Shown one piece after another: positions 1-64,000 of a stretch of 64,000 bases of DNA. The DNA lies in NCBI GenBank assembly GCA_029834535.1, contig JAQMWT010000178.1, forward strand, positions 1-64,000. The letters run 5' to 3'. Within the stretch, counting starts at the first letter, position 1; each line of letters begins with the position of its first letter. The notes below the pieces were generated by a model, which had not been told where the DNA came from, made no database searches, and saw only the letters and a program-made list of their open reading frames with translations. The DNA comes from Chrysophaeum taylorii (taxonomy: Eukaryota > Sar > Pelagophyceae > Pelagomonadales > Pelagomonadaceae). The translations under genes and the position numbers were made by a program.

Positions 1-1080
1 GTTTCCGGTCGACTCGAGCTTCGACACGAGAGACGAGTGCCGCACCCGAGTCGCACAGCTCGAGCATTCGATGCGGGACGCTTGCCGCCGTCGGCTTTTT
101 GTTCTTGTTGTTGTTGTTGTTGTTGTTCGGGTCCATGGGGAGCGCTCTGGCGCCCTCACAATGCTCATCCCCCTCTCTCTCGATGGAGCAGAGGGGACAC
201 TCCGCTGCTGAGCGAGAGGACCCGCGTCGTCGTCGTCGTCCCGTCGTCGTCGTAGTATGTCCCGATTCCCCCATGTCGTCCATGGCCTCGTGATCACCCG
301 CGCGTCCCCACATGCCCAGCAGTCGTGCTGAGAGAAGTGCTGAGATTTGGCTCTTGTGGGTCCGGGCAAAGACTAGGCTTTCCTGGCGTCACTATTCGTA
401 GCGCTGCCACAATACTCCCGTGTCAACCTTCAACAACGGGTAAGTGACCGGCACCTTTGCATCCGCGTGCGTCACTGACCATGAGATGAATTGTGCCCTA
501 GATACATAAATGTTGTGTCTGTTGGATGAGAACTTGAACAATAGGGTCAGTCAGCGACGTCACCTACAATCTTCAACACCGTCTGTTCGCACTGTTATAA
601 TAATACTACTAGTTCCGAACTGTATAATAAACTAGACAACAGTTTGAGGATTGACCAAGAAACCTAACGTCCTCGTCGTCACGTCAGCACGATCCTGCTT
701 GAACCACGCAAACCCTCATCCTTCCAATTGGTGATGAGATTTGGCTCGGTTTCTTTCTTTCTTTTTTTCTTCTTCTTTCTTTCTTTCTAGACGGGTTTTT
801 TGGTCGTTAGCGACTCTCACTGCCTGAGTCGGCTGTCGATCGAGCTCTGGGGAACAACGAAACAACACATAAGAAGGACCGCAGGCCCGCCGGCGAGGCA
901 TGAAGGAAGCCGAAAAAAGGCAAAGCAGATGGAGGGAGAGGCGGAATCGCAGAGAGGGAGAAAACATATGGTGAGAGCCGCGAAAATGAAGAGCGCATGT
1001 CCCGTCCCTTGCACTCGGGGGAGGAGGCGCACGGACGCAAGAGAGGCGGGCGGCCTCACTTATTATTATTAAATTACCAG
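1..1080. other. Gene-free left edge with microsatellites
   Basis: I see no convincing gene here. The reading frames present are driven by simple repeats: a (TTG)n run near 100-127, a (CGT)n run near 224-252 and a pyrimidine-rich TTTC tract near 745-790. The right end turns AT-rich (1061-1076) just before the first copy of the dispersed ~1 kb repeat. The stretch may be the edge of a gene lying outside the window, but nothing supports that. Confidence 0.5.
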
Positions 1081-1105
1081 TCCTAACTACTAATCGACAG
1101 ATGTT

Positions 1106-1136
<31 letters not shown>

Positions 1137-2154
1137 TTGTCCCTCGATTTAGGGTAAGGATCATGTAGGCGCGAGAGTAAGCATCAGGTAGGCGCGAGAG
1201 CCAGACAGTGATCCTCAAGCCGTCTACGGCGACCTCGCAGACTATTTCCACGACCCGCGGCGGCTCTTTCAGCGCGCCATTCTCACGCCCCGTCGAAACG
1301 ATGTTGTCGATGCTGACAACGCGCGCATGACCGCGGCCTTTTTTCCCGGAGACGAGGCGTCGGAGTTCTTTTCGGCTGACTAGGCTGGGTCGGAAGACGA
1401 CGCCTCGCTCTTTACAGTAGAGTTTTCAACTCCCTGACAACCAACGGCATGCTGACTTTGATCGCGAGCTTAATGTCTTCGCAACCTCGACCCGTCGCAC
1501 GGCCACTGCAACGGTACCAGATACATGATCGATCGTGTCGTTGTCACCGAGGCTCCTCCAACCTGTATCCCTTAAGGCCCGCCGACGCCAAACGATCACC
1601 AAGAGCCAGGGCCAGACGCCCCGCGAGGTCGGCGTCCTCTTGCCCAAGCCCGTCTTCTGCCACGTCCAGCTCTACGTGGCTCCCTGTCGATCGGCAACCC
1701 CGAGGATATACTCTCTGGTCGACGACTCCACCCTACCCACACGTGCTGCGCAATACCGATAAGCCCCCTCCCGGCGTCTACACGCGCACGGTAGGTGAAC
1801 TTACTGGGACCAGGTGAACTTACTGGAACCAGGTGAACTTACTGGGGTTAGAGATTGGGATTAGGTGAACTTAGTGACCAGGTGAACTTACTGAGACCAA
1901 GTGCACACTTACTGGGGCTTTTAGAATAAACTCAAAGCTTAGCGGCGTGTGCGGATCAAAGCAGCTTAGATTGGCGGGGGTGCGAGCGACGAGCTCAAAG
2001 GAGTGGGGTGAGTGGGTGTGGGTTTACGCCGAACTATAGAGATTGGGTTTAAGCCGAATTTACTGGGGTTAGAGATTGGGACTAGGTGAACTTAATGGGG
2101 TGAAAATGCTGGGGTTAGAGATTGGGACTAGGTGAACTTACTGGCCTGCACTTG
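1081..2154 (+). mobile_element. Helitron-like repeat, copy R1 (first of a head-to-tail trio)
   Basis: The copy begins TCCTAACTACTAATCGACAG and ends GGCCTGCACTTG. Order of parts: a 5' imperfect stem-loop whose loop is a TGTT/TGTC microsatellite, a ~600-bp decayed coding part, then an AGGTGAACTTACTGG minisatellite. The coding part keeps pieces of a Pif1-type helicase C-terminus ([25 protein letters not shown], a damaged QGQT..VGVLLPKPVF, QLYVAL). In this copy one base is missing near 1218 (CCTCAAGCC instead of CCTCCAAGCC), and there are other frameshifts, so it cannot encode a helicase. It abuts R2 with no spacer. The Helitron assignment rests on the helicase motifs and the 5' TC end; the 3' end is CTTG, not the usual CTRR. 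Confidence 0.75.
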
Positions 2155-3201
2155 TCCTAACTACTAATCGACAGATGTTTGTCTGTCTGTTTGTTTGTCT
2201 GTCTGTTTGTTTGTCCCTCGATTTAGGGTAAGGATCAGGTAGGCGCGAGAGTAAGGATCAGGTAGGCGCGAGAGCCAGACAGTGATCCTCCAAGCCGTCT
2301 ACGGCGACCTCGCAGACTATTTCCACGACCCGCGGCGGCTCTTTCAGCGCGCCATTCTCACGCCCCGTCGAAACGATGTTGTCGATGCTGACAACGCGCG
2401 CATGACCGCGGCCTTTTTTTCCCGGAGACGAGGCGTCGGAGTTCTTTTCGGCCGACTAGGTTGGGTCGGAAGACGACGCCTCGCTCTTTATAGTCGAGTT
2501 TTCGACTCCCTGACAACCAACGGCATGCTGACTTTGATCGCGAGGTTAAAGTCTTCGCAACCTCGACCCGTCGCACGGCCTCTGCAACGGTACCAGATAC
2601 ATGATCGATCGTGTCGTTGTCACCGAGGCTCCTCCAACCTGTATCGCTTAAGGCCCGCCTACGCCAAACGATCAACAAGAGCCAGGGCCAGACGTCCCGC
2701 GAGGTCGGCGTCCTCTTGCCGAAGCCCGTCTTCTGCCACGTCCAGCTCTACGTGGCTCTCTGTCGATCGGCAACCCCGAGGATATCCTCTTCTGGTTCGA
2801 CGACTCCGCCCTACCCCACACGTGCTGCGCAATACCGATAAGCCCCCTCCCGGCGTCTACACGCGCACTGTAGGTGAACTTACTGGGACCAGGTGAACTT
2901 ACTGGGACCAGGTGAACTTACTGGGTCTAGACATTGGGGCTAGGTGAACTGAGTGGCCAGGTGAACTTACTGGGACCAGGTGAACTTACTGGGGTTTTTA
3001 GAGTAAAGGGTTTTTAGAGTGAACTCAAAGGTTGGCGGCGCGTGCGGACCAAAGCAGCTTAGGTTGGCGGAGGCGAGAGCGACGAGCTCAAAGGAGTTGG
3101 TTAGAGCTAGGTGAACTTACTGACCAGGTGAACTTAACAGAAACAGGTGAACTTGATGCGGTTAGAGATTGGGAGTAGGTGAACTTACTGGCCTGCACTT
3201 G
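2155..3201 (+). mobile_element. Helitron-like repeat, copy R2 (middle of trio)
   Basis: This is a full-length copy with the same termini as R1, joined directly to R1 and R3. The helicase remnant is open from about 2282 to 2896 if frameshifted pieces are ignored, and the motif pieces QTINKSQGQT and QLYVAL are easy to read. The 3' minisatellite differs from R1 in unit number and has a duplicated TTTTTAGAGT segment near 2995-3020. The direct junction CACTTG|TCCTAAC on both sides suggests tandem insertion or replication rather than separate landings. Confidence 0.75.
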
Positions 3202-4220
3202 TCCTAACTACTAATCGACAGATGTTTGTCTGTCTGTTTGTCTGTTTGTCTGTTTGTCCCTCGATTTAGGGTAAGGATCAGGTAGGCGCGAGAGTAAGGA
3301 TCAGGTAGGCGCGAGAGCCAGACAGTGATCCTCCAAGCCGTCTACGGCGACCTCGCAGACTATTTCCACGACCCGCGGCGGCTCTTTCAGCGCGCCATTC
3401 TCACGCCCCGTCGAAACGATGTTGTCGATGCTGACAACGCGCGCACGACCGCGGCCTTTTTTTCCCGGAGACGACGGAGTTCTTTTAGGCAGACTAGGTT
3501 GGGTCGGAAGACGACGCCTCGCTCTTTACAGTCGAGTTTTCGACTCCCTGACAACCAACGGCATGCTGACTTTGAGCGCGAGCTTAAGGTCTTCGCAACC
3601 TCGACCCGTCGCACGGCCACTGCAACGGTACCAGATACATGATCGATCGTGTCGTGTCACCGAGGCTCCTCCAACCTGTATCCCTTAAGGCCCGCCGACG
3701 CCAAACGATCACCAAGAGCCAGGGCCAGACGCCCCGCGAGGTCGGCGTCCTCTCGCCCAAGCCCGTCTTCTGTCACGTCCAGCTCTACGTGGCTCTCTGT
3801 CGATCGGCAACCCCGGGGATATGCTCTTCTGAGTCGACGACTCCACCCTACCCCACACGTGCTACGCAATACCTATAAGCCCCCTCCCGGCGTCTACACG
3901 CGCACTGTAAGTGAACTTACTGGGACCAGGTGAACTTACTGGAACCAGGTGAACTTGCGGAGGTTAGAGATTGGGACTAGGTGAAATTAGTGACCAGGCG
4001 AACTTACTGAGACCAAGTGAACTTACTGGGGTTTTTAGAGTAAACTCAAAGGTTAGCGGCGTGTGCGGATCAAAGCATCTTAGATTGGCGGGGGTGACGG
4101 CGACGAGTTCAAAGGAGAGTGGATGTGAGCACGAGTGGGTTTACGCCGAATTTACTGGGGTTAGAGATTGGGACTAGGTGAACTTAACGGGGACTAGGTG
4201 AACTTACTGGCCTGCACTTG
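3202..4220 (+). mobile_element. Helitron-like repeat, copy R3 (last of trio)
   Basis: Full-length third copy, ending CCTGCACTTG and followed by T at 4221. It lacks the bases that encode part of the GDEASEF segment in R1 and one base in GTCGTTGTCACC, so its helicase remnant is shifted differently from its neighbours. Its 3' end is 39 bp from the stop codon of the methionyl-tRNA synthetase gene, so it may lie in that gene's 3' untranslated region. The sequence ACTTATTA follows the element at 4221 and also occurs just left of R1; a target duplication around the whole trio is possible but weak. Confidence 0.72.
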
Positions 4221-4259
4221 TACTTATTAAAAAGAAAGAAATAATGACGCTAGGCTCGG

Positions 4260-6467
4260 CTAGGAGAGCGCGGTGCCGTCGGGGACATTGAGGGCGGTGC
4301 AGGGTTTGCCATCGACGAGGAAGGGGATGTCCTTGTAGAAGCAATTTTGCGCTCGGGTGGAAAAGTGGGGTTGGGCCTTGGCGAAGAGCTTGTGCTTGTC
4401 GCAGAGCTTGTCGGAGGCCGGGGGGTTTGCGAGTTTGTCGAAAGTTACGCGGTCGCCCGGTTGCGCTCCTGGGGGTGGGTCGATGCAGACGACGGCATCT
4501 GGGGAGGACGCGCAGAGGACCATGCCCTTGGAGGCGAATCCGGCGAGTTTCTTCGGTTTCAAATTGGCGACGACCAATACGAGGCGATCTTGGAGGTCGG
4601 CTTGGGAGTAATAAGCACGGAGGCCCGAGCCAATCTCCCGGACGCCGCCCCAGGCCTCCCCGAGGTCGATCTTCTCGCAAAAGAGCTTGTCGCTGTCGGG
4701 GTGCGGCCACGCGTCGACGATTCTGCCGACGACGATCGCGAGCCGCGAGACCGCGGTGTCGTCCTGGTCCTCGTACTCGACGTAGTCGACGTTCGTGTTG
4801 TTGTTGTTGTTGTTCTTTTTCTCTTTGTTGAGGGCGGCGCCGGCATCCTCGACGGGTATCTGCGCGAAGAGCACGTCGCCCTGGACGACGTCCGCGCCTT
4901 CTCGGAGATTGTCGAAGGCGGAGAGCTCCGCGAGCGGAACTGTCGGGTGAACACCCCCGACCCTTTCGAGCGCCGCCGTCGCAGCCCTCGGAATCAGCGG
5001 CGCCAAATAGAGAGAAAGAAGGTAGCAGGCCTCCAAGAGGAGCCTGAGAATCGCGTCTCGATTCGAGCTATCCTTCACCTTCCAAGGTTCGCGATCGTAG
5101 AGCCACTTGTTGGCCGCGCGGGTCGCCGCCATGACGGCCGAGGCGTAGGCGGCGACGTCGAACTTTTCCATCGCCGCCTGCGTCGCGACCCTCAAACCGC
5201 AAAGATCGAACGGGTGGTCGTCGTCGCCGCTTCCTCGCGGCGGGACTCGGGCTCCGCACTTCGAAGTAGCGAGCGCGACTGCGCGGTGCACGAGGTTCCC
5301 ATAGCCCGCGGCGAGCTCGCCGTTGCGCGCGAGGACCAAAGCTGTCTCCGAAAACTTGAGGTCGCCGCCGGGAAACTCCTTGCAGCAAAAGTACCGGAAC
5401 GTGTCCGAGCCGTAGTCGTTCACGATCTTAATAGGGTCGACGACGTTGCCTAAAGTCTTGGACATCTTGGCGCCCGCGGCGTCGAGGACAAAGCCGTGGC
5501 AAAAGAGGGTCTTGGGGAGAGGGAGTCCGGCAGCCATCAAAAAGGCCGGCCAGTATATGGCGTGGAACCTCACGATGTCCTTCCCGATCACGTGACAATC
5601 GGCCGGCCAGAACCCTCCCGGCTCGCTTCCGGTAAGGTAGTTCGTGAGCGCGTCGATCCAGACGTACATGACGTGGCCCGCGTCAAACCCCTCGGGGAGC
5701 GAGACCCCCCAGTCAAACGTAGTTCGCGAGATCGACAGCTTCTCGAGCGGCTCCTCGAGCATCTTGAGGACTTCGGAACGTCGCGCCTCGGGCTGCACGA
5801 ACTCGGGGTTCGCGACGACGTGGGCCTTGATGCGCTCGGCGTACTTGCCGAGGGCGAAAAAATAACACTCCTCGGTCGTCCGCTTGAGCGGGATTCCGTC
5901 GGCGTCCTTGAAATTTTGAGCCTGCGCGTCGCTCTGCTTGACAAACATCTCTGCCCGCTCGTCGTACCACCCCTCGTACTTCTCGAGAGTCACGTCCCCG
6001 GCGACTCGCACCCAGAGCTCCCGGCACCGCGCCTTGTGCTCCCCGCTCGTCGTTCGCACGTACTGGTCGTACGCGACGTCCAGCAACGCGTCGAGGGCCT
6101 TGAACTCGGCGACGCACTCGTCGACGAGCGTTCTCGGGCTTTTCCCGAGCCGCGCGGCCGTGTTCGCGATCTTCTGCCCGTGCTCGTCCGCTCCCGTCAA
6201 AAACTTTGTCCTTTTCCCGCTCAGCCGCGCGTACCGCGCGATCACGTCCGTGATCACCGCCTCGTACGCGTGACCCATGTGCGGCGACCCGTTCGCATAG
6301 TTGATCGCGGTCGTTATGTAGAACTTGTTCTTCTTGTTGTTGTCGGCGGCAACGTCTACATTCCGGCTCCCGAGAAGAGGAGGAGGACCCGAACAAGGGG
6401 ACGACGACCTCGGGAGGAGCCCGTAGGTCAAAGCGATGCTCGCTGCGCGCTCGTCAAAGGCGAGCAT
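4260..6467 (-). CDS. Methionyl-tRNA synthetase with C-terminal EMAPII-like tRNA-binding domain
   Basis: The 735-residue protein charges tRNA-Met with methionine. The class I signature HIGH appears as HMGH in SPHMGHAYEAV near residue 60, and the KMSKS loop as KMSKT in GAKMSKTLGNVVDP near residue 330. The segment GADEHGQKI and the YEGWYDER loop are typical of the bacterial/mitochondrial-like MetRS branch. After a low-complexity linker with a run of six Asn encoded by a microsatellite, residues from about 580 form an OB-fold tRNA-binding domain (VVGRIVDAWPHPDSDKL, NLKPKKLAGFASKGM), as in Arc1p/EMAPII. The N-terminal ~45 residues precede the core and could be an organelle presequence, so dual targeting is possible. 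I chose the ATG at 6467; the in-frame TTG upstream is unlikely. It is divergent from MKS1 with 95 bp between the starts. Confidence 0.93.
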   Translation of the reverse strand: MLAFDERAASIALTYGLLPRSSSPCSGPPPLLGSRNVDVAADNNKKNKFYITTAINYANGSPHMGHAYEAVITDVIARYARLSGKRTKFLTGADEHGQKIANTAARLGKSPRTLVDECVAEFKALDALLDVAYDQYVRTTSGEHKARCRELWVRVAGDVTLEKYEGWYDERAEMFVKQSDAQAQNFKDADGIPLKRTTEECYFFALGKYAERIKAHVVANPEFVQPEARRSEVLKMLEEPLEKLSISRTTFDWGVSLPEGFDAGHVMYVWIDALTNYLTGSEPGGFWPADCHVIGKDIVRFHAIYWPAFLMAAGLPLPKTLFCHGFVLDAAGAKMSKTLGNVVDPIKIVNDYGSDTFRYFCCKEFPGGDLKFSETALVLARNGELAAGYGNLVHRAVALATSKCGARVPPRGSGDDDHPFDLCGLRVATQAAMEKFDVAAYASAVMAATRAANKWLYDREPWKVKDSSNRDAILRLLLEACYLLSLYLAPLIPRAATAALERVGGVHPTVPLAELSAFDNLREGADVVQGDVLFAQIPVEDAGAALNKEKKNNNNNNTNVDYVEYEDQDDTAVSRLAIVVGRIVDAWPHPDSDKLFCEKIDLGEAWGGVREIGSGLRAYYSQADLQDRLVLVVANLKPKKLAGFASKGMVLCASSPDAVVCIDPPPGAQPGDRVTFDKLANPPASDKLCDKHKLFAKAQPHFSTRAQNCFYKDIPFLVDGKPCTALNVPDGTALS

Positions 6468-6562
6468 TCTCAACTTCCTTTCTTATTATTATTACTAATA
6501 ACCCGAACCCTTTTCTTCTTCTTCTTCTTCTTCTTTTTCGTTGTTTATTATTAACGCCGCCG
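6468..6562. promoter_or_regulatory. Short bidirectional promoter region, MetRS / MKS1
   Basis: The 95 bp between the two divergent start codons must hold both 5' ends unless the transcripts overlap. It contains AT-rich runs (TTATTATTATTACTAATAA) and a CTT repeat, and no clear TATA box. The promoter role is inferred only from gene arrangement. Confidence 0.45.
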
Positions 6563-8224
6563 ATGGCCGAAATTTATTACACCTGGTACGATATCGCCAA
6601 CTTGCGGCTCCGCGTCCGCGTCCGGCGGCTCGGCGAGAAGAAAGATGATAATACCTACGAGATTTCGTGGCAGCAGAAGATCGAACGGAAGCGGGGCAAG
6701 GTCTACACCTACGTGGCCACCGACACGCATTTCTCGCCGCACTTCCTGCCGCGGCTGCCGCGCGAACCCCCGCCCGTCACGACGGCCGCAGGCCACGCGG
6801 CGCCAATTCACCGCCGCCGCCGCGGCGAAGAAGCGGACGACGCCTCGCGCATGCACATCATGCTCGACGACGACGACGGCCCGGAGATCGTTCTGTGCGC
6901 GCTCCGATGGTATCCCGGCCGCCTCGAGATGACCCCCGGTTTTTCGGAGTATGACAAGGACGCCCTGCTCGCGAAATTACGACGCATAACCTACCGCGTC
7001 GCTGCCAACCACGTCTACGAGTACACGATCGAGAACGCCTCCTGGAAGCCCGAAGACGACGACGTTTTGAAGGAGATGCTCGCAATCGAAGCCAGAGCCG
7101 ACGAGGCCAAGGTCGTGGAGTTGCGCCGGCGAGCCGCCGACAAGGCCGAGAAACTGGTGGTTCCCCCACACCCCCGCCCCGGCATCGCCCTCGTCCTCGT
7201 GATTTCGGAGGTTACGGGCTTCGTCGACTGCGACGACCTCTACGTCGACTACGCCGTCGATCTCCCGAGGGGCTGGCGCGCCGCCGACGAGGCTCTCTTG
7301 AAAGGCAGAACAAGGCTCAGCAGGAGACCCCTCGACGCCGACGCCTCGGCCGCGGCCCTCGCGGGGGTTGGCTTGATCTTTCTATTCGGACTCCTCGCGG
7401 GCCCGTCGTACGCGCTTTGGCTCGCCGCTGCCGTCTTGGCCGTCGCTTCCCGCGGCGCCTGGCCCCGCGCCGACGAGCCTCTTCCCTTGGACAAAACCAT
7501 CGACCTCTTCCTCTACAAGGAGGACGACGACGACGACGTGCCCCCGCCTCCGACCGCCCACTTCCAGTTCGTCTCGCGCCGCAGCTTTGGCCGCAGCGTC
7601 GTCGAGGGCTACACCTACTGGCGGCTCAAGACCGACGAGCACAAAACACCGCACCGCGCAGCGCTCCGCGCCTGGCGGCCCGACGGTGGCCTCTCGGCAA
7701 CCTGCTTTGACTTTTTTCTCGGAGGCGCGAATAGGCTTCTCGACGCGCGCTTCGCGAGCAGCCACCAAGATAAATCACACTTCGTCTCCGTCACCGCCGG
7801 CACCCTCTTCGTCTCTCTCACCGTCGAGCCCTACGAACCCCCCCCAAAACCACAAGACCACCCGCACCAGCCACCACCACCAAAGTCCCGCGGCCGCGAG
7901 ACCATCGACAGGATCCTCAACAACCTCAAAATCAAACTCCAAGACGACGAACGCAAGTTCCAATTCGACCCCGACAAATCACGCTCCGCGAGAGAGCGCG
8001 CCGCCGAGCTCATCAAAAACCTCCAAATGCAGCGCGAGGGTCTCCACACCATGGGCTCCTTCGTTCCGCCCCGCGATCTCGACATCGAGGAAGACTCCGA
8101 CGACGACGACGACGACGACCCAAAAAAGCATGACGACGATTTATTTGGTGTGCCAGAGACAAAGGGCACGGGGCCGTACGACGACGACGACGACGACGAC
8201 GACGTCAAACGAAGAACTTCTTGA
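6563..8224 (+). CDS. MKS1-like B9-domain ciliary transition-zone protein
   Basis: The 553-residue protein matches Meckel syndrome protein 1 in order and motif. A conserved N-terminal part contains RMHIMLDDDDGPEIVLCALRW and YEYTIENAS. The B9 domain (about 205-425) contains GFVDCDDLYVDYAVDLPRGW, then VEGYTYWRL, ALRAWRPDG and FFLGGANRLLD. MKS1 acts with B9D1/B9D2 at the base of the cilium or flagellum, which implies a flagellated stage. Two oddities are visible. A ~35-residue hydrophobic stretch (about 262-296, ALAGVGLIFLFGLLAG and following) sits inside the B9 domain, where other family members have a short soluble loop. The tail carries two long Asp runs encoded by GAC repeats. The hydrophobic insert could be a retained intron, although it keeps the frame. 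Confidence 0.85.
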   Translation: MAEIYYTWYDIANLRLRVRVRRLGEKKDDNTYEISWQQKIERKRGKVYTYVATDTHFSPHFLPRLPREPPPVTTAAGHAAPIHRRRRGEEADDASRMHIMLDDDDGPEIVLCALRWYPGRLEMTPGFSEYDKDALLAKLRRITYRVAANHVYEYTIENASWKPEDDDVLKEMLAIEARADEAKVVELRRRAADKAEKLVVPPHPRPGIALVLVISEVTGFVDCDDLYVDYAVDLPRGWRAADEALLKGRTRLSRRPLDADASAAALAGVGLIFLFGLLAGPSYALWLAAAVLAVASRGAWPRADEPLPLDKTIDLFLYKEDDDDDVPPPPTAHFQFVSRRSFGRSVVEGYTYWRLKTDEHKTPHRAALRAWRPDGGLSATCFDFFLGGANRLLDARFASSHQDKSHFVSVTAGTLFVSLTVEPYEPPPKPQDHPHQPPPPKSRGRETIDRILNNLKIKLQDDERKFQFDPDKSRSARERAAELIKNLQMQREGLHTMGSFVPPRDLDIEEDSDDDDDDDPKKHDDDLFGVPETKGTGPYDDDDDDDDVKRRTS

Positions 8225-9318
8225 GTAATATATAAATCGGGGCCTGCCGTCGAGAAGCAGCCACAGCAGCAGCAGCAGCGGTAAGATGGGATCCGTCGAT
8301 CGCTCGCCTGATATCCAACCATCCATCAACTGCAACGGATCCGTGTTCTCTCGAGAGCACGGGCCGCCCAAACGAGCCTCGAACTCTCGAGGATTGTGTG
8401 CTCCGTTTGTTACCCCCCGGGATTCTGCGGTCGGGCGCCGTCCCTTGGCGCGGCGTCGTACCGAGGTAAACGCCGTCGTTCGCGCAAACGCAATGGCTTA
8501 CAGCATTCCGACGAAATTGGCGCATCGGTGGCCGTTGAGGGCCTACAAGGTCCTGCCGTTCATCAAGATGATGATTTCGCTCGCGCCCTCGATATGCCAC
8601 CCCACAAAGCGGTTTTTTAAAGGAGTTCGGCCATCAACACGAGATCAATGGCCGTCAAAACGAGCACACCTCCTGCGACGATCAGCGTGCCCTCTGCGCC
8701 GCTTCCAGCCTTGGATCCGTGATGGCGACACCAGTGCGTCCCGCCGGTATGATGCACGCCGATAACAAAGTCTCGCCCTGGCTCGATTTCGACGAACGCG
8801 TCGTTGCCGGGCGCCGTCGAAGCGCTGTGCAACGCTCCGAACGTTGTTTACCTACCGCGACGTCGTCGCAGTTGTCAACGTCTTGCAGCAGCAAGTAGCT
8901 GACCCGAACCCGCGCATTGTCTTGCTCGCGGATCGTCGAGCCTGGCAGCACCTCCTCGACCCCCCGGGTCGTGAATCCAGCCGTTCGTCCCTCGCCAAGC
9001 GTGCAATTCGTCCGGCGCTTGACGGGTGTGGCGAGGCTCGCCCCCACGACGCTCGTAACCCCTCTGCGCATAGCACTCACCCGACCGCATTGATTGGCGC
9101 CACCATCGCGGCGTTGCATATTCAATCGACTGGTCGTATCGCGGTGATGCGTGTACCGACCGGATGCCACCGTGCCGGTCCACTTTCTCAAAGACAGCTC
9201 ATATCATCAGCAGGAAGGAAGGAAGGACGCCGATTATTTTGTCCGGCGACGACTTCAAGAAGAAAATTCAGAACCAACCACAAGCGCGGCCGCCATCACG
9301 AAATAAAATAAATAAGAG
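8225..9318. other. Gene-poor stretch with an unrecognised minus-strand coding remnant
   Basis: No intact gene is recognisable. On the minus strand, 9191 to 8617 reads as two overlapping frames that seem to continue each other: one with VLPGSTIREQDNARVRVSYL and one with GNDAFVEIEPGRDFVIGV followed by a hydrophobic VAGGVLVLTAIDLVLM segment. This composition looks like former or spliced coding sequence, possibly of a mobile element, but I cannot name a family. The left part (8250-8280) is a CAG repeat. Confidence 0.35.
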
Positions 9319-10185
9319 CTAGTCAGCAGCGTCCGGCGCGTCGGGTTTGTTATTACGACGAGGAGAGACGTCAAGGCCGACCGGGGCGAGGTCGAGGGAA
9401 ACGTCGGCGTCTTGAATGGAGACGCCGTCGCAGCGCTCGGGCCTGTAGGTGCCGACGACGGTGCCGACGCAGTCGTCGACGTCAAAATCGAACTGGCGAC
9501 CGTTGTAGACGAGGGAGATGGTGGCGCCGCGCGTCGCGGCGGAGTAGTACTTGAGTTCGCTCTCGAGAATCGCACGTGGATTGGAGAGCTTGAGGAAGGA
9601 ATCTTGGTGGCTGACGAGCTTGATGGAGGCGCCGTTCTTGAGCTTGACCCAGGTGACTTTGACCGGATCATAGGGTTTGAGCCTGAGCTGATGCATCATC
9701 CACAAGGGAACGAACAGGTAGTTCGCAGGGGCGCGGAAGTCGAGGGGGGAGCAAAAGATTTTTGTGAGCGGGGGCTTCCACGGGAGATCGTCGAATGGTT
9801 CGTTGACAGCCTCAACTTCGAACTGCCACGGAACTTCGAGCTGTCTTCTCGCGAGTTCCGCGCCGATGTCTCGGGGCATCGATACCTTGTCCGAGAACTG
9901 GAGCTTCCCGTGGCCGGGGGAGCCCGGGGGCGGGTCGAACTTTTCGTTGAGCGGGAGCACAAGAAGCGCGCGGTGGAAGGCCCCGGAAGCGCGCTGGATG
10001 GCGTTGTAGTCTTCAAGCTGCTGTTCGAGCTCAGCGCGTTCTCGCGCGGCGCGGGCCGCCTCGCGACGCCCCGTCAGGTCCCCATAGATTGCCTCGAACT
10101 GGTCTCCGAGCCGCCGAAGGCTCGGGTCCCGCGGCCCCAACTCGATGGCGACCGAGCCGAGAAGAAGAAGAAGGTGCACAAGCAT
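9319..10185 (-). CDS. UFD1-domain protein with N-terminal signal peptide
   Basis: The 288-residue protein starts with a hydrophobic leader (MLVHLLLLLGSVAIELG). A charged helical segment follows (about 35-65), then a UFD1 double-psi beta-barrel region: KLQFSDKVSMPRDIGAEL, YLFVPLWMMHQLRL, PRAILESELKYYSA and DADVSLDLAPVG match UFD1 block by block. Ordinary UFD1 is a cytosolic cofactor of p97/Cdc48 in ER-associated degradation and has no leader. In algae with complex red plastids, a second UFD1 set (sUFD1, part of SELMA) works in the periplastid space. The leader makes this a candidate for that set, but a secreted or thylakoid-side UFD1-like protein is also possible. The C-terminal p97/NPL4-binding tail of UFD1 seems absent or very short. 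Confidence 0.75.
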   Translation of the reverse strand: MLVHLLLLLGSVAIELGPRDPSLRRLGDQFEAIYGDLTGRREAARAARERAELEQQLEDYNAIQRASGAFHRALLVLPLNEKFDPPPGSPGHGKLQFSDKVSMPRDIGAELARRQLEVPWQFEVEAVNEPFDDLPWKPPLTKIFCSPLDFRAPANYLFVPLWMMHQLRLKPYDPVKVTWVKLKNGASIKLVSHQDSFLKLSNPRAILESELKYYSAATRGATISLVYNGRQFDFDVDDCVGTVVGTYRPERCDGVSIQDADVSLDLAPVGLDVSPRRNNKPDAPDAAD

Positions 10186-12985
10186 CCGCGATATTACTAG
10201 GTGTCTTCTGACCGACCATATAACCCTTAGGGTTTAAGGTTAAACTTCAGTTTGAAAAAGACGCCAACGCACCGCGCCGCCCGCGCTCTGCCCTCACCGC
10301 CCTCACCCATGTCGCCGCCTCGGGGAGACCCCCCAGGCCGCCCGATCCCAGCAGGATGGCACCCTTCGTCGCACATACGTCCATGCGTAACGACCTACGG
10401 GCGGGGCCCGTCCTCTCTTCGCCGGCCCCGCGACTCGGCGATGACCCCGACTAGGTCCCGCATACCTATCTACGCCCGTCAGGCACATCCCTCCTACCCC
10501 ACAAAACCACACACATCCTTCATGCACCACACCCCTCTTAGCCGTCAGACGTCGTCAATCTAGATACCTGTAAGTGAAGGCTTCAGGTTTTTTCTGAAGG
10601 AAAAGTTGCGACGGATACCCCCTTCGACGGCATCATGGAGTCGCAGGCAGTGCCTATGGCCTACCGCGACAAGGCCAAGCTCGTCCGTGAGGCGGCGATG
10701 CGTGTCGTGGCCATCGATTGGCCTGTCGCGAGCGCTTTGAAGACGGCGCAGGCCCCGAGCCTGCGGCCTGGGCGAGCGTCAGCTGTACAGGGCGGTCGCA
10801 GATCGCGTTGCGACGATAATGAAGGCCGGGCTTGCGGCGATCATCAAAGAAAACGTGCCACCGCCCCCGCCGCCGACGACGACGACGGAGCTGCCACTCG
10901 AAGAGCGCCGGGAGCTCTGGATCAAAAAGGCGAGCGCGGACGGCGTCTTGGCTGACGGTTAGTCTCGGGGCCTCAAGAAGATCATGGACAGCTGCAGCGC
11001 GCTTTACGGCGAGGATGCGAAGCGGTCCTCGGAGAAAAAACTCGATGAGAATCGGATCTACGCCGCGTCGCATTGAATCTCCAAGAGACGACGCTCGAGT
11101 GCTTACGCCAGGCGCGGCGAGCTGTGCTCCAGCCCGAGGAGGTCAACCGCAAGGCCTCAGGGTCCAAGTCCGGCCTCTCCCCCTTCAACCAGCCCCCCTA
11201 TTGGATCCAGCTCTACCAGGAGCAGTAGCAGAACGCCGCCCGCGCGGCTCCGGCGGGCGAACTCTCTACGGTTCAGAACACGTCTGCGCTGACGCTGTTC
11301 CCGCCTTCTCGGAAAAAAACGCATGCGCCACCCCGGATGCTGACCCAGAATCCGAAGCTCCCAACGCCGGCGGCGTTCGCCTGACCTCCAAAGCTGTCCT
11401 GACGCCGCCGCCGCCAACTCCGCGGAGAAACAAACTCCGGCTCTCTTACGTCAAGCAAGGTGTCTCGGTCATCAAGGGCTACTCGGTAAAGGCCATCAAG
11501 GAGCAGCTTGGCAAGCACAACCTCGGAGCCTACACCACCCAGGACGACGCCGGCAAGATCGCCTTCCTTCGCCACCTCGAAGTAGCCCAGTTTGGCGCGT
11601 GAAAATCCTCCTCTCCTGGCTCCCTGAGAGGCAAAGTTTGCCCCCGGCAGCGAGAACGCCTGCGAGGCGCCGCCCAAGAAAAAAAAAAGAAGCCCGACGA
11701 CGACATAGACGCATCCCAACTCAAAGCCAAGGCCGAGGAGTGCATAGCCAAGTCCAAACGCGCCTCGACGAAAGCCTATCGGGCGCCGCTTTTCCCCATT
11801 CAAGCTTCCAGCATGTCCGAGTCGCCCTCGGGCTCTAATACACACCTCTAACCTTCGCTTCTATAACTTATTTGGGCGCACAGACGGACCATCCGAAAGC
11901 ATAGCAGAGCGAGCTCACCAGAAGTGCCGGGGCGTCCGTGGGGACTCGTATGAGTCCGCTCGCCACTTTCCTTCAGAAAACCGGGCAATTCAACCCCCAG
12001 AAAATCACCGTCGGAGTGATGATTTTCGTGCCCGATAGATTTTACTCGGATGACCGTCCACGCCGTTCGACCCCAGCTTTCTTCTCAGGACGTCGAAAGG
12101 TCATCATGAGTCGTTGTTTTGAGCCGTTTGCGGGTCGAATGGCCGAGCACATCGCTCGTAGGCCGCTCGCTCGCATTTCCCCCTTCGCTCACCTGAGAAT
12201 GACAGGTAATGATGTACTCAGCTGGCGACGACGACGGTTTCGCGCACGCACTAATCACCCGAAGAGCATTTACGAAGCTTTGGCAAACAGCCTTTCTTCG
12301 AGAGGGCTAGTTTTTCAACCAAAGGATTCTTCTTGTGGTTGCATGATCTCACCCGCACTCGCTTGGCAATCTACCCACCCACCAAGGGCCAGTGGCAAGG
12401 CGCCCGCCGATCGACCCCCGAGGGACGCCCAATATCAGCAGTTTCGTTCAGGTTGTCTGCAGAAACGACGAAACACCGCGGTTTTCTCTCTGCAACGGAC
12501 GCCGTTGTTTCATAGAAGAAGAATCGGAAGGAGGACCCAGTAGTATCGATGATGATTGGCGGCGGAATAAAATGATCGCGATAGCCACTTAGACGACGAG
12601 GACGACGATAAAAAGAGTGCATGACTGCACGTTCGACATTTCGGAGAAGAGCGCCGCAACAAAGCGACCGCACTATCACACACCCCCGACTTGTTTGTGT
12701 CAATAGTGGGCACTGGCCATTGGTCAGGCCCGCCGTATATTGTAGGCACTGGGCGCGTGGTCAGGAGTCCAGGGGGAGTCGCCGGGGGATGATACGAGAC
12801 CAACACCCTCTGTAGCTCCGGACCCGTGTGAGCACCAGCGCTGGTTTCGCCACGGGGTCACCAACACATATGATGAAAACGGCGGCAATTGTACCCACCT
12901 TCTCGGGGCAAGCGCAATTCCCCCCGAGGCCCTAGGTCGGTTATTTACCAAAACTTGTCATCATCATCTTTGACGTGATTGGCTC
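10186..12985. other. Long gene-poor region (2.8 kb)
   Basis: Outside the decayed coding remnant listed separately (10635-11602) I see no gene. 10250-10560 is a C-rich, low-complexity tract. 11600-11850 and 11930-12560 have open frames but no coherent protein. 12560-12980 includes short GAC/GAAGAA repeats. The stretch separates the UFD1 gene from the lipase gene and resembles a graveyard of old insertions. Confidence 0.4.
10635..11602 (+). pseudogene. Decayed coding sequence of unknown family
   Basis: Pieces in different plus-strand frames read as protein: MAYRDKAKLVREAAMRVV, then ERQLYRAVADRVATIMKAGL and LPLEERRELWIKKASADG, then SRGLKKIMDSCSALYGEDAK after an in-frame stop, and finally SVKAIKEQLGKHNLGAYTTQ near 11490-11545. 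The order and charge pattern suggest one former gene of helical, DNA-binding-like character, broken by at least one stop and several frameshifts. A transposon protein is possible. I recognise no domain with confidence. Confidence 0.4.
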
Positions 12986-14419
12986 ATGTTCTGGGCCGTC
13001 GTCGTAGTGGGTGGCGTGTCCGCGGTGGAGATGGCTCCCCCCGTGGCGGAGGCCTCGGGTCGCGCATGGGTGGGGCCCACGCTGCTCCCCGACGCGAGCT
13101 TCGAGTTCCCCGAGGGAGGGGGAAAACGGCGAGGTGTGTGTCTGAGTGGCGGCGGTGCGCGTGCCTTCGGCGCAGGTATCACCCAACTGAGCACGCTCGA
13201 CACGAGCAAGGTGGATTACGTTACCGGAACCTCGGGCGGGTCCTGGGCGCTCGCCGTGTGGGCCTACGGTAAGCAGTCCGTAGAAGCTTTCGAGCCGTCA
13301 GCTCTGACGGTGGGCTCGCTCCGCGCGCGGTCGGCGCTCGAGTACCCATCGCTCAAAGGCGGCATGTTCAAGAACATTTTGGATCACGTCAAAGATCTCA
13401 AAAACAGCACGGCGGGAAAGCTGTGGGCGGACGTGGTGTGGGAAACGTATCTCGCGCCAGCCAACGTCTCGCGGTCTGCCCCGCTCGCGTCTAACGACAC
13501 GCGCGGCGTCTTTCCCTTGATTGGATTTTCGATTTGGGGTCAGGACCCTCCCCGGATGCTCGCCGCGTCTCCGCTGTACGTCGGCACGGGTTCGCTCCTC
13601 GGGCGCGTCGGAGGGCTATTAGAACCGCAGGTGTTTGGGTGCGACGCTTACCTCGTCAACGACGGCGCGTACGCGGTCGGCAAGGAATGTCGCGGGCTCT
13701 CGCTGGCCGAGGCCATCGCTGCGTCCTCGTGGGCCCCGGGGGGACTCCTCTATTCTATTTTTAACCTCGAGGGCATCCACTACCCCTACGCCGCCCCTCG
13801 CGACAGGCCCTGGCTCGCGACTCTGGCCGACGGCGGCAACGTCGAAAACGAACACGTTTCCGGCATGCTCCAGCGCAACGTGAGTCGCCTCGTCGTGTTC
13901 GTCAACACGGATGTCGGCCTCGACCTCGCATGGAACGCGTCGACAACGCCGCCTTCCACGAAAGTTATCGCCGAGGAACTTCCCGCTTACTTTGGCGTCG
14001 GAGCTTACGACAACCGCGCCTTCAATTACACGAACGATCAACTCTTCGAGGAACATGACTTCGTGCCTCTCGTCGAGGCGCTCCAGGATTCGGTTCGTCG
14101 CGGCGATGGCGGTGTCGCGACGGACGTCTTTAGAACGGTCGAAAATTCCGTTCTCGGCGTCAAGGGCGGCCTCCCCGTCAACGTTACCTGGTGCTACCTC
14201 TCGCCCTCTCATGCCTGGAAGGCCCAACTCCCCAAACTCACCCGACTTCTCATCGAAAACGATCCGCGCTTCGAGGCGTTCCCCCACTTCCATACTGCGC
14301 GCCTCGACCTCGAACTCCCCGAGCTCAACGTGCTTTCCTCCTTGGTCGCGTGGGTCATCCGACGCAACCCACACCACTTCGTCTTCGAAGACGACGACGA
14401 ACCTGGTGTCGTCTTATAA
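12986..14419 (+). CDS. Secreted patatin/cPLA2-like lipase
   Basis: The 477-residue protein starts with a signal peptide (MFWAVVVVGGVSAVEM). It carries a phospholipase A2 / lysophospholipase fold of the Ser-Asp dyad type: the oxyanion glycine loop CLSGGGARAFGAG (about residues 52-64), the nucleophile elbow GTSGGSW (about 80-86, Ser in GxSGG) and the dyad Asp in LADGG (about residue 283). Several N-X-S/T sites (NST, NVS, NDT, NAS, NYT, NVT) fit passage through the ER. It probably cleaves acyl esters of phospholipids outside the cell or in a vacuole. The last ~15 residues are an acidic tail. It runs toward the minus-strand repeat gene, leaving 163 bp between the two ends. Confidence 0.82.
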   Translation: MFWAVVVVGGVSAVEMAPPVAEASGRAWVGPTLLPDASFEFPEGGGKRRGVCLSGGGARAFGAGITQLSTLDTSKVDYVTGTSGGSWALAVWAYGKQSVEAFEPSALTVGSLRARSALEYPSLKGGMFKNILDHVKDLKNSTAGKLWADVVWETYLAPANVSRSAPLASNDTRGVFPLIGFSIWGQDPPRMLAASPLYVGTGSLLGRVGGLLEPQVFGCDAYLVNDGAYAVGKECRGLSLAEAIAASSWAPGGLLYSIFNLEGIHYPYAAPRDRPWLATLADGGNVENEHVSGMLQRNVSRLVVFVNTDVGLDLAWNASTTPPSTKVIAEELPAYFGVGAYDNRAFNYTNDQLFEEHDFVPLVEALQDSVRRGDGGVATDVFRTVENSVLGVKGGLPVNVTWCYLSPSHAWKAQLPKLTRLLIENDPRFEAFPHFHTARLDLELPELNVLSSLVAWVIRRNPHHFVFEDDDEPGVVL

Positions 14420-14582
14420 GTTTTATCATCGCTCGCCATATTTTTAATAATATTAAGGTAGCCTCCTACTCTTTCCAGGCACGCTCGGGGCAGTACCAGG
14501 GCGTCTCCGGGATTTCGGCCAAAGGGGGGTCGTTGCAATAGATGTGGACGGCCACGCGACGGCACGCAAAGCACACGAGGAA

Positions 14583-14599
14583 TTATCGTTGGTTCTCGA

Positions 14600-14640
<41 letters not shown>

Positions 14641-17600
14641 GGGTGGGCGTTGCTGGCGCAGACGCGGCACCGGAGCCTCAACGCCTCGCGAAGCTCGCGG
14701 CCAATCTCCGCGTTGGTTGCGTATCTCCACTTTATGCTGTACTCCTCCCTCTTGAGGTGAAACAATGCCGACCTCCGCTCGCAATTCACAAGGGTAACGT
14801 CGGCGTTAGAGACTCCCGGTATGCGCTCCTTACAGTTGTGCCTCGCGCGCCCAACCACGAACGCTTCCTCCAACAACCGCTGCTTATCATCATCCTCCTG
14901 CTCCTGTGTGTGGACATACCTCACGTAGTCACCTTTCCGCGGCGGAAATCGCGCCGCGCCCTTCACATCGTCGTCCGCGTTGCTCGCCTCCAGCTCAACC
15001 CGCGTCGCAGCCCGCCACCGTCTTACCTCAACCTCTTCGATTGACCCGTTTTCGAGCCATTCCACGTCGCACACGCGCTGCTTGACGCGCACCACGCGCG
15101 CGACCGCGTCGTCGATGACGATGAACGAGTCCACCGCAGGCTGCTCTTCTGATGACTCGTTGTTGGCTGCCACCTCCTCCGTCTCCGGCGTGTCTCCAAG
15201 AAGCTTTTCTTGCTCGGCTGCTGCAACCTCGGCACGCGTGGCAAAACGCCACAGAGATCCAAACTCGCTGAGGCGCACTTCCATGCGCCCTTTCGGCACT
15301 GGCTCAAGCTCGGATACGCACACAAAGCTGAACTTGATGGCCGATGTCTTCTTCTCCATTTTTGGCTTCGATTCAACTCGAACCACATACACGTCCTCGT
15401 CAAGGCTCACGTCGTTGTGCCTTCTGTGGACAACATACTCGCCCTTGGCCGGGACGTGACACTCGACACCGACCGGCTCATCATCGTTCTGCAACATTTT
15501 TTCTTCACCAGGCTGCTCTTCTGATGACTCGTTGTTGGCTGCCACCTCCTCCGTCTCCGGCATGTCTCCGAGAAGCTTTTCTTGCTCGGCTGCTGCAACC
15601 TCGGCACGCGTGGCAAAGCGCCACACAGATCCAAACTCGCTGAGGCGCACTTCCATACGCCCTTTCGGCACTGGCTCAAGCTCGGATACGCACACAAAGC
15701 TGAACTTGATGGCCGATGCCTTCTTCTCCATTTTCGGCTTCGATGCAACTAGCACCACATACATGTCCTCGTCAAGGCTCGTGTTGTTATGCCTTCTGTG
15801 GACAACATACTCGCCCTTGGCCGGGACGTGACACTCGACAGCGACCGGCTCATCATCGTTCTGCAACATTTTTTCTTCACCAGGCTGCTCTTCTGATGAC
15901 TCGTTGTTGGCTGCCACCTCCTCCGTCTCCGGCGTGTCTCCGAGAAGCTTTTCTTGCTCGGCTGCTGCAACCTCGGCACGCGTGGCAAAGCGCCACACAG
16001 ATCCAAACTCGCTGAGGCGCACTTCCATACGCCCTTTCGGCACTGGCTCAAGCTCGGATACGCACACAAAGCTGAACTTGATGGCCGATGCCTTCTTCTC
16101 CATTTTCGGCTTCGATGCAACTAGCACCACATACATGTCCTCGTCAAGGCTCGTGTTGTTATGCCTTCTGTGGACAACATACTCGCCCTTGGCCGGGACG
16201 TGACACTCGACAGCGACCGGCTCATCATCGTTCTGCAACATTTTTTCTTCACCAGGCTGCTCTTCTGATGACTCGTTGTTGGCTGCCACCTCCTCCGTCT
16301 CCGGCGTGTCTCCAAGAAGCTTTTCTTGCTCGGCTGCTGCAACCTCGGCACGCGTGGCAAAGCGCCACAGAGATCCAAACTCGCTGAGGCGCACTTCCAT
16401 ACGCCCTTTCGGCACTGGCTCAAGCTCGGATACGCACACAAAGCTGAACTTGATGGCCGTTGTCTTCTTCTCCATTTTCGGCTTCGATGCAACTAGCACC
16501 ACATACATGTCCTCGTCAAGGCTCACGTCGTTGTGCCTTCTGTGGACAACATACTCGCCCTTGGCCGGGACGTGACACTCGACAGCGACCGGCTCATCAT
16601 CGTTCTGCAACTTTTTTGCATCACCAGGCTGCTCTTCTCCTCCGTCTCTGGCGTGTCTCCGAGAAGCTTTTCTTGCTCGGCTGCTGCAACCTCGGCACGC
16701 GTGGCAAAGCGCCACAGAGATCCAAACTCGCTGAGGCGCACTTCCATACGCCCTTTCGGCACTGGCTCAAGTTCAGATACGCACACAAAGCTGAACTTGA
16801 TGGCCGATGTCTTCTTCTCCATTTTCGGCTTCGATGCAACTAGCACCACATACATGTCCTCGTCAAGGCTCGTGTTGTTATGCCTTCTGTGGACAACATA
16901 CTCGCCCTTGGCCGGGACGTGACACTCGACAGCGACCGGCTCATCATCGTTCTGCAACATTTTTTCTTCACCAGGCTGCTCTTCTGATGACTCGTTGTTG
17001 GCTGCCACCTCCTTCGTCTCCGGCGTGTCTCCAAGAAGCTTTTCTTGCTCGGCTGCTGCAACCTCGGCACGCGTGGCAAAGCGCCACAGAGATCCAAACT
17101 CGCTGAGGCGCACTTCCATACGCCCTTTCGGCACTGGCTCAAGTTCAGATACGCACACAAAGCTGAACTTGATGGCCGATGTCTTCTTCTCCATTTTCGG
17201 CTTCGATGCAACTAGCACCACATACATGTCCTCGTCAAGGCTCGTGTTGTTATGCCTTCTGTGGACAACATACTCGCCCTTGGCCGGGACGTGACACTCG
17301 ACAGCGACCGGCTCATCATCGTTCTGCAACATTTTTCTTCACCAGGCTGCTCTTCTGATGACTCGTTGTTGGCTGCCACCTCCTTCGTCTCCGGCGTGTC
17401 TCCAAGAAGCTTTTCTTGCTCGGCTGCTGCAACCTCGGCACGCGTGGCAAAGCGCCACAGAGATCCAAACTCGCTGAGGCGCACTTCCATACGCCCTTTC
17501 GGCACTGGCTCAAGTTCAGATACGCACACAAAGCTGAACTTGATGGCCGATGTCTTCTTCTCCATTTTCGGCTTCGATGCAACTAGCACCACATACATGT

Positions 17601-20600
17601 CCTCGTCAAGGCTCGTGTTGTTATGCCTTCTGTGGACAACATACTCGCCCTTGGCCGGGACGTGACACTCGACAGCGACCGGCTCATCATCGTTCTGCAA
17701 CATTTTTCTTCACCAGGCTGCTCTTCTGATGACTCGTTGTTGGCTGCCACCTCCTTCGTCTCCGGCGTGTCTCCAAGAAGCTTTTCTTGCTCGGCTGCTG
17801 CAACCTCGGCACGCGTGGCAAAGCGCCACAGAGATCCAAACTCGCTGAGGCGCACTTCCATACGCCCTTTCGGCACTGGCTCAAGTTCAGATACGCACAC
17901 AAAGCTGAACTTGATGGCCGATGTCTTCTTCTCCATTTTCGGCTTCGATGCAACTAGCACCACATACATGTCCTCGTCAAGGCTCGTGTTGTTATGCCTT
18001 CTGTGGACAACATACTCGCCCTTGGCCGGGACGTGACACTCGACAGCGACCGGCTCATCATCGTTCTGCAACATTTTTTCTTCACCAGGCTGCTCTTCTC
18101 CTCCGTCTCTGGCGTGTCTCCGAGAAGCTTTTCTTGCTCGGCTGCTGCAACCTCGGCACGCGTGGCAAAGCGCCACAGAGATCCAAACTCGCTGAGGCGC
18201 ACTTCCATACGCCCTTTCGGCACTGGCTCAAGTTCAGATACGCACACAAAGCTGAACTTGATGGCCGATGTCTTCTTCTCCATTTTCGGCTTCGATGCAA
18301 CTAGCACCACATACATGTCCTCGTCAAGGCTCGTGTTGTTATGCCTTCTGTGGACAACATACTCGCCCTTGGCCGGGACGTGACACTCGACAGCGACCGG
18401 CTCATCATCGTTCTGCAACATTTTTCTTCACCAGGCTGCTCTTCTGATGACTCGTTGTTGGCTGCCACCTCCTTCGTCTCCGGCGTGTCTCCAAGAAGCT
18501 TTTCTTGCTCGGCTGCTGCAACCTCGGCACGCGTGGCAAAGCGCCACAGAGATCCAAACTCGCTGAGGCGCACTTCCATACGCCCTTTCGGCACTGGCTC
18601 AAGTTCAGATACGCACACAAAGCTGAACTTGATGGCCGATGTCTTCTTCTCCATTTTCGGCTTCGATGCAACTAGCACCACATACATGTCCTCGTCAAGG
18701 CTCGTGTTGTTATGCCTTCTGTGGACAACATACTCGCCCTTGGCCGGGACGTGACACTCGACAGCGACCGGCTCATCATCGTTCTGCAACATTTTTTCTT
18801 CACCAGGCTGCTCTTCTGATGACTCGTTGTTGGCTGCCACCTCCTTCGTCTCCGGCGTGTCTCCAAGAAGCTTTTCTTGCTCGGCTGCTGCAACCTCGGC
18901 ACGCGTGGCAAAGCGCCACAGAGATCCAAACTCGCTGAGGCGCACTTCCATACGCCCTTTCGGCACTGGCTCAAGTTCAGATACGCACACAAAGCTGAAC
19001 TTGATGGCCGATGTCTTCTTCTCCATTTTCGGCTTCGATGCAACTAGCACCACATACATGTCCTCGTCAAGGCTCGTGTTGCTATGCCTTCTGTGGACAA
19101 CATACTCGCCCTTGGCCGGGACGTGACACTCGACAGCGACCGGCTCATCATCGTTCTGCAACATTTTTTCTTCACCAGGCTGCTCTTCTGATGACTCGTT
19201 GTTGGCTGCCACCTCCTTCGTCTCCGGCGTGTCTCCAAGAAGCTTTTCTTGCTCGGCTGCTGCAACCTCGGCACGCGTGGCAAAGCGCCACAGAGATCCA
19301 AACTCGCTGAGGCGCACTTCCATACGCCCTTTCGGCACTGGCTCAAGTTCAGATACGCACACAAAGCTGAACTTGATGGCCGATGTCTTCTTCTCCATTT
19401 TCGGCTTCGATGCAACTAGCACCACATACATGTCCTCGTCAAGGCTCGTGTTGTTATGCCTTCTGTGGACAACATACTCGCCCTTGGCCGGGACGTGACA
19501 CTCGACAGCGACCGGCTCATCATCGTTCTGCAACATTTTTTCTTCACCAGGCTGCTCTTCTGATGACTCGTTGTTGGCTGCCACCTCCTTCGTCTCCGGC
19601 GTGTCTCCAAGAAGCTTTTCTTGCTCGGCTGCTGCAACCTCGGCACGCGTGGCAAAGCGCCACAGAGATCCAAACTCGCTGAGGCGCACTTCCATACGCC
19701 CTTTCGGCACTGGCTCAAGCTCGGATACGCACACAAAGCTGAACTTGATGGCCGATGTCTTCTTCTCCATTTTCGGCTTCGATGCAACTAGCACCACATA
19801 CATGTCCTCGTCAAGGCTCGTGTTGTTATGCCTTCTGTGGACAACATACTCGCCCTTGGCCGGGACGTGACACTCGACAGCGACCGGCTCATCATCGTTC
19901 TGCAACATTTTTTCTTCACCAGGCTGCTCTTCTGATGACTCGTTGTTGGCTGCCACCTCCTCCGTCTCCGGCGTGTCTCCAAGAAGCTTTTCTTGCTCGG
20001 CTGCTGCAACCTCGGCACGCGTGGCAAAGCGCCACAGAGATCCAAACTCGTTGAGGCGCACTTCCATGCGCCCTTTCGGCACTGGCTCAAGTTCAGATAC
20101 GCATACAAAGCTGAACTGGATGGCAGAGGTCTTCTTCTCCATTTTTGGCTTCGACGCAACTAGGACCACATACATGTCCTCGTCAAGGCTCGCGTCGATA
20201 TGCCGTCGGTGCGCGACATACTCGCCTTTGACTGGAACATGACACTCGACAGCGACCGGCACATGATCGGTCGGCATCTCCTCATCACCATGGTGCTCGT
20301 GTGACTCATCATTGGGTGCCTCCTCCTCCTCCTCCGTCTCAGTCGTGACTGGAATACGACACTCGACAGCGACCGGCACATGATCGGTCTGCATCATCTC
20401 CTCATCAACACGTTGCTCGGCTGACTCATCATTGGGTGCCTCATCCTCCTCCTCCGTCTCGGTCGTGTCTCCAAAAAACTTCTCTTGCTCGGCGGCGGAA
20501 ACCTCGGCAGGCGTGGCAAAGCGCCACCGAGTTCCGAACTCACTGAGCCGCACTTCCATGCGCCCTTTCGGTACCGGCTCAAGCTCAGATACGCACGCAA

Positions 20601-21189
20601 AGCTGAACTTGATGGCAGATGTCTTCTTTTCTATTTTTGGTTGCGACGCAACGAGGATCACACAATTGTCCTCGTCGAGGCTTACGTCATCGCGCCGTCG
20701 GTGCGCAACGTACTCACCCTCGACCGGAACGTGACATTCGCCAGCAACCGGCTCGTCATCGGTCCGCATCTCAACATTAGCAGACTTCTCGTCTGACTGC
20801 GGCTCGCACATCGACGCGGCGACTGGGTGTTCAGCTCGGTCGGCAGCGGCCGAAAGATGCTTGGCCCTGGCGACCTCAGCATTTGTCGCGAAACGCCACT
20901 GAGACCCAAAGTCTTTGAGACGGACCGCCGCGTGCCCATCCTTCTCGAGCTTGGAGACGCACGCGTAGTCGAATCGGAAGAAGAAGGAATTGTTTTCCTT
21001 GACTGGCGTCGACGCGACGGCGAGGACCTCCCCGTTGATGACGAGGGAATCCCCCTTGGCCGGCGCGCGTCTGCCGTCGAGCTTGTTTTTTTTTTTCGTC
21101 TCGAAAGTAGTGACGTTGGTCGCGTCGTCGAGCGCGCGCTTCTTCTTGATGAGGGGCTGGAACTTCTTGAACTTCTTGCTGCCGTTCAT
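14583..21189 (-). CDS. Giant tandem-repeat protein gene with 124-residue units, frame-broken in the middle
   Basis: Read from the ATG at 21189, the first 962-residue frame holds a Lys-rich start, divergent units and then nearly identical 124-residue units. Each contains GEYVVHRRHN, DEDMYVVLVASKPKMEKK, SFVCVSELEPVPKGRMEVRL, FGSLWRFATRAEVAAAEQEK and an acidic linker. The far end (14583-15150) has divergent units and an Asp-rich tail. Between about 18424 and 16637 five changes break the frame: three one-base losses in a T6 run (17334, 17706, 18424) and two 25-bp losses (16637, 18097). They sum to 53 bases and do not cancel. The units look like small SH3/Tudor-like barrels, but this is a guess; no function is known to me. 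The gene is either a pseudogene, assembled with errors, or read only in part. It is divergent from the methyltransferase gene, 45 bp away. Confidence 0.6.
15030..20160 (-). repeat. Array of about 14 nearly identical 372-bp coding units
   Basis: The segment CTTCCAT(A/G)CGCCCTTTCGG recurs about every 372 bp from near 15281 to near 20060, giving about 14 units, with a more divergent unit near 20555 and others at both edges. Inner units differ by only a few bases, while the edge units have diverged; this is the pattern expected from unequal crossing-over or gene conversion. Two units are 25 bp shorter, and three differ by one T. Many antisense open frames across the array are by-products of the repeat. 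Confidence 0.9.
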
Positions 21190-21234
21190 GTCTCATCTCA
21201 CATAACGGCCGAGGGTAAGCAAGGAGGGGTAAGA
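21190..21234. promoter_or_regulatory. 45-bp divergent gap, repeat gene / methyltransferase
   Basis: Only 45 bp separate the start codons of the two divergent genes, so any promoter here is shared or lies within the genes. The sequence is GC-rich and shows no TATA box. The role is inferred from arrangement. Confidence 0.35.
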
Positions 21235-21996
21235 ATGCGCGTGGTCCAGTTTCCCAAGTCCGAAGATGAGCCCCTCGTGGCCGGGGAAGTCGCGGTGTCC
21301 CCGCGGGTCGAGGGGCGGTGCGTGGTCGAGGGTCCTGGCGAGGGCGAGTTCGCGGGCCGCGTGCGCGTCTCGTGGGAGGACGGGAGCGTGTACCACGCGC
21401 GCCGCGGAAGTCTCCAGCGGCTCTACGATGGCCTCGTCGTTGTCGCCAGGACAGAGGCCTTCCGCGCCCTCGCGGCCCAGGTCTCCCGCGAGGACGCTGT
21501 GCTCGAGCTCGGATGCTCCGCGGGTGCGGCGACGCGCCTCTTGGTGCGGCGCGCCCGGACGGTCGTCGCGGTCGACAAGTCGAAGGAGATGATTCGCGCC
21601 GCCAAGGACCGAGCCCCGGGTGCCACCTTCCTGCAGATGGACGTGTTGCGCGACGACGCCTGGGATGCCTCCGAGGCCGACGTCGTCTTTCTCGACCTCG
21701 GTGGCGTCGGCGCGCTCGATCACTCGGCGACGCTGCTCAAGCGACTCCTCGGCCGGCGCGATCCTCGTCTCGTCGTCGTCAAGTCCCGCGAGCTCGCCGC
21801 CTGCCTCGCCGCTGCCTTTCACGGCGACCCCGTTATGCACCTCGTCCTCGCTGACCTCCTCCGGGCGGTCTTCCGCCAGGCCTGCCTCAAAGCCAAGCGT
21901 GACACCCAGATCCGGGTCAAGGATGATCATGCCGATGAACATAATAATAACCAGGATTCCGGTCAACTAACGATGACGACCGAGCCTTTTCCCTGA
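21235..21996 (+). CDS. SAM-dependent class I methyltransferase
   Basis: The 253-residue protein has a Rossmann-type methyltransferase core. Motif I is VLELGCSAGAATRLLV (about 88-103), the acidic end of beta-2 is VVAVDKSKEMIRAAK, motif II lies around LQMDVLRDD, and ADVVFLDLGGVGAL follows at beta-4. A ~75-residue N-terminal beta-rich part (VSWEDGSVYHARRGSLQRLYDG) resembles a Tudor/SH3-like module. The substrate is unknown; the core looks most like small-molecule or RNA/protein methyltransferases without a target-specific motif. The ATG at 21235 follows the divergent gap; an open frame upstream to 20827 overlaps the neighbouring gene and is probably chance. Confidence 0.72.
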   Translation: MRVVQFPKSEDEPLVAGEVAVSPRVEGRCVVEGPGEGEFAGRVRVSWEDGSVYHARRGSLQRLYDGLVVVARTEAFRALAAQVSREDAVLELGCSAGAATRLLVRRARTVVAVDKSKEMIRAAKDRAPGATFLQMDVLRDDAWDASEADVVFLDLGGVGALDHSATLLKRLLGRRDPRLVVVKSRELAACLAAAFHGDPVMHLVLADLLRAVFRQACLKAKRDTQIRVKDDHADEHNNNQDSGQLTMTTEPFP

Positions 21997-22100
21997 TGCT
22001 GGAGCCGATTTTGTATTCTCGAGAGCTAGCAGACTAGACTGTGCACACCATCACCGCGCGGCGGCGGTGGTGTCTTACAGAAAAGTCGGGGTTCGAGAGT

Positions 22101-22325
22101 GTAATAACTAACTAACTAACTCCAGACCTCTCCCGAGCATGGGAGCCAGGCCGGACAGGCAGAAGCCGATCCGGAATCACAGAGGACAATCACGCAGTTG
22201 GGGCAGAGGCGAGGGACGAGGACTCGTTGATGACGGACCGCCACTGCGCGCGGTCTTGTGCGAAGTCGTGCAAGAGCGTCGCAGGCCGCAAACGTGTTGG
22301 TCCACGAACAATCGACCTGTCCGTC
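22101..22325 (+). repeat. Dispersed ~230-bp repeat, copy 1
   Basis: This segment is closely similar, in opposite orientation, to 60856-61088. Shared blocks include GGAATCACAGAGG, GTCTTGTGCGA..TCGTGCAA and CAATCGACCTGTCCGTCG, plus a TAACTAAC run at the outer end. The match stops abruptly near 22325, 43 bp before the DPH3 start codon, so this copy probably contributes to the DPH3 5' region. It could be a short mobile element or a fragment of one; no terminal inverted repeats are evident. Confidence 0.6.
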
Positions 22326-22368
22326 GAAAGGGAACGGCAGCCCGCCGCCGAAAATCGGCGGGTTAGTG

Positions 22369-22566
22369 ATGACGCGAGCGAAGGTCTACGAAGTGGTCGC
22401 GCTGTCGCGCATGCTCTACGTGGACGGGCTGTTCACGTACGCGTGTCCCTGCGGCGACGTGTTTGAGATCTCGGTGGAAGAAGTGCGGTCAGGCGAGGAC
22501 ATCGCCCACTGCCCGAGCTGTACGCTCAAAATACGCGTGGTAATCGACGTTGCGATCGACGAATGA
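22369..22566 (+). CDS. DPH3: Diphthamide biosynthesis protein 3 (DPH-type zinc protein)
   Basis: The 65-residue protein is the usual size for DPH3/Kti11. It has the CSL zinc fold with four Cys ligands: C26 and C28 in YACPCGDVF, and C48 and C51 in HCPSCTLKIRVV, plus the conserved GEDIAHCPSC block. DPH3 supplies electrons for the radical-SAM step of diphthamide synthesis on elongation factor 2 and also supports Elongator tRNA modification. I chose the ATG at 22369 because it gives the family length; an upstream in-frame ATG lies in the dispersed repeat. Its TGA stop overlaps the ATG of the next gene as ATGA. Confidence 0.9.
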   Translation: MTRAKVYEVVALSRMLYVDGLFTYACPCGDVFEISVEEVRSGEDIAHCPSCTLKIRVVIDVAIDE

Positions 22567-23612
22567 AGTGGGCGTGGCTGGTGGTGTTCGCGCGGGCCGA
22601 CATCCCCGAGCTGCTCGCGTGGTGCGAGAAGAAGGGGGGTGGCCTCGGCGCGGGGGTCGAGGTGGGACACGTTGACTCGGGGGCGCCGCGCGGTCTGTTC
22701 GCCTCGATTTTTGATCAGGAAAGCGAGCTGCGGGGACTCGTCGCCAAGACCGCCTTGGAGAAAGGCGCTCCCGTCGTCACGATGCCGCTGCTGACGGGTC
22801 TCGCACTCCACGTCGCCGACTGGCAAAAGAGCGCGCTGGGCAGGAGCTGCGACGTGGTCGAGGACCTCAGCAACGAGTATCTGTTGGCGGCGATCCTCGC
22901 CGTCGATTCGACGGCTCCCCATTCGCCGTGGAAACCCTACCTCGACACCCTTCCGCTGATCGACGTTCCGCGCATCTGGGAGAAGTCGGACGCGGCTCTG
23001 CTCCCCAAGTCGCTCGTCAGGCGCGCTAAGAATCAGCGAATAAGGGACCGTCGAGCCTACCGCGTCCTCGTCGCCGAATGCTCGCTCAACTCGCCGAGGT
23101 TCGAGGCCCTCGGCTGGGGCCTCGCGATCGTCTCGAGCCGCGTGCGTCGCGTGCGCGTCGACCGCAACGGCCAGTGGACTTATCTCCGCATGCTCGTGCC
23201 CCTCGTCGATCTCCTCAACTGGTCCTCCGATCCCAACGTGAAGTGCGACGTCGAAAACAGCGTCGTCTACTGCACCACGATCCGGCCTGTCGATTCGGGC
23301 GAACACCTCACGGTCGCCTACGACAAAACCGACCCCGTCGACTTCCTCTTCGACTACGGCTTCGTCCCCTCCGCGGGCCTCGACTGCGGCCCTCCGCCCC
23401 GTGGGGGTGAGCCCATCCTCAAACAGGCCCACGACGACCTCCAAGCCGAAATCAACGACCTCAAATACAAACTCAGACACCACGGCCACCACGAGAGCCG
23501 CGGCGACCTCATCCTCAACGTCCTCCGCTTCAAGAAGGCCTGCCTCCGCGCCCACCTCCCCGACGCCGCCGTCGATGACGACACGGGCCCCCAGGCCACC
23601 GAGCTCCGCTAA
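22563..23612 (+). CDS. SET-domain lysine methyltransferase (SETD6 / Rubisco LSMT-like)
   Basis: The 349-residue protein shows the split-SET pattern of this family. ELLAWCEKKGGG..GVEVGHVDSGAPRGLFA is the N-terminal SET strand region, followed by a helical insert and then LVPLVDLLNWSSDPNVKCDV (about 220-240) in place of the usual DxxNH block, and GEHLTVAYDKTDPVDFLFDYGFVP (about 255-278). It probably methylates a protein lysine with SAM. The Asn-His pair of the canonical NH motif reads NW here, so the active site deserves a check. The first residues (MKWAWLVVFARA) are weakly hydrophobic and could be a leader. The start codon overlaps the DPH3 stop. Confidence 0.78.
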   Translation: MKWAWLVVFARADIPELLAWCEKKGGGLGAGVEVGHVDSGAPRGLFASIFDQESELRGLVAKTALEKGAPVVTMPLLTGLALHVADWQKSALGRSCDVVEDLSNEYLLAAILAVDSTAPHSPWKPYLDTLPLIDVPRIWEKSDAALLPKSLVRRAKNQRIRDRRAYRVLVAECSLNSPRFEALGWGLAIVSSRVRRVRVDRNGQWTYLRMLVPLVDLLNWSSDPNVKCDVENSVVYCTTIRPVDSGEHLTVAYDKTDPVDFLFDYGFVPSAGLDCGPPPRGGEPILKQAHDDLQAEINDLKYKLRHHGHHESRGDLILNVLRFKKACLRAHLPDAAVDDDTGPQATELR

Positions 23613-23784
23613 ACGGGAGAATAATTCGTCAATTTGACGGCAACTTTTGGATGCTAAACGGATGTAACTTCTCGGTGGCTTTCGATACATCTAGGGATCC
23701 TATTTGTGTTTCAACGACCTTACGTGGCAGTGGGAGAGCTGCTCATAACCGCCGCCTCCCGCCGCAGCCGCCGTCGCCGCCGCC

Positions 23785-26700
23785 ATGGCTGCTGCTGCTG
23801 CTGCACTGTTGCGATGGTGGCTCCTAGCACTAACGACGTGGGTCGTCGCCGCGGCTTTGAACGCCACCAATTCAACCAACGCACCAAGCTTCGCGCCATC
23901 GCCGTCCAACGCGACGAACGCCACGAACGCGATGCCGACCACGGCACCGTCGCCGTCCAACGCTACGAACGCCACGAACACGATCCCGATGCCGACCACG
24001 GCGCCGTCGCCGTCCAACGCGACGAACGCCACCAGCACGATGCCGACCACGGCACCGTCGCCGTCCAACGCGACGAACGCGACCTTGGTGGCCGCGCCTA
24101 CGCGTCGTCCAACGGCAAGCCCGGAGCCCACCGGCGCGTTTGGTTCAGCGATCAACGGGACGAACCAACCGACGCCGGCTAATTATCTGACCCCGACCGG
24201 CGTGAATTATGATGACGCGGCCTTTTCCTACAACTATTACGATGATATGACGCCCGTCCCGACCTACGACCCGTTCCTTGACGACGGTGCGACCTATTAT
24301 TATTATTATTATCACGACGACGGCGGCTCTCCCGGCGACGACTTCGTTTTCGACGACAACGACGAGTCGGAGAGATCGTACTCCTTCAACTCTTACAGCT
24401 TTTCGCACGGCGAGTCCTTATCGTTTTCGCGTTTCTCGTCTTATTCTTCTTCTTCGAGTGGAGACGATGACTTCAATTTTGACGACGACGAAACCAACGC
24501 CGCCTCCTCCGTGTCGTACTCAAATTCGTACGATTCGACCAACAATTATTATTTCGACGACTACGGCGGAATTTACTACAATGATTACGCCGCGCGCGAT
24601 GATGCCCTCTCGTTCAACTACGGGGACGGTGAGTCAAGAACTTTGCTTCTAGGTTTGGATGCGACACCGACACCAGGATTCGACGATGCTACGAGCTACG
24701 ACTATGGAGGGGACAACGACTTTCTGTATTACGACGGCTACGGTGATGACGCGTACGCGCACATCAATCCAGCGTCGTAATACATTAAGATGGTCCCAAC
24801 TCCAACGCAGATACGGTGATGATGGCCCGTACTCGGCGGCCTTTGACGATGACTACGCGCACAACCCCAACGTCGAAATCTTTAAAAAATGAATGTCCCC
24901 ATGCTCGACTCGCGCAGGTACGACGATGACACTACGAACTACTATGAAGGGAGTGGTGATGGCGACTACACGCGCGCACGCAGCGTCGAAATAGTAAAAA
25001 TCCTTTTTCTGACATCTGCACGCGTAGGTACGACGACGCTGCGTACTATGAGTATTACTACGGTGGGATTGACGACGCGTACACGTACGAAACTTGCTTC
25101 GCGACGCTGTAGAGTGACCACCACACCGCAGGTACGACGACGCTGCGTACTACGAGTATTACTACGGTGGGACTGACGACGCGTACGCGCACAACTTTAT
25201 TCAGTGTCAAAATTGCCTCTGTTGTTCCATCCTTTTTTACAGAAATGCGCAGATACGGCGACGACATTACGTACTATGAATTTTATGGGAGGACCGACGA
25301 TGATTACGCGCACGATGTCAGCGTCGTCGAATTGAGCTCGTTTATTTTCTTCTCGATCCTCCTAGAACGCTTTCTCTCGCAGGTACGACGACATGCCGTA
25401 CTACTATGGATATGAAGGGAGCGGTGATGACGCGTACACGCGAGAACCCGGCGACGAATCATTCAACGCCTGTGTCTATAGCACGTGCAGTGAAATGCTC
25501 GCGCAGCTATGGCGATGATGCCTACTATTACGGGTATGGAGGGAGTGGCGATGATGCATACGCGTGCGAATCCCGCGCCATACCATAAAATAGTACGCGG
25601 CAACGAATGAAATAAATAGGAGCGCGCAGGTACTACGAAACGCCGTACTACTATGTTTATTACGGAGGTAGCGGCGACGACGACGCGTACACGCACGAAG
25701 CCAGCGTCGTCGCTTTTGTGCTGTCCGAGTCGACCAGATCTGGCAGTGCAGTGAGGCGCCCACTCGATGATCGGCACACGCAGGTACTACGACACTCCAT
25801 ACTATTACGCGTACTTCGAAGGGCCCGGCGATGATGCATACTCGTACAGCAAACCCGCGCCCAATAGTCAAACGATCGCTGGAATTCATTCATTCATTTA
25901 TTTTTTTATTTGCGCAGGTATGACGACGAGTATGGATACTATGAAGGTGCCGACGATGACGAAAAAACGTGCGAAGAAGAGAGCGTTGATTGCGATCGCG
26001 TTGTTGAGTGCAATCGAGTCGTCGCATCGCGCAGGTACGGCGATGGCTACTACGGCGACGACTACGCATACTACGTGTACTACTATGGGGGGGATAATGC
26101 ATTCTCGCATGAAGCTGTGCCTCCTCCAGTCCAGCTGGATCGATCTTCTTCTTGTTAAACTCATAACTCGATGCAACAGGTATGATGACGACGATTTCGG
26201 GCGATACTACTACTACTCTCCGAACTATGGCGACGATGCATACTACTACTCGCATCAAGCAGAGTCAAGAAGAAAAAAGATGCTTGTTATTATTACACCG
26301 TAATAATTGGTTGTTGCATCGCAGTAACGATGATGATTTTTTTGCGTACTTTGGCTACGACGACGATTTGGACTTTGTTGACGATGCGTACTCCGCAGTG
26401 TCTGTCTGTCTGTCTGTCTGCTTGTAAAAGGCTTTTTCTCCACAATCAAATAGGTTCTCTTATTTCTACAACGGATACTATGGCGACGAGAGATACTACT
26501 ACCACTACTCTGCAGACTTGGGGAGCTACGCCTTCGGCGATGACGACTTCGGATTCTACGACGACCTTGTCGACGACGACGACGCCGTATTTAGACCACC
26601 CGTGGGTAGCTACTCGTTTGATGATGACGACGACGACTTTGGAGATGACGCCTATTACGACCCGGAGGATAGGAGCTACTCATACGACGACGACGACGAC

Positions 26701-29700
26701 GACGACTTGATTGACGACGACGACGGCTTGTTTGAAGACGCGGATTATTACTATTACGACGACGCGAGTTACAGCTATGGTTCGTACGGCGATTTGTCGT
26801 TTGGGACACCGAGCAGCCCGTCGGGCGTTCCCGCGCCCGCACCAACGCCCGGGCCGACGACGGCCGGGCCGTCCGTTATCCCCGGGAACCCAACTCGAGC
26901 TCCGGTGATCGCGCCGACGCCAGTGCCGACGACTGCGATACCGACGACATCCCTGCCGTCGCCGGTGCCGACGTTGTCGTCGTGCGACGACCTTCGAGAG
27001 AGAGGCGTCTCGCCCTCCGAACCGCGATTATATTACGCGAGCTTCGACGACACGGGCGCCGGGGTAACATTTCTGTTCGACGAAGAGACCGACCAGGCCT
27101 CGGTGGCAAGCGGGGTCGAGTTCGAGTGCGGCGAAATTTTGGAGTTCCCCGACGTCGAGGCAGCGACGTGCAGCTGGGTCGAGACCACCGAGCTGTACGC
27201 GATCGCGAGCTCGTCGTTATCCTTGGTTCCGTACTCGAACGCGACGCTGCTCCCGGGGGTGCTCAAGGCAAGGTGCGTAGCATCGAGGTGCGAGTGCCAC
27301 CGGTACGCCAACGCCTCGACGGTGGCCGTTTTGCCGCCGGAGACGCCGCCGACGGTCGATGCCATTATCCAGGGTCCGACTTCGGTATCGGTGTGCGACC
27401 AGCTTTCTCTCGCGTCGGAACAGTCTTCGGGGAGCGGGGGCCGCGCGTTCGCGTACGCTTGGAAGGTCACCACCACCCCGACGTCGTCGTCGTCGTTGCA
27501 GAAAAATGCAACCGCAGCCCTCGAGGCGGAAATCGGGGTCGCGAACGCGAACGGCGGCGACGAAGACCTCGTCGTTTCCGGAGAAACGCTCGAGCTGCTG
27601 TACGACTCTGGAGTTCGAGAGCTCGCGGTCGCGCTGACGCTGACGAACTTTTTGTTTGGAACCGACACGTCGGCGGAGTTTCCGGTCGCGTTGAGTTTGG
27701 AGCTGCTGCCGACCGTCGAGATCATCGGCGGCCTCGCGCAGGAGACGACGCGACCGTCGACGCTCTCGATCAAGGCCTCGGCTACCGCGACGTCCTGCGA
27801 CGGGCGACCGCCCGCCGAGCGCGGCGTGAGCTACGATTGGCGCCTGAGTCCGTCGAACCTATCCTCGACGTCTCTCGATCCTCGCACCTTCAGACTTCCG
27901 CCGTACGCGCTCGAAGCGGGATCGTCTTACTCGCTCTCGGTTCGAGTCACCGATACGACGCTCGGCACGTTTGCGACGGCGTCGTGTTCCCTCGCCGTAC
28001 GAAAGTCGGGCGTCGTCGCGTCGATCGGCGGCGGCACCTCGCGCGTCGCCTCGCTGAGCAGTCTCGTCGAGGTATCGGCGTCGCAGTCCTACGACGAGGA
28101 CCTCGGGACCGAAGCGACGGGGGCGGACGCGGGCCTCGCCTTTTGGTGGACTTGCGGCGGCGGCGCGTGCGGCGACGTCGTCGACGCGCAGCGCACCCGG
28201 GAGACCCTCGAGTTCCGCGGCGCCGAGCTCGGAGGCGTCGGTACCTACACGTTCCGCGTCAACGTGACGGCGTCCGACGGCCGGACCGCCGCGTCGTCGC
28301 CCTCCGTCGTAGTCGTCGCGAACGACGAGCCGCCCGTCGTCGAGCTCGACACGTCGACCGTCGCGACGCGCGTGACCAGCACGGCGCGCGTCGTCATATA
28401 CGGGACAGTCGGGCCGCCCGCCTCCTTGAACGCGACGGCATCCAGCAGCCGCCGCCTCTGGGGGTGGTTGAATTCGAGCTGGAGTTTGGAAGGAGGCAGC
28501 TCGTTGGCGGGCGGATCGTCGCTGCGGTCGTGGGCGACGACGCCGACGATATCGTGGTCCCGGAAGGTCGCAACAACGCGGTCCCACGATCTCGCGCTGC
28601 CGTCGGGCTCGCTGGTTGGCGGATCGACGTACAGTTTGCGACTCTCGGCGCTGCTGTCGGACGGGATCAACGAGGGTATCGGGTACGCGACCGTGTCGTT
28701 CGTCGCGGCCAAAGTCCCGACGTCGGGCACGCTCTCCGTGACGCCCGAGGCCGGCGTAGCCCTCGAGACGCTCTTCGTGCTGGATACGGCAAACTGGGTC
28801 ACCTCTGATCTCCCTTTGACCTACGCGTTCAAGTCAGAATCGGGAACGCGCATCACGACGCTGCGCGGAGCGACGCGCCAAGCCGAGCTCGAAGACGCGG
28901 TGCTCCCGGCCGGTTCTCCGAACGTCACCGTCGTCGCCTTCGCCTACGACGCCCTCGGTGGCGAGGCATCGGTGTCGAAGAGCGTCCGCACGCGCCAAAC
29001 CTCTCTTCGCGGCGAGGCGCTCGCGAACGTCGCGCTTTCGCTCCTCGAAACCGCGGCCGCCCAGCGATCGAACGAGGCGGCGTGCCAGGCGGTCGTCGCG
29101 TCGTCGACCGCCGCTGCCAACGACACTGGCCTCCTCGGGATATTGGTGGACGCGCTCGTGGGCGTCGTCGACACCCAGGATGCCGACTCGGACCTCGTCG
29201 AGCAGAGCGCGACGGCGGTCGAAGGTCCTTCGGGTGGCGCGCTCGACTCGTCCAGCGCCGCGACGCTCCTCGACCTCGTCGATTCGCTCGCGACTACCTC
29301 CAGTACCGAAATCAAAGGCCTCACCGATCTCTCGGCGACGAGCCTCGCCTCGAGCCTTTCGGCGCTCCTCGACACCGACCTCTTCGCCCCCCCCGACGCG
29401 ACGACCGCGAACGCGTCTTCGAGAAGGCGTCAACTTCGAGAGGCCGCCGCGTCGACCCTCGGCAGCTCGGTCGACAACATCCTCGCCGCGCAGCTGGCCG
29501 ACAAGGTCGCCGGCGAGGAGGCTTCCACCCTCGAGACCGACAATCTCAAGACGGCGGCGCAGCGCGTCGCGGGCGGCGCGTTTCTGGGGCTCCCGTCCTC
29601 GGACGCGTCGGCCGAGCTTCTAGAAGGCGCGGAGGTCGACCTCCAGCTCGCCGAATACGGCGTCAACCCTTACGCCGGCCGGGGCGACCTAACCTCCAAC

Positions 29701-32595
29701 GTCCTGCGGTTCGGGGTCGCCGCGTCGCAGCAGCAGCGACGACGACGACGACGACAAAGGACTCGTCTTCTTCGAGAAGAAGCAACGAACGCGACAACAA
29801 CGACCGTCGAGCTCCAGCTCACGTCGTCTACCGCTTGGAGTGCTTCCAAAAACGGTTCTTCGATTAGCGTCGCGCGAGCGAACGTGACGTGCGGCTGCGA
29901 CGACTACGCGAACGCGAGCTACGCGTGCCCCGACGGAACGGTGTTGACGAAGGTGTGCTCGGGCTTACCCGGGATCTACGCGCTGACGTGTCCGAGCGCG
30001 ACGACGGCGTGCACCACGTACGTCGACGGCGAGTGGACCTCGGAGTACTGTCGGTTCGTCGACTCGGCGTCGGGCGTGACGCGATGCAAGTGCACCATAC
30101 CCGACGACGACGGCTCGAACGACTTCGCCTCGTCGGACGCCCTCGCCGAATCGTACGCGGCCTACGCCGACACCCTGACCGAGTTCGATCCGAGCCGCGC
30201 GATCACGATGTTCGTCGCGCTCGGCGCTCTCCTCGTCGGCTGCTGCGGGCTCGTCGTCTACGGCAAATGGCTCGACGCGAACGATTCCGCCAGGAGGCGG
30301 TTGCCCCAAAAACAAGGCGGCGTCTATGTATCCACCGTCCTCGATCAAACGAAGCTCTTCAGCGTTAGCAATTCAATCGACCACGACGACGAACAGCAGC
30401 AGCAGCAGCAGCAGCGCCTCGGTTTGGCGCCGCCGCCGGCGGGGGCTTCGTCCAAGGAGCGCGCGACGAAAACGACGGCCGCCAAGAAGGGAATGGCCAA
30501 GGTATCGGCGACGGCGCAGCGGTTCTGGTTGGCCTTCAAGCACCAGCACTCGATCGCGAGCTGGCTTCTCGTCTACAGCGAGACGGTGCCGCGGACGATG
30601 CGCGTTATCGTCATCGCTTTCGAAATTCTCGTCTGCATGTTCGGGTTCGCGCTCGAGACAAACTTGTTGTACGCCGACCCCGGATGCGACGACGAAAATA
30701 CCAAATCCGGCTGTCTCCAGTACAAGGCTGCCTTCTGGGCGGGCGGCGGGCACCAGTGCGAGTGGGAGGACTGCAAATGCAAGCAAAACGTTCCCGACCT
30801 CGACTCGTCGACGAATCCGACGCAATACCTCTTTCTGGGCGTCGTCCTGTTGCTCACCGTTCCGATCACCAAGGCCTTCGAACATCTCTTCGACGAGTAC
30901 CTCGCGGCGCCCGTCCCGGATGCGCTGCGCTGTACCCGCGTTGCCTCTACTTCCCGCGGTGCCGCCGGCAGTCCGCCGAGTCCCGAGCTGCTACGACGAG
31001 AGGTGGAATTGTCGGCGGCGGCGGTCCCGGCCGCGTTGCGGTGCCGCGGCAGTCTCCCCCAAAAAAAACAAAAAGGAGGCCGGCCGCCGAGCGCCGAGGA
31101 GGTCATCGATGTTCAAACGGCGCGCCCTCGCGACGTCGATTTGGAGGAGGAGGAGGAGGAGAGGACCCCCAAATCGGTGGTGGTCGACGCGACGGACTAC
31201 GAGGTGGCGGAGATCGCGGTGGTGGCGAGAAGCGGCGACGGCGGAAGCATGGCGCAGATCAAGGCCTGGCAGGAAGCCGCCATGTCGTGGCTCTCTGGGG
31301 ACGAGGAGCCACCAGTACCGGCGATCGACCGCTGGCAGGAGACGGTGTCGCGAGTGAAAAGCGCCCCTTCGAGCGGTTTCAAAAACGACGGCGGGCCTCC
31401 CCAGGATCGCGAGCTACGGATTGTGAGGCATGATTTCGAGACTTCGGTCGAAACCGTGAGCGCCGAGACGCTCGAGGAGAAGGCGAGGCGGCTCGGTCCG
31501 CGCGTCGCCGAGGCCGTCGCCGCCCAGCTCCTCGAGTTGGGAGAGGTGCGGCGACTCCTCGAGGAGCGGCAGCGAGCGGTCGGTCCCGTCGACGCGATCG
31601 CCGCGGCCGTGCGATCGCGATGGGACTTTTCGGAAGACTACGAGCGGTTTAAGAAAAGTGTCGAAACCACCTTGTACCGCGACCTCATGACGGCGCACAA
31701 GTGGCAGGCAGAAATTGAAGCGTATCGCGAGGCGCTCGAGCCGGAAGACTTCGAACGCGTTCGGTTCGAGACCCTCGAAAAATACGAACGCATCGTCCAC
31801 ATGAAGTCGACGGAGCGCATCGTGTTTAGCGCGTGCTTCGGCCGGCTCGACTTTAGCATGGACGCGCCCGAGGAACCCCCCGCGACCCGAACGTACGTCC
31901 TGGCCGTCCTCGCCGTCTCGTTTACGTTTGGCGGCATGGCCTACTACCTCCTCGGGACGGCGTCGCAGCTCGGCAACCGCGCGACGGCATCCTGGCTCGG
32001 GTCCTTTCTCTTCGGATTTACGCTGAGCGTCGCCATCGCCGAGCCCCTCGCCATCTTCTTCTTCTTCGTATGGATGCCCGACGTCGCTTGGGAACGACTC
32101 GTCGATACCACCCAAGGATCGTTGAGCAAATACCCCTTCCAGCAAACGACCCCCAACGCCTTCACGCTTCTCCTCGAGCTCGAACCGCGCCTCGTCGACG
32201 ATCCCAAGATCATACACCTCGCCGAAGGCGTCCACGGAGAACGCCGCGAACTACGGCGCGACGACCCGCGCTTCCTCGACTTTCTTCAGGTTGAGCTCGA
32301 CGCGATCGCGGACTACGAGACGTGGCGACTCCCCTACGACACCCGCGTGATCCTTCCCCTCCTCGCCGCCTTCGTCCTCCTTCCCGACTTTATCCAGGAG
32401 GCTGCCTTCGAACAAGTCTGCGCTTTCGTGCCCTTCCTCTCCACCCTCGTCCTCCCAAAGTCCCTCTTCGAGAGTCTCGTGCCCAGGGCCCAGTCCACCA
32501 TCGTCCTCCTCTTCTCCGCCCTCGTCGTCGCATTCCTCTACTTTGCCTGCGAGCTCTCGCGCTTCCTCCTCCGCAAAATCGCCGCCCGCTACTAG
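23785..32595 (+). CDS. REJ / polycystin-1-like membrane receptor, 16-exon model with Tyr/Asp microexons
   Basis: Proposed exons: 23785-24628, 24677-24758, 24811-24858, 24918-24971, 25028-25084, 25132-25188, 25253-25309, 25383-25439, 25507-25563, 25630-25692, 25784-25843, 25918-25968, 26035-26106, 26180-26251, 26325-26399, 26454-32595. They join in frame to 2615 residues. The order is: signal peptide; mucin-like SPSNATNATN repeats; a long Tyr/Asp-rich part (about 150-690) in which each microexon gives a YDD..YYxYxGxxDDAY unit; a Pro/Thr linker; a large ectodomain with REJ-like blocks (GPTSVSVCDQLSL near 876); a Cys-rich GPS-like region near 1700-1780; a TM near 1818-1839; and further TMs near 1950, 2026, 2380, 2414, 2532 and 2583. 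REJ/polycystin proteins are surface receptors or channel partners. The intron borders have no transcript support; the last donor (GT at 26400) is the least sure. Confidence 0.75.
24629..26453 (+). other. Microexon array with short introns, mostly GC-AG
   Basis: Fifteen introns of 47-91 nt alternate with fourteen small exons, thirteen of them 48-75 nt long. Those thirteen are multiples of three, and introns 2 to 15 all lie in phase 2. Acceptors read mostly CGCAG|GTAC. Donors at the same place in the unit, TACNC|GY, are GC in introns 2, 3, 4, 6, 7, 8, 10, 13 and 14, and GT in 1, 5, 9, 11, 12 and probably 15. Several introns share blocks such as CAGCGTCGTCG or CGTCGAAAT soon after the donor, so exon and intron seem to have been copied together. 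Confidence 0.75.
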
Positions 32596-32812
32596 CGGTA
32601 GTAGTAGTCCAGATGCTCCTTCTTAAGGAGGCCCGTGACTGGACTGGCAGCAGCCACAGCCAGTCAGGCGGCGTATGACTCGAAAAAAAAAACAAAACCG
32701 AATTCCTCTTCTTTTCCCACTGAATAATATATGATGAAGGCGCCGGCGGCTTCGAAGAAGGAAAGTCAAGTCAAGTGTCAAGTCGAGTTAAGTCGCGTAG
32801 TCTTATATTTAC

Positions 32813-34252
32813 CTACTTTGCGACAAAGTGGTGGCGGGGTGCGCGGAGGTTGTCGTCGGCCTCGCGGCGGACGCGGTCGCGGGCCCACGCGTCGACGTGA
32901 ATGATGTCGTCGAGTGTAGGGGCCTGGAGAAAGTCGGCCTTGTGGTCGTCCATGGCCTTTTCGATTACGCGGGGTATGTCGAAGTAGTCGAGGCCCGTAT
33001 TTTCGCGGAACATCTGATTGGCCATCTCGTTGGCGGCGTTGAGGCACGCGGTCATCGTGCCGCCGACGCGGCCGGCGGCGTAGGCGAGGCCGATGCAGGG
33101 GTACTTGCCGTTATCGGGGGCCTTGAAGGTCATGGACCCGAGCTCGACGAAGTTGAAGCGGCGCTCCCACTGGTCGGCGGGCATGCGGAGGCGGTGGGGC
33201 CAGGAGACGCTGTAGAGGAGCGGGAGGCGCATGTCGGGCCAGCCGCACTGGGCGATGACCGAATTATCCTGGAGCTCGACGGCCGAGTGGATGATGGACT
33301 GGGGGTGGACGACGACGTCGATGTCGTCGTAGGCGGCGCCAAACAAGTAGTGGGCCTCGATGACCTCGAGGCCCTTGTTCATCATGGTCGCGCTATCGAC
33401 CGTAATTTTCGCGCCCATATCCCAGTTGGGGTGCGTGGTAGCCTTCGTACGAACCCAGGCCGGGTCCGCCGCCGCGAGGTCCTCGGCGCTGAGGTCGCGA
33501 AAGGCCCCGCCGCTCGCGGTGAGGATGATCTTCCGGAGCGCGCCCGCGGGCACGCCCTGGAGGCACTGGAATATCGCGCTGTGTTCCGAGTCGGCCGGCG
33601 TCATGGCGACGCCGTGCTTTTTCAACAACGGCAGGATCGCCGGACCGCCGGCGATGAGGGTCTCCTTGTTGGCGAGGGCGATGTCCTTGCCCGCAGATAT
33701 CGCCGCTACCGTCGGGGCGAGGCCCGCGCAGCCGACGACCCCCGTGACGACGACGTCGGCGTCTCGCGCCGTCGCGCAGGCCGTCGCCGCGTCGGGTCCG
33801 ACCACCACCTCCACCTCGAGGTCGCCGAGGGCTTCCTTGAGGTCGGCGGCCTTGGAGGCGTCCGAAAGCCCGACGATCTGGACCGCGTCCCGGAACTCGA
33901 TCGCTTGACGCGCGAGGAGTTCGAAGTTCGAGCCGGCGCACAACGCGACCACGCGGAACCGGTCGGGTCGCGCTCGCGCGAAGTCGAGGGTTTGCGTGCC
34001 GATCGAACCCGTCGATCCCAGCACGGCAATTCGCCGCTCCCACGTATCCTCGACCTCGCTGGGCTTGCGGAGTGATTCCACGTCCAGCACCGGCGCGGCG
34101 CGGGGGTAGCTCACGGTCGGGGCCTCGGATTCGACGCGCACGTACCCGCGGTTCGTGATGTCCACGCTCATTCTCACGTGGCGCCGCCGCGTCCTGGTCG
34201 GCGTGCCCACAAACAACGCCCAGCAACACGGCGCCACCATAAGCAACAACAT
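32813..34252 (-). CDS. DXR: 1-deoxy-D-xylulose 5-phosphate reductoisomerase (MEP pathway, plastid)
   Basis: The 479-residue protein converts DXP to MEP with NADPH, the committed step of plastid isoprenoid synthesis. The NADPH loop is [16 protein letters not shown] (about 72-87). Also visible are [23 protein letters not shown], the metal/substrate block [25 protein letters not shown], and [14 protein letters not shown]; the C-terminal helical domain is complete. The first ~30 residues ([16 protein letters not shown], then Thr/Arg-rich) read as a signal peptide followed by a transit peptide with an aromatic residue near the cleavage point, as in heterokont plastid proteins. I chose the ATG at 34252. 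The stop codon of the peptidase E gene upstream lies only 9 bp away on the same strand. Confidence 0.95.
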
Positions 34253-34261
34253 CCTCAAAAC

Positions 34262-35050
34262 TTACTGCGGGTAATGATAATAACAACCTCGGTCGTCGTC
34301 CACGACGAGCCCCCCGTGCTCGTCGAGGAGAAGGAGGTCCTCGGCGAGGCCGACCTTCCGTCGCTCGACGAGGGCGCCCCAGTCGTCGTCGTCGTAGTGG
34401 GGAAATATCGCGTAGGGGACGAGGCCCATGCCGGGTTCTTGCGCCCAGTCGCGCGGCGGCGCGACCGTTTCGTCGTCCCAGCCCTTCCAAAGGGCCGTCG
34501 ACACCGAGGTGCCGGCGACGATGGCCCCCGCCGACACGCCGACGTAGACTGCCGAGGTGGAACGCATCAAGTCCCAATAGGCGTCCAGGCACGCCCGGAG
34601 CCAAAAGGTGTTCCCGCCGTCGAGAAAGACGCAGTCCGCGGAGAGGATAGCGTCGGACGCGTCGCGCGGCCACGAGCCGTGCTCGATCGAGCCGTCGAAC
34701 AAGTCGAGGGTCGCCGCCTCGCAGGTTCTTCCCAGGGCCGCACACACCTCGTCCCGCCGCTGCTTGGCGTCGCGCCTCGCCTTTTGCCGCTGCTGCCCCG
34801 GCGACAGGCGGGAGGACGCGTTCGCGGCGTAGAGGGCCGTCGGGACGTACGTGAGTCGCGGGTTGCGGGCCCCGGCGCGGTCGCGGACGGCCCCCACCCA
34901 CTTTTTCAGGACCGCTCCCCTCATGCCCTTGCGAAACGACGACACCAAGAACAAGTTTTTTTTCGCGCCACCACCACCATCAGAAAAAGAAGAAGAAGAA
35001 GAAGAAATCGCGCTCCTGGTGGTGGTGGTGGTGAGCACTACCGAGACCAT
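34262..35050 (-). CDS. Peptidase E-like serine dipeptidase (family S51)
   Basis: The 262-residue protein has the hallmarks of alpha-aspartyl dipeptidase: CVFLDGGNTFWL (about 143-154), the nucleophile elbow GVSAGAIVAG (Ser near 172) and FPHYDDDDW with the catalytic His near 215. The family cleaves N-terminal Asp dipeptides or acts in cyanophycin breakdown. The N-terminal ~40 residues are Ser/Thr-rich with a short hydrophobic start (MVSVVLTTTTTRSAI), possibly an organelle presequence. The gene lies head-to-tail with DXR, 9 bp apart; no functional link is evident. A GAAGAA run lies within the N-terminal part. Confidence 0.85.
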   Translation of the reverse strand: MVSVVLTTTTTRSAISSSSSSFSDGGGGAKKNLFLVSSFRKGMRGAVLKKWVGAVRDRAGARNPRLTYVPTALYAANASSRLSPGQQRQKARRDAKQRRDEVCAALGRTCEAATLDLFDGSIEHGSWPRDASDAILSADCVFLDGGNTFWLRACLDAYWDLMRSTSAVYVGVSAGAIVAGTSVSTALWKGWDDETVAPPRDWAQEPGMGLVPYAIFPHYDDDDWGALVERRKVGLAEDLLLLDEHGGLVVDDDRGCYYHYPQ

Positions 35051-35105
35051 CCTTCTGCGGTCCGTTGTAACAATCAACGGATTTTAGTCCAAGACTAAAA
35101 TTCTA

Positions 35106-36314
35106 CTACGGTCCGTTGTGGACACCACCACCACACCAGTGCACGGGGAAGAGGAGCGGGGGCAGAACAACTCCGACGCTCGTCGTCGGGACACCGAGTC
35201 CGAGGCCGACTCGGAAAGGGAGGCGGGCCGCCGCGAGACGGTGGGGGGCGTCGTGGCGGTCGAGGGCGTTGAGGGCCGCTTCGAGGCGGGCGTCGGAGGC
35301 CTGGCGCGGGTTCAGGTCGTGGTCGACGAAGAAGAGGTCGGCCGGGTAGGCGTCGAAGTAGCGATCGAAGATCTTGTTGAAGGCCCGGCGCGAGAGCTCG
35401 CCCAGAAGGCCGCGGCGCGCAGGAGCGGCGAAAAAAGCCTGGCGATAGGCGTCGGCGACGTCGAAGAAGACGTCCAGGAGCGTCGCGACGGGCACCGAGC
35501 CGATCGAGACCGGCGAGGCTCGCAAAAAAGCGAGAGCGCAGTCGCGGTCGGCTCGAACGCGCGGAGTCGCGTAGAGGTAGACGTCTGGGATGCGGGGAAT
35601 GAGCATTTTCACGTAGCGCTTGTCGGAGCGGAGGCCCGGGGAACCCCATTTGAGCGCGCGCGCGTAGCGCGCTTTCTCGAGGGCCCGCGCGACGGCAACG
35701 TCGTCGAGGCGGTCGGCGGGAATGCTATTCAGGCGTACGCCGTCGCGGGCCGCGAGGTAGTCGATCGTGGGAAGGTGGCTCATTGCCCCCACGTGTCGCT
35801 GCCTGAAGGCCGTCGTCGAGCGCGTCGACAGTCGCGCGAATTCGAAGACCACGCCAACGTCGGCTTCCTTGACGCTAGACGCGTACCAGTTCACGTCGGC
35901 TGCTTGGTAGCCCTTGGTCCGCGCCGCCGCGAGAATCGCCGCGAGCCTTTCGGCCTGGGGCGCGTCTTCCCCCCACTCGTCAGAGCACTCCTCTATCTTC
36001 CGCGTCGCGCGCTCGGACAGCCGCTTTCGACTTTGAAGCCTCGAGGCGACGCTCGCCACTAGCCGCCGGAACCGCGGCGTCGGTCGCCAGCAGTCGACGC
36101 GCGCGTCGGGTATTTTTTTTTCGACGCCCTCATACCAGGCCGCCGGCCTTCCACGCGCGAGGACGAGGTCCGGGGACGGCGCGCAGATATTCGGCACCGC
36201 GAGGAGCCGCCGCGAGGCCACGTGGACCCGTGCCACCTCTTCGTACTCGAGGAAGGCCGCCACGAGGCTCGCCGGGTCGGCAGGGAGCACGCCGCTTCTC
36301 TCCCGCCGCTTCAT
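35106..36314 (-). CDS. Unrecognised 402-residue protein, F-box/DUF4116-like features
   Basis: I do not recognise this protein securely. The N-terminus (DPASLVAAFLEYEEVARVHV) has the spacing of a degenerate F-box or BTB-adjacent helix. The middle is helical and Arg-rich. Units such as DRDCALAFLRASPVSIG and IPDVYLYATPRVRAD resemble the short repeats seen in DUF4116-type proteins of protists. No catalytic motif or membrane segment is seen. I chose the ATG at 36314. The open frame is long and its codon use is like the neighbours, so the gene is probably real; the function is unknown. The stop lies 55 bp upstream of the peptidase E start on the same strand. Confidence 0.6.
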   Translation of the reverse strand: MKRRERSGVLPADPASLVAAFLEYEEVARVHVASRRLLAVPNICAPSPDLVLARGRPAAWYEGVEKKIPDARVDCWRPTPRFRRLVASVASRLQSRKRLSERATRKIEECSDEWGEDAPQAERLAAILAAARTKGYQAADVNWYASSVKEADVGVVFEFARLSTRSTTAFRQRHVGAMSHLPTIDYLAARDGVRLNSIPADRLDDVAVARALEKARYARALKWGSPGLRSDKRYVKMLIPRIPDVYLYATPRVRADRDCALAFLRASPVSIGSVPVATLLDVFFDVADAYRQAFFAAPARRGLLGELSRRAFNKIFDRYFDAYPADLFFVDHDLNPRQASDARLEAALNALDRHDAPHRLAAARLPFRVGLGLGVPTTSVGVVLPPLLFPVHWCGGGVHNGP

Positions 36315-39300
36315 TGTTATTTTTGCGCCGTGCCGCAATCAGAGAACAAGATGCACATCTTGGATATAATTGCATCGGCCGCCAACCACAGATTTCGGAT
36401 GCTTTGGTAGACGTTCCGGCGCACCGGATATGTTTGGCTATGAATCTAATTACTACACACAAGGAACCTGGGGGTCCTGCCCCGGATTCGTCGTTGTGTC
36501 CGTTTAAATAAAAGAAGTGTACAGGGGAGATTGATTCTGCACGATCGGCCCTCCAAACACAACAACATCCGGCGCACCGGTCATAATGTCCGTGGGCCCA
36601 ACGAGGGTCGTGCGGGCTGCCATTAGAAGAAGAAGAAGAAGAAGACCGTGCCTTTCGCGGGCTGGGGCCACTTCTATTGTTATGATGATCTTCCCGCTGG
36701 GAAGGAAGAGGCACGCACCTATGCGAAATCGCCCAAGTCGTCGAGTCGACGACGACGAGGTCCATCGCGTCCTCCTTCCCTCCTCCTCGTCGTCGTCATA
36801 TTATTCGTTCTCCTCGGACACGAAGCGCCAGGAAGCTGGCTTGGACCCACCCGTTTTAAGAAGAAGGTAGAGTTTGTTTCGAGGAGCCACCCGCTGATTT
36901 TAAACTTCCGTCGTCGTCGTAGGAAACGAAGATACGACCCCTGGAGAGTCCGAGTTTCTCGCGACCGTCCTTGGAGTCTTCGTTGTTGGATACCACCTCG
37001 ATGGGGCCGGGTATCCAGTAGCAACCGGAATTGTGGCGACACTTCACGAAGAAACCTCGACCCAACCTTCTTGACGTTAGAGCTCGTGAACGCTCGACTC
37101 CCGCCGCCTTTGGCGTCGAGTTCGACACGCTGGTCCTCCCAAACAGTGGCACCTGCCGTCGACGCTCGCCCGGGACTACTGCCGCCACGACCAACTTGCG
37201 GCGGGAGTTGGTGTTGATCTCTTCGTAGACGTACTCGAGGTGCGCGGCGAGGAATTTGACCTTGGAAACGGCCTGTTGCCCTAGGTGTTGGACTTGGGTC
37301 CGAGAGCTCGTGCCCGTGCCGACGACGTACCTCTCGATGTTCGCCTCGAGGACGCTCGACCGCGCAGCGTCGACCTCGGGAGCTGCTGCTTAAGTGCCGC
37401 GTCGAGTCGGGGGACGACAGGTTCGACTTTCATGGCCTCCAGGAGCCTGGCGTAGTCGTTCGCTTGGCGTAGTCGTTCGCTTGGCGTAGTCGTTCGCTTG
37501 GCGTAGTCGTTCGCTTGGCGTAGTCGTGAGCTTGGCGTAGTCGTGAGCTTGGCGTAGTCGTGAGCTTGGCGTAGTCGTGAGCTTGGCGTAGTCGTGAGCT
37601 TGGCGTAGTCGTTCGCTTGGCGCTCAGAAGAGGGCCTTCTCGACGGCCGCGCGACGGCGATGGTGCTCCCGGCAGCCTGCGCCTTGTGGTTCGTTCTGCC
37701 GACCACGACGAGCCGCCTCCATCAACGTTCCTCGAACGTCGTCGCAGCGCGTGGCGAGGCGTCCTCCATCAACTCGAACTTCGTCGTCGTCGTTCTTCGA
37801 CCAGCGACATCCTCGTCGCTGGCGCTCGGCCGGAAATCTCGTGGCGGCGCAGTCGAAAAAGATATATATGGTCTCGTTGGCACGAGACGACCCCGGCGCA
37901 GCTTTCGACGCGCACGTTCAAGTAGGCGGCGGCGGCGGCGTGGTATAATACTTCTTCAAGGTGCCAAACTCGAGCTCGTTCGAGTTCCGCCGAGCGCCAT
38001 CGAAGGCCCTCTGGAGCTCCCACGTATGGTTGACCGCCGCCAGGTCGCCGTGGCCAACGTAGCGCGTAGACTACCCCTCCCCCTCCAACGCGCGGCGCAT
38101 GCCGTCCGGCGCGCGTCGAGCATGGTCTCTTGATCATTCGCGGGAGAGTAGACGCGCGCCCTAACGGCCATGACGTCGTGGATCGTGGACTGGCCGTCGA
38201 CGAACAGCTTCGCCGACCCGGCCCGCATCTCGAGGAAATCGGCGTATGTGGCGACTTCGGTTTTTTTCGAAGGATGCCACGTTCATGCTCGGCGGCGAGT
38301 TGTGGATCATAAGTCCCCTGGCACGCTCTCAAGGCTTACGCTCGCTCGATAACTGTCGCAGTTTCGGCTCCGTAGCGGCGAACAACTTGACGAATGATGA
38401 GGTCGCCATACCGATCGGCGATCGCCTCGCCCTCGCCTGCCGCGCTCTAGTCGGAGATCTCGTACGCGCTGAGCGTCCAGTTCTTCATCTCGCGCGTTTG
38501 AAGCGAACCCGGGTGGTCGCGACGCGACCTCCTTGCCGTCGAGAGGCGACGACGCGTCCGTCGCCGCGTCACCGTATCCCAGGGCGACCTCGCGCAAGGA
38601 CGCCCATCTCGGAGCGCAGGTCCCCTAATCAATCATTCGGACGGGAGCTCCGCGTCGCTCGCCTGCTCCGGGCGAACGACCGCCCAGACGACCGAGACCT
38701 CGGGGATCTCCAAAGGCAGAAATAGGCTAGCAGTTTCGTACGAAGCGCCCTGAGCTTGGATTCCCACGGCACGCACTTGCCGGATGGCTTCCGCCCGCGG
38801 GATCCACCGCGCTTCGGTGCTTATCGAGGGCGGCGACCCGCGCTCGATTTCCTCCTCCTCCTCGGCTTGGACGCGGCCCTCGGCAGAGCCGCGAGCTCAA
38901 TCTGCTTCGCCTCCTAGCGTATTTGTCCTCGAGTTGTCGCGTGGCCCGAGGGTTCGATTTCTTCGGTTTGTGCCTCTGCAGCCGCCGCCGCAGCCCGCCT
39001 TGCCACCTCCGTTGACTGGGCCTTGGTCGTCGCGTTGAGCTCGTCGATGGATAAATGCATCTTCGCAGCGTCGCGGTCGTACTGTTTCTCCCTCGACTAA
39101 ACGCTCGTTCTGGACCCGGAGTCGTTCCTCCCAACGGGAACCTCGTACTTCCCTTCGGCCTTCAGACGCACCGCCTCGGACTTAGCCCAGTCTGTCGAGA
39201 GCCTCGGCGTCCTGGTTCGGCTCGCGCTCGGCTGGCCGTTGATGGGTCTCCTCGAGACTTTTGATGTGATATTGTCCTTCGGGGCTACCTGCTTCCGAAG

Positions 39301-39841
39301 CGATGGCGAGGAAGGGCTGGGCACTTCGGTTGAAGCGGGAGTCGCGCGCGGCTCATATGCTAGCCGAGGGACCACTGTTCTCCTTCTCTGCGCTCTCGCG
39401 CGGCGAGAGCCAACAACGTCGACCACCCTCTTTACCATCGACAACGTATTCGAGCGTCCCGGGGTCGTAACGTGCATCTTCTGAACCACCCCTTGGCAAC
39501 CCCTCGTCAACTCTTTGACCGCTCGAATAGTCGTGTAACGAACGACACACACCTTGTCGCCCGGCCGAATCCGCGTCTCGAGGTAAGCTTGGTCAGCAGA
39601 GATGCGCGCGAGGTGATAGCAGACCACCTTCACGCTTCGCGGGCGCGAAGTCTCGCCGCCTACAAGAGGGTGAGCAATCAATATTAAAGTCGATGCCGCA
39701 GTCAAGCCCCGTGATGCTCGTGACGAGCCCCAGGTCTGGCTCGGGCGGGCGGCTGGCTCTCCCAACAAAACTCCTCGTTCAAGATTCGAAAATTGTGGCG
39801 GCGGCTAGGGCCGCCTAATTTTTTTTTTTTAGGTGTCTGTC
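36315..39841. other. Gene-poor region with decayed minus-strand coding remnants
   Basis: No intact gene is visible across 3.5 kb. Protein-like pieces occur on the minus strand in shifting frames: FFVKCRHNSGCYWIPG near 37030, ETIYIFFDCAATRFPAE near 37850, HLSIDELNATTKAQSTE near 39030 and RIRPGDKVCVVRYTTIRAV near 39560. Their common strand and rough spacing suggest one large former gene, perhaps from a mobile element, now full of stops and frameshifts. A 17-bp minisatellite lies inside it. I recognise no family. Confidence 0.4.
37452..37621 (-). repeat. Minisatellite of ten 17-bp units
   Basis: Ten direct units of GTAGTCGTTCGCTTGGC or GTAGTCGTGAGCTTGGC follow one another without gaps. The unit order is four TTCGC, five TGAGC and one TTCGC. 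Because 17 is not a multiple of three, all three frames stay open and give a 17-residue period (RQANDYAK..). There are no spacers of unique sequence, so it is not a CRISPR array. Confidence 0.9.
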
Positions 39842-40990
39842 TTATTTATCTGACCCTATAAAAGTGGAGGGGTATTTTGAGAGGTCAGAATACTCGACCC
39901 ATACTACCTCACCCGTCGACGCCACGCGGACTCGCGCTCCGAACTTGCTTTCATCCACGGCGACCACCTCCCCCACCTCCCCGCGCATTTTGCCGCGGAG
40001 CAGCTTCACGGCGCACTTCCCGGGGGCGGGGATAACGGTCTCGAGGTCATCCTGGTCCACTTGGAGTCGGCGCGAGGCATCTCCATCCAACATCGCCACG
40101 ACAGCCACGAACTCCGACGCCAAACCAACGACCACGCCCTTCTTCTTGTAGAAGGATGGCCCCGCTTCCCGGCTCATCACTTTCACCACGATGCCCGCCA
40201 GCAGCCACCCCTCCTCGTCGACGCGGACCTTCTTCTCCTGCTGCATGAGCAAGTCCAGCGCCCTCGCTTTCTTCTTCTTCTTCTTCTGTTGGGGGGGCAT
40301 CATCATCGCTTCTTCTTCTTTTTCTGATTCTCGAAGAAAGCGCGGGAGAGAGGCCCTCGTCGTCGCCCGGCGCTGTGGGGGCGCGAAGCTGACCCCCTTG
40401 CCCGGCAGCCGTTCGGTCGCTTCCTCGACATGACTTTCAGCAGCAGCAGCAGCAGCGGCGCGCTCGACGCGGCGGCGGAGGTCGCCGTTCCTCCGCTCCT
40501 CGTCGTCGGCTTCGGCCTCGCGGCGTTGCTCGAGAGCGCGCCGGCGCGCGAGGGCCGCCGGATCGATCCACTGGATGAACCAGCCCCGCTCGGTCTCGTC
40601 GACCAAGCACTGCCCCGCGCGACCGAGGTACTTACAGAAGGTCGTCAAAGTCTCCCATCTTGTCGCGTTCATGTGAACGTGCTGCTTGTCGGCGATGTAC
40701 TCCTGGTACACCACGTTCGCCGCAACGCGCTTCGTTCCGTGGCGGTGCGACAGCACCTCGAGAAAATTCTTCTCAAACTCCAAAGAGTACTTCTCCATCA
40801 CGCGACCGGGGTTCTCTGCGAACAGTCGCATCTGCCGCACGTGGCCATCGCTCGTCTGGTGGCACTTGAATCCGTTCTCGTCCCGACACTGCTTCTGACA
40901 CATCTCGCAGTACCACCGCAGCTTCTGCAACCCCTTGGCCTTCATGCGGATCGCGAGACCCTTGGGGGAGAACTTGTCGTGCTTGGGCAT
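39842..40990 (-). CDS. KIN17-like nucleic-acid-binding protein
   Basis: The 382-residue protein matches KIN17 from its first residues. MPKHDKFSPKGLAIRMKAKG is followed by the C2H2 finger WYCEMCQKQCRDENGFKCH (about 26-45), the Kin17 winged-helix block (EFEKNFLEVL, HMNATRWETLT, GWFIQWID) and C-terminal KOW/SH3-like repeats (GIVVKVM, CAVKLLRGKMRGEVGEVV). A Lys-rich stretch encoded by CTT repeats lies between them. KIN17 takes part in DNA repair, replication and pre-mRNA splicing in the nucleus. The ATG at 40990 matches the conserved family start. It is divergent from the ankyrin gene, with only 22 bp between the start codons. Confidence 0.92.
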   Translation of the reverse strand: MPKHDKFSPKGLAIRMKAKGLQKLRWYCEMCQKQCRDENGFKCHQTSDGHVRQMRLFAENPGRVMEKYSLEFEKNFLEVLSHRHGTKRVAANVVYQEYIADKQHVHMNATRWETLTTFCKYLGRAGQCLVDETERGWFIQWIDPAALARRRALEQRREAEADDEERRNGDLRRRVERAAAAAAAESHVEEATERLPGKGVSFAPPQRRATTRASLPRFLRESEKEEEAMMMPPQQKKKKKKARALDLLMQQEKKVRVDEEGWLLAGIVVKVMSREAGPSFYKKKGVVVGLASEFVAVVAMLDGDASRRLQVDQDDLETVIPAPGKCAVKLLRGKMRGEVGEVVAVDESKFGARVRVASTGEVVWVEYSDLSKYPSTFIGSDK

Positions 40991-41012
40991 TGGACGAAGA
41001 AGAAGGGTAAGT
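40991..41012. promoter_or_regulatory. 22-bp gap between divergent start codons, KIN17 / ankyrin gene
   Basis: The two start codons face away from each other across 22 bp that include GAAGAAGAAGGG and GTAAGT. Transcription must start inside at least one of the two genes, or the annotated first codons are not both used. The GTAAGT just before the ankyrin ATG resembles a splice donor, so an upstream exon cannot be excluded. Confidence 0.4.
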
Positions 41013-41888
41013 ATGGTAGACCTCGTGTTTCGCGGCGATGCCAATGCCCTCCGCCGACTCCTCGCCGCCGACCCGGAGGTTGCGACGGCCCGCGACACCA
41101 CTCTCAACGACAGCACACCTCTCCACGTGGCCGTGGCCGAGAACGAGGAGGCCTGCGCTTTGGCGCTGTTGGAGGCGTGCCCCGGGGCAGCTCTGGTCAC
41201 CGACGGCGATCGACGGGTGCCGCTCCACCATTGCGGTCCCTCCACGACCTCCGCGCTCGCGGAAAAGCTCTGCGAAGCGAGCCCCCTCGACGCGCGCGAC
41301 CTCGGCGGCCGCACGCCCTTGCACTACGCTGCCGAGGCGATGGCGGTCGACGCGGCGATCGCGCTTCTCCGATCCGGTGCTGACCCGACAATCGCGTGCG
41401 ACGAGGGCCTCACGCCGATGGCCGTTGCGTCCGGAAAGGACGACGACGACGACGACGATTTCCCGCCGAACAACTATTACGAATTCCCGCCGAGGAACTA
41501 CTTGATACGAGAAGCGATCGCCGCGCGCCTCGGCGAACCGACCGTCGACGTCGACTGGAACTTGGTTGCGAATCTCGACGATCACGACTGGGAAGTGTCA
41601 TTCTTAGACACCCCGGGCGCGCCGGGCGACCACGTCACCCTATCACTAAAGGCCTTGTGTAACGACGACGACGAGGACGACGAGGAGGACGACGTCGAGG
41701 AGTCGACCGTGCTCGAGGCCAACGTCGACGCCGTCCTCGTCGACTGCCAGGACGACGACCCCACCTCCTCTTCAAAGTGGCGCTGCTGGCTCGCCGAAAC
41801 CCCCCCATCGGAGTTTCAAGACCGCTGCGCCCACCTCATGCTCCTCAGAGGCCGCGAACTCATCGTTTCAACAACGAGATCCTTATAA
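41013..41888 (+). CDS. Ankyrin-repeat protein
   Basis: The 291-residue protein has about four ankyrin repeats in residues 1-145 (DSTPLHVAVAENEEACALAL, RRVPLHHCGPSTTSALAEKL, GRTPLHYAAEAMAVDAAIAL, EGLTPMAVASG). The C-terminal half is acidic, with Asp/Glu runs from GAC repeats, and has no recognised domain. Ankyrin repeats bind proteins; the partner is unknown. The start at 41013 gives a clean first repeat (MVDLVFRGDANALRRLLAAD). It converges on the TLC-domain gene 97 bp away across CCCG and GGAA microsatellites. Confidence 0.78.
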   Translation: MVDLVFRGDANALRRLLAADPEVATARDTTLNDSTPLHVAVAENEEACALALLEACPGAALVTDGDRRVPLHHCGPSTTSALAEKLCEASPLDARDLGGRTPLHYAAEAMAVDAAIALLRSGADPTIACDEGLTPMAVASGKDDDDDDDFPPNNYYEFPPRNYLIREAIAARLGEPTVDVDWNLVANLDDHDWEVSFLDTPGAPGDHVTLSLKALCNDDDEDDEEDDVEESTVLEANVDAVLVDCQDDDPTSSSKWRCWLAETPPSEFQDRCAHLMLLRGRELIVSTTRSL

Positions 41889-41985
41889 CTTCTTCTTAAG
41901 TCCGCCCGCCCGCCCGCCCGCCCGCCGCCTTGCGGAGGGAGGAAGGAAGGAAGGAAGGAGACCCTAATAATAATAATACATAATT
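41889..41985. repeat. Microsatellite cluster between converging genes
   Basis: Between the stop codons of the ankyrin and TLC genes lie a CCCG run (six to seven units near 41903-41925), a GGAA run (41938-41958) and an AATAAT run that includes a possible AATAATA poly(A)-like signal. The 97 bp must serve as 3' end for both transcripts. Confidence 0.75.
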
Positions 41986-42864
41986 TTAGTCCGCCTTGGT
42001 TGTAGTAGCGGCGGCGGCGTGCTGCAATCGAGGGGAAGAAGAAGAAGAAGAAGAAATCTGCTTCCAGACCTGCCTCGCGATGAGGCGCCCCCAGTAGACC
42101 TGGAGGAGCGTGATAAAAATGGCCAAGACCCCGATGGCCACCAGGGCCGGCGCGGGGAGCGGGGGGTCTTTCATCGCGTGCAAGGCGACGACATCCCGGA
42201 AGAACGCGTGCTCCGAAAAATGCATGTAGTAGGGGTAGACGCCGAGGCGCACGACGAAATAGAGCAATGCGAAGAGGGCGCGCGAGAGCAACTGCACCGC
42301 CTCTAAAACCGGCTTGCCTTTAACGTAGTCAACCCACGCCCGATGGCGGGGATGCGTGAGGTCGACGAGCGCTAACGGAACGGACGACAGCTCGATGAGT
42401 CCAAAGAAGACCATGCTGTAGTATGGACAAAAGCTGTGGCGGACGCCCATGTAGGCGAGAATTCCCATGACGACGTGGTGCGCGATCATCGCGGGTTGGC
42501 GCAGCGAGCGCACGGCGAGACCCGTCGGAGTGTCCCAGAGCACGATTTCACCCAAAACGACGTGCATGAGGTGGCTCCCGGTCTCGTGGGGAACCGTTGC
42601 GCGGTCGAACGCGGTCTCGTATCCCGCGAGGGGGGTCGACGTCCAGGCGCGGAGGCCTACGACCCCGAGGTAGCACACCACCGGCAGCGCGACGCACTGG
42701 TGTGCGGTGAACCCCGGCTCGGCGCGCCAGGGCCCGCGAGGGAGAACGTACGAGAACAACACCCAAAGAACAATTTGAAGCCCGAGGCACACAACGCCCG
42801 CGACGATCGCACCCGGCGGAAATCCAGGTAGAACAGAACTCAGCGGCGCAACCACCACGTCCAT
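41986..42864 (-). CDS. TLC-domain multi-pass membrane protein
   Basis: The 292-residue protein has about six to seven hydrophobic segments and reads as a TRAM-LAG1-CLN8 domain protein: TAHQCVALPVVCYLGVVGL, HLMHVVLGEIVLWD, IAHHVVMGILAYMG with the paired His typical of the family, and IELSSVPLALVDLTHPRH. Members include ceramide synthases and lipid sensors of the ER. The Lag1 motif of true ceramide synthases is not complete, so I would not call the activity. I chose the ATG at 42864; the open frame extends further up into the neighbouring gene's C-terminus. The upstream TPM gene ends 25 bp away on the same strand. Confidence 0.75.
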   Translation of the reverse strand: MDVVVAPLSSVLPGFPPGAIVAGVVCLGLQIVLWVLFSYVLPRGPWRAEPGFTAHQCVALPVVCYLGVVGLRAWTSTPLAGYETAFDRATVPHETGSHLMHVVLGEIVLWDTPTGLAVRSLRQPAMIAHHVVMGILAYMGVRHSFCPYYSMVFFGLIELSSVPLALVDLTHPRHRAWVDYVKGKPVLEAVQLLSRALFALLYFVVRLGVYPYYMHFSEHAFFRDVVALHAMKDPPLPAPALVAIGVLAIFITLLQVYWGRLIARQVWKQISSSSSSSPRLQHAAAATTTKAD

Positions 42865-42889
42865 AAATAATTTCGACTTCAACACAACT

Positions 42890-44137
42890 TCAATAACCGC
42901 CGCTCGCACCGCCGCCCGCACCGCCGCCGCCGTCTCTGGACCTCCTTTCCTCCAACGGCGGCAGCAGTTGGATCGAGGTGTCGCGCTTCCCGCAGAAGGA
43001 ACACGCTCGCACGACGACCTGCGCGCCGCCGCCGCCGCCGCCAACGGTGCGACGACTCTCGACGGACTCGCGCAGTGCGCGGCACCCGCAGCCCTCGCAG
43101 GTACTGTATGGGCTGCTAAAATACTTGATGTCGCGGGCTATCTTTTCGGCGCCGCACTCGGGGCACACGACGTCTTCGAAGACCGCGCTCCTGAGCTCGC
43201 GCTCGAGCAGCCGGCAAGGTGTGAGCTTTTTCGCGAGCGGATCGCGCTCGTAGATGTCGCCGCTCCGCCGGTCGACCGCGCAATCTCCGGGCAACCTTTT
43301 GAGCCCTCGCGAGGATGCGACGACCGCGCCCGTCTCGGTGTCGACAAGGACGCCGCGCGTCTCGTCGACGCGACACGCCGGCGGCAGGTCCTCGAGCAGG
43401 GTCCCGGCGAGCGGCGGGACGGTCGCGTCGACGTCGAATCCACGATCCTCGAATTGCAAATCGTAGATGTTTGCCAGCGCCGCTCTCCCTCGCGTCTTCA
43501 TCGTGATCCCGCACCGTTCGCACGTCCGGTCGTCCCGTCCATCGAGTCTCAACGCTGCCAACACCACCGCTATCACAAGAAGCAGCAGAATCGTTGCGAC
43601 GCGTCGTTCGTCGCGGTTATCTCTCTGGCGGGTCGCGCGATCGGCGATCCGCGCCGCCGCGGCCTCGATGCCAGCGTCGAAGAGGCCAGCCTTGAATCGC
43701 GGCGCCAGGGTCTCGGCGATGACCTGCGCCAGAAATGCGTCATCGCACACCTCGCGCATGCTGCGACCCGTGCGAAGTTCGAATCGCCGCGCTTCTGGCA
43801 GCACTACGATGAGCAGTCCATTGCTGCCGACGCCCCACGCGTTGAAGAGATCCACCGCGAACTCCCGAGACTCGGCGTCGCTCCGTGGAACAAACGAGCT
43901 CGTCGCCGCGGCCACCTCGCACGAGGTGCTGCGGTGCAGTTCCTCAAACTGCGCGTTGAGGGCCGCGACGGTCTCGGGACCGAAGGTTCCGGTCGTGTCG
44001 GCCACCCAGCCCGATGGACGGGGATTCGCGGGGCGAAACGCCGCTGGGACGGCGAACCCCCGGTTCCTCGACACCCCTTGCTGCGGCGGCGCGGGCCTCC
44101 GGAGCGCTGCTCTCCAGCAGCCTCCTCGTCGCCACAT
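42890..44137 (-). CDS. TPM-domain protein with one TM segment and zinc-ribbon tail
   Basis: The 415-residue protein begins with an Arg-rich, organelle-like presequence. The TPM domain (about 45-175) contains ADTTGTFGPETVAALNAQFE, FAVDLFNAWGVGSNGLLIVV and RRFELRTGRSMREVC. A single TM (ILLLLVIAVVLAALRL) lies near residue 200. After it come four Cys-pair motifs (CERCG, CPECG, CEGCGC, CSFCG) and a Gly-rich end (GGGGAGGGASGGY) like those of YgcG-type proteins. TPM proteins include Psb32/TLP18.3, which helps photosystem II repair, and membrane phosphatase-like proteins. The start codon lies exactly at the 5' end of repeat copy R4, so R4 now forms the whole upstream region. Confidence 0.8.
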   Translation of the reverse strand: MWRRGGCWRAALRRPAPPQQGVSRNRGFAVPAAFRPANPRPSGWVADTTGTFGPETVAALNAQFEELHRSTSCEVAAATSSFVPRSDAESREFAVDLFNAWGVGSNGLLIVVLPEARRFELRTGRSMREVCDDAFLAQVIAETLAPRFKAGLFDAGIEAAAARIADRATRQRDNRDERRVATILLLLVIAVVLAALRLDGRDDRTCERCGITMKTRGRAALANIYDLQFEDRGFDVDATVPPLAGTLLEDLPPACRVDETRGVLVDTETGAVVASSRGLKRLPGDCAVDRRSGDIYERDPLAKKLTPCRLLERELRSAVFEDVVCPECGAEKIARDIKYFSSPYSTCEGCGCRALRESVESRRTVGGGGGGAQVVVRACSFCGKRDTSIQLLPPLEERRSRDGGGGAGGGASGGY

Positions 44138-45175
44138 CCTAACTACTAATCGACAGATGTTTGTCTGTCTGTCTGTTTGTCTGTCTGTTTGTTTGTCCCT
44201 CGATTTAGGGTAAGGATCATGTGGGCCCGCGAGCCACACAGTGATCCTCCAAGCCGTCTACGGCGACCTCGCAGACTATTTCCACGACCCGCGGCGGCTC
44301 TTTCAGCGCGCCATTCTCACGCCCCGTCGAAACGATGTTGTCGATGCTGACAACGCGCGCATGACCGCGGCCTTTTTTTCCCGGAGACGAGGCGTCGGAG
44401 TTCTTTTCGGCCGACTAGGTTGGGTCGGAAGACGACGCCTCGCTCTCAAGAGTCGAGTTTTGAACTCCCTGACAACCAACGGCATGCTGACTTTGATCGC
44501 GAGCTCAAAGTCTTCGCAACCTCGACCCGTCGCACGGCCACTGCAACGGTACCAGATACATGATCGATCGTGTCGTTGTCACCGAGGCTCCTCCAACCTG
44601 TATCCCGTAAGGCCCGCCGACGCCAAACGATCACCAAGAGCCAGGGCCAGACGCCCCGCGAGGTCGGCGTCCTCTTGGCGAAGCCCGTCTTCTGCCACGT
44701 CCAGCTCTACGTGGCTCTCTGTCGATCGGCAACCCCGAGGATATCCTCTTCTGAGTCGACGACTCCACCCTACCCCACACGTGCTGCGCAATACCGATAA
44801 GCCCCCTCCCGGCGTGTACACGCGCACTGTAGTTGAACTTACTGGGACCAGGTGAACTTACTGGGGTTTGAGATTGGGACTACGTGAACTTAGTGACCAG
44901 GTGAGCTTACTGGGACCAAGTGAACTTACTGGGGTTTTTAGAGTGAACGCAAAGGCTAGCGGCGTGTACGGATCAAAGCAGCTTAGATTGGCGGAGGTGA
45001 GAGCGACGAGCTCGAAGGAGAGTGGGGTGAGTGGATGTGAGCACGAGTGGGCTTACGCCGAACTTACTGGGGTTAGAGATTGGGACTAGGTGAACTTACT
45101 GGGACCAGGTGAACTTACTGGGGTTAGAGATTGGGACCAGGTGAACTTACTGGCGAACTTACTGGCCTGCACTTG
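44137..45175 (+). mobile_element. Helitron-like repeat, copy R4, inserted at the TPM start codon
   Basis: Full-length copy starting TCCTAAC at 44137, directly after CCACA, and ending CACTTG at 45175 before TAATA. The first T is also the complement of the A of the TPM gene's ATG, so the element landed inside that codon and restored it. The helicase remnant is long (open about 44241-44855). A GGGCCCGCGAGCC variant replaces part of the usual GGCGCGAGAG block near 44222, as also in R8. Confidence 0.78.
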
Positions 45176-45180
45176 TAATA

Positions 45181-46177
45181 GTCTGTCTGTTTGTTTGTCC
45201 CTCGATTTAGGGTAAGGATCAGGTTGGCGCGAGAGTAAGGATCAGGTAGAAGCGAGAGCCAGACAGTGATCCTCCAAGCCGTCTACGGCGACCTCGCAGA
45301 CTATTTCCACGACCCGCGGCGGCTCTTTCAGCGCGCCATTCTCACGCCCCGTCGAAACGATGTTGTCGATGCTGACAACGCGCGCATGACCGCGGCCTTT
45401 TTTTCCCGGAGACGAGGCGTCGGAGTTCTTTTCGGCTGACTAGGCTGGGTCGGAAGACGACGCCTCGCTCTTTACAGTAGAGTTTTGAACTCCCTGACAA
45501 CCAACGGCATGCTGACTTTGATCGCGAGCTTAAAGTCTTCGCAACCTCGACCCGTCGCACGGCCACTGCAACGGTACCAGATACATGATCGATCGTGTCG
45601 TTGTCACCGAGGCTCCTCCAACCTGTATCCCGTAAGGCCCGCCGACGCCAAACGATCAACAAGAGCCAGGGCCAGACGCCCCGCGAGGTCGGCGTCCTCT
45701 TGCCCAAGCCCGTCTTCTGCCACGTCCAGCTCTACGTGGCTCTCTGTCGATCGGCAACCCCGAGAATATCCTCTTCTGAGTCGACGACTCCACCCTACCC
45801 CACACGTGCTGCGCAATACCGATAAGCCCCCTCCCGGCGTCTACACGCGCACTGTAGGTTAACTTACTGGGACCAGGTTAACTTACTGGGGTTTGAGATT
45901 GGGACTAGGTGAATATAGTGACCAGGTGAGCTTACTGGGACCAGGTGAATTTACTGGGGGTTTTAGAGTAAAGGGTTTTTAGAGTAAACTCAAAGGTTGG
46001 CGGCGCGTGCGGATCAAAGCAGCTTGGATTGGCGGAGGCGAGAGCGACGAGCTCAAAGGAGTTGGTGTGAGCTAGGTGAACTTACTGACCAGGTGAACTT
46101 ATATGAAACTTACTGGGATTAGGTGAACTTACTGGGGTTAGAGATTGGGACTAGGTGAACTTACTGGCCTGCACTTG
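45181..46177 (+). mobile_element. Helitron-like repeat, copy R5, 5'-truncated
   Basis: This copy lacks the terminal TCCTAACTACTAATCGACAG and begins within the TGTC/TGTT microsatellite five bases after R4. The helicase remnant and the minisatellite are present, and the copy ends CACTTG at 46177. It is almost identical to R6, which faces it across an 18-bp AT-rich spacer, and shares with R6 rare variants such as GGTTAACTTACTGGGACC. Confidence 0.75.
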
Positions 46178-46195
46178 TATTAATTAATTAATTAA
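46178..46195. repeat. AT spacer at the centre of the R5/R6 inverted repeat
   Basis: The 18 bp TATTAATTAATTAATTAA separate the facing 3' ends of R5 and R6. The spacer is itself palindromic (TTAATTAATTAA). Any single strand of this region could fold into a hairpin with ~1-kb arms. Confidence 0.85.
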
Positions 46196-47242
46196 CAAGT
46201 GGAGGCCAGTAAGTTCACCTACTCACAATCTCTAACCCTAGTAAGTTTAGGTCTGGTCCCAGTAAGTTTCATATAAGTTCACCTGGTCAGTAAGTTCACC
46301 TAGCTCACACCAACTCCTTTGAGCTCGTCGCTCTCGCCTCCGCCAATCCAAGCTGCTTTGATCCGCACGCGCCGCCAACCTTTGAGTTTACTCTAAAAAC
46401 CCTTTACTCTAAAACCCCCAGTAAATTCACCTGGTCCCAGTAAGCTCACCTGGTCACTATATTCACCTAGTCCCAATCTCAAACCCCAGTAAGTTCACCT
46501 GGTCCCAGTAAGTTAACCTACAGTGCGCGTGTAGACGCCGGGAGGGGGCTTATCGGTATTGCGCAGCACGTGTGGGGTAGGGTGGAGTCGTCGACTCAGA
46601 AGAGGATATTCTCGGGGTTGCCGATCGACAGAGAGCCACGTAGAGCTGGACGTGGCAGAAGACAGGCTTGGGCAAGAGGACGCCGACCTTGCGGGGCGTC
46701 TGCCTCTGGCTCTTGTTGATCGTTTGGCGTCGGTGGGGCTTGAGGGATACAGGTTGGAGGAGCCTCGGTGACAGGACACGATCGATCATGTATCTGGTAC
46801 CGTTGCAATGGCCGTGCGACGGGTCGAGGTTGCGAAGACTTTAAGCTCGCGATCAAAGTCAGCATGCCGTTGCTTGTCAGGGAGTTAAAAACTCGACTGT
46901 AAAGAGCGAGGCGTCGTCTTCCGATCCAACCTAGTCGGCCGAAAAGAACTCCGACGCCTCGTCTCCGGGAAAAAAAGGCCGCGGTCATGCGCGCGGCGTT
47001 GTCAGCATCGACAACATCGTTTCGACGGGGCGTGAGAATGGCGCGCTGAAAGAGCCGCCGCGGCTCGTGGAAATAGTCTGCGAGGTCGCCGTAGACGGCT
47101 TGGAGGATCACTGTCTGGCTCTCGCACCTACCTGATCCTTACTCTCGCGCCTACCTGATCCTTACCCTAAATCGAGGGACAAACAGACAGACAGACAGAC
47201 AAACAAACAAACAGACAAACATCTGTCGATTAGTAGTTAGGA
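46196..47242 (-). mobile_element. Helitron-like repeat, copy R6, inverted
   Basis: Reverse-orientation full-length copy; its 3' end reads CTCCACTTG instead of CTGCACTTG. The 5' end TCCTAAC lies at 47242 and is preceded on its own strand by A (host sequence GCATA). With R5 it forms a ~1-kb inverted repeat. It lies 174 bp beyond the stop codon of the two-TM membrane protein gene. Two bases are inserted in the NARMTA segment (AACGCCGCGCGC), shifting the helicase remnant. Confidence 0.75.
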
Positions 47243-47416
47243 TATGCCTCCTATCTCATCGAGGGTTATTATTTATAATTATTGCTTGGGTTTATTATTT
47301 CTGAATGAAAACAACAACAACAACAAGAAGAACATCAGACGAGGAGGGGACAGCGTCGAGAGGAGACCCAAGTTGAAGAGCCAACGACCGGGACGTTGTT
47401 GTTGAGTTCCTGTCAT

Positions 47417-49618
47417 TCAGCCCCTGCCGTAGCCATCGCCTTGGGTGTGGCCGAGGTGGATTCTCTTGGGCGAGGGGCTATCGAAGCAGGAGGGTGAGCA
47501 GAGCGCAGCCGTCGTAGAAGAGTCGGTGGATTTGGTGGCCGCGATTCTCACGAGGTCGTTGGCACGGTTGACGAGGCGAGTGTTGCGATGGCGCTGCGGC
47601 TTGCGCTTTTGACCGGCGCGTGGTTTGGCCGAAGCGTAGGACGTAGCGCGGTCCTCGAGCTTGTCGATAAGGGCGCGGAGGGCAACGGGGTCGTCGGCGA
47701 CGATGTCGAGGACGTCGCGGCGGTCGTCTGATGCACGCGCTTCCACGAGGATCGCGGGCCCCTGGTGCGACGCGCGTTGTGTCTCCTCCTCCTCCTCCTC
47801 CTCCTCTTCTAAGGTAGAGGAGGAGGAGTTTGAAGGGTCGTGGACGCGCCTAAACTGAACCAGAATTGTCGCGGCGGCAAAGACCAAAATGGTAAACAAG
47901 AACTCAGCGTTGGCGATGGCCGTGGAGAGCGCGTCCAATCCGCGCTGGGAAACTTGCTGAGTGCACTTGTAGGGAGGCTGGTCGGCAACCTCCTCGCACA
48001 AGACGGCGGTCGCGTCGAGAACGGAGCACGCTTCGCGCGCGGCGATTAAGGAGTAGTTGAGCGCGTGGGATTCGGTGGGGAAGTAGAGGCGCGTGTAGTC
48101 GACGCGGAACCCGAGTCCTGCGCGCTCGCACTTGGACTTGGCGTACTTGATCATGTCAGAAAAATCGGTGGGGATGCCGGAGGTGACCACGGCGTCGTCG
48201 CAGGCGAGCCACGCGACGCGCGTGGCAACGTCGAGCATCGAGAAGGTCGTGTTACCGCCATGGGTTGGGTGGAAGAGTCTCAAAGTTGTATCTTCCTCGT
48301 CGGCGACGAAGAAGACGGCGTCTTCGGCGTTGGCGGCATGGTGGGTCGCGATGGCGGTAATTTCCTCGCTCGTTCCAATCGCCGAAGCGGGGACGAACGG
48401 ATCGTGGACGACGCCGGTTGACGACAGGTAGGTACCCACGCGCGGCGGGCGTCGATTGGCGATCCAGACGCCGGCGTCGGCCGCCATCGACGCGAGGCCG
48501 GTAGACGTGTCGTCCAAGTCCGTCGTCGCCGTCTGGCAGTTCGTCGCGTCGGCGAGGTCGCATCTCAGGAGTCGCGACGAGTCGAGGATCCACAGAAACG
48601 ATGCCGAGGCCGCGATCGACGTCGGGGAGGAGGACGCTCGGGTTGCGTTATAGACCGCATTTTCCTTGTAAACTAAGACCCCGAGATCTTTGTCGGCGAC
48701 AAAGACGTGGCCGTTGTGCGCGGCCGCGACGTCGACGGGCGTCGAGAACCGAGAGTAAGACGCGAGCGTCGTCACCGACGACGCGTCGGGATCGATCCGC
48801 AGCAACCCGCATTGCCTGGTGCCGCCGTCGTCGTTGGGGCTCTCCTTAAAATCGAGGCGTCGTCGTCGTCGTCTACTGCTTGGCATGTCGTTGCTCTCTG
48901 ACGACGACGAACACACCACGTAAATCTCGTTGTCGGGGCCCGCGCTCAAAGCGTAGTTGTCGGTTTGCGCGATGTCGACGACGTCGTCGTAGACGACCTC
49001 GAAGGTGCCGGTCGACGGGATGTAGCGCGTCAGTTGGCCTTCCTCAGTTTCGTACGTGTACACGTAGCCACGCGCATCGACGGCGAGGCCCGACGGCGAC
49101 GAGAGTCCTTCGAACGTCGAGGCGGAAGTTACGCGGCTCCCGTAGTGCGAGGGCTCGCTGTCCACGCACGGCTGTGCCGCGGCGAGATCGCGGTCGCACT
49201 CGTTGCCGAGCTCGTTTACATTAGCAAGAAAGTACTCGTAGGTCGCGTCCGAGCGAACTTTTGTCGTAGCGTTGGCCGAGAATTCGAATTCGTCCGAGGC
49301 GCGGTTGAGCATCTCGCACCGCAGCTTGCCCTTGCTCTCGCGCGTAAAAAAGTTGAAAAGTCCGGGTGTTTCGGCGTTCTCCCCCGACTTGTCGCGGGTC
49401 TCGATGGTGTCGACCTTGCTTTTGACGTGGACCTCCTGCAGCACCAGCAATGCGAACACACCCACACCCAACGAATAGGTCATGGCCATCAAGAGCCACA
49501 TGGTGGTCTTAGGTCCCTTGGGTGTTGTCTCGGCGCGCACATCGTAGAACTCGGTCGGCATCACGTGCGACTCGATGTCCTCGGCTCTCGACCCGAGCAT
49601 ATCCAACATGTTCTTCAT
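47417..49618 (-). CDS. Two-TM membrane protein with beta-propeller-like ectodomain
   Basis: The 733-residue protein has a short N-terminal tail, a TM near 41-60 (WLLMAMTYSLGVGVFALLVL), a ~500-residue ectodomain, a second TM near 576-592 (LFTILVFAAATILVQF) and a basic C-terminal tail with an eight-Glu run. The ectodomain holds repeated strands of the NHL/SMP-30 type (SPSGLAVDARGYVYTYE, DNEIYVVCSSSS, TPVDVAAAHNGHVFVADKDLGVLVY, EDAVFFVADEEDTTLRLF), which suggests a propeller, and several N-glycosylation sites (NAT, NTT, NYS). I do not recognise the family beyond this. It is divergent from GUN4 with 91 bp between the starts. Confidence 0.65.
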   Translation of the reverse strand: MKNMLDMLGSRAEDIESHVMPTEFYDVRAETTPKGPKTTMWLLMAMTYSLGVGVFALLVLQEVHVKSKVDTIETRDKSGENAETPGLFNFFTRESKGKLRCEMLNRASDEFEFSANATTKVRSDATYEYFLANVNELGNECDRDLAAAQPCVDSEPSHYGSRVTSASTFEGLSSPSGLAVDARGYVYTYETEEGQLTRYIPSTGTFEVVYDDVVDIAQTDNYALSAGPDNEIYVVCSSSSESNDMPSSRRRRRRLDFKESPNDDGGTRQCGLLRIDPDASSVTTLASYSRFSTPVDVAAAHNGHVFVADKDLGVLVYKENAVYNATRASSSPTSIAASASFLWILDSSRLLRCDLADATNCQTATTDLDDTSTGLASMAADAGVWIANRRPPRVGTYLSSTGVVHDPFVPASAIGTSEEITAIATHHAANAEDAVFFVADEEDTTLRLFHPTHGGNTTFSMLDVATRVAWLACDDAVVTSGIPTDFSDMIKYAKSKCERAGLGFRVDYTRLYFPTESHALNYSLIAAREACSVLDATAVLCEEVADQPPYKCTQQVSQRGLDALSTAIANAEFLFTILVFAAATILVQFRRVHDPSNSSSSTLEEEEEEEEETQRASHQGPAILVEARASDDRRDVLDIVADDPVALRALIDKLEDRATSYASAKPRAGQKRKPQRHRNTRLVNRANDLVRIAATKSTDSSTTAALCSPSCFDSPSPKRIHLGHTQGDGYGRG

Positions 49619-49709
49619 ATGCTTGTTGGGAGGGGCGTTACCGACGTCACTACAACTTGTAATGCTTCCTCCACCACATCATAATAACAACTAACCCTCG
49701 TGTTGAAGC
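49619..49709. promoter_or_regulatory. 91-bp bidirectional gap, membrane protein gene / GUN4
   Basis: The two divergent start codons are separated by 91 bp containing AT-rich ATCATAATAACAACTAA before the GUN4 ATG. No TATA box is clear. The shared promoter role is inferred from arrangement only. Confidence 0.4.
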
Positions 49710-50360
49710 ATGAGGCTCATCGCTATCTTGTCGACCGCGACGGCGTTCCGCATGGCGACGCGCATGTCGGCGACGACCGAACCCGTCGTCGCACCCGTCG
49801 TGGACGAACCGCCCAAAGGACCTCGCGCTCCTATCGCCAAAATTTGCCTCGAGTCTGCCTGCGGCATCGACTACACTCCGCTCGTCGAAAGTCTGCGACG
49901 AGGCGCCTTCGAGGAGGCCGACCAGGTCACGCGCGATACCCTCATCACTCTTGCCGGCGCCGAAGCACAGCGACGCGGCTACGTCTATTGGACCGAGGCT
50001 CAGCGCCTGCCTGCCCTCGACCTCGCCACGATCGAGTTGTTGTGGAATCACTACTCTGACAACAAATTTGGCTACACCGTGCAGCGCGGTGTCTGGATGC
50101 GCCTCAAGGACTTCGAGGCCTTTTGCGCCAAGGTCGGCTGGAACATCGAGGACGATGGCCAGACTCGGAAGCGGCGATGGTTCGGCAACTCCGAGTTTAT
50201 CTACGACCTCACGGCCCCAAAGGGCCACCTTCCCCTCACATCCGCGCTCCGCGGCACCCAGCTCCTTAAGAATATCCTCTTCCATGACGTCTGGACAACC
50301 GACGACTGGCGCCGCGACCTCGTCGAAGAAGAAGAAGAAGGAGGAGGAGGAGAGGGTTAA
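49710..50360 (+). CDS. GUN4: GUN4-domain protein, Mg-chelatase regulator of the plastid
   Basis: The 216-residue protein contains the GUN4 fold from about residue 50. ESLRRGAFEEADQVTRDTLITLAG, the helical ATIELLWNHYSDNKFGYTVQ block with the porphyrin-binding loop region, FCAKVGWN, and TAPKGHLPLTSALRG are all in family order. GUN4 binds protoporphyrin IX and its Mg form and stimulates Mg-chelatase in chlorophyll synthesis. The N-terminus MRLIAILSTATAFRMATRM fits a signal peptide ending before Phe, followed by a transit peptide, as in complex red plastids; this is the clearest sign in the window that the host is photosynthetic. An acidic GAAGAA-encoded tail ends the protein. Confidence 0.92.
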   Translation: MRLIAILSTATAFRMATRMSATTEPVVAPVVDEPPKGPRAPIAKICLESACGIDYTPLVESLRRGAFEEADQVTRDTLITLAGAEAQRRGYVYWTEAQRLPALDLATIELLWNHYSDNKFGYTVQRGVWMRLKDFEAFCAKVGWNIEDDGQTRKRRWFGNSEFIYDLTAPKGHLPLTSALRGTQLLKNILFHDVWTTDDWRRDLVEEEEEGGGGEG

Positions 50361-50409
50361 TTTTTACATTCTTACGCTAGCTATTAACCCACCTTCCTAT
50401 TGGCAAAGT

Positions 50410-51147
50410 ATGAAGAAAAGGAAACGCAGCAGCGAAACGGCTATAGAGCTCAGCGCGCGGTACCCCTTTCCCACGACCTACGGGGACCACTTCGAGACAC
50501 CGCGGCGCGCCTACGCGGATCTCGCCGGCGTGCTGCGGTGCGCCGCGGTGGAGCGCGGGGTGTCTCCCGCGGCGTTCCGGATCTACGACCCCTTCTACTG
50601 CGAGGGCGCGTGCGTCGCGCACCTGGCGTCCCTGGGCTTCCACGATGTCCAGAATCCGTGCGAGGACTTTTACGCGTCTGAAGCCTGGCGGGGTATCGTT
50701 GATTTCGACTTGTTGTGTAGCAATCCGCCGTACTCGGGCGACCACAAAGAAAAGATCTTGAACTTTGCGCTCGCCTGCGGCCGTCCGTGGGCGCTCCTGT
50801 TGCCGGCCTATGTCGTCGAGAAAAGCTATTTCCCGCAGTGCGGTGCCTTCTTTCTCAAGCCGCGCCGCGACTACGCCTTCGACCACCCGCACGGCGCCGG
50901 TTCGGACGAGGCGCCCTTCGTCGCGATTTGGGTCGTACACCTTGGCCCTCGCACCGACCATCTCTACGCAACCTTGAGATCCCCCTTCAAGCTCAGGGAC
51001 CTCCCAGCGTGAGACGCGTGCTGATATTCTTTAATACCTGTCCCTCGCAGGCTCGTCGCCACCAAGGCAGTCCGCGGCACCAAGCGTCCGAGCCCCCGCC
51101 AACGAAACCGCCGCCGCCACCAGACGGCCGGCCTAATGTGTGTCTAA
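50410..51147 (+). CDS. NPPY-motif methyltransferase-like protein, one 42-nt intron proposed
   Basis: Exon 1 is 50410-51008 and exon 2 is 51051-51147, giving 231 residues. The intron 51009-51050 has GTGAGA and TCGCAG borders and joins in frame; without it the protein stops right after LRDLPA. The core reads as a class I methyltransferase: AAFRIYDPFYCEGACVAHLA stands for motif I, and DFDLLCSNPPYSGDHKEKIL carries the NPPY tetrad used by adenine- or glutamine-N methyltransferases. The spliced tail is basic (GTKRPSPRQRNRRRHQTAG). The substrate is unknown. The gene lies 49 bp after GUN4 on the same strand. Confidence 0.68.
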
Positions 51148-52688
51148 TCGCTCGAACCTCGGGGTGAGGTATACTGGGGACGCGCTGTGATCGGCGCCCG
51201 TCGTCGCCACACCTCCCCTGGTTCGTGGTGCAGAAATGCAAGAAAAGGCGTCTCTCCGGAAGTATATAGTAATCATGCTTCGCCACCGTTGCTGTTGCTC
51301 GTCGCTTGCGTCATTTTGCCAGCACGTCGAGTGCATCACTTTACCGCCTTCGCCTTTCTCGCCGTTCGGCGTCGAGTTCTTTCTTTAACAGAGAATTTTC
51401 CATCGAGACAAGCAATACAGGTGATGCCTTTGCGAAGAGCAAGCGCACTTTGCCACGTCAACCACCTAGCGTCGGAAATCTCTGGGACATACATCCGTTC
51501 TGGTCGCGGGTTGGTGTCGACGACTAACGTTGGCACTCCGCGTAAATCCAGTATCTGGACGACCTCGGCTCTGGAACGACCACGTCCTGAAGTAGCTTCA
51601 CTTCGGCTTGGGACAGATTCTCTGCATTCGAGTTCGTAACGATTGATCAGCGTCCTGATTTGCGTCGTCGCGGCCTTTTCCGGCTTACCTCTCGTTCCCA
51701 GAGAACGCGCGCATTCTGCGCGGCCGAAACCGACCTCTCGAGCTGTGGGCGGATTTCGAGCGAAACAGACGACGTAACACCTCGTCGGCAACGTCGATAT
51801 CACGAGTCTCTCTCTTAAACCTGCCCGCCGATTTTTGAACGTATTGTCGTATCCGCGACGACGGGCACTATGCTGCTGGTCTCCTCGAAATCTCATCAGA
51901 GGACGTCCCCGCCGTCGCACTGCGTCTTGCCGACGTCGGAAACTATTCCAGCAACGATTGTCCGGCGAGCGAGCGAGGCGAGGCGAGCGAGGCAGGCGAG
52001 GCGAGCGAGGCGAGCGAGCGAGCGAGCTCACCAGAAGAAGCTCGCTCACCAGAAGAAGCTCGCTCACCAGAAGAAGCTCGCTCACCAGAAGAAGCTCGCT
52101 CACCAGAAGAAGCTCGCTCACCAGAAGAAAGTCCACGGCAATCTTTGAACCGTTTTGGTCGCGGAATCGACGATCTTCTGTTGGCTCTTCAACTCGATGA
52201 GCTTCCGAGCCAGAAGCGAACCAAACCAGTGCACGGACGCCTGTCGCTTTGATCGTCTCGGCACGCACGCATTATCCGAGTCCCGTGACATCCGGTCGCG
52301 GTCAACTGGTTCTTCTTCTCGACAACAACTAAGTCTGAAGAGTTCTTTCTTTCCAACGAAAGAAAAACTCCGGCTGCCAGTGTTAGCTCGTCGGAACGCT
52401 CCTCCTCCGTCTCCGCCGTGTGCCACCCACCTAAGCGCAGGCGCGAAGGCGATCGATCTCCTCCAGCGCGCCAATACAATAACCTGCCTGGCCTCAAGAA
52501 GTCCGTTGGCACCACCAGGTGTAGGGTCCGAGGATGGATGACGTCATTCACAGTATCCCCTAACACTCCCCCCAAACCTCCGCCTAAATCTAACAATACA
52601 TGCCGCGTTTCGCTTAATTGACGTGCAGCCTACAATGCTGTAAAATCCCAAATGTAGGTTTCTCGGACAATTAATAGGGTAGTAATAA
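51148..52688. other. Gene-poor region with minus-strand coding remnant and minisatellite
   Basis: No intact gene is recognised. On the minus strand 52268-51336 stays open over 310 codons and includes VVQILDLRGVPTLVVDTNP and RPERMYVPEISDARWLTWQ near 51480-51560, which look like true protein, but the middle is a translated minisatellite (LLLVSE units) and Arg-rich noise. It may be a decayed mobile-element gene, or an exon of a spliced gene. The family is unknown. Confidence 0.35.
52027..52134 (+). repeat. Minisatellite of six 18-bp units
   Basis: Five perfect units of CTCACCAGAAGAAGCTCG and one variant follow directly on a GCGAGCGAGGCGA-rich tract at 51960-52020. The unit is a multiple of three, so every frame gives a six-residue period. 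There are no unique spacers. Confidence 0.9.
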
Positions 52689-53742
52689 CAAGTGCAGGCC
52701 AGTAAGTTCACCTACTCCCAATCTCTAACCCCAGTAAGTTCACCTAATCCCAGTAAGTACACCTGGCCAGTAAGTTCACCTAGTCCAAATTTTTAACCTC
52801 AGCAAGTTCGGCGTAAACCCACTCGTGCTCACACCCACTCTCCTTCGAGCTCGTCGCTCTCACCTCCGCCAATCTAAGCTGCTTCGATCCGTACACGCCG
52901 CTAATCTTTGAGTTTACTCTAAAAACCCCAGTAAGTTCACCTGGTCTCAGTAAGTTCACCTGGTCACTATATTCACCTAGTCCTAGTCTCAAACCCCAGT
53001 AAGTTTACCTGGTCCCAGTAAGTTCACTTATAGTGCGCGTGTAGACGCCGGGAGGGGGCTTATCGGTATTGCGCAGCACGTGTGGGGTAGGGTGGAGTCG
53101 TCGACTCAGAAGAGCATATCCCCGGGGTTGCCGATCGACAGAGAGCCACGTAGAGCTGGACGTGACAGAAGGCGGGCTTGGGCGAGAGGACGCCGACCTC
53201 GCGGGGCGTCTGGCCCTGGCTCTTGGTGATCGTTTGGCGTCGGCGGGACTTAAGGGATACAGGTTGGAGGAGCCTCGGTGACACGACACGATCGATCATG
53301 TATCTGGTACCGTTGCAGTGGCCGTGCGACGGGTCGAGGTTGCGAAGACCTTAAGCTCGCGCTCAAAGTCAGCATGCCGTTGGTTGTCAGGGAGTTCAAA
53401 ACTCGACTCTTGAGAGCGAGGCGTCGTCTTCCGACCCAACCTAGTCGGCCGAAAAGAACTCCGACGCCTCGTCTCCGGGAAAAAAATGCCGCGGTCATGC
53501 GCGCGTTGTCAGCATCGACAACATCGTTTCGACGGGGCGTGAGAATGGCGCGCTGAAAGAGCCGCCGCGGGTCGTGGAAATAGTCTGCGAGGTCGCCGTA
53601 GACGGCTACTGTCTGGCTCGCGTGCCTACCTGATCCTTACTCTCGCGCCTACCTGACCCTTACCCTAAATCGAGGGACAAACAGACAAACAAACAAACAA
53701 ACAAACAAACAAACAGAAACATCTGTCGATTAGTAGTTAGGA
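52689..53742 (-). mobile_element. Helitron-like repeat, copy R7
   Basis: Reverse-orientation full-length copy: the 3' end CACTTG is at 52689 and is followed on its own strand by T, and the 5' end TCCTAAC is at 53742, preceded by A (GCATA). The microsatellite in the 5' loop is mostly TTTG here. Part of the GTGATCCTCCAAGCC block is missing near 53605. The 5' end is 105 bp from the chosen start of the alpha/beta hydrolase gene, so it probably lies in that gene's upstream region. Confidence 0.77.
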
Positions 53743-53846
53743 TATGCTCTATGGGTGTAAGGGTTTTTTCTTTTAAAGGTCGAGGCGTTGAAGTTATTGA
53801 AGTTCTGCGCTGGCGCTTTTTGTCTCGACTCACAACACAGGCCGGG

Positions 53847-56327
53847 ATGTTGGTGGTGCTAGTCGCCTGTTTGAGTGCTAGCGCCGGGATCCTGGTGGTG
53901 GACGATACGTTGCGAGCTGTTGGCGAATTCCGCGTCAAGGGACCCTTCGCTATCGGCAAGGACGAGGTCGACGCGACGGCGTCCGAAGGCCTCTCCGAGC
54001 TCGGACGACAGCCCAAGTGGCGTGTCGTGCGCACAGGCGGCGATGGCGTCGCGATGGTGAGCTTTGACGTCGACTGGAGCGGCGTTGTGCAAGGCGTGGG
54101 GATGGCCGCACTCGAGTGGCAGGCTGCCGTTGTCGCGCGGCTCGAGGTGCGTCACGCGGCGACCGTCGTCGGAATTCGATGCTCGGGGCTGGCGTCTTAT
54201 TCTGTCGGGCCAAACCTCTTCGCGGGCGACGTCTATTTCGCGCCGCAAGGCGGGTTGTTTGGTGACGGCTTCGGAGTCGCGAAGCTCGAACCTGGTACCC
54301 ACGAGCTCCGCGGAAGGCTACGCGCGCGCCGCGCGGGCCGCCTCCGTTGCCTCGCGCGTGAATTGGCGACTCCGACGTTCGCGGTCGCTCCCCTGATCGT
54401 GCCCGATCGGCGCCCCGACGGCTTTGTGGGCCTGTGGGCATCGGTCGTCGTCACCAACGCGGGCCTCGACTGGCTCCACGTCAACGCCACGGGGCCGCTC
54501 TCGGGCGAGGCGCTGCTCGCGCCCGGCCAGCGCGCCGCCGCGCGACTTCGGCTCGCGCCAGACGCGCCGTGCGGCCGCCGTTTCAAGGCCAGCATAATAA
54601 GCGCAGCAGCCAAAAAAGAGGAGGTCACGCTCGACATCGCGTGCCGCGAGGTGACCCAGTCGACGCTCATGACGTTCTTGGACTGGGACGGGTCCGTCCA
54701 GCACGCGGCCCTGGTCGGGCCCGAACGCCGACCCGATCTGCCCGTGGTCCTGGCGCTGCACGGGACGAGCGTGCACGCGCGCGACAGTGCCGACGCCTTC
54801 AAGCGGCAGAGCGACACGAACGGTCGCATGGTTTTCGGGGTCGACGGCGCATACCTACTCGCGCCCTCGCGCCACGGCGCCCACAATTGGGAGGGCGTGG
54901 GCCTGCGGCACGCGGTTCGCGCGCTCGACGCGCTCAACGTCTGGCGCGGCGGCGCTCGTCGCGACGACAGGGTGGTCATCGTAGGCCACTCTATGGGTGC
55001 TCACGGCGCGCTCTTGCTCGGGCAGAGTCTCCTCCCGGGCGCGCGCGGCGTCGCGGCCGTCGCCCCGTGGCTTCGCAAGCAGACGTACGGAGACTCGAAC
55101 GTCCGTTGGTTCCTGGACGCGACGATCGCCGACCCCGCGACGCGGATGGTGATGGACGCATCGCTCGCCGAGCAAGACGCGGACGCCGCCGTCGAGAATA
55201 TGTGCGGGCTGCGGGTCCTCGTGCGCGCGGGGGATAGGGACCAGGCGGTGCATCCGTGGTACGCGCGGCGCGCGGCGCGATTGGTCGCGGGCGCGTGCGG
55301 AGGCGTAGACTGGGAAGAGGTTCCTGGAAAGGAGCACTGGTGGTGGGACACGAAAACGCCCAACGACGGAGGTGCCGTCAACGACGAGACGATGCGAGGC
55401 TTCTTTCGGCAGGCGCTTGCCGCGGGAGCGCCCGCGTGCGCGCCGGGCACGACCCTCGTCGTCTCGAATCCGGCGACCATTCTCGGGTTCAACGCGTGCG
55501 GTTACCGCGTGATCGCGCAGCGGGTGCCGCTCGTGCGCCGCTCGATCGTGCGCCACGTAGCCGATGGCGTCCTCGAGACTACCAACGTCGCGCGCCTCGC
55601 CATCGCGAATACGAGCGCCCGTCGCGCGATCGTCGACGGCGCGCGAGTCGTCCTTTTCTCCGACCGAGACGTCTGCTGGACACCCGGAGAGTCGTGGGCT
55701 GCTTGCGAAATCGCGAGGCCGACGTTTGCGGGGCCGATGCGGCGCGTCGTCGAGGAGACGTTCGTCGTGCTGGGGGGGGACGAGGTCGATCTCGCGGTCT
55801 ACGTAGCCAATCACTTCCACGCGACTGGTCGCGCGCGCGCGCCCGTCGTTCGACGGTGGGACGACGTCCCGCCGGGGTCGAACGTCGTCGTCTTGGGGGC
55901 GCTGCTCGACGTGCCTTTCGTTGTCTCAAAAAACAACAACGAGTCGAAGATTTCGTTCGGAGGCTGCGAGTGGCGCGGCGACGACGACGCCGTCGCCGCC
56001 GTAGTCCCACTCGGCAACGAGCTGCTGAAAAATAACCTGGCACTCGTGCTTCACGCCAACACGCGCGCAGCGCTCAAAGGGCTCGTCGAGCTCCTCGCGA
56101 CGCCCACCATCCCGCCGATGGCGCGCCAGCCCTTCTCGGGCGCGCTGCCCGACGTCCTCGTCCTCGACGTCGAACGCACCAAGGCGACGGGGGCGGGCGG
56201 CTTTATGCTCGCCGGATATTGGGAGAACCCCTACCGCTTTACGCTCTCGGACGCCGCGACCGCCGTCCCCGGCCCGTGCCCTTCGAGGAGGCTCCTCCGT
56301 CCCGACGACGACGACGTGTGTGAATGA
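53847..56327 (+). CDS. Secreted alpha/beta hydrolase (prolyl-oligopeptidase/esterase type)
   Basis: The 826-residue protein starts with a signal peptide (MLVVLVACLSASAG). An N-terminal beta-rich region (about 20-280) is followed by a hydrolase domain: LPVVLALHGTSVHARD (about 297-312), the nucleophile elbow VVIVGHSMGAHGALLLG (Ser near 381), the acid in RAGDRDQAVHPWYA (about 461) and the catalytic His in VPGKEHWWWD (about 496). A further ~300-residue beta-rich domain follows. The overall plan resembles secreted peptidases/esterases of the S9 group; the substrate is unknown. I chose the ATG at 53847 because it begins the signal peptide; an upstream in-frame ATG at 53751 gives no leader, and CACAACACAG just before could be a splice acceptor. 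The stop lies 1 bp from that of the converging GT32 gene. Confidence 0.78.
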   Translation: MLVVLVACLSASAGILVVDDTLRAVGEFRVKGPFAIGKDEVDATASEGLSELGRQPKWRVVRTGGDGVAMVSFDVDWSGVVQGVGMAALEWQAAVVARLEVRHAATVVGIRCSGLASYSVGPNLFAGDVYFAPQGGLFGDGFGVAKLEPGTHELRGRLRARRAGRLRCLARELATPTFAVAPLIVPDRRPDGFVGLWASVVVTNAGLDWLHVNATGPLSGEALLAPGQRAAARLRLAPDAPCGRRFKASIISAAAKKEEVTLDIACREVTQSTLMTFLDWDGSVQHAALVGPERRPDLPVVLALHGTSVHARDSADAFKRQSDTNGRMVFGVDGAYLLAPSRHGAHNWEGVGLRHAVRALDALNVWRGGARRDDRVVIVGHSMGAHGALLLGQSLLPGARGVAAVAPWLRKQTYGDSNVRWFLDATIADPATRMVMDASLAEQDADAAVENMCGLRVLVRAGDRDQAVHPWYARRAARLVAGACGGVDWEEVPGKEHWWWDTKTPNDGGAVNDETMRGFFRQALAAGAPACAPGTTLVVSNPATILGFNACGYRVIAQRVPLVRRSIVRHVADGVLETTNVARLAIANTSARRAIVDGARVVLFSDRDVCWTPGESWAACEIARPTFAGPMRRVVEETFVVLGGDEVDLAVYVANHFHATGRARAPVVRRWDDVPPGSNVVVLGALLDVPFVVSKNNNESKISFGGCEWRGDDDAVAAVVPLGNELLKNNLALVLHANTRAALKGLVELLATPTIPPMARQPFSGALPDVLVLDVERTKATGAGGFMLAGYWENPYRFTLSDAATAVPGPCPSRRLLRPDDDDVCE

Positions 56328-56328
56328 G

Positions 56329-57267
56329 TTATGGCGGCGGCGGCGGCGGCGGCGGCGGCACTTTGATCGGGAGCGACCTGTCGGCCCGAATGTACGAGGC
56401 CTTTCGCTCCTGGAGGGACGCGTGGACGCAGTGGAACTTGAGAAGGAGGCGGTCGATGCGGAAGCGCGAGTAGTTGCCCTCGTAGAGCCAGGGCGGCCAC
56501 GACATGCAGCCGGCTTGGCAGATTCCGAGGAGCCGGACGCCACCGACGCTGCGGACTGCCTGGTTCCAGACGACGGGCCCCGTCAGATACAGGACCTTCA
56601 TCCGCGTCGTGAGGTGCGCCGTCTCGTTGTCGTCAACCCAGCGCTCGAGGAGGCTCGCGGCGCGCGTCCTCGCCGCCCCCATCGCGGGATGCCCGGGCGC
56701 GGCGGCGAGGAACCATTGGGCGACGTTGAGGTCCAGGATGCCTACGGACGGCGGCGGCTCGTCCCAGAGGCCCTCGCGCCCTAAGCGACGGTACACGGCC
56801 AGGGCGTCCTGGGAGAGCGTGGGGTCGTGCGCGTACACCCGGCCCGTATCGTGGTATGGAAAGGGCGTGGGCTCGAAGAGTGCGACGCACTCGTCGTCGG
56901 GACGCAGCCACGACTCGAGGGGCTCGACGATGCAGACGTCGGCGTCGGCGTAGACGCCGCCGCGCACGAAGAGCACGCTGTAGCGCCAGAGATCCGCGCG
57001 CGCCGCGCCGAGCCTGGGGTTGATCGACATGAATGCCCGCGCCACATTTCCCACCTCCTCCGCCATCATGCGCTCCATGCGCGCGTCGTCAACTACCTCG
57101 AAAGCCCAATTCGGATTCGCGGCTACCATACGTCGGTGCGCCTCGATGAACCGCTTCTCCTGCCGCTTGCCCTCCCCCACCGTCTGCCACACGATCTTCG
57201 AGATCTTCCACGCCCGCGCCGTGGCGACCAACAACAACAACAACAACAACAACAACAACTTGATCAT
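56329..57267 (-). CDS. GT32 (OCH1-like) DXD glycosyltransferase
   Basis: The 312-residue protein begins with a signal peptide or anchor whose core is about ten Leu encoded by a TTG microsatellite, then KISKIVWQTVGEG, the typical IPKIIHQ-like start of GT32 enzymes. RLGAARADLWRYSVLFVRGGVYADADV (about 82-108) holds the GGxYxDxD metal-binding block, and GPVVWNQAV follows near 225. GT32 enzymes transfer mannose or galactose in the Golgi. The C-terminus is a run of nine Pro from a GGC/GCC repeat. I chose the ATG at 57267; the longer frame starts in a TTTG repeat. Nearby genes encode a secreted hydrolase and a GH31 enzyme, so the three may share the secretory pathway. Confidence 0.85.
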   Translation of the reverse strand: MIKLLLLLLLLLLVATARAWKISKIVWQTVGEGKRQEKRFIEAHRRMVAANPNWAFEVVDDARMERMMAEEVGNVARAFMSINPRLGAARADLWRYSVLFVRGGVYADADVCIVEPLESWLRPDDECVALFEPTPFPYHDTGRVYAHDPTLSQDALAVYRRLGREGLWDEPPPSVGILDLNVAQWFLAAAPGHPAMGAARTRAASLLERWVDDNETAHLTTRMKVLYLTGPVVWNQAVRSVGGVRLLGICQAGCMSWPPWLYEGNYSRFRIDRLLLKFHCVHASLQERKASYIRADRSLPIKVPPPPPPPPP

Positions 57268-57423
57268 CCTCGTATCGTCGTTGGGGCCGTCGCGCAACAA
57301 ACAAACAAACAAAGAAAGAAAGAAACCGCTTGCTTTTTATTATTTTACATCAAGGACAAATAAAATATTTTTTTTCTGAGATTATTTTACTTTTGTTTTC
57401 TGGAGGAGGAAGAAGGAACACAC

Positions 57424-59553
57424 ATGATGTGGGTGCTGCTGCTATTGGCGTGGATCGGCGCGGCCGCCGATGAGTACGTGGTGTCGGCGGCCGGCCGGAA
57501 CGTCGCGCTCTCGACGCGCGGTACCGCGCTTCGCGTGCGGATCATGGGCGACGCCGCGCCCATTGACGAGAGTCCGATGATCGCGCCTACCACAAGAGAC
57601 GCCGCGTGGAGCAACTCGAGCGGCCCCTACGGCACCGGGATCAGCGTCCCGGGCGTGGGCGCCATTTTCGTATCGAGCGACGCCCGCCTCACGCTCCTCG
57701 ACGCCGCGGGCGCCTTGCTCACGCAGTCTTCGCCGGTCGTCGAAAAAGCCGAGCTCGAGCTCGGCGGCGCTGACCGAATAACCGGCCGCGGCGCCGCGAT
57801 GGGCGACAGCGGGCTGCTGCTGCGGGAAAGCGGTGTTGTCACCCCCAAAGTCGACAACACGGCGGTGTTTGTGCCTTGGTACTATGCGCTTGGCATTTAC
57901 GGCGCGCTGGGCGTCGTCGACCGCACGACCGGGAGAGCCGCGACGAACTATCTCGCGTGCAACTACACGCTGAGTGGGGACACCGTCACCTGGCGCTACG
58001 AGGGTCCCTTCGAGCTCTACTTGATGCCGGCTCGCACCGTCGACGCCGCCACGACTGCGTTGTTCGCGCTCTCGGGCGGGGTTCCCGCGCCGCCGCTCTA
58101 CGCGCTCGGGTTCGCGGCGTCGCGATGGGGTTGGACCAATGCGTCCTACATAGCGAGCGTCGTCTCCGATTTCCGCGAAGGACAGTACCCTCTGGATGTC
58201 ATCATCTGCGACTTCGAGTGGTTCACGAATACCTCGGACTACTCGTTCCAGTCGGAGGGCGAACCTTGGTATCGCGATTTCGGCTACTACGACCTCACCT
58301 TTCCCGATCCCGAGAACCAAATCGCCGCGCTCAAGCAAAATAAGGTGCGTTTCGGCGGCATCCGCAAGCCGCGCCTCGGAAACAGCGATTTGCTCGAGAT
58401 GGCCCGGGAAAATGGCTGGTTGCTCGCGACGCCCGAGGTAACGGGTTACGCGACGGGACGAAACGTTAACATGAGCCACGCGGGGTTCGCGGACTGGTAC
58501 CACAACCGCATGCGGCACTACAAGGCCGACGGCGTCCAGTTCTTTTGGAACGACGAGGGCGAGACCGACTACTTTACCTTTTACCACTGGCAAGCCCCAG
58601 AAATGTACTACGGGGACGTAGAGCGCTTTTTCAGCTTAAACCGCGCGTTCACGCCCGGCATGGCCCGCACCGGCGCCGCCGCCTGGACGGGCGACATCGA
58701 CCCCACGTGGGACAGTCTCCAGGAGACCCCTGCGATGATCATGGGCTGGGGCCTCGCCGGCATGCCACTTGTCGCGTGCGACGTTGGCGGCTTCACCGCC
58801 GAGACGACCGCGCCCCTCTTGACGCGCTGGATGCAGGCGGCCGTTTTTTTCCCGATCATGAGAGTTCACAGCACCTTGGACGCAACTCCCCACTGGCCCT
58901 GGTTGTGGGGCGAGCCCTACGCCTCACTCATGCGCGTCGCGCTCGACCTTCGGTACCGCCTTCTCCCGTACCACTACTCGCTCGCGCACCTCCAAGCGCA
59001 GACGGGCGAGCTGCGCGTCGCGCGTCCGCTGCTCGCCGATTACGGCGTCGCAACCACCGACGCCTGGCTCCACGGAGACTTGCTTGTGGCGCCCGTGCTC
59101 ACCGAACAGGGAAACGTCACGCTCGACTTCCCGTGCAACGTCTTCGTCTTCAACTCGACCGAGACCTTCGACGCCGGTGCCGTCTTCGAGCTTCGCAACG
59201 CTAGCCTCGACGCGCTTCCCGTCTTTGCGCGCGCTGGATCCATCGTAGTCTTGGGGCCACCCGGGATCCAGTCGACCGACGATCTTTTGGCTGCGAAGCC
59301 CACGGCCGTCCTCGAGATTCATGTCTACTCTGGCGCAGATGCCAGCTTCGTCCTTGTCGAAGACGACGGCTTCACGCCCGCGCGCCGCGCCGTCTCCTTC
59401 GAGTGGACAGACACCGCCCGCGCCCTGCAGATCATCGTCCTCGAGGACGCCGCGGTACCCTCATTCAAATCCTGTCGCGTCACGCTCTTTGAACCCTCGT
59501 CCTCCTCGACAACCATCGATTCAATCCTCGCGGACATCACCCTCGATTTCTAA
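57424..59553 (+). CDS. Secreted GH31 alpha-glucosidase-like enzyme
   Basis: The 709-residue protein has a signal peptide (MMWVLLLLAWIGAAA), an N-terminal beta-sandwich, a (beta/alpha)8 barrel and C-terminal beta domains, as in GH31. PPLYALGFAASRWGW and YPLDVIICDFEWF fit the barrel start. The nucleophile Asp is in FFWNDEGE (near 377) and the acid/base Asp in AAAWTGDIDPTWDSL (near 423). LVACDVGGFTAETTAPLLTRWMQ and FFPIMRVHS follow in family order. It probably hydrolyses terminal alpha-linked glucose or a related sugar; the substrate is not readable. N-glycosylation sites (NSS, NYT, NAS, NTS, NMS, NVT, NST) are frequent. The stop lies 18 bp before repeat copy R8. Confidence 0.9.
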   Translation: MMWVLLLLAWIGAAADEYVVSAAGRNVALSTRGTALRVRIMGDAAPIDESPMIAPTTRDAAWSNSSGPYGTGISVPGVGAIFVSSDARLTLLDAAGALLTQSSPVVEKAELELGGADRITGRGAAMGDSGLLLRESGVVTPKVDNTAVFVPWYYALGIYGALGVVDRTTGRAATNYLACNYTLSGDTVTWRYEGPFELYLMPARTVDAATTALFALSGGVPAPPLYALGFAASRWGWTNASYIASVVSDFREGQYPLDVIICDFEWFTNTSDYSFQSEGEPWYRDFGYYDLTFPDPENQIAALKQNKVRFGGIRKPRLGNSDLLEMARENGWLLATPEVTGYATGRNVNMSHAGFADWYHNRMRHYKADGVQFFWNDEGETDYFTFYHWQAPEMYYGDVERFFSLNRAFTPGMARTGAAAWTGDIDPTWDSLQETPAMIMGWGLAGMPLVACDVGGFTAETTAPLLTRWMQAAVFFPIMRVHSTLDATPHWPWLWGEPYASLMRVALDLRYRLLPYHYSLAHLQAQTGELRVARPLLADYGVATTDAWLHGDLLVAPVLTEQGNVTLDFPCNVFVFNSTETFDAGAVFELRNASLDALPVFARAGSIVVLGPPGIQSTDDLLAAKPTAVLEIHVYSGADASFVLVEDDGFTPARRAVSFEWTDTARALQIIVLEDAAVPSFKSCRVTLFEPSSSSTTIDSILADITLDF

Positions 59554-59571
59554 ATATACTTTACCTTCTTA

Positions 59572-60536
59572 TCCTAACTACTAATCGACAGATGTTTGTC
59601 TGTCTGTTTGTTTGTTTGTTTGTCCCTCGATTTAGGGTAAGGATCAGTTTGGCCCGCGAGCCAGACAGTGATCCTCCAAGCCGTCTACGGCGACCTCGCA
59701 GACTATTTCCACGACCCGCGGCGGCTCTTTCGGCGCGCCATTCTCACGCCCCGTCGAAACGATGTTGTCGATGCTGACAACGCGCGCATGACCGCGGCCT
59801 TTTTTCCGGAGACGAGGCGTCGGAGTTCTTTTCGGCCGACTAGGTTAGGTCGGAAGACGACGCCTCGCTCTTTACAGTCGAGTTTTCGACTCCCTGACAA
59901 CCAACGGCATGCTGACTTTGATCGCGAGCTTAAAGTCTTCGCAACCTCGACCCGTCGCACGGCCACTGCAACGGTACCAGATACATGATTGATCGTGTGG
60001 TGTCGCCGAGGCTCCTCCAACCTGTATCCCTTAAGGCCCGCCGACGCCAAACGATCGACAAGAGCCAGGGCCAGACGCCCCGCGAGGTCGGCATCCTCTT
60101 GGCGAAGCCCGTCTTCTGCCACGTCCAGCTCTACGTGGCTCTCTGTCGATCGGCAACCCCGAGGATATCCTCTTCTGTGTCGACGACTCCACCCTACCTC
60201 ACACGTGCTGCGCAATACCGATAAGCCCCCTCCCGGCGTCTACACGCGCACTATAGGTTAACTTACTGGGACCAGGTGAACTTACTGGGGTTAGAGATTG
60301 GGACTAGGTGAGCTGAGTGACCAGGTGAACTTACTGGGAGCAGGTGAACTTACTGGGGTGTTTAGAGTAAACTCAAGGGTTGGCGGCGCGTGCGGATCAA
60401 AGCAGCTTGGATTGGCGGGGGTGAGAGCGACGAGCTCAAAGGAGAGTGGGGTGAGTGGGTGTGAGCACGAGTGGGTTTACGTCGAACTTACTGGGGTTAG
60501 AGATTGGGAGTAGGTGAACTTACTGGCCTGCACTTG
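59572..60536 (+). mobile_element. Helitron-like repeat, copy R8
   Basis: Full-length copy preceded by A (CTTCTTA|TCCTAAC) and followed by T (CACTTG|TCACT). It lies just after the GH31 gene, in its probable 3' untranslated region. Its microsatellite is short (TTTG units). It carries the GGCCCGCGAGCC variant also found in R4 and a T instead of C in GATTGATCGTG. The helicase pieces [21 protein letters not shown] and [10 protein letters not shown] are readable in different frames. Confidence 0.78.
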
Positions 60537-60855
60537 TCACTAATAACTAAAGAGTAAAGAAATGCTTTAATACTAATGATCGCGAATAAAGACAACAACA
60601 CGGATTTTGGAAAGATTAAAACAGTAACGGACCGAATGTATTTTAAACGGTTCTATTTCTTTGATTATAAAACCCTAACCTGCGATCGCTAACCGTTAGT
60701 TGCGATGGAGGACGGAGCCTAACACGCTTGCTCCCTGCGGCGGCGGCCCCGGCCGTCCCGGAGTGCGACGGTGCCTGCTCGCCTCCCGGGCTGGCCGGTT
60801 AGCACCCGGAAAAAAAGTCCGCGCTGGGATGGGGTTCGCTCGGTTGGGCAGAACG

Positions 60856-61088
60856 CGACGGACAGGTCGATTGTTCATGGACCAACACGTCCGCGGCCTG
60901 CGACGCTTTTGCACGACCTCGCACAAGACCGCGGTCCGCAGTGGCGGTCCACCATCAACAAGTCCGTCCTCGTCCCTCGCCTCTGCCCCAACTGCGTGAT
61001 TTTCCTCTGTGATTCCGTACCGGCTCTTGCCGGTCCGGCCTGTCCTCCCATATGCTCAAAAGGTCTGAAGTTAGTCGGTTAGTTAGAT
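60856..61088 (-). repeat. Dispersed ~230-bp repeat, copy 2 (inverted relative to copy 1)
   Basis: Reverse complement of the segment at 22101-22325, with small differences and short indels. The homologous part ends sharply at CGACGG near 60856 and in a GTTAGTTAG run near 61088. It is not next to a gene here, which argues against a promoter role as the reason for conservation. It may be a decayed mobile-element fragment. Confidence 0.6.
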
Positions 61089-61169
61089 TATAAAACTTTT
61101 TCAAATTTCTACTACAAAGCATATTGTTCAAGCATAATAAATTTAAAAACCCGCGGGGTTTCGTGATGG

Positions 61170-61430
61170 CAGGGTCGGATAAGAAAGTTCGTACGAGCCG
61201 TTAACTATGTTTCAGTTTGTACTAAGACATACTCAACGGATCGCTGAGCTATGTTCATTTGTACTCAAGCAGTATGTGCCGCCAAACGCCGCGAGATCGT
61301 CGCGATGGAACTAGTCCCCATAGTGAAGTCGGCATCCTTTCGTCCCCTCACGCAAAAAAAGGAAAAAGCCCACGCGTTGTAGGACCCGTCGTTGCGGCGC
61401 GGGCTAGTCTCGTTTTCTTATCCGACCCTA
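61170..61430. mobile_element. 261-bp MITE with 17-bp terminal inverted repeats
   Basis: The left end CAGGGTCGGATAAGAAA is repeated in inverted form at the right end as TTTCTTATCCGACCCTA, with only the outermost base differing. The 7-bp direct repeat GTGATGG flanks the element on both sides with no gap (61163-61169 and 61431-61437) and is the likely target duplication. There is no coding capacity. The CAGGG termini and 7-8-bp duplication fit a non-autonomous hAT-type element. Confidence 0.82.
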
Positions 61431-62484
61431 GTGATGGGCAAAAAATTGTTACAAGATTTTCGGGCCATTTTTTTGGAGGGTGCAGGCAAGCCAGAGAAAC
61501 AAAATCACTTTAGGAGCGGAGGTCAAATAGTATCTCTCTTGGAACGAGGAACACGAGAAGGACCTACACTGGAGGCTATTTATTTGGCCGGCAGGGAAGC
61601 CAACGGCAGCGAAGGCGTAGACGCAGGGAAGTGGGGGCGCACAAATTCTGGGCTAATAATGCGAGGGAGGAGAGAAGGGAGAAGGGCACGGGAGGAGGGC
61701 GGCTGGAAGGGCGAGGGGGCGACGGGGCCGTAGCCTATTACTCTAGCGCTGACCATAGAGCAGGTCTGTGGCAGTAACGCCCATTTCCCCCACTTGCCTG
61801 CCTGCCACCTGACTTACCCTGCCTGATTGTTGCCCTGGTATTGACCTTGCATTTATGGGGGGGGTGTCATCTCGACACCTTCAAATGCGTTTCCACTGGA
61901 CCCAATGTACCGGGCATTTGTATTGCTTTCTTGCTGTCTTCTTGATATTACCCTCATTTGATTGTCCGATTTCGTGGTGGCGTGAGGTATTACGCTGAGA
62001 TCGGGCGTGAGGTGGTTTCACCCGCGGTTCGGGTTGGGAGGAAGGGTTGTTGAGGCCCCCGGTCCGGCCAGGAGGGGCGGGTATCTGAGGAAACCACTAC
62101 AGTGGTCTCAGAAACGGGAATCGATAGTCCAACTCCCGGACTATCGATCTCCTGTTTTTCGGCGGCGAGTCGGTTCGTAACGGTCGAGTGAGTGCGAAGC
62201 CGACACATTTGTGGGTGAAGATCCAGAGGATCACGGGTACCGCCGCGGGGTTCATTTTACGTGATTCGGATCGAACGGGGAGCGGAGTCACTACGACTCA
62301 TTTTGCCTATTTTTGCATATCGTAAGGCATATAAGACCTAACCTAGCTCGCGCGAGGCAGACCACCTCCCTGACGGCGAGCGACAACACCGGGAAGGCCG
62401 TCCATAGTCTTCACGCGCAAGGCAAGTGCTTCCGTAAGACCAGCGCACCGGTACAGCGCGCAGTAGTCAGACGGCTGCCGGCAA

Positions 62485-63385
62485 TTGTCGTCTGACGAAA
62501 AGAATACAACAAGTGAGTTGCGAACGTCCGGAACAAACCTATTATCCGGGCAAATGGCGATCATGGCAGAGAGGCCAATGACAGAACGATCGCAGTGGTT
62601 TCGGGACGCACAGGAGCGTCTGCAGCGATTCAGTGCAGGGACTCCATTTGCGTCTATTGGAAGAACACCGTTCAGTACGCCCTTTCAACGGCCGGAAGCC
62701 GAGGAAAGTGGCATCGGAAGAGAGGCAAGATCATCTGATAGCCTCGACAACCCCCCAAGCGTGGTCATCCTTCCGGATCCACGCGGCGGCGAAGGGGGAG
62801 CTACGGTTGCGCCAGACGCAACTTCAAGACCGGGTGAGCCGACGTTCCCTGTACACACGACCCTACGAACGTGTGATGAATGCTACGGAGTCATCTCGAG
62901 CGGAACCCGGACCGTTTACGGCGATGCGTGGACCAGAGGAGAGTGCACCTCCTAGGCCACCATCTGCGAATACGAGAGCGACAGATTTTCGCGTGGATGT
63001 CGACCCCGAGGTTCTGCAGACCATCAACGAACGATTCGAGATGTACCAGTCGCAGATGGTGCAAGTCATACGTGAACTTGAGAACACCCGCCGCGACGCT
63101 CAACAACAACGCTCAGAAGTGGAGCGACAGCGGATCGACAACGATCGACTTCGGCGAATGATGGAGGAATCCATGCGGGCGCATGCTCGAGAGGCACGGC
63201 CAACCTCTCCGAATGCTACGCGTGTTACGCCCGACGACGATGATGACGCTGTATCGGCATTGACCGACGATCAGCCACCGCGAAGTCGACCGGAGCCTAC
63301 CTCGCAATATCATACTGACCCGGTTCGGCGCGTCCTCGTGACGAGGAAGAGATACTTCGTGTCAAGAAGGGAGATGCTGGTATGA
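62485..63385 (+). pseudogene. Leader / N-terminal gag region of retroelement, two frames
   Basis: Two overlapping frames seem to form one product: 62485-62955 (MAERPMTERSQWFRDAQERL and following) and 62633-63385, whose useful part from about 62870 includes VDPEVLQTINERFEMYQSQM and a long coiled coil, then Asp-rich residues. The first frame and the following gag frame are the same, with the second shifted between them. Either two compensating indels exist or the parts are separate short ORFs. The final stop overlaps the gag ATG as ATGA. No known domain is seen in this N-terminal part. Confidence 0.5.
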
Positions 63386-64000
63386 CACGTATCACATTTT
63401 CGAATCTCACGGGGCAAATTACCAAGGACCGTGATGAGGTGGACGCGTGGTGGATGCAATTGCGGCGTATGATGGAAGGCAAGATTGATAAACCCTCAAT
63501 AGCGATGAATGTGATTGGAGGCGAGTATCAACTCGCCCCTATGGAAGCTTATCGCAAGTGGGAAGTTGAACGGCCGCATGTGTGGAAACAATACAAGGAT
63601 GGGACCATCACAATGAAAGAGTTACACCAGCATGATGAGGACTGTCTGGATGCTATGCAAGAGGCGACGAAGCTTCCTTGTCCACCTCGGGCTACGGTTG
63701 AGGAGCTTGAACGTGAATGGTTCAATTTACGGCAAGGGAATTTGTCATTGAATAAGTATATCGCGCGATGGGTGCAGAAATTCGGCCAGTGGAGAGCAAT
63801 GTCAGGTCGCGATACTGATCCGGCTGCGTTCCGTTCGCACTTCATTGCTGGTCTCAATTCTGAGCGCTTGCGGACGAGCGTCGAACTTGCTCAGGCCTCA
63901 CCGCATATGAAAGCATCTACTCTCACCCTCAACGATGTCATTCAATTGACCATCCAGATTTCTAAGATTCTGGAAGCCAACCCTACTGCCAACATCGAAG
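63382..64000 (+). CDS. Retrotransposon gag protein, partial (runs off the window)
   Basis: From the ATG at 63382 the frame stays open for at least 206 codons to the window end. The core matches the retrotransposon gag (capsid) domain of Ty3/gypsy-like elements: EVDAWWMQLRRMMEGK, then LEREWFNLRQGNLSLNKYIA and WVQKFGQWRAMSG, then AAFRSHFIAGLNSERLRTSV. Upstream in the same frame, RDEEEILRVKKGDAG also reads as protein, so the true start may be further left. The pol part would lie to the right. Zinc knuckle, protease and LTRs cannot be seen here. Confidence 0.82.
   Translation, partial: MTRITFSNLTGQITKDRDEVDAWWMQLRRMMEGKIDKPSIAMNVIGGEYQLAPMEAYRKWEVERPHVWKQYKDGTITMKELHQHDEDCLDAMQEATKLPCPPRATVEELEREWFNLRQGNLSLNKYIARWVQKFGQWRAMSGRDTDPAAFRSHFIAGLNSERLRTSVELAQASPHMKASTLTLNDVIQLTIQISKILEANPTANIE

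Follow-up and report, generated by a model that had tools for sequence, protein, structure and literature searches.

How could a run of small, symmetric exons, several of them apparently followed by a GC donor, come to lie within a single algal gene, and what would it do there? The question is raised by a gene on the forward strand of the window, that is, the whole 64,000-nt stretch (positions 1–64000 of contig C178) of DNA from the marine pelagophyte Chrysophaeum taylorii that was analysed. An earlier note, made from the letters of this DNA, had read here thirteen short exons, each encoding one Tyr/Asp unit.

The gene model

The model proposed in the earlier note was rebuilt exactly: 16 exons with a CDS of 7848 nt, encoding 2615 aa and ending in a single terminal stop (Table 1). 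Exons 3–15 are mini-exons of 48–75 nt, all 13 of them divisible by three and in the same phase (2), just as the note had described them. Intron 1 is in phase 1 and introns 2–15 are in phase 2, with lengths of 47–91 nt. The acceptor is AG in 15 of 15 cases, and the donors comprise nine GC and six GT. In 12 of the 13 mini-exons (exons 3–14) the motif NTAY stands immediately 3′ of the AG; exon 15 starts with TAAC. The array is dense, 14 introns (2–15) being set beside 862 nt of coding sequence (exons 2–15); many kinesin, kinase and myosin domains in the same genome appear as single open stretches.

Table 1. Exons and introns of the rebuilt gene model, in window coordinates
Feature	Position	Strand	Description
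Exon 1	23785..24628	+	hydrophobic leader (residues 7–25), Asn/Thr/Pro-rich repeats, onset of Tyr/Asp/Ser-rich stalk
Intron 1	24629..24676	+	48 nt, GT-AG, phase 1
Exon 2	24677..24758	+	82 nt, first Tyr/Asp unit; end at 24752 on GT in public model
Exon 3	24811..24858	+	48 nt; GC donor; in-phase GT only inside unit (24829), none at or after unit end
Exon 4	24918..24971	+	54 nt; GC donor; without listed in-phase GT
Exon 5	25028..25084	+	57 nt; donor GT (GTACGA)
Exon 6	25132..25188	+	57 nt; 54/57 identical to exon 5; donor GC, or GT at 25183 (public model)
Exon 7	25253..25309	+	57 nt; GC donor, GT 30 nt downstream; coding codon-position pattern along whole length
Exon 8	25383..25439	+	57 nt; donor GC, alternatively weak GT at 25434
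Exon 9	25507..25563	+	57 nt; donor GT (GTGCGA)
Exon 10	25630..25692	+	63 nt; donor GC, alternatively weak GT at 25687
Exon 11	25784..25843	+	60 nt; donor GT (GTACAG)
Exon 12	25918..25968	+	51 nt; donor GT (GTGCGA)
Exon 13	26035..26106	+	72 nt; GC donor; in-phase GT only inside unit (26077), none at or after unit end
Exon 14	26180..26251	+	72 nt; GC donor; GT 12 nt downstream
Exon 15	26325..26399	+	75 nt; GT donor; border uncertain: in-phase GT at 26388, 26400, 26412, 26424
Exon 16	26454..32595	+	6142 nt; remaining acidic stalk, Pro/Thr-rich linker, REJ domain (PF02010), Cys-rich GPS-like stretch (visual call, without Pfam match), seven hydrophobic segments
Introns 2–15	24759..26453	+	47–91 nt; AG acceptor followed by NTAY; introns 2, 3, 4, 7, 10 with CAGCGTCG-type block near +10

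Two introns of the model are divisible by three and lack in-frame stops. Intron 12 (25969–26034) has 66 nt, a multiple of three, and intron 1 (24629–24676) is likewise stop-free; retention of intron 1 would stay in frame because its length is a multiple of three and it contains no stop. Retention would lengthen the protein by a predicted 16 residues for intron 1 and 22 residues for intron 12.

Coding status of the array

Dynamic programming was used to search for in-frame paths that lead from exon 1 into exon 16, with a score made up only of amino-acid composition and a fixed cost per intron; splice signals were not part of it. The composition term was hand-set on the basis of this stalk, and the search therefore favours stalk-like paths. 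With GT or GC donors and AG acceptors admitted, the best path reproduced the 15 introns of the model to the base with a score of 293.8, as compared with 4.3–14.1 for 20 mononucleotide shuffles, which bears out the earlier assertion that an in-frame join over 2615 residues would be hard to obtain by chance. Among the 15 dinucleotides admitted in turn as a second donor beside GT, GC gave the best score (293.8; next CA, 272.0; exons of at least 12 nt), and a search limited to GT reached 241.5 with the same exon limit and 245.7 without it. When acceptors were varied, AG was the best of 16 dinucleotides (next GG, 269.6; three without any path).

The codons of the array point in the same direction. 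Exons 3–15 contain 78 TAN codons (58 TAC and 20 TAT), none of which is TAA or TAG, and introns 2–15 contain 20 TAA/TAG among 34 TAN triplets; purines occupy 56% of the fourfold sites in exons 3–15. Thirty of the 78 TAN codons lie in the five exons that lack a GT within 6 nt of the unit end, exons that are likewise stop-free. When the five 57-nt exons (5–9) are compared, differences number 51/48/107 of 190 at codon positions 1/2/3 (P = 1.7e-4 by column). Exon 7, one of those lacking a GT near the end (within six bases), gives 0.28/0.37/0.63 on its own (P = 0.002), and its nucleotides 19–57 keep the pattern (0.23/0.27/0.65). The copies being related, neither the TAN nor the codon-position counts are independent, and because of this shared ancestry the stop-free TAN codons should be taken as strongly indicative and do not translate into a probability. 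Judged from these properties of the sequence, the array is real and its coding status almost certain; there is good support for reading it as a row of symmetric coding mini-exons that are spliced together in the gene of a surface protein, and the presence of GC donors at some of the borders is supported.

The public annotation gives a different picture. In its REJ part the gene has 100% identity with the C. taylorii hypothetical protein CTAYLR_009478 (2136 aa), whose exons could be rebuilt exactly (24247–24628, 24677–24752, 25028–25084, 25132–25182, 25507–25563, 25630–25745 and 26924–32595) and whose six introns are all GT-AG. Five acceptors (24677, 25028, 25132, 25507 and 25630) and three donors (24629, 25085 and 25564) are common to both models, and the donors of introns 2 and 6 are moved in the public model to a GT six bases upstream. 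Nine of the 13 mini-exons are absent from it, as are the first part of exon 16 and the beginning of the gene, including the hydrophobic leader. The loss of the nine mini-exons and of the gene start from an annotation derived from RNA-seq and homology (71-Mb genome, 10,810 genes; PMC10366177) counts against the full array. The public model may, however, be the product of a gene finder confined to GT-AG introns. Its lack of nine mini-exons and leader is a warning for the annotation of similar surface proteins.

Number and context of the GC donors

The earlier figure of nine GC donors out of fifteen holds for the model as such, and GC is the best second donor, but at introns 2, 6, 8 and 10 an in-phase GT lies 6 nt upstream of the GC (GC/GTACNC/GC) and is the donor used by the public model at introns 2 and 6. 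For exons 7 and 14 an in-phase GT is found only further downstream, and exons 3, 4 and 13, with their modelled acceptors, offer no such GT from the unit end onwards. Since four of the nine have an upstream GT, two a downstream GT and three none, the number of GC donors lies, on this reading, between three and nine. The GT-only path keeps 13 of the 15 acceptors, uses a different acceptor at one intron and leaves out exon 4, because that exon has no listed in-phase GT. As to donor strength, the upstream GT scores 5.5 at introns 2 and 6 against −0.5 and −5.3 for the GC, and 1.3 at introns 8 and 10 against −0.7 and −0.8. Even with position +2 left out, the donors of the array have a median of only 2.4 bits, against 5.5 for other introns (p = 0.01), a weakness that counts against the model. 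A donor deeper in the intron (AGC or AAC/GTCG) was rejected, being out of phase in introns 3, 4, 7 and 10.

Introns elsewhere in the genome were resolved within conserved motifs, and all 16 (nine kinesin, two kinase and five myosin) are GT-AG, a count that leaves out at least three further breaks plus some breaks in the domain tables. These introns measure 40–304 nt (median 57) and all rejoin conserved motifs. Twenty kinesin pieces were sampled, six of which gave the nine introns and 13 had no clear intron, the break in locus L043 and one further break in L040 being left out; two of five kinase pieces gave an intron and two none, L061 being left out; each of the five myosin pieces gave one. 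Protein-motif junctions were used in place of an EM estimate of donor use from coding-potential junctions, which returned noise, and pairs of neighbouring ORFs in 200 kb yielded nothing usable.

The share of GC donors in the sampled ordinary genes is accordingly 0/16, with a 95% upper bound of 17%. The array departs from it whether nine of its donors are counted as GC (9/15 versus 0/16, Fisher test, p = 2.5e-4) or five (5/15, p = 0.018); the contrast would be weak, which counts against the argument, if only exons 3, 4 and 13 truly had GC donors. In Aureococcus anophagefferens GC-AG introns account for 39.6% of all introns (PMC3033335), and at this rate 0/16 would have a probability of 0.0003. 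The idea that GC donors are a normal pelagophyte habit was dropped, because a habit of the lineage does not explain them when 16 of 16 sampled introns are GT-AG. As far as the sample goes, and for the same reason, GC donors appear to be a property of the array, the simplest cause being that one unit with a GC donor was copied.

Two U1-like genes (L036 on contig C64, read on the minus strand, and L037 on contig C330) score 67.2 and 63.3, just under the Rfam cut-off of 69.5, and both have the ordinary U1 5′ end, ATACTTACCTG. That this end pairs poorly with GCACGA-type donors counts against the use of GC. A usual U1 5′ end is nevertheless reported together with working GC donors in Aureococcus and Micromonas pusilla (PMC3033335). 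In C. taylorii, by contrast, the 16 GT-AG introns come from three gene families, and the GC donors are concentrated in one array.

Probable copying of the units

Blocks are shared by eight of the 91 intron pairs at p <= 0.01, where 0.9 would be expected, which confirms the earlier remark that several introns have internal blocks in common. In six of the eight pairs the block is CAGCGTCG near +10 (introns 2, 4, 7 and 10) or its variant CAACGTCG (intron 3); the other two are T-rich. Alignment across the donor border shows homology that extends beyond the exons into the initial ~20 nt of several introns, which argues that the end of the exon was copied along with the start of the intron. The proposal that exon–intron units were copied as such is weakened by exons 5 and 6 (window 25028–25188), for which no such copying is seen; they differ at 3/57 sites (95% identical), yet have 20-nt flanks that are 52% and 59% identical. 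Over all pairs the identity of these flanks averages 40% and 45%, compared with 34% for shuffled 20-mers. The pattern suggests exon-limited gene conversion between exons 5 and 6.

When the array DNA was searched against the 70.8-Mb, 697-contig genome with a program that skips common words, only the array itself was matched, and 15 of 15 matches of the stalk protein to the genome at E <= 1 lie at this locus. GCAGGTAYGAYGAY occurs six times in the genome, four of them in the array; its reversed control occurs three times. In a blastn-short search of the introns against ~300 kb of DNA, only the simple-repeat intron 15 did better than E 1.8e-4 among the best 25 matches, and similar matches were also obtained with the reversed control. 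An introner origin, for which the earlier note had proposed to look, finds no backing in these searches. The 1.5 kb upstream of each of seven REJ paralog loci contained no Tyr/Asp-rich stalk; these loci have Pro/Ser/Thr-rich linkers or stalks instead, and one of them (L002) has only a short linker or stalk, behind another REJ-type stretch. In six examined of 12 homologous proteins no such stalk was found outside C. taylorii, and a homology search with the stalk among proteins of about 310–1000 aa, a range that excludes the 2136-aa public protein, gave no match. Because these searches found no relatives of the array in the genome and no Tyr/Asp-rich counterpart at the seven paralog loci, it looks young or private to this gene.

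The protein

The predicted protein begins with a hydrophobic leader (residues 7–25) and has 11 N-glycosylation-type sequons in its first 140 residues and none in the stalk. The stalk (residues 141–640) consists of 24% Tyr and 23% Asp; of its 120 tyrosines, 33 stand next to an acidic residue and 60 lie within five positions of at least three acidic residues. The REJ domain (PF02010) scores 143.3 bits against a curated cut-off of 25, a PKD-like match falls just below its cut-off, and seven hydrophobic segments follow from residue 1819. Neither GPS nor PLAT domains were detected in Pfam at E <= 0.1. A search of solved structures returned one weak match, to KIAA0319L (E 0.033), and structure prediction of the membrane part, with a mean pLDDT of 45.7, was not good enough for any conclusion. 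Relatives of the REJ part were not found in viral contigs. A REJ search of the genome gave 55 matching stretches. REJ-type proteins form a large family in this alga, many of them in very long open frames (to 5959 residues). Possible roles of the stalk in this mucilage-forming benthic alga include tyrosine sulphation, dityrosine cross-linking or calcium binding.

Polycystin-1 has GPS and PLAT domains and eleven membrane spans. The present protein resembles the REJ-domain multi-pass proteins, which include polycystin-1-like ones, in its REJ domain, its sub-cut-off PKD-like match and its membrane segments after the extracellular part, but differs from polycystin-1 in having no GPS or PLAT match at this threshold and seven hydrophobic segments instead of eleven.

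Origin and splicing of the array

We consider it probable that the gene encodes a multi-pass surface protein with a REJ domain, the extracellular stalk of which lengthened as one phase-2 exon was copied together with its splice signals, that the GC donor was inherited in this process and that most transcripts include all units. The product would be a secreted, then membrane-anchored, REJ-domain protein of ~2600 residues with a strongly negative stalk. One exon and the adjacent splice signals would have been copied repeatedly by unequal exchange inside introns; if the copied donor context, TACNC/GYRCGA, bore a GC donor, several units may have inherited it from few events, because the context carried it along. 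Exons of neighbouring units, such as 5 and 6, would have been evened by gene conversion confined to the exon. Most transcripts would splice in all units and give one long stalk, the length of which would shift over generations through gain and loss of units, harmless because each unit keeps the frame. Weak donors would be expected to cause some transcripts to retain an intron or to lose a unit.

Two alternatives concern the nature and origin of the array. It might be an unspliced, decaying tandem repeat, the first protein ending at 24780 (331 aa) and the REJ gene beginning downstream. A 331-aa open frame does stop at 24780 and the start of the public model lies inside exon 1, but decay is hard to reconcile with the absence of stops from 78 TAN codons, the codon-position excess, the AG held in register ahead of NTAY in 12 of 13 mini-exons and a path score of 293.8 that shuffles, at most 14.1, do not approach; we regard this reading as very improbable. 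Hardly less improbable is an introner origin, in which mobile elements would have inserted as introns into a tandem repeat that was exonic. Huff et al. 2016 reportedly studied such elements. Introners occur in Aureococcus, likewise a pelagophyte, and some introner families have target-site duplications at the borders and up to 50% GC donors (PMC9860276); the intron starts of the array (GYRCGA) resemble exon starts (GTACGA), as target duplication would have it, and exons 5 and 6 are near identical with different introns between units. Introners are, in contrast, near-identical introns in many unrelated genes, and the array introns are heterogeneous in length and sequence except for the 5′ block; no relative of the array DNA was found elsewhere in the genome (common words skipped), and among the best 25 matches the one intron to beat E 1.8e-4 is simple-repeat intron 15, with the reversed control similar.

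Other alternatives accept the array and concern its splicing. All working donors could be GT: units with GCGTAC would be cut at the GT that lies six bases upstream, exons 3, 7, 13 and 14 at other GTs, which would make the unit shorter or longer, exon 4 would be skipped and the GC sites would be homologous leftovers. Such a reading would agree with the 16 GT-AG introns sampled independently and with the upstream GT outscoring GC at all four introns that have both, two of which (2 and 6) use it in the public model, and an in-frame GT-only path that keeps most units does exist (241.5 versus 293.8). It comes, however, at the price of losing exon 4, trimming exons 3 and 13 and adding non-stalk residues; it leaves the 30 stop-free TAN codons of exons 3, 4, 7, 13 and 14 and the coding pattern in nucleotides 19–57 of exon 7 to be accounted for, and GC beats every other extra donor in the path search, so that we think it unlikely. 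A similarly low likelihood is assigned to the suggestion of the earlier note that regulated skipping of symmetric exons gives many stalk lengths and would tune or diversify a surface receptor. All 13 mini-exons would be frame-neutral when skipped, weak donors favour variable splicing, length isoforms are reported for titin PEVK and spliced isoforms for the micro-exon genes (MEGs) of schistosomes, and short exons with short introns went with exon skipping in the stramenopile Ectocarpus and two other species (PMC6142364). The symmetry, on the other hand, needs no selection for skipping, because it follows from the copying of one unit, and short introns are often paired across the intron, the usual error under such intron definition being retention (PMC6142364). 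It is tempting to speculate, although we find it doubtful, that a spliceosome with canonical U1, otherwise devoted to GT-AG introns, also excises the weak GC-AG introns clustered in this one gene, and that the copied GC donors hold the inclusion of units below 100%, giving graded stalk lengths on a REJ-type receptor across the cell population.

Comparison with known systems

The earlier note knew of no such array, but similar rows of exons exist. The PEVK exons of titin are small and frame-neutral. More than 100 exons in a row encode this charged, repetitive region, its length changes by duplication and loss, and its splicing gives length isoforms (PMC6469411). The present array is likewise a row of exons for a charged, repetitive region; titin, however, is an intracellular protein of vertebrate muscle with reported isoforms, whereas the array belongs to an alga, is extracellular, and has 47–91-nt introns, Tyr/Asp units and several GC donors. 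Schistosome MEGs have short symmetric exons and a signal peptide, keep the frame when exons are removed and encode secreted or surface proteins (PMC8293314), and spliced isoforms of them are reported (PMC8293314, PMC10399815). Short symmetric exons in a surface-protein gene with a leader are the shared feature, but MEGs, as described in 25 families with 72 genes, have mainly exons of <=36 bp (PMC8293314), as against exons of 48–75 nt at a single locus, followed by a 6-kb exon, in C. taylorii. Among the listings returned by a literature search no comparable array in algae or protists was found, which does not prove absence. Exon rows that encode repetitive or disordered proteins and are spliced to different lengths are already known from titin PEVK and MEGs; the novelty here lies in the host organism, in the location of the array on a surface protein of REJ type and in GC donors that occur in a genome where the introns sampled are GT-AG.

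Should the GC donors be used, the array would serve as a small natural experiment on the spread of a 5′ splice-site variant through the copying of exons, and also on how the choice between GT and GC affects inclusion, in an alga for which RNA-seq (SRR22085759) is public (PMC10366177).

Other features of the window

A 372-bp tandem repeat occupies window 15137–20276 (14 copies, 96% matches) and overlaps long minus-strand ORFs, in one of which the Pfam matches look spurious. A dispersed element is present in several copies and both orientations (windows 1102–4030, 44158–47221, 52699–53715 and 59593–60357); it contains a TGTC/TGTT microsatellite, paired 23-bp repeats (GTAAGGATCAGGTAGGCGCGAGA) and 19-bp repeats (AGGTGAACTTACTGGGACC). 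A further tandem repeat, of 17 bp, lies at window 37443–37622 (10.6 copies, 95% matches).
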